Part shown: in pieces, positions 1 to 30,030 of the stretch
Numbering within the stretch: the first letter of the stretch is position 1
Layout of the letters: the number at the start of each line of letters is the position of its first letter
Origin: a virus
DNA length: 30,030 nucleotides
Virus record (IMG/VR): IMGVR_UViG_3300003629_000010
Span: 1-30,030 of that record
Reading direction: 5' to 3' (one strand)
Translations under genes and position numbers: made by a program
Notes under the pieces: model-generated
Database searches by the model: none
What the model was told of the DNA's origin: nothing
Seen by the model: only the letters and a program-made list of their open reading frames with translations

Positions 1-99
1 AACGACAACGGAATCACAATCGGTACTGAGAACGGTCAAAACATTAACGTTGTAGACGAGAGAAGAGACAGCTTTGACACAACTATCCCTAACAGCGAA
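1..99. repeat. Terminal direct repeat, left copy (circular closure)
   Basis: Bases 1-99 are identical to 29932-30030. The repeat stays in the reading frame of the tail-tip gene. An exact 99-base end overlap is what a k-mer assembler leaves on a circular or circularly permuted molecule. A true short terminal repeat is possible but less likely because the overlap lies inside a coding region. Confidence 0.93.
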
Positions 100-663
100 A
101 CCAGTATAGCGGAGAGCAACGATGTTGACGGTAACTGGACGCCGATGACTTTAGAGGCTTTGTACCACGTAGTAGGATTCGCTTTTAACCAAGACGGTAC
201 AAACGGTAAAAGTATCCGTGTATCTATAGATGCTTACCCTGATGAAGGTGACGGCACACCTGACATTCTAAACTTTAGAAGCATTTTTGTAGATAAAATG
301 GATAACACAGGTGCTTCAGGTTTCAGTCAGGGAGGGCTCGGTTTCCCGGATTCTTCATGGATTAAGCAGATAACCATCGGGGTTAGAGGTCAGAATTACG
401 GTGGTGCGGAGCCCTTCTACGGTTTACGTGCTATAGGGTCTGGCGTAACCAGTACAGCTATTGATGGAAGCTTTTATGCTTACGCAATCACTCACAGCCA
501 TCCTATTGAAGAGGATGACATCAGAGTTGTTGACAGCACTAACCACCCTCACCCTGACGATGTACGTGTTGTTGACAGCACTGAGCACAGCGACCACGGT
601 ACAAGCGGAAGCACTGATGATTTGCAGGCGGACATCGAGTCCACAGAGAAAACCAACAGGTAG
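1..663 (+). CDS. Tail tip / baseplate hub-like protein, C-terminal part (continues from 28672-30030)
   Basis: The frame is open from base 1 to the TAG at 661-663 and joins in frame to the gene starting at 28672 once the 99-base overlap is removed, giving a protein of about 640 residues. This part holds residues from about 421 onward. The C-terminus carries a histidine-rich stretch (SHPIEEDD, STNHPHPDD, STEHSDHG) with the phrase D-D-[IV]-R-V-V-D-S-T repeated. HxH motifs of this kind bind metal in the T4 long-tail-fibre tip, so a receptor-contact or trimerisation role is possible. Its position after the distal tail gene supports a tail-tip component. The exact family was not recognised. The next promoter overlaps its stop codon. 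Confidence 0.8.
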   Translation, partial: NDNGITIGTENGQNINVVDERRDSFDTTIPNSETSIAESNDVDGNWTPMTLEALYHVVGFAFNQDGTNGKSIRVSIDAYPDEGDGTPDILNFRSIFVDKMDNTGASGFSQGGLGFPDSSWIKQITIGVRGQNYGGAEPFYGLRAIGSGVTSTAIDGSFYAYAITHSHPIEEDDIRVVDSTNHPHPDDVRVVDSTEHSDHGTSGSTDDLQADIESTEKTNR

Positions 664-672
664 TTTTATAAA
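664..672 (+). promoter_or_regulatory. TATA promoter for gene 695
   Basis: TTTTATAAA follows the TAG of the tail-tip gene directly. TATAAA at 667-672 lies 28 bp before the ATG at 695, the spacing expected for a leaderless archaeal transcript. Confidence 0.75.
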
Positions 673-694
673 GGAGAGTTACCAAGTGATTGTT

Positions 695-958
695 ATGGAT
701 TATAAACTTGTTGTTGAGGATGAAGTCAGTAATGACGGAGTAATGTTTTACGATTTCCGTGTAGAAGACGGCGAAGGAGATGTCGTGTTCAGCCGTGACG
801 GCTACAACATGACTTATCACCAAGCTAAGAGACGTGACGTACGATTAGTCAGTATTGCAATGATGTATTTGGAGCGTGAAGGCTTTGAAAACTATGCAGA
901 AAGTACAAGTTCAAACCAGTTAATTGAAGACGAAGTGTTTGAGGTTGTAGAGGAATGA
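695..958 (+). CDS. Small acidic protein, unknown function
   Basis: This encodes 87 residues. The ATG at 695 is chosen because it lies 28 bp after a TATA box; the frame is open further upstream, but that part overlaps the tail-tip gene. The protein starts MDYKLVVEDE, is rich in Asp and Glu and has no signal peptide or membrane segment. Its stop overlaps the next start (ATGA), so the two genes are probably translationally coupled. It shows a faint colinear resemblance to the next gene product (Y-x-L-V start, Y-x-D, VV-x-S, MT), suggesting an old duplication. No family recognised. Confidence 0.72.
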   Translation: MDYKLVVEDEVSNDGVMFYDFRVEDGEGDVVFSRDGYNMTYHQAKRRDVRLVSIAMMYLEREGFENYAESTSSNQLIEDEVFEVVEE

Positions 959-1242
959 CTGAGTACAGACTTGTCATCAACGGTGAGAGAACGAACACGG
1001 TTCACAGCTACCTTGACCTTACTCTTTACAATGAGAAGGATGAAGTAGTTGAAAGCGTTGAGGATATGACTCGTCCATTAGGGCGTGTTGAGAGGCAGCC
1101 GTTTGAAGTGTTTGCGGATTGGATTAAGGAAGTGACTGGCGACGACAAGTTTACATACACTATTGACGAGGATGAAGGTCAAAACCTTGCATCTTACGTT
1201 AAAGAGGGTAAAAGCCCGGAAGAATATTTAGAAAAGGTTTAA
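955..1242 (+). CDS. Small acidic protein, unknown function
   Basis: This encodes 95 residues starting MTEYRLVING. It overlaps the preceding stop by ATGA and has no promoter of its own, so it is the second gene of a small operon driven from 664. It is acidic, predicted soluble and has no recognisable motif. It may be a distant paralogue of the 695 product: both begin with an aromatic residue followed by x-L-V and share scattered positions in a gapless alignment. Its place just after the tail genes could mean a virion accessory or lysis-associated role, but nothing in the sequence proves this. Confidence 0.7.
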   Translation: MTEYRLVINGERTNTVHSYLDLTLYNEKDEVVESVEDMTRPLGRVERQPFEVFADWIKEVTGDDKFTYTIDEDEGQNLASYVKEGKSPEEYLEKV

Positions 1243-1249
1243 AAAGTTT

Positions 1250-1621
1250 ATGGTAGATGATATTGAACAGGCGGAGCAGCAAGCAGATGAACGCTACGAC
1301 GTAGATTACACAGGTATAGTTTACACCAGTGTCTACGCTGCAATAGCATCTGTTTCAGGTGGAGCAGCAATGAATGTTGCAGGGATTGTAGCTTCTCAGG
1401 GTTTGCCGTTGGCAATGACACTTGTTTTTGTTGCGTACGTGCTTCCTAAGGCTGCGCAAGAGCTTGACAGACGGCATCGTTTGAATCAGGCGAGACGTGA
1501 AGGATACATGGCAGGAAGACTTGAGTCTAAGAAGGGTCAGGTCACCCTGTTGAACACTCTTTTTTTCGGGTTTATGTCCAAGCTTGGTAAGGCAAGTCTT
1601 TTCGGCGCCCACAGGTTTTAA
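1250..1621 (+). CDS. Membrane protein with two predicted transmembrane segments (holin-like candidate)
   Basis: This encodes 123 residues. After an acidic N-terminus of about 20 residues come two hydrophobic segments, roughly residues 22-46 (Ala, Gly and Ser rich) and 48-68 (GLPLAMTLVFVAYVLPKAA), then a basic stretch with RRHRLNQARREGYMAGRLE. Two closely spaced membrane helices followed by a charged tail, placed after the tail genes, resemble the layout of phage holins. Archaeal viral lysis proteins are poorly known, so this is inference only. It is the third gene of the 695 operon, starting 8 bases after the previous stop. Confidence 0.68.
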   Translation: MVDDIEQAEQQADERYDVDYTGIVYTSVYAAIASVSGGAAMNVAGIVASQGLPLAMTLVFVAYVLPKAAQELDRRHRLNQARREGYMAGRLESKKGQVTLLNTLFFGFMSKLGKASLFGAHRF

Positions 1622-1640
1622 AAAGGTTGTCACCACATAC

Positions 1641-1650
1641 TATATATAAG
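1641..1650 (+). promoter_or_regulatory. TATA promoter for portal gene
   Basis: TATATATAAG with TATATA at 1641-1646, 28 bp before the portal ATG at 1669. No SD is visible, so the portal mRNA is probably leaderless. Confidence 0.7.
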
Positions 1651-1668
1651 AGGTATTAAAAAAATACT

Positions 1669-2952
1669 ATGAAATTTACTGAAAGAATTAAGAACAGTAT
1701 CCCCGGAACACAGACTGAGAGCCGAAGTGCTTCTCAACAGTTCCAAGGAATGCTGAGCGGAGGATTCTCTTTGAAAGAAGGCGAGTTCATCTCCGATATT
1801 TACAATGATGAGATTCTTGACCCTCACGACGAGTTCCGTGCAGGTTACAGAATGCTTCACAACGACCCTGATGTAGCATCAGCGATTGGTACTCGTGTTG
1901 ACATGTTGATGGGACGTGAATTAACTGTTGAATCGGATGATGATGAGACACAGGAGTACTTTGAAAATGAGGTTCTCCCCAAAATTAAACAGCCACTTCG
2001 TAATGCGTTGCGTGACATGAGTATTACAGGTAACGGTTACATCGAGGTTATGCGTGGAAACCAGACAGGTGTCCCGCTTGAATTTGAAGAAGTTCAGAGA
2101 CCGCATAAAGTCTACATTGATTTCAACGAACAGTTCGAAGTTGAAAAATACGTTATAAAGACTCGTGGCACACAGGAAGGTAAGCGTTACGACGTAAGCT
2201 ATTTCGACGGACGTACTAAAACAGTTAAAGGTGTAGCAGTTGACCCTGACAACCTTGTACATCTACGTGAGGGTTCAGGAAGTATTCCGAAGTACGGTAG
2301 AAGCGATTTCCTGTCAGCAGTTGACAGTTACAAGATGAAACGTGAAATGATGCGTTCGCAGGCTGTCATTGCAAGGCAGAAAAGTATTCCACGTAAACTG
2401 GTGAAAGTTAAAGGTATCGGCGGCGATGACGCAGTCGAACTACCTGATGACGGTACTAATCAAAGCCAGAAAGCAGAGATTGAAGGCAAACTAAGCAACA
2501 TGAGCGACTATGAAAACCCTGTTATTTATGATACAGAGGTTGAGGTCGAGGACTTTGACTATGACCCTTCAGTCGGTGAGAACCAAGAAGTTATTAAAGA
2601 GTTAAGCCGTGAGATTACGGCTTCTATGCCTGATTACTTGACACGTGCGGACAACAGTAACAAAGCGACTGCTGCTGAGGAGAAGAAGACTCTTCAGTTG
2701 CGTATGAGCGCTGTACGTGACAGTGTTTCAAGCAGGATTAACTCTGTTCTGCAGGAGATTGCAGAGGAGAATGGCTACGACACTGACGTTACAATCAGTT
2801 TCGGGGATTTTGACTGGCCGACAAGGAAGGAGAAGGTTGATGAGGCAACAACTCTTTACCAGAACGGTGTAATCAGTCAGGGCGAGGCACGTAACATGCT
2901 TGATTTTGAAGATGTTGACGGCGACGCCAAGTTTGTAAACGGTGAGGAATGA
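1669..2952 (+). CDS. Portal protein
   Basis: This encodes 427 residues, the usual size for a phage portal. The N-terminal half has the typical pattern of DNDPDVASAIGTR-like sequence (HNDPDVASAIGTRVDMLMGR), MSITGNGYIEVMR and a beta-rich wing region, followed by the conserved region LVHLREGSGSIPKYGRSDFL. The C-terminal half holds the long helix and the A-A-E-E-K-K-T-L-Q-L segment (SNKATAAEEKKTLQLRM) seen in portal families, ending with the QNGVISQGEARNML-type motif of clip and stem-distal regions. It would form the dodecameric DNA gate at one capsid vertex. Unusually, it lies after the tail genes, not between TerL and the protease. It has its own leaderless promoter and an oligo-T terminator after it. 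Confidence 0.9.
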   Translation: MKFTERIKNSIPGTQTESRSASQQFQGMLSGGFSLKEGEFISDIYNDEILDPHDEFRAGYRMLHNDPDVASAIGTRVDMLMGRELTVESDDDETQEYFENEVLPKIKQPLRNALRDMSITGNGYIEVMRGNQTGVPLEFEEVQRPHKVYIDFNEQFEVEKYVIKTRGTQEGKRYDVSYFDGRTKTVKGVAVDPDNLVHLREGSGSIPKYGRSDFLSAVDSYKMKREMMRSQAVIARQKSIPRKLVKVKGIGGDDAVELPDDGTNQSQKAEIEGKLSNMSDYENPVIYDTEVEVEDFDYDPSVGENQEVIKELSREITASMPDYLTRADNSNKATAAEEKKTLQLRMSAVRDSVSSRINSVLQEIAEENGYDTDVTISFGDFDWPTRKEKVDEATTLYQNGVISQGEARNMLDFEDVDGDAKFVNGEE

Positions 2953-2973
2953 AATAGTTTCCGAACCCAATCA

Positions 2974-2986
2974 ATTTTTCTTTTTT
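2974..2986 (+). terminator. Oligo-T terminator after portal
   Basis: TTTTTCTTTTTT lies 21 bases after the portal stop codon. Archaeal RNA polymerase terminates at such T runs. Confidence 0.6.
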
Positions 2987-3037
2987 ATCCCTCGTATTTG
3001 AGGTTTAAGTAAGTAGGTATCTCATGTATTTACATGG

Positions 3038-3907
3038 ATGGAAGACGTAAATAATTATTTGGAAGGCGAATCAAAGCAAAGATTTGATAATATGGAAAGA
3101 TATTTAGACGAACAGGACCGCAGACACTACCAAACTGATGATGGAGAGACGGACGTGTACAGTGTAACCACTATTCTCGGTGAAGCTGATAAAGGTGACG
3201 GCTTGAAGTGGTGGAAACGCCATAATGATGGTTTAGGTGATAACCCGTTTTGGAAGCATTTGCTTCAGTACAAGCAGAACCTTGGTACGTTGGCTCACTA
3301 CAACAACCTTGCTCCCTTACAGCACCCGGATAACCCTGAGAATGCTTGGACGGAGGACGAATCCTCGTCAAGAGAAGGCGTTGATGACTTAGCTGGCGAC
3401 CCTAATGTTTTGTACAGTTTGTTCAACGACAGGGGTTGGGTAAAGGACCGGGAAGCATTCGAGATATATCAAGATAATGAGGATAAGTGTTTATACGATG
3501 TTTTTATAAAGGACATGAATTATATTGAGGATAAGTTTGATGAAATACTTGATGAAAAAGGTATAGAACAAAGACACGTTGAGAATGTGGAGACCAAGTT
3601 TATAGTGCCTGAAGGAGATGACCACGCCGGTTATGGCGGACAGGTTGACCTTATTTATGAGGACCCGGAGACGGGTGAGAGCGTTGTAGCTGATTTGAAG
3701 ACGAGCAGTAAGGTTCGTACGAAGCATAGGCGGCAGGCTGCCGCTTATAGTTATGCTGCGGAGAATCACCCTGACCTTAACGGTGAAGGTGTTGCCCGTG
3801 CAGAGATTTGGCGTATCAACCCTGAGAATAAGGAGAAGGAGGTTTATCAAATGAGTGATTGGGAGAGTTATTTCAAGGATTTCGCTGATGAAAGCAAAAA
3901 GCTTTAA
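3038..3907 (+). CDS. PD-(D/E)XK nuclease, RecB/exonuclease-like
   Basis: This encodes 289 residues. The nuclease core is clear: H87 in GTLAHYNNLAP, E186 in ETKFIV, D204 in GGQVDLIYED, D219 and K221 in VADLKTSSK, and Q233/Y237 in RRQAAAYSYA. This H-E-D-(D-x-K)-Q-x3-Y order is that of the RecB/Cas4/YqaJ-type PD-(D/E)XK superfamily, which cuts or trims DNA with Mg2+. There is no cysteine cluster, so unlike the gene at 4576 it should not carry an iron-sulfur cluster. It starts the early block after a weak TTTAAGT box at 3004-3010, about 30 bp upstream. Likely roles are recombination or processing of replication ends. Confidence 0.82.
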   Translation: MEDVNNYLEGESKQRFDNMERYLDEQDRRHYQTDDGETDVYSVTTILGEADKGDGLKWWKRHNDGLGDNPFWKHLLQYKQNLGTLAHYNNLAPLQHPDNPENAWTEDESSSREGVDDLAGDPNVLYSLFNDRGWVKDREAFEIYQDNEDKCLYDVFIKDMNYIEDKFDEILDEKGIEQRHVENVETKFIVPEGDDHAGYGGQVDLIYEDPETGESVVADLKTSSKVRTKHRRQAAAYSYAAENHPDLNGEGVARAEIWRINPENKEKEVYQMSDWESYFKDFADESKKL

Positions 3908-3939
3908 ATAAGTTGGTTACTTTATTGTTTAATCTTGCT

Positions 3940-4107
3940 ATGACTGATGAAGATGATGAAACGACTTGCAAGGTCTGTGACAATACGAACATTGAAAGCA
4001 GTATTCCGGAGGCTATGGGTGAGGAGTGTCCTAAGTGCGGTGCGGAGATGCAGCCGCAGTCTGGATGCTTCCTGTGCCCGATTTGCGGATATAGTCCTTG
4101 CTCTTAA
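3940..4107 (+). CDS. Small zinc-ribbon protein
   Basis: This encodes 55 residues starting MTDEDDETTCKVC. The ATG at 3940 is preferred over upstream non-ATG starts because a TTTAAATA box lies at 3903-3910. Eight cysteines are present: C10, C13, C30, C33, C43, C46, C49 and C54. The end, CFLCPICGYSPC, resembles the C-terminal zinc ribbon of class II (B12-dependent) ribonucleotide reductases, but no reductase domain is encoded. It could be a DNA- or RNA-binding adaptor. It follows the nuclease gene closely and ends before a hairpin terminator. Confidence 0.72.
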   Translation: MTDEDDETTCKVCDNTNIESSIPEAMGEECPKCGAEMQPQSGCFLCPICGYSPCS

Positions 4108-4114
4108 AACGAAA

Positions 4115-4134
4115 GGTGGTTTTTCCACCCTTTT
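4115..4134 (+). terminator. Short hairpin terminator
   Basis: GGTGG, loop TTTTT, CCACC, then TTTT. It lies just after the zinc-ribbon stop. A second CCACCC directly after it begins the dispersed repeat, so alternative pairing is possible. Confidence 0.45.
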
Positions 4135-4175
4135 CCACCCCTAAATGGGCATGGGTAAAGAGGTAAGATGTACCG
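4135..4175 (+). repeat. Dispersed ~50-bp element, copy A
   Basis: Core CCACCCCTAAATGGGCATGG continues into GTAAAGAGGTAAGATGTACCG. Same orientation as copy B (7117), inverted relative to copies C (16615) and D (24664). It ends directly at the ATG of the gene at 4176, and its GAGGT lies about 11 bases before that start. Confidence 0.8.
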
Positions 4176-4454
4176 ATGAACACAGTTAAGAAATGGTTAT
4201 ATGATTACAAAGGCTTCCTGTTTAAAAAAGCAGGGTTTATCGACTACACTGAACTCCATGCATTCGGTGTCGGCGTGATTGACGGTTTTGGCGTCCACGG
4301 CGAAGGTTACCGACTTGATTATTGGAGGAAACGATTCAAAGATGTTAAAGAAGAACCGCATTATTACCACAGCGGTTATGCGTTTGGCAGGAGTCTCAAG
4401 TATGTGGGGGTTCTGGCTGTTACTGGTTCTACAGGTTTACATGTATTGCCTTAA
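4176..4454 (+). CDS. Small protein, unknown function
   Basis: This encodes 92 residues starting MNTVKKWLYDYKG. It is basic and rich in Gly, Tyr and Phe, with DYWRKRFKD and HSGYAFGRSLKY phrases. The segment SGYAFGR resembles short G-Y-x-x-G-R motifs seen on small archaeal viral proteins (compare EGYMAGR in the protein at 1250), but this is too weak to name a family. It starts directly after repeat element copy A, which also supplies the only SD-like sequence (GAGGT). No TATA box is visible at the usual spacing. Confidence 0.6.
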   Translation: MNTVKKWLYDYKGFLFKKAGFIDYTELHAFGVGVIDGFGVHGEGYRLDYWRKRFKDVKEEPHYYHSGYAFGRSLKYVGVLAVTGSTGLHVLP

Positions 4455-4491
4455 ATATTGGCTCGACCGAAACCTTTATAAAGCTACGTGA
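4342..4491 (+). CDS. Possible overlapping small membrane protein
   Basis: An out-of-frame reading frame of 49 residues overlaps the end of the 4176 gene. It starts MLKKNRIITTAVMR and contains one strong hydrophobic segment (GFWLLLVLQVYMYC) followed by KYWLDRN. GGAGG at 4325-4329 lies 12 bases before the ATG. The shape, basic N-terminus then one membrane helix, fits a real small membrane protein, but overlap with another likely gene and the short length make it uncertain. Confidence 0.25.
   Translation: MLKKNRIITTAVMRLAGVSSMWGFWLLLVLQVYMYCLKYWLDRNLYKAT
4477..4482 (+). promoter_or_regulatory. TATA promoter for micro-ORF 4505
   Basis: CCTTTATAAAG with TATAAA 28 bp before the ATG at 4505. The promoter and the following 25 bases resemble 6560-6605, which looks like a duplicated unit. 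Confidence 0.6.
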
Positions 4492-4504
4492 GTAATTAAT
4501 GTTT

Positions 4505-4579
4505 ATGTTCGAAGGCAGTAACAACCTTTATAAATGCATCCAACTAATTTTTATATTACAAGGTGAGAAATACCTATGA
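4505..4579 (+). CDS. Possible leaderless micro-ORF (24 residues)
   Basis: ATG at 4505 is at the standard leaderless distance from the TATA box and reads MFEGSNNLYKCIQLIFILQG before its stop overlaps the start of the 4576 gene (ATGA). A second promoter for 4576 lies inside it. It shares its start context (TGTTTATG-T-CGAA) with the micro-ORF at 6586. It may be a leader peptide or only a remnant of a duplicated promoter. Confidence 0.25.
   Translation: MFEGSNNLYKCIQLIFILQGEKYL
4529..4566 (+). promoter_or_regulatory. TATA promoter and SD site for nuclease 4576
   Basis: CCTTTATAAATG with TATAAA at 4529-4534, 47 bp before ATG 4576. AGGTGA at 4561-4566 lies 9 bases before the ATG. The transcript therefore has a short leader with a good SD. 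Confidence 0.75.
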
Positions 4580-5556
4580 AACAAGACAAACAAAAAGATT
4601 GGAAAAAACAGATTGAAGAGAAGTACAGCGGGGCAGAAAACCCTGCAAAGAAAACCGGACAACAAAGTAAAGAAAACAGGAGAAAACGTCACATCGACGA
4701 CATCGGCGCAACAAACATTATCGCCAAACGTTATAACGTGACCGAAGACCCTGACACAGGTGAGAAAAACAAGGAACTGGTAGAGCACGACGGCGAACGA
4801 CACATGCTTGACCTAATGAACGAAATACGTGACGCATTAGAGAAAAACAACAGGTCAGAGTACGCCAACAGCGAGCAAGATGCCTACAAATTCTATCCTT
4901 CACAGGTCGGAATGTGTAAAAGGCAGATGTTCCTATCCAAGCTTGACCAACACTACTACCCTCACGAGACACAGGCAAAATTCGTGACAGGTACCATGAT
5001 TCACAAATGGCTTGAAGAAAACCTGCTACCTCACTTCGACGAGGAAGGTAAAAGCCATGTAGACATGGAGAAATGGATTGACTTCGAAGAAGACGGTCTA
5101 CGATTCAAAGGACGTATGGATTACTACAATCCGAAGAGCGGTCGAATCATTGACTTCAAAAGCCGTGGCGCATGGTACAACTTCGAACCTCCACGTAAAA
5201 AACATTTGGAGCAAGTCATGACATACATGCGTGGCGTTGACGGAGCCGACAAAGGTACGCTGGTTTACCTGCGTAAGAGAGACCTTGATTTCAGGACTTG
5301 GCCGGCACGTAAAGACGGCAAAAGGTTTTTCAAGTTCAGCGAAGACATTTGGCAGGACACAAAAGACAAGTGTGCAATCGTAGGCGATGCAGTAGCTGAC
5401 AGGATGCAGACAAGGACGAAGGAGAACTACGTAAAAGGTTTGGACGACATACCTTTCGACAAATGTGGTCATGAAGATTGTATGTGCAGCGACGAAGAAG
5501 AAAAAGCAAGTGAATCATACAAATTCCTTTTAGACAAAGGTGCTATTTATGAGTAA
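4576..5556 (+). CDS. Cas4-like PD-(D/E)XK exonuclease with Fe-S cysteine set
   Basis: This encodes 326 residues. After a lysine-rich, polar N-terminus of about 100 residues comes the Cas4-like core: C114 in YPSQVGMCKRQMFL, H143 in TGTMIHKWLE, D182 in FKGRMDYYN, D193 and K195 in RIIDFKSRGA, and Q213 in HLEQVMTYMRG. Three cysteines close the domain (C297, C302, C304). One N-terminal plus three C-terminal cysteines is the 4Fe-4S arrangement of Cas4 and AddB-type nucleases. No CRISPR array or other cas gene is present, so a role in viral replication, recombination or end processing is more likely than spacer acquisition. Its stop overlaps the next gene start. Confidence 0.85.
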   Translation: MKQDKQKDWKKQIEEKYSGAENPAKKTGQQSKENRRKRHIDDIGATNIIAKRYNVTEDPDTGEKNKELVEHDGERHMLDLMNEIRDALEKNNRSEYANSEQDAYKFYPSQVGMCKRQMFLSKLDQHYYPHETQAKFVTGTMIHKWLEENLLPHFDEEGKSHVDMEKWIDFEEDGLRFKGRMDYYNPKSGRIIDFKSRGAWYNFEPPRKKHLEQVMTYMRGVDGADKGTLVYLRKRDLDFRTWPARKDGKRFFKFSEDIWQDTKDKCAIVGDAVADRMQTRTKENYVKGLDDIPFDKCGHEDCMCSDEEEKASESYKFLLDKGAIYE

Positions 5557-6418
5557 AGAAGACAACAACAAACAAGAAGAAGAAGATGTGGTTCGGGAGA
5601 ACCAGATGAAGAAAAGAGTTTTGAAAAAACAGGAAAATCAGGAAGTAGGCGATTACCTACTGGTCAACGAAGGAACGATGGACATGGACATGGATGCATG
5701 GTATATCGACGTGAAGGAGGACGGCGACCTTATCGAGCAAATCCCTCAGACACGTGTCATGAAACAGATTCACGGCATGTCTCAGAACCAAGTGAAGAAA
5801 TTGATGCGTAACAACACCGAGAAAGTGTTTGAAATGGGTGACGCCCCTGAATGGGTGCGTGGAGTTCACAGCATGTACGACCTTGCCGGAGACGGATTCC
5901 AAATCAGTTTCGAGTACTTGATGGGTGAAACCGCTTTAGCTAAGTACATGGACGAAAACGGCGTTCATGAAGAATGGGTTATTACGTATGGTCCTGACCA
6001 AGCAGTGCTGACAGCTAAGAAAGAGTACAGCGACTCCTTCCCTGACAAGGATTGGGAGACAGTCGGTCATGCCTCGGCAGTTATCGGTACGGAGATGACG
6101 CAGATGGATTGGGCTGAAAACAACCCGGAAGTTGAGACTAAAACCTTTGAGGACTGGAACTACGTTGAGGAAGTCGAGCATTTAGACGACCTTGCTGATG
6201 AAGAGGTTGTTCAAGAGTCGATGAGCGGTGTTGTATGCGGCATGTACGATGAAGGCACCGAGGTTGAGTTAGTGGTTCAGAGATTGGGTGACAGTTTCCG
6301 TTTCAAGATTAACGATGAAGCGTTTTATTACTGGATTAACGACCCTGTTGAGAACCCGTTAAGTTTCAGGTTGCCTGATTGGGCGATTATGATGCTTCAG
6401 GAGGATGATTACGTATGA
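5549..6418 (+). CDS. Acidic protein, unknown function
   Basis: This encodes 289 residues starting MSKEDNNKQEEEDVV. The ATG at 5549 is preferred over an in-frame GTG at 5540 because AGGTG at 5538-5542 is well placed for it. It overlaps the end of the Cas4-like gene by 8 bases, suggesting joint expression and perhaps joint function. The protein is strongly acidic, with a charged N-terminal 40 residues and then a probably globular part rich in Trp and Met. No domain recognised. Its place between the nuclease and the tRNA block suggests an early role in DNA metabolism. Confidence 0.78.
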   Translation: MSKEDNNKQEEEDVVRENQMKKRVLKKQENQEVGDYLLVNEGTMDMDMDAWYIDVKEDGDLIEQIPQTRVMKQIHGMSQNQVKKLMRNNTEKVFEMGDAPEWVRGVHSMYDLAGDGFQISFEYLMGETALAKYMDENGVHEEWVITYGPDQAVLTAKKEYSDSFPDKDWETVGHASAVIGTEMTQMDWAENNPEVETKTFEDWNYVEEVEHLDDLADEEVVQESMSGVVCGMYDEGTEVELVVQRLGDSFRFKINDEAFYYWINDPVENPLSFRLPDWAIMMLQEDDYV

Positions 6419-6564
6419 CGGTTGTCGGCGACGTTAATAGGTGGCTTGACCGCCACGTTCTTCTTCCTTTGTACAGCATTGTTTATTTCCCGGAGCCTGA
6501 GACTCAGTTCCAAGCTGATGTGAATAAGTTGGTGAAGAAAAGGTTCGAGGGAAAACCTTTATAA
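6415..6564 (+). CDS. Small protein of 49 residues, unknown
   Basis: The start ATG overlaps the preceding stop (ATGA), a strong sign of translational coupling. It reads MTVVGDVNRWLDRHVLLPLY and ends KRFEGKPL, with its TAA inside the TATA box of the next promoter (6560-6565). It is the last gene of the operon that starts at 4576. It is slightly amphipathic and has no recognised motif. Confidence 0.6.
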   Translation: MTVVGDVNRWLDRHVLLPLYSIVYFPEPETQFQADVNKLVKKRFEGKPL

Positions 6565-6565
6565 A
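6560..6565 (+). promoter_or_regulatory. TATA promoter upstream of tRNA block
   Basis: CCTTTATAAAG with TATAAA 26 bp before ATG 6586. The unit resembles 4477-4520. Confidence 0.65.
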
Positions 6566-6585
6566 GCTTGGGAACTAATATGTTT

Positions 6586-6678
6586 ATGTCCGAAAGCCGT
6601 AAAAAGTTTCGGACCTGCGGTGTAAGGTTCGGTGGTCTTGTTTCCCTGCACCAGTCAGTCTGTCATAGGTTGATTTAA
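6586..6678 (+). CDS. Possible leaderless micro-ORF (30 residues)
   Basis: The frame reads MSESRKKFRTCGVRFGGLVS and ends at TAA 6676-6678. It sits at leaderless distance from a good TATA box. It is basic, unlike the acidic proteome. The transcript could instead be non-coding, because a strong hairpin (6687-6711) follows it. Confidence 0.3.
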   Translation: MSESRKKFRTCGVRFGGLVSLHQSVCHRLI

Positions 6679-6686
6679 ATTACAGC

Positions 6687-6711
6687 GGAGAGGTGAGGTA
6701 AAAGCCTCTCC
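6687..6711 (+). other. Stem-loop before tRNA block
   Basis: GGAGAGG and CCTCTCC form a perfect 7-bp stem around an 11-base loop. No T run follows, so a terminator is not certain; it may be the 3-prime part of a small RNA made from the 6560 promoter or a processing signal. Confidence 0.5.
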
Positions 6712-6724
6712 CCACATATTCTAC

Positions 6725-6735
6725 ATATATTTTAA
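6725..6735 (+). promoter_or_regulatory. TATA promoter for tRNA cluster
   Basis: ATATATTTTAA lies about 20 bp before the first base of tRNA-Ala. This AT-rich box is the only promoter-like sequence between the hairpin and the tRNAs. Confidence 0.55.
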
Positions 6736-6745
6736 TTTACAAAGG

Positions 6746-6819
6746 GGGCTTCTGGTCTAATCTGGCAAGACGCTCGTTTTGCATACGAGAAACTCTCGGT
6801 TCAAATCCGAGGAAGTCCA
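6746..6819 (+). tRNA. tRNA-Ala (anticodon TGC)
   Basis: The acceptor GGGCTTC pairs with GAAGTCC, with G-U at the third pair, the identity mark of tRNA-Ala. The D stem is GTCT/AGAC. Anticodon stem CTCGT/ACGAG surrounds the loop TTTGCAT, giving anticodon TGC for GCA codons. The T arm is CTCGG-TTCAAAT-CCGAG, and the discriminator is A. CCA is not encoded, as is common in archaea. Confidence 0.93.
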
Positions 6820-6832
6820 TAATGGTTTTGAT

Positions 6833-6907
6833 GCGGGGTTGTTCCAGCACGGTCTACGATGCCAAACTGTCTATTTGGCGACCCGGATTCAAATTCCGGA
6901 CCCTGCG
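6833..6907 (+). tRNA. tRNA-Asp (anticodon GTC)
   Basis: The acceptor GCGGGGT pairs with ACCCTGC (one G-U). Anticodon stem CCAAA/TTTGG surrounds the loop CTGTCTA, giving GTC. The T arm is CCGGA-TTCAAAT-TCCGG. The discriminator is G, the expected identity base for aspartate. The D stem is weak (only about two good pairs) and position 37 is T, both unusual, so the gene may be divergent or slightly decayed. Confidence 0.85.
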
Positions 6908-6912
6908 CTTTA

Positions 6913-6962
6913 AGTGTTGGGAGCCTTGCCATGGCAGGTAAGCCCAGCACTACTTGTTTTTT
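6913..6962 (+). other. Hairpin spacer with T run between tRNA-Asp and tRNA-Thr
   Basis: AGTGTTGGG (6913-6921) pairs with CCCAGCACT (6943-6951) over 9 bp with one G-U, and an inner hairpin forms within CCTTGCCATGGCAGG. TTTTTT follows and touches the first base of tRNA-Thr. It looks like an intrinsic terminator, but in this position it would cut off tRNA-Thr unless that tRNA has its own start; it may instead guide tRNA processing. Confidence 0.55.
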
Positions 6963-7038
6963 GGATGTGTGGCAGAACTTGGTCGTATGTGCTCGTCTTG
7001 TAAACGAGATTATAAGGGTTCAAATCCCTTCGCATCCT
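6963..7038 (+). tRNA. tRNA-Thr (anticodon TGT)
   Basis: The acceptor GGATGTG pairs with CGCATCC (one G-U). The D stem GCAG/ATGT has three pairs. Anticodon stem CTCGT/ACGAG surrounds CTTGTAA, giving TGT for ACA codons. The T arm is AAGGG-TTCAAAT-CCCTT. The discriminator is T. The anticodon stem is identical to that of the viral tRNA-Ala. Confidence 0.92.
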
Positions 7039-7116
7039 TCTTTTCATGTAACTATTTTGCACGATATTGGGTGTATTAGGGACATGAAAGCTATATAGGT
7101 AAATCGGACGGGGTTT

Positions 7117-7165
7117 CCACCCTTGATTGGGCATGGGTAAACGGTTAGGATGTACCGAAGACCAC
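7117..7165 (+). repeat. Dispersed ~50-bp element, copy B
   Basis: Core CCACCCTTGATTGGGCATGG continues with GTAAACGGTTAGGATGTACC and GAAGACCAC. It lies in non-coding DNA after the tRNA genes. Its reverse complement matches copies C and D closely (CCGTTTACCCATGCCCAATC, and GTGGTCTTCGGTAC in copy D). Confidence 0.85.
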
Positions 7166-7373
7166 GCACTTTGTTTAGACGGGCGGTTTTAACAGGTGCT
7201 TAACATGCTCTCTAAACGTGAAAACCCGGTTTCAGTGAGTCATGCGCAACTGGCTGGTCCATCACTGCTATGAGATTAACAAACACCAACACCTTTATAA
7301 GTGCAAGCAACCAAACACTTCAATACAAGGTTGAAAGCATTTTTCGAGGGAAAAGTGGGTGCACCACAACCCT
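7166..7373 (+). other. Gene-free stretch with an orphan promoter
   Basis: No convincing reading frame or tRNA is seen. It holds ACCTTTATAAG (TATA at 7296-7301) with no ATG at leaderless distance, so a short non-coding or long-leader transcript may start near 7324. The palindrome GGTGCACC (7358-7365), extended imperfectly to GTGGGTGCACCAC, sits just upstream of the next TATA box and could be an operator. Confidence 0.45.
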
Positions 7374-7379
7374 TATAAA
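7374..7379 (+). promoter_or_regulatory. TATA promoter for gene 7419
   Basis: CCTTATAAATG, TATAAA 45 bp before ATG 7419. The region just before the ATG (ATATACAGAGTTGATT) nearly repeats the leader of the 9128 gene; GAGTTGAT is one mismatch from a perfect archaeal SD. Confidence 0.7.
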
Positions 7380-7418
7380 TGACTTAAACCTATATATTAT
7401 ATACAGAGTTGATTCAAT

Positions 7419-7766
7419 ATGACAGAACAAGACTCAAATCAAAAAGTTTCAGAGCAAGAACAGCTCATCAAAACCTTTACAGAAAATCAGTCAGCAATCA
7501 ACAACGCTGACATCGTAGAAATCGAGAGAACAGAAAGCGGAGACATCGCACTTCAAATCTACGGACAGAAACCTGAAGAGCAGTACAGAGTAATCATCAA
7601 CGGCGACTTCGAAGTAGTAGGTAAATCAATCATAACTGAGGAGGACAAAGCAGCAATCCGAGCCATTGATGAAGCAAACGAGAAAGCATTCGAGCAAGCA
7701 ATGAAAAGCGACGAAGAAGTTCTTTACGACGCAATCGTCAGCAAGGTGAAGTCACTGTGGAAGTAA
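7419..7766 (+). CDS. Small early protein, paralogue of gene 8074
   Basis: This encodes 115 residues, acidic and predicted soluble. The N-terminal 25 residues are Gln and Glu rich. The region from about residue 30 (ADIVEIERTESGDIALQ) through VIINGDFEVVGKSIITEEDK to the C-terminus aligns with the product of 8074 (VVIEGDFDVMTDSLISEEDK), so the two form a paralogous pair. The family is not recognised. It is first in a transcription unit with promoter and leader at 7374, and overlaps the next gene. Confidence 0.78.
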   Translation: MTEQDSNQKVSEQEQLIKTFTENQSAINNADIVEIERTESGDIALQIYGQKPEEQYRVIINGDFEVVGKSIITEEDKAAIRAIDEANEKAFEQAMKSDEEVLYDAIVSKVKSLWK

Positions 7767-7975
7767 CGAAGACACTTCACGGATGGATGACAGGTAAAGA
7801 GATGCGTGACTTGAAGAAGTACAGCGACATTGACAACATCACCGCTGACCACATGGAAGCGTTCACACGTACGAACGACGAAGACAGCATGTACTACAAT
7901 TCGACGTATGACCTTGAGCATAAAAAACTTATTTATGAGAGACGGCAGCGCATGTATGACGGTGAACTACCATGA
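7757..7975 (+). CDS. Small protein, unknown function
   Basis: This encodes 72 residues from a GTG start at 7757, supported by AGGTGA at 7744-7749 (7 bases before it) and by an overlap of 10 bases with the preceding gene. It reads MEVTKTLHGWMTGKEMRDLK and is rich in charged residues and Tyr in the C-terminal half. Its TGA overlaps the TATA region of the next promoter. No family recognised. Confidence 0.65.
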   Translation: MEVTKTLHGWMTGKEMRDLKKYSDIDNITADHMEAFTRTNDEDSMYYNSTYDLEHKKLIYERRQRMYDGELP

Positions 7976-8053
7976 CCTTTATAAATAGGGGCGGGCAATT
8001 AGTTATTACAAGAGACGAAAGGCGAAACGAAGCTTCCCAAGCCTTTATAAATA
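7976..8053 (+). promoter_or_regulatory. Tandem TATA promoters before gene 8074
   Basis: CCTTTATAAATAGGGG occurs twice, at 7977-7992 and 8042-8057, 65 bp apart. The second (TATAAA at 8046-8051) lies 28 bp before ATG 8074. The first has no start codon at leaderless distance and would give a leader of about 70 bases. The region between is open in the 8074 frame only because the promoter happens to lack stops. Confidence 0.7.
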
Positions 8054-8073
8054 GGGGGGCGCAACACAATACT

Positions 8074-8382
8074 ATGGTGAAACAACCAATGACAAACAAC
8101 AACACAAACGACACAGCACAGACAGAACAGTTTAGAATCGAACAGGCAGAAACCCTTGACATAAAAAACGAAGACGGTAAAACCACTTTGACAGTGAAGA
8201 CAGGTGAACCGAGCATGGAGCAAGTAGTAATCGAAGGCGATTTCGACGTAATGACAGACAGCCTTATCAGTGAAGAAGACAAAGAGCTTTTAGCAGCTGA
8301 AATCAACGACAAACTTGTGAAAGCTCGTAGAAGCCCTGAAGTACAGCTCGTCTACCGAATCTACAACAAGGTGTTCGGATAA
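8074..8382 (+). CDS. Small early protein, paralogue of gene 7419
   Basis: This encodes 102 residues starting MVKQPMTNNNTNDTAQTEQ. The start is set by the TATA box 28 bp upstream; the frame is open to 7972, but the extra part would encode the duplicated promoter (two FINRG phrases). An Asn/Thr/Gln-rich N-terminus is followed by a conserved domain shared with the 7419 product, including VIEGDFDVMTDSLISEEDK. The C-terminus ends VYRIYNKVFG, matching VKSLWK in the paralogue. Function unknown. Its stop overlaps the next ATG. Confidence 0.75.
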   Translation: MVKQPMTNNNTNDTAQTEQFRIEQAETLDIKNEDGKTTLTVKTGEPSMEQVVIEGDFDVMTDSLISEEDKELLAAEINDKLVKARRSPEVQLVYRIYNKVFG

Positions 8383-8756
8383 TGGCGAAGTACAACTTTG
8401 ACGAACTTCACGACTTTGCGGATTACGTTGAAAAATATTTCAGCGGAGACCGTAAACTGAACATGGGGAACGACGACTTCGAACGCAAAGCAATCAAGAG
8501 AGACGGCGATGTAGCATACATGAAGTTTGAAGTCAATGAAAACTTTGACGCAGTTGCTACATGTATCAAGGTGCCGGCTCAAGACGAGTGGCTTTGTTTT
8601 TTCCCGAAGTTCAGTCACAAACCTTTGGAGCAGATGCATGAAGTCCTTAGTGAGGTCAACAACGACAATCATGAACGGAATGACAGGCATCCAACCAGTG
8701 AGGAGAAAACCGAGGAAGAAGATTTCAACGGTATGGAGGAGTGGGAAAGCCTTTAA
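8382..8756 (+). CDS. Acidic protein, unknown function
   Basis: This encodes 124 residues starting MAKYNFDELHDFADYVEKYF. The start overlaps the preceding TAA by one base (TAATG), so it is coupled to the 8074 gene. The first 90 residues look globular with beta strands (DVAYMKFEVNENFDAVATCI). The last 30 are highly charged (HPTSEEKTEEEDF). No family recognised. Confidence 0.72.
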   Translation: MAKYNFDELHDFADYVEKYFSGDRKLNMGNDDFERKAIKRDGDVAYMKFEVNENFDAVATCIKVPAQDEWLCFFPKFSHKPLEQMHEVLSEVNNDNHERNDRHPTSEEKTEEEDFNGMEEWESL

Positions 8757-8785
8757 AAGGGCTGACTCTTCGCCACCCATACCTT

Positions 8786-8834
8786 TATTAATGAAAGAAA
8801 CCAATATATTTTTTACACAAACAGTTAATTGAGG
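8786..8834 (+). promoter_or_regulatory. Promoter and SD for AbrB-like gene
   Basis: ACCTTTATTAATG with TATTAA at 8786-8791, a leader, then GAGGT at 8830-8834, 9 bases before ATG 8844. Confidence 0.55.
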
Positions 8835-8843
8835 TTAATTATT

Positions 8844-9068
8844 ATGGATGAAAACAAGACAAACGAGACTTTTTTGAAGAGCAAAACCACAAGAGTAGGT
8901 AACAGTATGTATCTCCTGCTTCCTGACGAGGTCATCGAGGATTTGAACCTTCACAGGAAGGATACAGAGGTACGGCTGAAAGTTGAGCAGGGTAAGCACG
9001 GCAAGTATTTAAGTGCTTGGAATCCTGAGCAGCAAAAATCCGAAAGCAGTAAAAGGGTTGAGGGGTAA
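8844..9068 (+). CDS. AbrB/MazE-type transcription regulator
   Basis: This encodes 74 residues. The ATG at 8844 is chosen for the GAGGT at 9-base spacing. Residues 13-48 match the swapped-hairpin AbrB fold: KSKTTRVGNSMYLLLPDEV followed by IEDLNLHRKDTEVRLKVE. Such proteins dimerise and bind operator DNA; stand-alone copies are common archaeal and viral regulators. The C-terminal 25 residues are polar. It lies directly before the replication operon promoter (9082) and may control it or itself. A partner toxin was not seen, so an antitoxin role is less likely. Confidence 0.82.
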   Translation: MDENKTNETFLKSKTTRVGNSMYLLLPDEVIEDLNLHRKDTEVRLKVEQGKHGKYLSAWNPEQQKSESSKRVEG

Positions 9069-9081
9069 ACACCCTTACCTT

Positions 9082-9127
9082 TATAAATGCATATTACATA
9101 TATGTTATATACAAGAGTTGATTTACA
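9082..9127 (+). promoter_or_regulatory. Promoter and leader of replication operon
   Basis: ACCTTTATAAATG with TATAAA 46 bp before ATG 9128. ATACAAGAGTTGATT in the leader matches the 7419 leader and contains a near-SD GAGTTGAT. Confidence 0.75.
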
Positions 9128-9289
9128 ATGAACCAAGACAAACAAGACCAAAAGATTGAACAGTTAGAACAGGAACTCGCAGACCCTTCAAACTCTGCAA
9201 CAAAAGACTTCAAAATCATGGAAATCCTACAAAACATCGACGAAGGACTCGACAACGTAGAAAACAAAATCGACGAGGTGATTGAATAA
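9128..9289 (+). CDS. Small coiled-coil protein before primase-helicase
   Basis: This encodes 53 residues starting MNQDKQDQKIEQLEQEL. Heptad-like spacing of Ile, Leu and Val in both halves (IEQLEQEL and IDEGLDNVENKIDEVI) suggests a short coiled coil. The stop TAA overlaps the ATG of the primase-helicase (TAATG), so the two are coupled and probably made together. It may be an accessory or oligomerisation factor for the helicase; no family recognised. Confidence 0.72.
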   Translation: MNQDKQDQKIEQLEQELADPSNSATKDFKIMEILQNIDEGLDNVENKIDEVIE

Positions 9290-12285
9290 TGAGCATCAAC
9301 CTGAACACAGTAGCAGACGAACTCGGCATGAGACGTGACAACAGTCGAGGCGGCGAAGTACAGTACTTCTGCCCACAACACGACCAAGACACAGCCGACA
9401 TCACAGTAACAAACGGCGACAAATTCTTCTGCTTCCCATCAAGCGAAGGAGGGCACAGCCCTGTCACACTTGTCATGCACGCAGAAAACATTGACAAAAC
9501 AGCGGCAGTACAGTGGTTGAAAGAACACTTCCCTGACGAGTTCGGAGACGCAGACCAAGAAACAATTAAGAGAAGAGACGCAGCACGTCAAGTACTTGAA
9601 CACGTAACACAAGAAAGCCACGACCACTTGACAGAGAGAAAACAACAGTTAGCCGCCGACATCAAAGAAAACAGAAACCTGACAGACGACGACCTTGAAA
9701 AATACATGATTGGCTTCATGCATCAGGAAATCGTCAACGAAACAATCAACAAATTCGACAAACAAGCATTGATTGACTCAGGTATTTTCGGCGAGAACGA
9801 CGGAGAGATTTACAGCCACTTAGCCAACAGGATTACCTTGCCATACATGAACGCAGGGCGTACAACCTTCATGGCCGGACGTGCAACAGAAGAAAGCTAC
9901 AGTCAAGACCAGAAGTACAAGAAAGCTTACAACACTGACTACAATCACCACAGCTTGTTCAAGTTTGCAGGGAACGGCACAGAAACAGCAATTATCACAG
10001 AAGGATTTACCGACGCTATCTCCGCAGACAAAGCAGGGTTTGACACTTACAGCCCGGCAACAGTACAATTCAGAAGCGATGACATCCAGAAAGTAGTTGA
10101 GTCAGTTGACAACTACAGCAATGTCTACATCATCAACGACGGAGATGAAGCAGGGCAAGAAGGCGCAATGAAAACAGCAGACATCCTGACAAAAGAAGGT
10201 AACGAGCCTACAATTGTTCAGCTTGATGAAGGAATGGATTTAGATGACTGGACAACCGAGAACGGTTACGACCTCGGCGACTTGCTTGAAAGCGGTCAGT
10301 ACTACATGGATGAACTGGTTGACCTAACCAAAAACGGTGACAGGAAGGAGAGAAGTGACGCAAAACAGTCAATCTTCGAACTGGTGCAGTCATGGAATGA
10401 GATGCAGAGAAACGAATTGTTCCAAGACATGCCCGGAAGCCTTGAGAGAGTTCAGAAGGAGTACGAGTCTGTCACAGGAGACTCCGGAACCGAGCAGAGC
10501 ACTTCCGGTGTTTCCGACGATGTTACCCCTGAACAGGGCAAGGGTAAGGACACAGGATTGCCGGATGAACACGACCCCGGCGACAAATACTTCAGTGAAT
10601 CAGGTGCTTTCCGCTCCAACAAACTTGCTGAAGACATTGAAGACGACTACCACTTCATCTACAGCATGTTGGAGGAGAAGCTGTACGTTTACCAAGACGG
10701 TGTCTACGAAGACGCTGAAAGACTTGTGAAAGAACAAGCAAACCAGCGGCTTGGAGACTACTTTAAAAAGGCACGTGTAAACGACACAATGGAAGCAATC
10801 GAGACACGTCCCGGAGTAGCAAAGACACAGAAACAGATGCAGCCCCCAACACACTTAGTCAACTTCAACAACGGATTATTCAACTTGCAAGAAGGAGAGC
10901 TTGAAAGCCATGACCCGAAGTACACGTTCACACAGCAGATTCCACACGACTTCGACCGCACCGCAGATGACAGCGACATCAAAGACTTCGTAGAAGAAAT
11001 CACAGCAACAAAAGAAGATGCAGAGACAATCTACGAAATGACAGGTTACACAATGAACACTGCAATGCCTATCGCCAAAGCATTCATGATGGTTGGTCAA
11101 GGACAGAACGGTAAAACAGTTTTCCTGAACCTGTTAAGGACTGCAATCGGTCAAGAACACGTCAAAGACGAAACACTGCAGCAACTTGAAAACGGTAGAT
11201 TTGCTACACGCCACCTTTACAGGAAATTGATGGTTGTATGCGACGACCTACCGAGCGAAGAACTTGCAGAAGGAGGAACACTCAAGTCATTGACGGGAGG
11301 AAGTTCAGTGCGTGCCGAAATCAAGGGAGGAGACTCTTTCGAGTTCGACAACTACGCACTACCTGTCATGGCAGCAAACGAAGTACCGAAGTCACAAGAC
11401 CAGTCTGACGGTTTCTTCCGGCGTTGGGAGATTATTGACTTCCCTTACAGATTCGTGCAGAACCCTGACAGCAACAAGCCTCATGAGAAACGGGCAACAC
11501 CGAAAATGAAGTTGAACAGGAAACTTCACGACGAAGAACAACTCAGCGGGTTCGTCACACAAGCAGTCCTCGCCTTTAAAAAGGTTTGGGACAAAGGAGA
11601 GTTCACTCACAGCCAACAACCACAGGAAACACGTACAAAATGGAACAGTTACGCAGACCCAACACTTGAGTTCCTGAACACGTACGTAGAAAGAGGAATC
11701 TCAAAGAGCGAGGCAAGTGAAAGAAGCCGTGACAACATTCAAGACCATCAGAACTACAACAGGTTCGACTACGACTTCATCGCAAAAGACGAGCTGCACA
11801 AAATGATTGAGTTATTCAATCAAAGCCGCAGCAACCGTCCGCCAACAAAGAACAAGTTGACACGGAGAATCAACAACGACACAGAACTGTACGCATCCAG
11901 CACTCGAAGCAACCAATCCAACTTCAAAGACGGAATGGTGTCAATTTACGGAAACATCCGTTACAACGAACAGTTCCAAAAGAAAATCGACGAAGCAAAC
12001 ACAGTCCAAGAGTTCAAAGCAAGTCTCGGCATCAGCAACGCCGAAGGAGAAATCCCGCACACAATCAAAGACAAGATTGAAAGCGGCGACTCCTCAGAAA
12101 CACTTGAAGAAGCAATGGAACGAGTCATGAAAGCAGCTCAAGACGAAGAAGGAATCGCAGACATGAACACATTGGTCGAAGACTCGCAAATGGACGAAGG
12201 CAAAGCAGAAGAAATCATCACACGGAAACTTGACGACGGCGAATGGTACGAACCACGACCCGGAAAAGTAGCCGAACTCAAATAA
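9289..12285 (+). CDS. Primase-helicase (TOPRIM primase plus SF3/D5-type helicase)
   Basis: This encodes 998 residues. The N-terminus has a CHC2-like zinc finger with C28 and H31 (YFCPQHDQD) and C48 (FFCFPSSEGG); the fourth ligand is absent. A TOPRIM fold follows with E238 (IITEGFTDA) and the DxD pair D284/D286 (INDGDEAG). A polar linker (about 390-440) leads to a D5-type domain and superfamily 3 helicase: Walker A GQGQNGKT (603-610), Walker B VCDDLP (650-654), sensor AANEVP (695-700) and arginines R711/R712 (FFRRWEIIDFP). The C-terminus (LDDGEWYEPRPGKVAEL) looks like a winged helix. It should prime and unwind viral DNA, with the polymerase supplied by the host. Confidence 0.92.
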   Translation: MSINLNTVADELGMRRDNSRGGEVQYFCPQHDQDTADITVTNGDKFFCFPSSEGGHSPVTLVMHAENIDKTAAVQWLKEHFPDEFGDADQETIKRRDAARQVLEHVTQESHDHLTERKQQLAADIKENRNLTDDDLEKYMIGFMHQEIVNETINKFDKQALIDSGIFGENDGEIYSHLANRITLPYMNAGRTTFMAGRATEESYSQDQKYKKAYNTDYNHHSLFKFAGNGTETAIITEGFTDAISADKAGFDTYSPATVQFRSDDIQKVVESVDNYSNVYIINDGDEAGQEGAMKTADILTKEGNEPTIVQLDEGMDLDDWTTENGYDLGDLLESGQYYMDELVDLTKNGDRKERSDAKQSIFELVQSWNEMQRNELFQDMPGSLERVQKEYESVTGDSGTEQSTSGVSDDVTPEQGKGKDTGLPDEHDPGDKYFSESGAFRSNKLAEDIEDDYHFIYSMLEEKLYVYQDGVYEDAERLVKEQANQRLGDYFKKARVNDTMEAIETRPGVAKTQKQMQPPTHLVNFNNGLFNLQEGELESHDPKYTFTQQIPHDFDRTADDSDIKDFVEEITATKEDAETIYEMTGYTMNTAMPIAKAFMMVGQGQNGKTVFLNLLRTAIGQEHVKDETLQQLENGRFATRHLYRKLMVVCDDLPSEELAEGGTLKSLTGGSSVRAEIKGGDSFEFDNYALPVMAANEVPKSQDQSDGFFRRWEIIDFPYRFVQNPDSNKPHEKRATPKMKLNRKLHDEEQLSGFVTQAVLAFKKVWDKGEFTHSQQPQETRTKWNSYADPTLEFLNTYVERGISKSEASERSRDNIQDHQNYNRFDYDFIAKDELHKMIELFNQSRSNRPPTKNKLTRRINNDTELYASSTRSNQSNFKDGMVSIYGNIRYNEQFQKKIDEANTVQEFKASLGISNAEGEIPHTIKDKIESGDSSETLEEAMERVMKAAQDEEGIADMNTLVEDSQMDEGKAEEIITRKLDDGEWYEPRPGKVAELK

Positions 12286-12310
12286 AAAAGGCTTTCATCC
12301 CTCTCTCCTC

Positions 12311-12323
12311 TTTTTTTTCTTTT
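12311..12323 (+). terminator. Oligo-T terminator of replication operon
   Basis: TTTTTTTTCTTTT after a pyrimidine-rich stretch, 26 bases after the primase-helicase stop. Confidence 0.65.
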
Positions 12324-12350
12324 CTAAACAGGCTTTAAATCAACGCTCTT

Positions 12351-12356
12351 TATAAA
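12351..12356 (+). promoter_or_regulatory. Orphan TATA box in intergenic region
   Basis: CTTTATAAAGG without any start codon at leaderless distance. It may be a second start for the RNA at 12428. Confidence 0.35.
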
Positions 12357-12406
12357 GGGTCATCCGTTACAGGTTGTTTAAAAGTATATCATTGGAGTAT
12401 ATCTTC

Positions 12407-12412
12407 TATAAA
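12407..12412 (+). promoter_or_regulatory. TATA box of candidate ncRNA, copy 1
   Basis: TATAAAGT, first base 21 bp before the conserved CCTCGGGG. Copy 2 has TATAAAGT at exactly the same spacing (25008 to 25029). Confidence 0.7.
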
Positions 12413-12427
12413 GTACTTAGCTATACG

Positions 12428-12521
12428 CCTCGGGGTTTCGGGGTTTTTCGGAAAACCTATAACGCACGCCCGTGCGCATGTAATTCTGACTGAGTTATTG
12501 GAAAAAGGGCGAACCCCCGAA
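12428..12521 (+). ncRNA. Candidate structured RNA, copy 1 (94 nt, two-copy family)
   Basis: It aligns without gaps to 25029-25122 over exactly 94 nt with 68 identical positions by hand count; the first 22 and last 13 bases are identical and the middle has diverged. The ends pair: TCGGGG with CCCCGA, then TT/AA and CG/CG, a 3x3 GGG/GGG internal loop, then TTTTTC with GAAAAA. The apical part contains CGCAC-GCCC-GTGCG, a 5-bp hairpin. CTATAACGC is conserved at offset 29-37 in both copies. The TATA box at fixed spacing suggests a transcript starting near the stem. A DNA-level role such as a replication origin is the main alternative. Confidence 0.6.
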
Positions 12522-12682
12522 GGATAGAGCTTACCGCCTTATTTACAGTATAACTTGCGGATATTGTTTTATACAGTACTTGTTTATAAAAGGGGGCGGG
12601 TTAGAGGTGGTTTCGCCACTGTTCTGGTACGGGCGGTGCGGAAACCATTACCTTTATAAATAACAATAACTATATATTTTAT
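12522..12682 (+). promoter_or_regulatory. Intergenic region with promoter of RHH gene
   Basis: ACCTTTATAAATAAC with TATAAA at 12655-12660 lies 28 bp before ATG 12683. Upstream are another TATA-like TTTATAAAAGGGGG (12583-12596) without a start codon and a small hairpin GTGG-TTTCG-CCAC near 12607. No coding frame is seen. Confidence 0.6.
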
Positions 12683-12814
12683 ATGTCTATGAGACAGAAG
12701 AACTTAAATATCCGAGAGGACCAGCAAACATATTTAGAAGAAAACCATTTAAACTTCAGCAAACTCGTACGAGAGCTACTGGACGAACACATGGAAGAAG
12801 AGCGTGAAGAGTAA
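12683..12814 (+). CDS. Ribbon-helix-helix (CopG/Arc-like) regulator
   Basis: This encodes 43 residues starting MSMRQKNLNIREDQQTYLEE; a start at the second ATG (12689) is possible. A short beta strand (QKNLNIR) is followed by two helices (EDQQTYLEEN and NFSKLVRELLDEHMEE), the fold of ribbon-helix-helix repressors, which bind DNA as dimers through the strand. The spacing and the S-K-L-V-R-E-L-L-D phrase fit small archaeal family members well. The promoter is leaderless, and the stop overlaps the next ATG. It probably controls its own operon or the switch between early and late genes. Confidence 0.75.
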   Translation: MSMRQKNLNIREDQQTYLEENHLNFSKLVRELLDEHMEEEREE

Positions 12815-13317
12815 TGAAAGAGAAAACCACTGAAGCATACACACTTATCGACCCGAGGAAACTGCCGACCGAACTGGACACAAACCTGACCGAAGAATTT
12901 ATAAAAGAAGGTTTCAACCATTTCGTCGACAAAAACATGATGCTTTACACAAAAATCATGGAAGAAAGCAGCGAACTTGACCTAACCTACAGCGAACCAT
13001 CACGGTTCAAAAAGGCGAAGGACAAATACGTAGGCAGCAAAACACCTGTCAAATCAGGTTACGCACGAGTCCACGAGTTCATCGTTTCACTGGCGGAAGT
13101 AGCTGACATGACACAGGAGCAAGCAGCAATCCACATGGTGAACCACGGAGTCATGAACATGGACGGTAAAGGTTGCAGCAGCGAGTCAGAGTACGGTGCT
13201 ATCCAGACAGAGGCGGCAAACATCGACCTTAAAATCAGGGATGAGCTTGGTGTAGAAACCGAGATGGAAGAGGTTGAACCTGTTGACGAGGAAGAGGTGA
13301 AGAATAGCCGTGAATAA
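12814..13317 (+). CDS. Protein of unknown function
   Basis: This encodes 167 residues starting MKEKTTEAYTLIDPRKLP. The start overlaps the preceding stop (TAATG). It is acidic, mostly helical by composition, with an EFIVSLAEVADMTQEQAA segment and a C-terminal acidic tail (EMEEVEPVDEEEV). The last codons overlap the start of the 13310 gene. No family recognised. Its position between an RHH regulator and small genes upstream of the packaging block is typical of accessory viral genes. Confidence 0.73.
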   Translation: MKEKTTEAYTLIDPRKLPTELDTNLTEEFIKEGFNHFVDKNMMLYTKIMEESSELDLTYSEPSRFKKAKDKYVGSKTPVKSGYARVHEFIVSLAEVADMTQEQAAIHMVNHGVMNMDGKGCSSESEYGAIQTEAANIDLKIRDELGVETEMEEVEPVDEEEVKNSRE

Positions 13318-13540
13318 GAAGCATGTACTTATCAGGATTGGCTTGATTGCCGCAGTACTGCTTGCCGTAGGCGTTTTCCAAGGCGCTGACTTTGGCGGCG
13401 AGACAGATTACGAGCCGTGCGAACCTATCATGACTGCTCCGGATGTTGACATGAAGTGTGTTGACGGTGACTGGGTTGACCAAGGGAACGACACCTTTAT
13501 AAATGTGTATAACCAATCAATTATTACGGAGGTGACATGA
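13310..13540 (+). CDS. Small protein with one N-terminal membrane segment
   Basis: This encodes 76 residues from a GTG at 13310, which overlaps the previous gene by 8 bases and follows an AGAGGTGAA stretch at 13293-13301. MNKKHVLIRIG is followed by the hydrophobic LIAAVLLAVGVF (a membrane anchor or signal peptide) and an acidic outer part with two cysteines (EPCEP, MKCVDG) that could form a disulfide. The promoter of the next gene lies inside its 3-prime end. It could be membrane anchored or secreted; a lysis or exclusion role is possible but unproven. Confidence 0.6.
   Translation: MNKKHVLIRIGLIAAVLLAVGVFQGADFGGETDYEPCEPIMTAPDVDMKCVDGDWVDQGNDTFINVYNQSIITEVT
13498..13535 (+). promoter_or_regulatory. 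Internal promoter and full SD for gene 13543
   Basis: ACCTTTATAAATG inside the preceding gene, TATAAA 45 bp before ATG 13543. GGAGGTGA at 13528-13535 matches the archaeal anti-SD over 8 bases, 7 bases before the ATG. Confidence 0.7.
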
Positions 13541-13542
13541 AC

Positions 13543-13629
13543 ATGACAGAAAAACAGGACCAGCAGGTTTGGGCGGATTGGCTTGACCCTGTACTTGAAT
13601 GGTTTGCGTCGGGTTACGGCGACAAATAA
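13543..13629 (+). CDS. Micro-protein of 28 residues
   Basis: Reads MTEKQDQQVWADWLDPVLEW and ends GYGDK. The ATG at 13543 is preferred to the ATG at 13537 because the perfect GGAGGTGA SD would be only one base from the latter. A dedicated promoter, the best SD in the window and an oligo-T terminator after it argue that this is a real short gene. It is acidic with three Trp and could form one amphipathic helix. Function unknown. Confidence 0.55.
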   Translation: MTEKQDQQVWADWLDPVLEWFASGYGDK

Positions 13630-13642
13630 GTTTCCACATATA

Positions 13643-13660
13643 TTTTTTCTACTTTTTTCT
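13643..13660 (+). terminator. Oligo-T terminator
   Basis: TTTTTTCTACTTTTTTCT after the micro-gene stop, before the packaging block. Confidence 0.6.
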
Positions 13661-13688
13661 TGCGTTTAGGTACTCCATCAGTTAGTTT

Positions 13689-13726
13689 TATAAAGGCTGA
13701 TTACCCATTTATATTTATCGAGAGGT
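13689..13726 (+). promoter_or_regulatory. Promoter and SD of packaging block
   Basis: TTAGTTTTATAAAGG with TATAAA at 13689-13694, 47 bp before ATG 13736. AGAGGT lies about 9 bases before the ATG. Confidence 0.7.
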
Positions 13727-13735
13727 ACGAGAAAA

Positions 13736-14203
13736 ATGGCAGACATAAAGGATTATAGAAGTGTTGAAGTTCCGGATGAAAAGGATTTTGAGGATTACAG
13801 TTACCATGAGAGACGTGCTTATATTTATGAGGGTGCGTTGGAGAATGGCGGTGTCCGGATGCTTGATGAGACGTACAGGGAGATGGCTGACAAGTTTGAT
13901 GTCCATACTTCTACTATCGGCGATGATGTTGATGCTGTACGTGAAGCTATTTTAAAGTTTGAGTTTACTAAGGAGAACATCCGTGAAGACGTTGCCTCTA
14001 CTTTGATGTGGATAAGTAAGAAGGCACGTGAGGAAGGTGACATGTCTACGGCTCGTAAAGCTACTAAGACTTATAAGGATTGGGCTATGGAGCTTGGCAT
14101 TGAAGAAAAGGAGCCTGAACGTGTTGAGGTCAGTCATGAAGGCGCTTTTGCTGATAAACTCGCTGATATTTACGAAGACGAAACCGGCGACGGGGAGGAG
14201 TAA
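13736..14203 (+). CDS. Terminase small subunit-like DNA-binding protein
   Basis: This encodes 155 residues. A helix-turn-helix is seen at about residues 46-70 (ETYREMADKFDVHTSTIGDD), followed by a long helical region (DVASTLMWISKKAREEGD) and an acidic tail. An N-terminal HTH with a helical oligomerisation domain, two genes before TerL, is the normal arrangement of a small terminase subunit, which recognises the packaging site and activates TerL. The call rests on fold and position. It starts the late packaging operon, with promoter and SD upstream. Confidence 0.68.
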   Translation: MADIKDYRSVEVPDEKDFEDYSYHERRAYIYEGALENGGVRMLDETYREMADKFDVHTSTIGDDVDAVREAILKFEFTKENIREDVASTLMWISKKAREEGDMSTARKATKTYKDWAMELGIEEKEPERVEVSHEGAFADKLADIYEDETGDGEE

Positions 14204-14210
14204 GTTTTTT

Positions 14211-14519
14211 ATGGTTGATTACAGTAACTGGGATGATATACCCGGTGATTGGGCACGGTCGGAGATACAGGATATGTACGATGACGTAACCATGCTCCTG
14301 ACGGAGGACCCGGACCGGCTTGACGGAGAGTTAGCGGAGTTGTACCGTTCTGCAGAGAGACACTTTGATGCTCACAACGAGTTGGCACGGGACGAAGAAT
14401 ATGCGGATGCTTTCTACGAGTTGGAGGCGGCGCATGATGACCGAGTCAGTTTTGACATGATATTGAAAGGTTTAAATAAGGAAGCAATAGGTGAGGGCTA
14501 TGAGTTCGACTATGAATGA
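14211..14519 (+). CDS. Small acidic protein between TerS and TerL, unknown
   Basis: This encodes 102 residues starting MVDYSNWDDIPGDWARSE. The ATG at 14211 lies 7 bases after the TerS-like stop; the frame is open upstream but that part lies inside the TerS gene. The protein is very acidic and helical (LDGELAELYRSAERHFDAHN). It overlaps the TerL start. It may be a packaging accessory factor; no family recognised. Confidence 0.7.
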   Translation: MVDYSNWDDIPGDWARSEIQDMYDDVTMLLTEDPDRLDGELAELYRSAERHFDAHNELARDEEYADAFYELEAAHDDRVSFDMILKGLNKEAIGEGYEFDYE

Positions 14520-15903
14520 TGAACACGAGGATTTGTGGCGTAAAGCTATCAGGAATCAGGATGGTCATGCGATTGCACAGCAGTTGTACGACGTTGATTT
14601 GTTCGGCGGTCAGGCGGAGATAGTTAATGACATCAGTTTTGACCGTGAGAAGCGTTTGGCGATTGTGACTCCGTCTCAGTATGGTAAGACTTGGGGGATT
14701 GCGGCAGCTCTCGGAATATATATTCTCCTGCACAGAGATAAGAATGTTGTAGTGATTTCAGGTACTTCTAAGCAGGCTGAGATTATGAGGAACAAGTTTG
14801 CAGAGTTTTTGGCGGAGTGCCCGCCTTTAGCCGACCTTGTGGAACAAAGTAAGCGTGGACCTGAGGACTTGAAGAAGGAAGCATCCAAGGAAAGGATTAC
14901 GTTCAGTAATGGCTGCGAATTAAGGACTTTGACGGCTGGCGGACGGAATGATGCACAGTCATTGATGGGATTCGGTGCCGACATGATAATATTGGATGAG
15001 TCTAACCTTGTCAGTGACGAGATATATGAGAAACGTATTCTACGTATGCTTGGTAACAGTGAGGACGCTACACTGGTGCAGATTGGCAACCCGACGACAA
15101 GGAACCATTTTTATGAGGCGTGTAAGAAGAAAGATAATTACAAGTTCATCCACGTTGACCATGAGCAGGCTGTTGAAGAAGGTAGTTTTACGCAGGAGCA
15201 TGTTGATGAGCTGCGTGAGGAGATGACGGACCGTAACTTCAAGGTTAATATCATGGCGGAGTTCCCTGACCGTGACAGCGATAACACGTTGATTCAGTAC
15301 AGTAAGTTGCAGGAAGCACAGGGTAAGGAAGTGCCTGAATGCGACAAAGAACCGACGGCTTTGTACGGGCTTGACGTAGCACGTATGGGTGATGACAGCA
15401 CTGTGTTGACTCGTGTTGAGAGATGTAATGGTTTTTATGAGGTTACTGATACTTGGAAGTGGGATATTGGCGACACTATGCGTATTGCGAACAAGGTTGA
15501 AACTATCATGAATGAGCGTGGTGAGGAACACGTGAATGTGGATACGCACGGCATCGGCAGCGGTGTTCAAGACCGTTTGAATGAGAAAGGTTTGTACAGT
15601 GTCGGGTTGAAAGTAGGTATGTCTGCCGATAATAAAGACCAATTCCTCAGAAAGAAGTCGGAATATTTTTGGAAGCTTCGTTCAATCTTCGAAGATGGTG
15701 ATATAAGTATACCTGAAAGCAATCAGGAACTGTTTAATGATTTAGACGATATGAGAATTGAGTATAATGCGAGAGATAAGGTTAAAATTGCAGACCCTGA
15801 TAACAGGAGTCCTGACTTTGCCGACAGCTTAATGCTCGCTATAGCTTATGAGAGAAACAATGGAAGAAAAATGGATGTAGGGTCTTATCCTGCTCAGTTT
15901 TAA
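14500..15903 (+). CDS. terL: Terminase large subunit
   Basis: This encodes 467 residues. ATG 14500 is chosen because AGGTGA at 14489-14494 lies 5 bases before it; GTG 14491 and ATG 14512 are alternatives. ATPase: Walker A TPSQYGKT (57-64), Walker B DMIILDE (161-167), coupling motif QIGNPTT (194-200). RNase H-like nuclease: D292 (YGLDVARMGDD), D348 (VNVDTHGIG) and D439/D442 (SPDFADSL). It binds the portal, drives DNA into the prohead and cuts it. It overlaps the preceding gene. Its TAA shares the TTAA at 15900-15903 with the stop of the opposing HNH gene. Confidence 0.95.
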   Translation: MSSTMNDEHEDLWRKAIRNQDGHAIAQQLYDVDLFGGQAEIVNDISFDREKRLAIVTPSQYGKTWGIAAALGIYILLHRDKNVVVISGTSKQAEIMRNKFAEFLAECPPLADLVEQSKRGPEDLKKEASKERITFSNGCELRTLTAGGRNDAQSLMGFGADMIILDESNLVSDEIYEKRILRMLGNSEDATLVQIGNPTTRNHFYEACKKKDNYKFIHVDHEQAVEEGSFTQEHVDELREEMTDRNFKVNIMAEFPDRDSDNTLIQYSKLQEAQGKEVPECDKEPTALYGLDVARMGDDSTVLTRVERCNGFYEVTDTWKWDIGDTMRIANKVETIMNERGEEHVNVDTHGIGSGVQDRLNEKGLYSVGLKVGMSADNKDQFLRKKSEYFWKLRSIFEDGDISIPESNQELFNDLDDMRIEYNARDKVKIADPDNRSPDFADSLMLAIAYERNNGRKMDVGSYPAQF

Positions 15904-16559
15904 TCTTTGATACCGAGCCTGTTTTTCTGGACTTTGACAGGTTGTTGTTCCAGTTCTCTATGATGTTCTTTACATAGAGCTACAAGATTGTCAAGGTAGT
16001 TCGCTTCTTCCGGTTTGTCGAACGTTCTTAATGGTTTGATGTGGTGTACGCTCGGTTTCCTTCCTATTTCTTCTTCTGTTTTGCCACATATTTTACACAT
16101 GTGGTTGTCTCTTTCAAGGGTTCGCTCACGCATTTTAGCCCAGTTGTAACCGTAATCAGCATTTTTTGGAAGGCTTTTTTCCTTCCAGTTTGGATGGTCT
16201 TTTCCTCGGTTATTTTCTGATGTCCAGTTTGCTTCGCATTCTTTGTCACAAAAGTTTTTTTCGTGCATGTTTACAAACGATTGAGGTTTAGTTGTTTTTT
16301 CTCCGCAATAATCACATACAACTTCTTCTTGTCCTGATTCGTGTTTGCACTCTATGCTACAGAATTTTCCTCTGCCTTGTTTTATTCTTGATGTGGTTTC
16401 TTGGAATTTTTCTCCACAGTTGTTGCATTTGCACGTTTCTTTTGCATCTACTGAGGTTTGATAGCATTTTTTGCTGCAGTAGTTTTCTTCATCGTTTATT
16501 TCTGACGGGTACTTCTCAAATTCATCGCCACAGTAGTCACATGAAAGTTTTATAGCCAT
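15900..16559 (-). CDS. HNH endonuclease with three N-terminal zinc fingers
   Basis: This encodes 219 residues, the only clear minus-strand gene. Three treble-clef-like zinc modules, each C-x2-C then C-x3-C, fill the first 100 residues (LSCDYCGDEF, KCNNCGEKF, VVCDYCGEKT). The HNH core is HMCKICG, then SVHHIKP, then DNLVALCKEHH near the C-terminus. Free-standing HNH nucleases next to TerL may be homing enzymes or packaging cofactors as in HK97; the opposite strand and private promoter favour a mobile homing-type gene. The zinc modules are shared with the divergent gene at 16738. Confidence 0.88.
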   Translation of the reverse strand: MAIKLSCDYCGDEFEKYPSEINDEENYCSKKCYQTSVDAKETCKCNNCGEKFQETTSRIKQGRGKFCSIECKHESGQEEVVCDYCGEKTTKPQSFVNMHEKNFCDKECEANWTSENNRGKDHPNWKEKSLPKNADYGYNWAKMRERTLERDNHMCKICGKTEEEIGRKPSVHHIKPLRTFDKPEEANYLDNLVALCKEHHRELEQQPVKVQKNRLGIKD

Positions 16560-16587
16560 TGTAACATAATATAATTAGTTCTCAACA

Positions 16588-16595
16588 TTTATAAA
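16588..16595 (-). promoter_or_regulatory. TATA promoter of HNH gene (minus strand)
   Basis: The palindromic TTTATAAA lies on the minus strand as CCTTTATAAATG, 34 bp before the HNH ATG. Downstream of it AACTAATTATATTATG resembles other viral promoter regions. Confidence 0.65.
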
Positions 16596-16614
16596 GGTGG
16601 TGGCGGTTGTTTAA

Positions 16615-16673
16615 CGGTGTTTCTTGCCTGTTTACCCATGCCCAATCAGGGGTGGATGTACCCGGGACCGCAC
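16615..16673 (-). repeat. Dispersed ~50-bp element, copy C
   Basis: GTTTACCCATGCCCAATCAG then GGGTGG is the reverse complement of the core of copy B. To its left CGGTGTTTCTTGCC matches copy D; to its right GGATGTACCCGGGACCGCAC resembles the outer half of copy B in the opposite sense, so this copy is nearly a full dyad. It lies between the divergent HNH and zinc-finger genes. Confidence 0.85.
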
Positions 16674-16704
16674 ACCTTTACCTATGTTGGACGGTCCGAA
16701 AACG

Positions 16705-16712
16705 TTTTAAAA
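16705..16712 (+). promoter_or_regulatory. TATA promoter of zinc-finger gene
   Basis: TTTTAAAA about 30 bp before ATG 16738. Confidence 0.5.
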
Positions 16713-16737
16713 GTCATTACCTAATTAATAAGTATGT

Positions 16738-17001
16738 ATGAGTAAAATAATTCTACAATGCGCCAATTGCGGCGACAGTTTCAAACGATACCCGTCCAAA
16801 GTAACGTCGGGGAAAGACTTTTGCAGCCGAGAATGCTACCGAGAAGACGCAGATAAAAAAGTTGAGGTCGAATGCGACGGATGCGGCGACACCTACATGA
16901 AACACAGGTCGGAGGTTGACCGTACAAACCATGATTTCTGCAGTACTCGGTGCCACAGCAAATACTTGAGCAGCCATGAGTCTTGGCTAAGGGACAAGTA
17001 G
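16738..17001 (+). CDS. Two-module zinc-finger protein related to HNH N-terminus
   Basis: This encodes 87 residues with two zinc modules, C-x2-C then C-x3-C (LQCANCGDSFKRYPSKV, and VECDGCGDTYMKHRSEV). The first closely resembles module one of the adjacent HNH protein (LSCDYCGDEFEKYPSEI). There is no nuclease domain; the protein ends SSHESWLRDK soon after the second module. It may be a DNA-binding protein derived from an HNH gene, or the remnant of a second HNH gene that lost its catalytic end. It is divergent from the HNH gene across repeat element copy C, and its stop is followed directly by the next promoter. Confidence 0.75.
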   Translation: MSKIILQCANCGDSFKRYPSKVTSGKDFCSRECYREDADKKVEVECDGCGDTYMKHRSEVDRTNHDFCSTRCHSKYLSSHESWLRDK

Positions 17002-17010
17002 TTTTATAAA
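17002..17010 (+). promoter_or_regulatory. TATA promoter of prohead protease gene
   Basis: AGTTTTATAAAGG directly after the TAG of the zinc-finger gene; TATAAA at 17005-17010, 34 bp before ATG 17039. Confidence 0.7.
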
Positions 17011-17038
17011 GGTAAGGAATTAAACTTATTATTATATT

Positions 17039-18784
17039 ATGAGCGATGATTTTAACCCGGGGAAGGTAGGACTTGTCGCAGAAAATTTAACTGTTCAACA
17101 GACAGAAAGCGACGGAGTATCCGTTGAAGGAATGGCGCTGCCGTTTGAGGAAGTGTCACGTAACGGTGTTCAGTACAGCCGTGAATCTGTTGAGGAAAAC
17201 GCTGAGTCCATGGAAGGATGCAGTATTTTATTTAACCATCAGGAGGATGAGGTAATCGGTCACGTTACAAGTGTAGAAGTACGTGATGACGGTCTTTATT
17301 ACGAGGCTGACCTGAATCCGAACCACAGATTTGTGGAAGGTGGCTACATTGAGAGAGGAGACATTTCTAACGTTTCAATTCAGGCGATTGTTGAACCGCA
17401 TAACGGTGATACGCCGCTTGTAGATGTTAAGGAGTTCCTTGAATTGTCAATGGTTACTGTACCCGGTTTCACTGATGCAGAGGTTGCAGAGGTTGAAGCT
17501 GTTCCGGAAGGAGTGGCTACAGTCGAGAGTTTTGTCGGCGACGAAGATGTTGCTGGCGAGCCAATGGGCGAGTACGATGATTTCGAGGATTGTGTGCAGG
17601 ATAATCAGGATAAGGATGACCCTGAGGCTTACTGCGGTGCTATCAAAGATGCTACTGAAGAGGTTGACGGTGTTGAAACTGTTCCGCCTGCGGAAGTAGC
17701 TGAGGAAGCACGGACGGCTTTGGATGCACGTGACAACTCAGAGTTTGACAATGATGAATGCGGTACTGACACTGGTTGGGAGAGAGCTAACCAGTTAGAT
17801 AACCGTGAAAGTCTTTCTGCAGACACTGTTGACCGTATGGTAAGCTTTTTCGACCGTCATGAAGGGAATGAAGTAGTTGATGGAGACGGTCCTAAGGAAG
17901 AGGACTGCGGTTGGTTGATGCATAAGGCTTGGGGTGGCGACGAAGGTCGTGACTGGGCTGAAGCAAAGCAGGAAGAAATTGAAGACGCACAAAGCGAAGA
18001 AGAATACGACGAGGATGATGTAGAGGTACGTGACATCGACGGTAACGCTGAAGAGCAGGATGACCCTTGCTGGGATGGTTACACGATGGTAGGTACTAAG
18101 CCAAACGGTAATCCGCGTTGCGTACCCGATGATGAAGTTGATGACTTTGACGCAGACGAATCAGAGAAAGAAGAGTCTTTTGATGATGCTGCACAGGTTA
18201 TCAGGATGTACATGGAGCAGGCTATTCAGGAAATCAGCGATGAGTTCGAGGAAGAAAACGTTAAAATCGGAGAAGAAGATATTGAAAGAGGTGTAAATAG
18301 TATTATGACAAATTCAGACGAAGATGAAGTTTCAGAAGCAGTTGAGCTTGACAGCGTTATTTCCGTTGTTGAGAGACACATGAATCAAATGATTGAGGAC
18401 CTTGAATCCATGGAAATGGATGATGAAGAGGAACCTGAAGATGAACCTGAGGACGAGCCAGAAGACGGCGAAGACGAACCTGAGGAAGAAGGTGATTACA
18501 TGGACGACGAAGAAGAAGAGGAATCACAGGAATCAGTTGAGGATGAATCAGGCGACGAGTCTGAGGAAGAGGAAGCTGAGGAAGTAATGAGTCAGGCAAT
18601 GGAAGATGATGAGGAAGATGAAGATGGTGACGTCGAGGAATCTGAAGAGGAAGAATCCGAGGAAGAATCAGAGGACGATGAGGAATCTGAGGAGACTGAG
18701 GAAGAAGCTGTAAGTCAGAGAGGCAGTCAAATCTCTGAGACAGAAAGCGAGTCGTTCAAAGGTAGAATCCCGTCACTTGGGTAA
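17039..18784 (+). CDS. Prohead protease with acidic scaffold-like C-terminus
   Basis: This encodes 581 residues. Residues 20-150 form an HK97-type (S78) prohead protease: H67 (ILFNHQED), S113 (ISNVSIQAI) and the conserved FLELSMVTVPGFTDAEV. Next come a W-x-R-A-N-Q-L region (GWERANQLDNRESLS, FFDRHEGN, KAWGGDEGRDWAE) known from larger prohead proteases, and a motif PCWDGYTMVGTKPNGNPRCV. A helical part (about 380-440) leads into an extreme Asp/Glu-rich low-complexity tail (18421-18720) that probably acts as the built-in scaffold. It processes and shapes the procapsid. An oligo-T terminator follows. Confidence 0.88.
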   Translation: MSDDFNPGKVGLVAENLTVQQTESDGVSVEGMALPFEEVSRNGVQYSRESVEENAESMEGCSILFNHQEDEVIGHVTSVEVRDDGLYYEADLNPNHRFVEGGYIERGDISNVSIQAIVEPHNGDTPLVDVKEFLELSMVTVPGFTDAEVAEVEAVPEGVATVESFVGDEDVAGEPMGEYDDFEDCVQDNQDKDDPEAYCGAIKDATEEVDGVETVPPAEVAEEARTALDARDNSEFDNDECGTDTGWERANQLDNRESLSADTVDRMVSFFDRHEGNEVVDGDGPKEEDCGWLMHKAWGGDEGRDWAEAKQEEIEDAQSEEEYDEDDVEVRDIDGNAEEQDDPCWDGYTMVGTKPNGNPRCVPDDEVDDFDADESEKEESFDDAAQVIRMYMEQAIQEISDEFEEENVKIGEEDIERGVNSIMTNSDEDEVSEAVELDSVISVVERHMNQMIEDLESMEMDDEEEPEDEPEDEPEDGEDEPEEEGDYMDDEEEEESQESVEDESGDESEEEEAEEVMSQAMEDDEEDEDGDVEESEEEESEEESEDDEESEETEEEAVSQRGSQISETESESFKGRIPSLG

Positions 18785-18798
18785 GCCTTTCGGCGGCA

Positions 18799-18829
18799 TT
18801 TTTCCCCTTTTTTTTATTTATTTTTATTT
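18799..18829 (+). terminator. Oligo-T terminator after protease
   Basis: Several T runs (TTTTTCCCC, TTTTTTTTATTTA, TTTTTATTTC) start 15 bases after the protease stop. Confidence 0.65.
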
Positions 18830-18853
18830 CCAAGGGTAGAAAACCAATACCTT

Positions 18854-18859
18854 TATAAA
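18854..18859 (+). promoter_or_regulatory. TATA promoter of major capsid gene
   Basis: ACCTTTATAAAGG with TATAAA 27 bp before ATG 18881 and 78 bp before the capsid ATG 18932. Confidence 0.75.
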
Positions 18860-18880
18860 GGTAGAAACTAATGTATACTT

Positions 18881-18922
18881 ATGAGTAAAATCACTAAAAC
18901 AAAGATTCTATTTACGAGGTGA
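18881..18922 (+). CDS. Possible 13-residue leader peptide of capsid gene
   Basis: Reads MSKITKTKILFTR at leaderless distance (27 bp) from the TATA box. Its last codons AGG-TGA are the SD (GAGGTGA) of the capsid gene, so terminating ribosomes would be placed right at the capsid start. This suggests translational coupling; it may also be chance. Confidence 0.4.
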   Translation: MSKITKTKILFTR

Positions 18923-18931
18923 AAATTTTTT

Positions 18932-19882
18932 ATGTTTAAAAACGCAAAGACAGAGAAGGTACAGGAAGTTGGAGAAGCAATCGTTGACGGTGCTCAGACT
19001 CACGAAAGAGCATCAGTTCGAGAGAAATGGTCTGACGTAGCAACAGCTGCAGAAGACTTCGACGACGACTCCGCACTTTACACAACACTTCAAGCTGACA
19101 TGATTGAGGAGGCTCTTGAGCCAGAACTACTTGGTCTTGACGCTCTTAACACAGTTGAGTTCCAGCTGAATCAGGGAGTTGACAGCATCCAAGTTCCTCA
19201 GGGACAGAAGCTATCCGCTACAGAGATTAACGCTGACGGTTCACTTGCTGCAGACGACACGCAGTACAGTCCGACATCAGTTGACATTAAGTGGGTTGGA
19301 GTACGTACAACTTTCTCAGGTCAAATCGTTGACAAGGCAAAGGTAGACCTTCTTGCATTCAGAATGGAGCAGGCTGGACGTGCAATCGCACGTAAAGTTG
19401 ACGCAGACATTCTAACAGCAATTGAAACCGCTACACCGGCTGACGGTTCAAACGGTAACTACACTGCTCTTGGTACTGACGCAACTCTTGGCTACGACGA
19501 TGTAGTTGAGACTGTTGCTGCAGGAGCTGAGAACGATGCAAGACTTGACATGATGGTCGCACACCCAACTACTTGGGCTAACTTCATGACCGATGCTGAC
19601 ACCAAGCAAGGTTCCGCTTTCGGAACATCAACAGAAGGAGAGACTCCTATGGTTGAAAGGCTTGGACCTGTCAGGATTTACATGACAAGTCAGGTTTCTG
19701 CTGACACTGCACTTTTCGTTGACACAGACAGAGCATCTGTTTTCGTTGATGCTTCTGAAGTCCAGACATTTGACGGACGTGTTAACGAGAATTACCAGTT
19801 CGAGATTCTTGCCGTTAAGGCTTACGGAGTCTCAATTGTCAACGAAGACACTGTCTACAGAGTTCAGGAGAACACAGCGTAA
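18932..19882 (+). CDS. Major capsid protein (HK97 fold)
   Basis: This encodes 316 residues, directly after the prohead protease gene. The pattern fits HK97-type coat proteins: a helical N-terminus (VREKWSDVATAAEDFDDD), an extended E-loop region (NQGVDSIQVPQGQKL), a spine-helix region (MEQAGRAIARKVDADILTAI), then the A-domain strands (MMVAHPTTWANFM, MVERLGPVRIYMTSQV, ILAVKAYGVSIVNED). The start has GAGGTGA 9 bases upstream. A strong hairpin terminator follows. Codon use (GAC, AAC, ACA, GCA) suggests high expression. Confidence 0.92.
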   Translation: MFKNAKTEKVQEVGEAIVDGAQTHERASVREKWSDVATAAEDFDDDSALYTTLQADMIEEALEPELLGLDALNTVEFQLNQGVDSIQVPQGQKLSATEINADGSLAADDTQYSPTSVDIKWVGVRTTFSGQIVDKAKVDLLAFRMEQAGRAIARKVDADILTAIETATPADGSNGNYTALGTDATLGYDDVVETVAAGAENDARLDMMVAHPTTWANFMTDADTKQGSAFGTSTEGETPMVERLGPVRIYMTSQVSADTALFVDTDRASVFVDASEVQTFDGRVNENYQFEILAVKAYGVSIVNEDTVYRVQENTA

Positions 19883-19920
19883 AGCTGACATCTTCTTGAC
19901 TTCTTGACAGAGGTCTGAGG

Positions 19921-20002
19921 GACGCCAGCCCCGGATTTGACACCGGGGGCGTCTATAAATAAAAACCTTCATATTCTTTTTTTCTCTTTTTTCTTGTTTT
20001 TT
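19921..20002 (+). terminator. Strong hairpin terminator plus T runs after capsid gene
   Basis: GACGC/GCGTC and CCCCGG/CCGGGG form a two-part stem (19921-19953) with an 8-base loop ATTTGACA and a small bulge. TTTTTTTCTC, TTTTTTC and TTTTTTG runs follow from 19977. It would insulate the highly expressed capsid gene and protect its mRNA end. Confidence 0.75.
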
Positions 20003-20018
20003 GTTGAACAATTAGTTT

Positions 20019-20024
20019 TATAAA
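20019..20024 (+). promoter_or_regulatory. TATA promoter of gene 20048
   Basis: TTAGTTTTATAAAAG with TATAAA 29 bp before ATG 20048. Confidence 0.72.
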
Positions 20025-20047
20025 AGTGGTTTGACCATTGTATTGTT

Positions 20048-20560
20048 ATGAGTGTAAGTTATACAGATTTGCTTTCGGATTTGACGGAGCAGCATATCCG
20101 TGACGGCGACGCATATAAAGGCGTTTACGACGGAAACATTGGTGCTGACGCAACAAAATACTTTTTAATAAGAAATACAAGTGATTTAGTAACTATAATT
20201 GAAGAATACTTGTTTGTTTCTGACGCTAACATTGACATTACTTTTTACAGGCAGCCAGACATCGGCGACACAGGTACACCAATTATTATTGACAACCGTG
20301 CTATCGGCGAACCAGACAACAATGAAACAGTTGTATATGAAGACCCTACGGTAAACGATGTAGGCGTCAAGTCTGATGTTGACCGTATTGAGCCAAGCGG
20401 CGGTTATGCGAATGTCCCTCTTATCTCAGGGATTTCTCAGGTCACTGAACGTGTTATAAGTAGCAGTGGCAATGATTTCCTTATCGAGTTAAATAATCTT
20501 GACAGCAGTCAGGAGGATTTGGTTGGTAAGATTCGCTGGTATGAGGACAACAAAAGGTAA
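20048..20560 (+). CDS. Probable minor virion protein, unknown fold
   Basis: This encodes 170 residues, with a leaderless start 29 bp after its TATA box. It is acidic and beta-rich (YFLIRNTSDLVTIIEEYLFV, NDFLIELNNLDSS) with a Gly/Pro-containing middle, suggesting a beta-sandwich structural protein. It lies directly after the capsid gene, where decoration proteins or head-fibre components are common. No family recognised; the structural role is inferred from position only. Confidence 0.65.
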   Translation: MSVSYTDLLSDLTEQHIRDGDAYKGVYDGNIGADATKYFLIRNTSDLVTIIEEYLFVSDANIDITFYRQPDIGDTGTPIIIDNRAIGEPDNNETVVYEDPTVNDVGVKSDVDRIEPSGGYANVPLISGISQVTERVISSSGNDFLIELNNLDSSQEDLVGKIRWYEDNKR

Positions 20561-20572
20561 ACCAGTTACTTT

Positions 20573-20578
20573 TATAAA
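20573..20578 (+). promoter_or_regulatory. TATA promoter of gene 20601
   Basis: ACTTTTATAAAGG with TATAAA 28 bp before ATG 20601. Confidence 0.7.
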
Positions 20579-20600
20579 GGTAGGGAACTAATTAGTTAGT

Positions 20601-20738
20601 ATGATTCAAAAGATTAAAGAGATTCTTGCCGAGAAAAAAGGCAAAGACCCTGAAGAAGTTGAAGTAACAGGTCAAGTTAAAATCGAGCATAAAGGTCCTG
20701 ACGGCGAAGTTAAAGACGAGCAGGTCCAAGAATTTTAA
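20601..20738 (+). CDS. Small protein of 45 residues, unknown
   Basis: Reads MIQKIKEILAEKKGKDPEEV followed by a beta-like VTGQVKIEHKG and a charged end. Leaderless promoter at 28 bp. It begins with a basic amphipathic helix, then strands. Its position among head genes suggests a small virion or assembly protein. The next gene lies only 30 bases on, with its own SD. Confidence 0.6.
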   Translation: MIQKIKEILAEKKGKDPEEVEVTGQVKIEHKGPDGEVKDEQVQEF

Positions 20739-20768
20739 AAATTATATATTACGAGGTGAAATATTTTT

Positions 20769-21119
20769 ATGGCAACAGTTTCAGAAGGTAGAGAAGAAGT
20801 CGCATCCCTTATAATCGCTGGTGTAACCGGTAACGAGTTCGATTCTATTGCAATCGGTTCAGACGGTACAGCAACGACTGATGGGATGACAGGTCTCCAA
20901 GTTGAAGAGGCTTCTCAGACAGGGCTTACAGGTTCTGTTTCAGGAGAGGTAGCAAGTCTACAGACAACTTTTACAGGAGTTACAGCTGACATTCAGGAGG
21001 TTTCTATTTACGAGTCTACAGGCAGTAACATGCTTGCGAGACAGGTTATTTCAAGTGTTCCGCTTGAATCGAATGACACTCTTGATGTGACTTGGGAGAT
21101 TGACATTCAGGACGTATAG
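20769..21119 (+). CDS. Small virion protein candidate
   Basis: This encodes 116 residues. TTACGAGGTGAAAT before the ATG gives a GAGGTGA SD with 9-base spacing, almost identical to the major capsid leader. The protein is rich in Gly, Thr and Ser with alternating strands (FDSIAIGSDGTATTDGMTG, SGEVASLQTTFTGVTADIQ). The F-x-x-I-A-I-G-S-x-G phrase is common near the start of phage tail-fibre and decoration proteins. The matching SD suggests high copy number, so a decoration protein is plausible but unproven. Confidence 0.62.
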   Translation: MATVSEGREEVASLIIAGVTGNEFDSIAIGSDGTATTDGMTGLQVEEASQTGLTGSVSGEVASLQTTFTGVTADIQEVSIYESTGSNMLARQVISSVPLESNDTLDVTWEIDIQDV

Positions 21120-21135
21120 CTGCGTCCAACCACTT

Positions 21136-21154
21136 ATTTTTTTCTTATTTTTTT
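21136..21154 (+). terminator. Oligo-T terminator
   Basis: TTTTTTTCTTATTTTTTTAA after gene 20769. Confidence 0.65.
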
Positions 21155-21166
21155 AACAATTAGTTT

Positions 21167-21199
21167 TATAAAGATTGGTTACGCATACCTTTTTATATA
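21167..21199 (+). promoter_or_regulatory. Promoters of propeller gene
   Basis: TTAGTTTTATAAAG (TATAAA 21167-21172, 48 bp before ATG 21215) and a second box TTTTTATATAG (21190-21200), followed by GAGG. Confidence 0.6.
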
Positions 21200-21214
21200 G
21201 AGGATTATATTATA

Positions 21215-23674
21215 ATGGCAAGCAACCAGTTCTTTTTCGACGATTTCCTGAATGAGGACCAGTTAGATTCAACTTTCAGTATAACAGTTGATACGTCTGG
21301 CGACGGTACAATGGAGATTTCTACTTTCGACACTCCCGTAAACCGTACAAAATATACTTTTACAGAAACAGGGTCGGATGATACTAACGGTATTTCTTTG
21401 AACAATAATATTGTTGCTTACGCCAGTACAGACACCAATGTATACGTGCACAAGTTAAGTGACGGAACAACTACGGCCGCCAGCCCAATGGCGGAGTCCT
21501 TAGAACTTGTATGGGAGGTTGAGTTCAGTCCAAACAACAATTTCGTGGCTTACGGAGCTAACGACGGTAATCTTTGGATTCACGACGTGTTCACCGATGA
21601 TGTTTCTTTCGGAGACATCCTTGACAGTCCTTTAAGCGAAGGCTCGGGCGGTGTGCGAGCAGTTGAATGGAGTCCTAACGGAGATTATGTTGCGTTCGGA
21701 GGTTACGGCAGCACCGTATGGGTTTATGAAACAAGTAATTGGAGCAAAGTCGCTACTTTAAGTGAGGCTAATGACTTTGTGTTCGATATTGCGTGGAGTC
21801 CTAACGGCGAATCTATTGCGTACGGTACTTTCGACAATGAAGTTCACATCCATCACGGAGCGGATTACTTTGACCCATGGAGTTTTGACACTACTTTAAC
21901 CAATATGAACGGTTACGTTGATTCTTTGCAGTGGTCTGAGAACTCTGAGTGGTTAGCTGTGGCTTCGAATGAAGGTGCTTGCTACATTTTTGACGGAGCG
22001 TTTTGGGACCTTGAGCAAACTATAAACGTTTCAAACGGTGTGATTGCAGTTGCTTTTAAGGGCAGCAATGATTTATTGACTTTCGGCGATAACAACGGTA
22101 ATATTTATGTTTACGATTTCAGCGCCAGCAGCACAGTTACGTGGGATGCTACTGAAACAAGTTACAGCCCGATAAGTAAGACTTCAGGTACTATAAGCGA
22201 TTTGCATTGGAGTCCTGACGAGCAGTACCTTGCTTTTTCAAGTAACGACGACAACGCATACGTTTTGGAGTCTCAGACATTGTTTGAGGACAGCGGTACA
22301 GCTTTCAGTACCAATTTTGCTACGGGTGAGGATGTGCCGCCTACAGAGATAAGAATTGAGCATTCAGCTACTATTCCTACCGATACAACCATTAATTACG
22401 TGGTTGAGGACAGTAACGGTAATCAGGTTAACGTTGATGAGGCGCAGGTAGGTACTAACATTGACTCGTCTAATTTGGAGACTGACACTATAGAAGTTAG
22501 ATACGATTTGCAGCAAAGCTCTCCTGACGACGATGTGACGCCGACACTTGACAGCTTTACTTTGTACGGTGCGTTCCCACAAGATTATTTCAGGACGCTC
22601 AATGAAGCGGCAGGCACAAGCGATGCTTTGACGGATGAAAAAGATTTTGTCCGGTTGACAACTGTACAGGTCGGCGCTAACGACACGGCTACACGTGAAA
22701 TAGGTGTTGTAAGAAGTTTGGCGGAGACAGTCGGTTTAGCAGGTGCTTTAACTGTTGCGGCTGCATACGTTGACACTTTAACTGAGTCAGTAGGCTTGAA
22801 TGATACTTTAACAAGTTTCACTGATTATGTCAAGTCCTTGAATGAGGTTGCAGGTGTTTCAGATACTGTTTCAAGGGCGGCGGATTACTTTAGAACGGTC
22901 AGCGAGCAAACAGGAATCAATGACGTAGTTACTGAAGCAGTGACGGTAGTCGAGTCATTGGCTGAAAGTGTTGGCGTACAAGATAACGTCACAAGCACAG
23001 CAGGTTATGTCCGTACACAGACAGAGAATGTCTTGGTAGATACCGCTACACTGTTTGAAAAAGCTTTTACACGTGTTCAGACACAAGGCGTAGGCGTTCA
23101 AGACACCGCTACAAAAGCAGCGACTTACGTTGAAAGCGTGGCTGAGACGGTTGGAGTTGCAGCAAACAGCGTTGTAACAATTATCATCCCTGTCAACTTG
23201 TCTGAAGGTCTTGGCGTGGATACAAAGGTGTCCTCATTCACTGGTTATGTAAGAAATATCGGTGAAAGCGTTGGTGTCCGGGCAAACACAGTTATATCTG
23301 CGGTTTACCGCCGTGTAATAACTGAATCCGCTGGCGTGCAGGACTCATTCAGTAAAGGTATTGACATAGTGTTGTCAGAATCTTTAAATGTTGCGTCAAG
23401 GGTTGAACGTGTGTTGGGAGAGGCTTTAACCTTGAATGAAGGTTTCGGGGTTAATGATTCGGTTGAGCCAAGCACTGTTTACAGCCGTGTAGTATCTGCA
23501 TCTGCAGGCGTGAAGGACTCAGTAATTGACTGGTTCACTGAGAATGTCGGTCAGGACACGGTTACGGAGGATGATGACAGCAGCCGGGATGCCCGTGAAG
23601 AGGATTCAAAGAGTTCGGACCTTGTTGAGAGAGACGAGGTAAGCGGTGACGCAGTCGAAGGAGACCGTAATTAG
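21215..23674 (+). CDS. Seven-bladed beta-propeller virion protein with C-terminal short repeats
   Basis: This encodes 819 residues. After a beta-rich N-terminus come seven WD40-like blades at about 58-80, 100-124, 148-171, 190-213, 235-259, 276-301 and 327-351, with phrases such as AVEWSPNGDYVAFGGYGST and LHWSPDEQYLAFSSNDD. Seven blades make a closed propeller. A beta domain (about 365-455) follows, then roughly 16 repeats of about 20 residues (YVDTLTESVGLNDTLTSFT) at about 458-770, and an Asp/Glu-rich end. Repeats of this E-x-x-G-V-x-D type are frequent in archaeal surface proteins. A receptor-binding spike or head fibre is likely. It is encoded between capsid and connector genes. Confidence 0.78.
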   Translation: MASNQFFFDDFLNEDQLDSTFSITVDTSGDGTMEISTFDTPVNRTKYTFTETGSDDTNGISLNNNIVAYASTDTNVYVHKLSDGTTTAASPMAESLELVWEVEFSPNNNFVAYGANDGNLWIHDVFTDDVSFGDILDSPLSEGSGGVRAVEWSPNGDYVAFGGYGSTVWVYETSNWSKVATLSEANDFVFDIAWSPNGESIAYGTFDNEVHIHHGADYFDPWSFDTTLTNMNGYVDSLQWSENSEWLAVASNEGACYIFDGAFWDLEQTINVSNGVIAVAFKGSNDLLTFGDNNGNIYVYDFSASSTVTWDATETSYSPISKTSGTISDLHWSPDEQYLAFSSNDDNAYVLESQTLFEDSGTAFSTNFATGEDVPPTEIRIEHSATIPTDTTINYVVEDSNGNQVNVDEAQVGTNIDSSNLETDTIEVRYDLQQSSPDDDVTPTLDSFTLYGAFPQDYFRTLNEAAGTSDALTDEKDFVRLTTVQVGANDTATREIGVVRSLAETVGLAGALTVAAAYVDTLTESVGLNDTLTSFTDYVKSLNEVAGVSDTVSRAADYFRTVSEQTGINDVVTEAVTVVESLAESVGVQDNVTSTAGYVRTQTENVLVDTATLFEKAFTRVQTQGVGVQDTATKAATYVESVAETVGVAANSVVTIIIPVNLSEGLGVDTKVSSFTGYVRNIGESVGVRANTVISAVYRRVITESAGVQDSFSKGIDIVLSESLNVASRVERVLGEALTLNEGFGVNDSVEPSTVYSRVVSASAGVKDSVIDWFTENVGQDTVTEDDDSSRDAREEDSKSSDLVERDEVSGDAVEGDRN

Positions 23675-23704
23675 GTCATGGCTGTGCCACCAACAACAAC
23701 CTTT

Positions 23705-23710
23705 TTAAAA
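23705..23710 (+). promoter_or_regulatory. TATA promoter of gene 23737
   Basis: CCTTTTTAAAAG, 32 bp before ATG 23737, followed by ATTATTATATTATG as in the protease promoter. Confidence 0.55.
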
Positions 23711-23736
23711 GAATCTAAGTAAACTATTATTATATT

Positions 23737-24066
23737 ATGAGCAGAAATATCGAAGTTCCAAAAGCAACTCGTTACAACGTCAGCTACACAATCACTGATG
23801 ACGACGGTGCAACAATTGATTTGACAGCTGCAGAAGACGTGTATTTAAAAGTTTCCACTGAGAAAGGAGGCTACGGCGAAACAGTTATCGACAAGTCAGC
23901 AGGCACAGTCAATGCGGACGGCGTTGCAACATGGAGTTTGACAGATTCAGATACAGACCTTGAAAACGGTTTGTACGAGTTCGAAATTGAGATTAAGTAT
24001 GGCAGCGACCAGTCTACGCAGCCGGAGAAAGCAAAATTCTTTGTAAAAGAAAGGGTGACAGAATAA
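23737..24066 (+). CDS. Small beta-sandwich virion protein (BppU-like N-domain)
   Basis: This encodes 109 residues. The pattern YNVSYTITDDDGATIDLTAA followed by VYLKVSTEKGG and GLYEFEIEIKYG matches the short Ig-like domain seen at the N-terminus of phage upper baseplate proteins (BppU) and in stand-alone virion proteins. It is acidic. It starts a leaderless transcript and is followed 2 bases later by the connector gene. It may fix the propeller protein to the virion, as such domains often mediate attachment; this is inference from position. Confidence 0.62.
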   Translation: MSRNIEVPKATRYNVSYTITDDDGATIDLTAAEDVYLKVSTEKGGYGETVIDKSAGTVNADGVATWSLTDSDTDLENGLYEFEIEIKYGSDQSTQPEKAKFFVKERVTE

Positions 24067-24067
24067 A

Positions 24068-24658
24068 ATGGTTACTAAAAGTTTTAACAGTCCAGACGAG
24101 CTTATCAACAGGCTTGGATACACTGATGACAGTTACGGAGACTCAGACATTCAAGAAGTAATTGAGCGTGCACATCGGCGTATGGAAGGAGGAGTCGGTA
24201 CAAGCGTTCATGAGGATGTTCGTTTCGACGAGTTCACTGAAGACGGCGAGTACGTGAAAGAGTACCAACTTGATTTCCGTCCCGTATTGGAAGTTGAAAA
24301 AGTTGTGGTCGGAAACAAACGTGTAAAAGAAGAGGACTACACTATCAACTACAGTGAAGGCACAATCACTTTTACTCAAAGCTTTTTCGATGAAAGTATC
24401 GGTCTCCGAGGCTTGACAGGTTTCAGAGGTGTTGAAGGCTTCAGTATCAAGTACGTACCTAAGATTATGAAGGATTTGGAGTACTGGCTTACTGTTTACG
24501 ACATGTTTTCAGGTAGCATCGTCAGTATTGACGAGGACAACACGAACACCAGTATTGAGCAGGCGAAGGAGCAGGCTGCAGCGTTCAGCAAGCAGATTAA
24601 CCGTTCCAGCGTCATGGGTACGTTCAGTGACGGGTTTAGACCGAGAGGTCACCGTTAA
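24068..24658 (+). CDS. Head-tail connector (adaptor) protein
   Basis: This encodes 196 residues. The N-terminal helices (SPDELINRLGYTDDSYGDSD, IQEVIERAHRRMEGGVGT), the strand pair LDFRPVLEVEKVVVGNK with VKEEDYTINYSEGTITF, and the YWLTVYDMFSG helix fit the gp6/gp15-type adaptor family that binds the portal base. The C-terminal Arg-rich tail (FRPRGHR) may touch the portal or DNA. It comes first in the neck block, followed by a gp10-like gene. Confidence 0.75.
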   Translation: MVTKSFNSPDELINRLGYTDDSYGDSDIQEVIERAHRRMEGGVGTSVHEDVRFDEFTEDGEYVKEYQLDFRPVLEVEKVVVGNKRVKEEDYTINYSEGTITFTQSFFDESIGLRGLTGFRGVEGFSIKYVPKIMKDLEYWLTVYDMFSGSIVSIDEDNTNTSIEQAKEQAAAFSKQINRSSVMGTFSDGFRPRGHR

Positions 24659-24663
24659 AGTCC

Positions 24664-24719
24664 GTGGTCTTGGGTACTTCTTACCCGTTTACCCATGGGT
24701 AGTTAGGGGTGAATCCACC
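24664..24719 (-). repeat. Dispersed ~50-bp element, copy D
   Basis: GTGGTCTTGGGTACTTCTTA continues CCCGTTTACCCATGGGTAGT and TAGGGGTGAATCCACC. It matches the reverse complement of copy B along most of its length. The centre ACCCATGGGT is a perfect palindrome here. Its GGGGTGA supplies the SD of the gene at 24721. Confidence 0.85.
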
Positions 24720-24720
24720 A

Positions 24721-24987
24721 ATGAAAAAGGCAAAAGTAACGAAGAAAGGTAAGAAACGTGCACAGAAACAATTAGCACGGAGAATGAGAGCAACAGCTCT
24801 TCAAAAAGCAGAGACAATGGTGCCGGTCGTTGATGGTGCGCTCCGTGACAGCCTTCAAGTAGTTGACGGACCGGACTACTCAGTTATTCTTGGCAGCGAT
24901 TTGGACTACGCACAGCTTGTGGAGCAAGGAACAGTTAACCAAGAGCCGCAGCCGTACATAGTTCCCGCCGTCCGAAGAATGAAGTAA
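24721..24987 (+). CDS. Neck protein, HK97 gp10-like
   Basis: This encodes 88 residues. The ATG at 24721 is preferred to a GTG at 24709 because GGGGTGA at 24705-24711 fits it with 9-base spacing. The phrase ETMVPVVDGALRDSLQVVDG, then VILGSDLDYAQLVEQGT and PQPYIVPAVRRMK, is the signature of the HK97 gp10 / head-tail joining family (A-P-V-x-x-G-x-L-R-x-S ... Y-A-x-x-V-E-x-G-T ... P-x-x-P-A). The N-terminus is Lys/Arg rich. It joins the connector to the tail. Confidence 0.88.
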   Translation: MKKAKVTKKGKKRAQKQLARRMRATALQKAETMVPVVDGALRDSLQVVDGPDYSVILGSDLDYAQLVEQGTVNQEPQPYIVPAVRRMK

Positions 24988-25007
24988 TATCATACCCGGA
25001 GTCTTTG

Positions 25008-25013
25008 TATAAA
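25008..25013 (+). promoter_or_regulatory. TATA box of candidate ncRNA, copy 2
   Basis: TATAAAGT, 21 bp before CCTCGGGG, the same spacing as in copy 1. Confidence 0.7.
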
Positions 25014-25028
25014 GTGTTCTTATCAATC

Positions 25029-25122
25029 CCTCGGGGTTTCGGGGTTTTTCCAATATTCTATAACGCGGGCGCGTGTTTTGTATATATGAGTTGAGTTTTC
25101 GAAAAAAGTGCGAACCCCCGAA
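25029..25122 (+). ncRNA. Candidate structured RNA, copy 2 (94 nt)
   Basis: Gapless 94-nt homologue of 12428-12521. The closing stem is kept: TCGGGG/CCCCGA, TT/AA, CG/CG, a 3x3 internal loop (GGG facing GTG), then TTTTT/AAAAA. The apical hairpin differs in sequence (ACGC-GGGC-GCGT) but a hairpin remains, a pattern expected from selection on structure. CTATAACGC is conserved. It lies between neck genes in a region of 289 bp that carries no long protein gene. Confidence 0.6.
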
Positions 25123-25148
25123 CACCCTGCCGCCGAGACCAAAGGTTT

Positions 25149-25154
25149 TATAAA
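25149..25154 (+). promoter_or_regulatory. TATA promoter of tail terminator gene
   Basis: GGTTTTATAAAGG; TATAAA lies 34 bp before GTT 25183, where other viral promoters have ATG, and 128 bp before the gene start 25277. Confidence 0.65.
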
Positions 25155-25177
25155 GGATAGTTACCAATTAAATTATT

Positions 25178-25276
25178 ATATTGTTAGGACACTGCTGAGA
25201 CCAGCAACATATTCACTGGTTTTCATCCTCAAGCACGGGGAAAAGTCCAGACAATCCAAGCACGGAGAGGAATAAG
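25178..25276 (+). other. Long structured 5-prime leader of gene 25277
   Basis: Expected transcript leader of about 100 bases, unlike the leaderless rule in this genome. GCTG-AGAC-CAGC or ACCAG...CTGGT can form hairpins, and AAGCACGG is repeated. A frame from 25183 without an ATG stays open for 30 codons and stops at TAA 25273-25275, next to the gene start. It may be a decayed small gene or a regulatory leader. Confidence 0.45.
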
Positions 25277-25750
25277 ATGAGTACTACTAATGTTCAAGAC
25301 CTTGTGATAGAGGTTCGAGACGTATTAGATGAAAATATTGATGACCCAATCAGTCGGCGTGCTGCCGATGGAAAGAACTGGGTTTACGACGATTTCCCTA
25401 ATCTTAATGCTACAATGCCGAGAATCGGTATTGCGGCTGTAGACGTTACTTATGATTCTCTTGCGCTTGGAACTCCGAAAAGAGTGAAGAACGCTGTTAT
25501 ACAGGTCTCAGTGTTCGTTGACCAGAGCGACAACAAGTTTGATGTAGACGATGACGGCAGTAATGAGACTGAGGAGCAGGTTATGCAGTATTTGGCGACC
25601 CGTGTAGAGGATGTAATAGTTAATCAGCAGGATTACTTTAGAAACACTGTAGGTGTTCGGTACATGCTTCCTACTTCAAGTACTCGGACAGTGAACATGG
25701 AAGAAAACGTTATTCAGAAAAACATTAGTTTAGAAGTGGAGTTTGTATAA
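25277..25750 (+). CDS. Tail terminator / tail completion protein candidate
   Basis: This encodes 157 residues starting MSTTNVQDLVIEVRDVLDEN. The size, the position between the gp10-like neck gene and the tail tube gene, and the layout of an N-terminal helix followed by strands (VKNAVIQVSVFVDQSD, NISLEVEFV) fit the tail terminator family (lambda gpU-like), whose hexamer closes the tube at the head side. Direct motif evidence is limited. GGAGAGG lies about 9 bases before the ATG. Confidence 0.68.
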   Translation: MSTTNVQDLVIEVRDVLDENIDDPISRRAADGKNWVYDDFPNLNATMPRIGIAAVDVTYDSLALGTPKRVKNAVIQVSVFVDQSDNKFDVDDDGSNETEEQVMQYLATRVEDVIVNQQDYFRNTVGVRYMLPTSSTRTVNMEENVIQKNISLEVEFV

Positions 25751-25777
25751 ACAATATTATAAGGTGTATATTTAAAA

Positions 25778-26722
25778 ATGGTTGATTATCAAAGAAAAAC
25801 AGGTTTGGCAGATGCCGTACAGGTTGACGACGGAGACGGAGACGTTTTCGCAGACATAGATGTCAACATAGCGTCTGCTTCACACGAAGTCGAAATCCCT
25901 TCAAATCTTTTATCAAGTATCGGTGAGGGTGCAGGATTTGTTGCCCGTGACGACGGACAAATGAGTGTTACAGCGGATATAAGTATCCGTGCAATCACTT
26001 TGGAGGTTCTGCAGTTGCTTGGAAGTTACAGCGATGACGGAACCAACTGGACGATTGAAAGTCAGGACATCCTCCCCGAGTACGAGTTCAAACAGCAGGT
26101 CAGCGATGACGGCGTACTTGTACTTTCCGGTTATGATGATTCAGGTACTGAGCCTGCTCCGGCGCCGGGATTCAAGTTCGATTCAGCAACTTTCACAGTG
26201 GATACTGATGGAGTTGTAGAAATTGATTTCTCAGGTATCGGATTGTATGCAGAGGTTCAGTCAGGAAGCATCAGTACTAACAACAGTACGTTGAACCCGG
26301 AGAACTATTTGGATGCACACGTCGAGATTGACGGTACAAAAGTCGGTTCTCTTGACAGCGTCGAGTTCAGTATTGAACGTAATGCTTCAGCGGTCCGAGG
26401 TATTGAGCAGAGAGAAGCTAATTACAGGCTTCTTCCGACCGAGGTCATTGAAGGTATGCGTGATGTAAGCTTTTCCATGACAGTTGAGATTACAGATGAG
26501 ACTGCTTGGGAAGAGGTTATGGATGACGGCAGTAAACCGTTGCGTCCTTCCGACAACCGTGGCGAGTCCAGTGTAAAAGTTGTGGTCAGTGACGGTGAGG
26601 AGATTGAAGTAACCGGTGCAGTGTTTGAAACTGAAAGCGCTGAGCTTGCGGATGATGCAGAAGTGCGTACAGTTGACATTGACGGTAATGCCCGTGATTG
26701 GGTTGCAAGAGGTGAAGTCTAA
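25778..26722 (+). CDS. Major tail tube protein
   Basis: This encodes 314 residues, acidic and beta-rich. Its place after the tail terminator candidate and before the chaperone pair is that of the tube gene. The N-terminal part (GAGFVARDDGQMSVTADISIRA) and the second part (HVEIDGTKVGSLDSVEFSIE, FSMTVEITDETAWEEVM) look like the two beta-barrel halves of larger archaeal and phage tube proteins. AAGGTG lies about 11 bases before the ATG. The stop TAA is followed by the next ATG after one base. Confidence 0.8.
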   Translation: MVDYQRKTGLADAVQVDDGDGDVFADIDVNIASASHEVEIPSNLLSSIGEGAGFVARDDGQMSVTADISIRAITLEVLQLLGSYSDDGTNWTIESQDILPEYEFKQQVSDDGVLVLSGYDDSGTEPAPAPGFKFDSATFTVDTDGVVEIDFSGIGLYAEVQSGSISTNNSTLNPENYLDAHVEIDGTKVGSLDSVEFSIERNASAVRGIEQREANYRLLPTEVIEGMRDVSFSMTVEITDETAWEEVMDDGSKPLRPSDNRGESSVKVVVSDGEEIEVTGAVFETESAELADDAEVRTVDIDGNARDWVARGEV

Positions 26723-27034
26723 ATGGTTAAGTTTGACGTTGAAACCGTTGACGGCAGTGAAAAGGAAATCCAGTTAATGGATTTTGTGCCTACCCGTGTA
26801 GGTATAAAGGCTCGTTCAAAGCTTCAAGTTGGTTTGCAGGGCGATAAGTCCAATGCGAACATTGAAATGGAGAACGCACTTGAAAAAGCGGATAACGCCA
26901 TGCTTTACGTGGTTGAGGAGATGCTTGACCGCAGCGGCGAAGACGTATCCGTTGATGACTTGGCTTACAGTTCTTTCCAAGAGATTGGGAAGCATTATTG
27001 GAGCCAGATTCAAGGTGAAAAAGCGGGAAACTGA
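26723..27034 (+). CDS. Tail assembly chaperone (G-like)
   Basis: This encodes 103 residues starting MVKFDVETVDGSEKEIQLMD. It lies between the tail tube and tape measure genes, the standard place of the lambda G/T chaperone pair. The C-terminal end carries a GGGAAAC slippery heptamer at 27025-27031 immediately before the TGA. A -1 shift there would continue into the 27019-27276 frame and yield a GT-like fusion of 184 residues. The protein would bind the tape measure before tube assembly and does not enter the virion. Confidence 0.82.
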   Translation: MVKFDVETVDGSEKEIQLMDFVPTRVGIKARSKLQVGLQGDKSNANIEMENALEKADNAMLYVVEEMLDRSGEDVSVDDLAYSSFQEIGKHYWSQIQGEKAGN

Positions 27035-27276
27035 AGAAACGGGTGGAGAACCTTTTAAAACGTATGAGTAAGCGTGAGAAAGGGGTTGAAGTTGAAGACC
27101 CTTTGCTTGCTCAAGCGTTCACGTTTTATAATTACAGCGAGGCAGGGATTTCAGTCGGTATTGATGATGTCCCGAATCTCGTGGTTCTTGACCTGTTGGA
27201 GCAGATTCAACAAGCCGGTAACAAGTTGAAGAAGAAGAAGCTTGACGGCATGGAGAACAAACACAATGGGTTTTAA
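27019..27276 (+). CDS. Tail assembly chaperone, T-like frame made by -1 frameshift
   Basis: The frame is open from 27019 to the TAA before 27277, in the -1 register relative to the G-like gene. After the shift the product reads KLKKRVENLLKRMSKREKG and continues through DPLLAQAFTFYNYSEAG to LKKKKLDGMENKHNGF, 82 residues in the shifted part. An internal ATG (27064) has no clear SD, which supports expression as a fusion. The T domain of such fusions recruits tube subunits onto the tape measure. Confidence 0.75.
   Translation, partial: KSGKLKKRVENLLKRMSKREKGVEVEDPLLAQAFTFYNYSEAGISVGIDDVPNLVVLDLLEQIQQAGNKLKKKKLDGMENKHNGF
27025..27031 (+). promoter_or_regulatory. Programmed -1 frameshift site GGGAAAC
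   Basis: Zero-frame codons are GCG-GGA-AAC-TGA; slipping back one base gives GGG-AAA-CTG. This is the X-XXY-YYZ form and one base different from the lambda G-T site GGGAAAG. The stop follows directly. Confidence 0.8.
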
Positions 27277-27307
27277 AAAGAATGTTTAACAAAGGTGTTA
27301 TTATAAG

Positions 27308-28126
27308 ATGAGCGAGGATATTTTGTTCGGTGCGAAACTGGTACCTGATTTCAGCCAGTTAGAGAAAGATTTAGAGAACGGTGATTTCCAGACAGAGGTA
27401 GATGTATCTGGTTCTGGAAGTGGAGCCGGTGCTGCTGGCGGTGCTGCTGCAGGAGGCGGCGGTAAAGGTAAAGGTGGCGGACTTGCTGCTCTTGGCGGTA
27501 TTGCTAAGACGTTGACAGGTATCCTCGGTGCTGTAGCTATTCTTTCACAGTTAGAGATTGTTACAGAGTTCATAGGTTTAATTGCACGTATTGTGGAGAT
27601 AATGCTGTTGCCGACGCTTATAGCTATTATGGCGTTGCTTCAGCCTTTTGTACAGTTGTTCCTGCGTTTGATGCCTAAGTATTTGGACGCACTTAAAAAG
27701 ATTTGGGGGTTCGTTGAATCCCTTATAAATGCGTTCCTGACAGGTATCGGTGATTTAGCAGGTTACTTGTCCGGCATGGCTGGAAACATTGACGACATGC
27801 TTACAAGCATTGTAGAACTGCCGGGTAACATTGCAGATTATATTGCAGACGTTATTCCGGGAGCTGGTGACGCCATGAATGCTGCAGGTGATGCAGTAGG
27901 TGGCGCAGTCAGTGCAGGTAAAGAGTTCATCACAAGTCCTTTCGGCTGGGGTAGTTCCGGCGGAGACAGTGGTGGAAGCGGAGGAGACGTGACAGTCGAA
28001 TCCATGACTGTGAATGGCGGTCCTGACACAGGTCCGGACGTTGCAAGCGACTTGTCCGACGAATCTAAGAAGGAGAAATCCGGTAGGAATGCACAGTACA
28101 ACTTGATTGACAAGCTTTCAGGGTGA
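27308..28126 (+). CDS. Tape measure protein (short)
   Basis: This encodes 272 residues, directly after the frameshifting chaperones, which fixes the role. A Gly/Ala-rich linker (about 38-65) is followed by a strongly hydrophobic region (about 66-125, including TLIAIMALLQPFVQLFLRL) and amphipathic helices, then a Gly/Ser-rich stretch and a charged end. At about 0.15 nm per residue of helix, the tail would be roughly 40 nm, short for a siphovirus. AAAGGTG lies about 12 bases before the ATG. Confidence 0.8.
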   Translation: MSEDILFGAKLVPDFSQLEKDLENGDFQTEVDVSGSGSGAGAAGGAAAGGGGKGKGGGLAALGGIAKTLTGILGAVAILSQLEIVTEFIGLIARIVEIMLLPTLIAIMALLQPFVQLFLRLMPKYLDALKKIWGFVESLINAFLTGIGDLAGYLSGMAGNIDDMLTSIVELPGNIADYIADVIPGAGDAMNAAGDAVGGAVSAGKEFITSPFGWGSSGGDSGGSGGDVTVESMTVNGGPDTGPDVASDLSDESKKEKSGRNAQYNLIDKLSG

Positions 28127-28137
28127 ATAATTAGAAA

Positions 28138-28668
28138 ATGGTAGATTATTATATACAGGCGACAGGAAGTATCGGAGGTCTGACAGAACAGACGTTAGAA
28201 TATGATTTGAAATTGATTCAAAACCTTGATGACGGCGGGCAGATTCCAACGTACAGTATTGCATTGGATAAACCTGAGAACGCTCAAAACCTTGCTTTTG
28301 AAGGTAAGACACGTGAAACACCTATTGAATGGGTTATTTACGATGACGGCACTGATAAAAGTAGAGGTACGTATGCAGCGTCTGACATTGATGACCCAAG
28401 AATCACAAGTACTAATGAAGCAGGTGATACAATAGTTAAAACTGTTTATGAGCAAGTTGTTTACGTTAACAGGTATATTCAAACCGCTGCTTTCGGCGCA
28501 AGCTGGAAATTGTTTGGAGGACGTTTTGACACTCCAGACCAAGGGGATGACCCTGACAGTCCGCCGGGTACTTCTGTAGTCCTTGAAGAGTTGACTACAC
28601 GTGAGACAGCGGAGAATCCGTTACGTGCTGAAGGAAGTATGAAGCTTGCATGGGGAGAGGTGATTTAA
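28138..28668 (+). CDS. Distal tail protein candidate
   Basis: This encodes 176 residues starting MVDYYIQATGSIGGLTEQTL. It follows the tape measure and precedes the tail tip gene, the usual place of the distal tail protein (Dit) that closes the tube end and forms the hub. It is beta-rich with YVNRYIQTAAFGASWKLFGG and GSMKLAWGEVI phrases. No specific Dit motif is certain. The gap to the next gene is three bases. Confidence 0.66.
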   Translation: MVDYYIQATGSIGGLTEQTLEYDLKLIQNLDDGGQIPTYSIALDKPENAQNLAFEGKTRETPIEWVIYDDGTDKSRGTYAASDIDDPRITSTNEAGDTIVKTVYEQVVYVNRYIQTAAFGASWKLFGGRFDTPDQGDDPDSPPGTSVVLEELTTRETAENPLRAEGSMKLAWGEVI

Positions 28669-28671
28669 AAA

Positions 28672-30030
28672 ATGAGTAATATTTACAGATTGGTTTACAC
28701 TGATTCAAGCGGTACTTCTCACGTGTTAGGTGTTTCTGGCACAGGTAAAACTGATTTGCCGGGTTCAAGCCCTGACGCAGAGTACAGTATTAACAATGCA
28801 AGTCTTGACCGTAAGCTTCGTGACCCGAATGTTTTGAAGATTAGAGGTGAGTCAAGTCTTCTTGGCAATATTCCTTTAACTAAGTCGGAGTTTGACGGCG
28901 ATGAACCTGAACTGTTTTGGCAGGGATGGGATGAAACAAACAGCGAGTGGTTTAACGAGTTCCGTGGCTACGCTGAAAGCCGTGGAAGCATCAATCAGGA
29001 CGGAGAGTTTGCTGTTAAACTGTACAGCCACATGAAGTACTTGGCTGAGAGAGAGATAAGTGTAAGTGTTTCAAGTCTTACAAGTCTTGACAGTATTTTA
29101 GAGCAGGGACTGCCTTCTGACTACGTTGTTGAGGTTCCAAGCGATGTCACTCCGGTAGAATTGGCGGATTACAGTATAAGCGACCAAGGACAAGTGTTTT
29201 TCCGTGAACTGACTCGTCCGTACGAGTACACTCTTGCATTTACAGGTGAGGTTGACACTAACGGTAATAATATTGTAAGGTATCAGCCTTTAGGTTACGG
29301 AGGAATCCTTGAAACAATTACAGGTAAACGTGACAGCGTTGACGGAGACCTTGATGGTTTGTTCAAGGAGTGGGAGAAAGCGGATACTAAAAACGTTGTT
29401 AACAAGTTCCGTGTTGAAGCGGTTGACCCGTCCGGCAACAAGATTGAGGAAACTGTCACTGATTCATCAAGTATAAGTGAGTACGGTGAACGGTTTGACA
29501 GCATCAGCATTGATTATCCTTTGAGCGGTGCGTCTGATGCACAGGAAATAGGTAATTCGTTGTTGAATCCTCAGCCGGGAGAGGGTGGAAAGGTTAGAAT
29601 CCCTCGTATTGACGGTGACTTGACTAACGGTACGTTTGAGGTCATTGACAGTCAGAGAAATATTGATGACGCATTTACATGTGTTAAACAGAAAAGCTTT
29701 TACCCTGAGAACACTACTTACTTGACTTTCGAGTTTGAAGGTCCGGAAGAGGCTCAGGCGCAGAAGAATGTTGACATCAGGAATGAACGCGCAAGTCTAA
29801 GTACGGTTAACCAGCAGAATCTTGGAAGCACAACGTTTTCAGGTACGACCGGCGGCGACACAAGCAACGCTGAAAGAGACCCGAACGACAACGGTGTTGA
29901 AGGGAATACAAGTAACGCTCAGAGAGACCCGAACGACAACGGAATCACAATCGGTACTGAGAACGGTCAAAACATTAACGTTGTAGACGAGAGAAGAGAC
30001 AGCTTTGACACAACTATCCCTAACAGCGAA
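28672..30030 (+). CDS. Tail tip / baseplate hub-like protein, N-terminal part (continues at 100-663)
   Basis: The frame starts at ATG 28672 and is open to the contig end, continuing in frame from base 100 to 663 (about 640 residues in all). It starts MSNIYRLVYTDSSGTSHVLG. The first 400 residues are mixed alpha/beta with a hub-like layout (FRGYAESRGSINQDGEFAVK, IRYQPLGYGG-like strands), consistent with gp27/gp44-type tail hubs. A short duplicated phrase N-A-[EQ]-R-D-P-N-D-N-G lies near 29868-29941. It would form the adsorption tip of the tail. The family assignment is from position and general shape. Confidence 0.75.
   Translation, partial: MSNIYRLVYTDSSGTSHVLGVSGTGKTDLPGSSPDAEYSINNASLDRKLRDPNVLKIRGESSLLGNIPLTKSEFDGDEPELFWQGWDETNSEWFNEFRGYAESRGSINQDGEFAVKLYSHMKYLAEREISVSVSSLTSLDSILEQGLPSDYVVEVPSDVTPVELADYSISDQGQVFFRELTRPYEYTLAFTGEVDTNGNNIVRYQPLGYGGILETITGKRDSVDGDLDGLFKEWEKADTKNVVNKFRVEAVDPSGNKIEETVTDSSSISEYGERFDSISIDYPLSGASDAQEIGNSLLNPQPGEGGKVRIPRIDGDLTNGTFEVIDSQRNIDDAFTCVKQKSFYPENTTYLTFEFEGPEEAQAQKNVDIRNERASLSTVNQQNLGSTTFSGTTGGDTSNAERDPNDNGVEGNTSNAQRDPNDNGITIGTENGQNINVVDERRDSFDTTIPNSE
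29932..30030. repeat. Terminal direct repeat, right copy (circular closure)
   Basis: Identical to bases 1-99. With the overlap removed the genome is 29,931 bp. Confidence 0.93.

Follow-up and report, generated by a model that had tools for sequence, protein, structure and literature searches.

The two-copy element described here is best read, with a probability of about 0.55, as a promoter-bearing intergenic repeat whose inverted downstream part would be an operator or form a hairpin in the leader, carried by an orphan tailed virus of a halophilic archaeon. Most likely it belongs to a known kind of promoter repeat and would be kin to the repeats of halovirus HF2 by layout and mode of action, not by homology. 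Its homologous blocks, TATA box and HF2-like arrangement can be read directly in the sequence; what is new is the inverted downstream arm together with a fixed middle block, both with putative roles.

The virus and its host

The window, i.e. the whole stretch of 30,030 nucleotides analyzed here (IMG/VR record IMGVR_UViG_3300003629_000010), has identical first and last 99 bases; it therefore represents a circular genome of 29,931 bp and a complete virus record. Its genes include those for portal, terminase, HK97-type capsid, neck and tail-tube proteins. The predicted proteome is strongly acidic, most proteins having a pI of 4.0–4.9 and D plus E amounting to about 20%, and TTTATAAA boxes precede genes, many of which have starts that look leaderless. 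The acidic proteins, together with the boxes and leaderless starts, point to a halophilic archaeon as host, and a member of the Nanohalarchaeota would be our guess, given acidic proteins that contain lysine and a GC content of 45%. For the protein encoded at 13736–14203, relatives could be detected in tailed viruses of haloarchaea only, such as PhiCh1, phiH, HCTV-2, HSTV-1 and HHTV-2. This HTH-like protein of PHROG 15023 is conserved across several families of such viruses and is found upstream of the terminase also in HCTV-2 and HHTV-2.

Searches of the phage collection, of IMG/VR and of 28 Nanohalarchaeota genomes revealed no close relative of the virus, and none was found with its primase and tail-tube proteins in IMG/VR or its capsid protein in bacterial and archaeal genomes. 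(The genome also contains three clustered tRNA genes at 6746–7038, for Ala-TGC, Asp-GTC and Thr-TGT, and at 21215–23674, between the capsid and neck genes, encodes a protein of 819 aa with WD40-type beta-propeller repeats).

Sequence and extent of the two copies

A previous sequence-only reading had described a 94-nt element at 12428–12521 and 25029–25122, and its account of the alignment holds in all respects: the two copies align without gaps with 68 of 94 positions identical, the first 22 and last 13 bases (columns 1–22 and 82–94) are the same, CTATAACGC is fixed at element positions 30–38 and the first base of TATAAAGT is 21 nt ahead of the element in each copy. No other exact repeat in the 29,931-bp circle is as long as the 22-mer; in 40 dinucleotide shuffles the longest repeat measured 14.4 on average and 17 at most. 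Homology extends upstream of the 94 nt, from ATATCAT (12386/24987) to the right arm, over ~135 nt. In the 41 nt from 12387, 21 positions are identical to copy 2 and the matches are concentrated in TATCAT and TATAAAGT; beyond the shared block the flanks agree no more than expected by chance (27/100 upstream, 21/79 downstream). The element is thus composed of conserved blocks, namely ATATCAT, TATAAAGT, the 22-nt left arm, CTATAACGC and the right arm (table 1), separated by diverged spacers that keep their length throughout, with CTATAACGC, TGAGTT and the inverted right arm in the same register in both copies. The left arm holds TCGGGGTT twice in tandem; an exact complement of this unit is absent from the virus, the right arms coming nearest. 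Exactly two copies are present in this genome, both intergenic and sharing no ORF (ATG then TAA in copy 1, ATG then AGT TGA in copy 2).

Table 1. Coordinates, in the window, of the element blocks and of other features mentioned in the text
Feature	Position	Strand	Remarks
Copy 1 upstream block ATATCAT (alpha-like)	12386–12392	+	Identical to, and in same register as, 24987–24993
Copy 1 TATA box TATAAAGT	12407–12414	+	8/8 identical amid diverged flanks; motif as in the other TTTATAAA promoters of the virus
Copy 1 left arm CCTCGGGGTTTCGGGGTTTTTC (gamma-like block)	12428–12449	+	22/22 identical
Copy 1 fixed middle block CTATAACGC	12457–12465	+	Identical to copy 2
Copy 1 right arm, inverted with respect to left arm	12501–12520	+	16/20 complementary to 12430–12449; attained by 0/300 shuffles
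Copy 2 upstream block ATATCAT	24987–24993	+	Identical to copy 1
Copy 2 TATA box TATAAAGT	25008–25015	+	8/8 identical to copy 1
Copy 2 left arm	25029–25050	+	22/22 identical to copy 1
Copy 2 fixed middle block CTATAACGC	25058–25066	+	Identical to copy 1
Copy 2 right arm, inverted with respect to left arm	25102–25121	+	Register of copy 1; best 20-mer arm pair 15/20, attained by 3/300 shuffles
D5-type primase-helicase gene	9289–12285		
~60-nt repeat family	4128–4190	+	
~60-nt repeat family	7110–7173	+	
~60-nt repeat family	16602–16664	-	
~60-nt repeat family	24654–24720	-	

Promoter and start site

The proposal that the element carries its own promoter gains support from the complete retention of TATAAAGT between diverged flanks and from a layout that agrees with that of the mapped HF2 repeat promoters. 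In the latter, transcription was mapped to begin on a G of the gamma block, at a distance of 26 nt from the first T of the TATA motif (PMC8707807). Applied to our element, this rule predicts +1 at G 12433 and G 25034, which correspond to the sixth base of the left arm, the G of GGGG, with a range of about 12430–12436 in copy 1; both the promoter activity and the start position are what we infer from HF2. In the leaderless genes of this virus the ATG is found 28–36 nt, mostly 30–31 nt, after the first T of TTTATAAA.

Since the predicted start falls inside the left arm, the first five or so of its identical bases are probably untranscribed from this promoter. An identical arm straddling the start site would fit a sequence-reading protein or a constraint on the start region, and RNA pairing by itself would be insufficient to account for it; pairing could suffice if the true start is a few bases further upstream, or if the transcript originates at another promoter before the element, for instance that at 12349. 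Further TATA boxes are located between the element and the next gene, at 12583 and 12653 for copy 1 and at 25147 for copy 2, so that the element need not drive the operon at either place; its transcript might run on into the operon or stop as a short RNA.

Genomic context and promoter classes

The primase-helicase gene ends 140 bp before copy 1, which is located in the widest gap between genes (402 bp) and at the border of the early and late modules, as these are assigned from gene content. Copy 2 lies at the border of the head and tail modules, before the tail genes, and overlaps the neck gene by one base: the A that opens its ATATCAT also closes the stop codon of gene 24709–24987. The ordinary promoters of the virus differ between modules: xCC precedes the TTTATAAA box at 9 of 12 sites within 4.0–13.6 kb versus 1 of 10 elsewhere (Fisher p = 0.004), whereas GG follows it at 1 of 12 versus 8 of 10 (p = 0.0015). 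The form ACC-TTTATAAA is found in the replication-side module (4475–13496) and AGT-TTTATAAA-GG, often then GTTACC, in the structural module (665 and 13687–25147). These two classes suggest that early and late genes may use a different basal factor or regulator; the TATA boxes of the element fit neither class.

Several other features were noted along the genome. Base composition switches sharply near 12.5 kb, AT skew being high in the replication-side genes at 4500–12500 and low in the structural genes at 13000–30030, and GC skew mostly low in the former and mostly positive in the latter. Gene 25277 is preceded by a leader of about 95 nt (25181–25276) with repeated CAAGCACGG and a GGAG-like ribosome site, in contrast with the many apparently leaderless genes. 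A second dispersed repeat family of ~60 nt, with the core CCACCC..TGGGCATGGGTAAA..GTAAGA, has the four copies listed in table 1, which are intergenic or overlap gene ends (one after the tRNA cluster, one upstream of an HNH gene), and a fifth, weaker match at 10516–10579 inside the primase gene; this family has no match in IMG/VR.

Pairing of the arms and folding

The sequence-only reading had further proposed a long stem with a symmetric 3x3 internal loop and a different GC hairpin in each copy, and these proposals stand in part. The stem, formed by element positions 3–22 and 74–93, is indeed found and its arms match better than nearly all shuffled sequences, but a further mismatch, T9.C87, is conserved in it, and copy 2 lacks the pair 22–74 unless the inner helix slips by one base; with this slip, six inner pairs are kept in both copies. 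The GC hairpins are real as folds but out of register, since pairs follow i+j=27 in copy 1 and i+j=25 in copy 2 (counted from the C of CTATAACGC), and the folding of the inner segment gives z = -2.1 in copy 1 and z = +0.5 in copy 2. The minimum free energy of the whole element is only mildly better than that of shuffles (z -1.9 and -1.5), and much the same energies are obtained when the reverse strand or DNA is folded.

The mismatched T9.C87 and GGG.GGG are nearly as conserved as the paired positions, as would be expected from recognition of the sequence. None of the 16 arm pairs is changed on both sides, a count of little power with two sequences and near-invariant arms. Covariance models of Rfam gave no match for the element. 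With no such match, no compensatory change in the arms and no conserved inner fold, the earlier proposal of a new, transcribed viral RNA family is not supported by the two sequences.

Searches for homologues

Neither the exact 22-mer nor the arm combined with CTATAACGC was found in IMG/VR; the sole arm match obtained with a variable gap lies inside a gene of a GC-rich tailed phage and was attributed to chance. Searches by nhmmer with the element remained at E > 0.1. The element was not found near relatives of TerL at 80 loci (26–30% identity, scanned by TerL alignment) or near relatives of the HTH protein at 11 halovirus loci. The 28 Nanohalarchaeota genomes contain two arm matches with three mismatches each (L030 and L031), the former inside an aminoacyl-tRNA synthetase-like gene, and yielded no TerL, no capsid and no convincing spacer. 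With blastn against plasmids and phages, copy 1 had no match and copy 2 had 33-nt matches to Pseudomonas phages with E = 0.1, considered chance. Across the collections searched, no homologue of the element appears in other viruses.

Two further candidates were rejected. A mimic of CRISPR repeats, with which the element presumably shares CGAACCC, was dropped because its arms are inverted, not direct; an archaeal ORB, which we take to contain a G-string, was dropped because the G-string of the element has the opposite orientation.

Alternative explanations

The conserved TATA box, the fixed length and the absence of a shared ORF would also fit a structured RNA acting by itself, i.e. a non-coding transcript of ~90–140 nt from the element promoter working as a small RNA in trans or in cis like the put sites of phage HK022. 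The arms could form a stem of 10+6 bp, the slipped inner helix retains its six pairs, the folding energy beats most shuffles and the copies stand at unit borders, as put sites come after two promoters. We consider this explanation a real but less likely alternative, since no arm pair has changed on both sides, the inner hairpins do not coincide in position between the copies, comparable scores result from folding the reverse strand or DNA, the expected start site would remove the outer end of the stem and Rfam contains no matching family. That the element is an archaeal put-like device, in which a nascent, promoter-linked hairpin would act in cis on two late transcription units and control how they are elongated or terminated, seems improbable; if true, it would constitute an archaeal counterpart of the HK022 put sites.

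For a DNA origin, which had been offered as the alternative to an RNA, we found no positive evidence. Two origins or initiator-binding sites with inverted arms, like oriL and oriR of SPP1, would be in keeping with the vicinity of copy 1 to the primase-helicase gene in the largest gap, with the climb of GC skew from about 0 to +0.25 at this copy and with the existence of phages having two origins (PMC3485210). However, the skew step coincides with the early/late border and with the drop in AT skew, no change in GC skew occurs at copy 2, the spacer is not AT-rich and the conserved TATA box would be left unexplained; a replication site seems improbable. Least probable of all is a recent-enough duplication, or a mobile or recombined intergenic segment, without function of its own. 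The presence of only two copies and the lack of relatives elsewhere would agree with this, but the blocks have stayed intact, and the spacers free of indels, although roughly every second spacer position differs between the copies, a combination that points to selection.

Proposed mode of action

If the element is a promoter-bearing repeat, TBP and TFB would bind TATAAAGT and transcription would begin on the G inside the left arm and proceed rightwards, producing one transcript from the early/late border (copy 1) and another from the head/tail border (copy 2). The left arm would function as a start-region or regulator-binding block akin to the gamma block of HF2, whereas the right arm, ~70 bp downstream, might either bind this regulator a second time or, in the nascent leader, supply the 3' side of a hairpin. 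Sharing their arms, both units could respond to one signal. Little is known of gene timing in tailed viruses of halophilic archaea, and if an orphan virus unrelated to HF2 has a third type of promoter, with an inverted arm built in, repeated promoters made of blocks would seem to be a device of general use. The element would also offer a compact system for separating a DNA-level operator from control by nascent RNA.

Comparison with known systems

The put sites of HK022, which act as RNA on E. coli RNA polymerase (PMC9378689), resemble the element in that putL and putR are two structured copies placed just downstream of promoters, at unit starts; they differ in that another polymerase would be involved here and the element, known from its sequence alone, has no covariation of paired bases. 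SPP1 oriL and oriR are likewise two related sites in one phage genome, one of them near replication genes, but no initiator gene or origin signature was found here, nor a skew change at copy 2. The antisense RNA Tant of phiH is a regulatory RNA of a tailed halovirus (PMC6210493, PMC8707807), but it is a counter-transcript complementary to an early mRNA and not a repeated hairpin.

HF2 is the only tailed virus of halophilic archaea for which we found experimentally tested repeat promoters. Its intergenic repeats comprise seven copies of class I, 58 bp long, and two of class II, 29 bp long; all those tested are active promoters, a gamma mutant lacks any activity and long module transcripts have some of the repeats at their 5' ends (PMC8707807). 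We aligned six class I repeats from AF222060. They start with an alpha block that is conserved in part, followed by the TATA/beta block TCTTTAAGTC; nine bases, most of them variable, then lead to the gamma block CGTCTaNTAGAGTGAGGA, where conservation ends. The order in our element is ATATCAT, TATAAAGT, 13 variable bases and CCTCGGGGTTTCGGGGTTTTTC. Neither alignment nor blastn against the phage collection, which gave no HF2 match, revealed sequence similarity between the two. The differences are that the distance from the TATA start to the beginning of the gamma-like block is 21 nt here and 17 nt in HF2, that the element has only two copies and that it adds ~70 nt of conserved downstream sequence with the inverted arm and middle block, which are absent from the HF2 repeats; as these are not conserved after gamma, the HF2 model leaves the right arm and middle block unexplained. 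The likenesses are nevertheless extensive: both systems belong to viruses of halophilic archaea, are intergenic and present in several copies (here two), combine identical blocks with variable spacers and have a TATA motif followed by a fixed block so placed as to hold the start on a G, and early and late classes are seen in the HF2 repeats as in the ordinary promoters of this virus.
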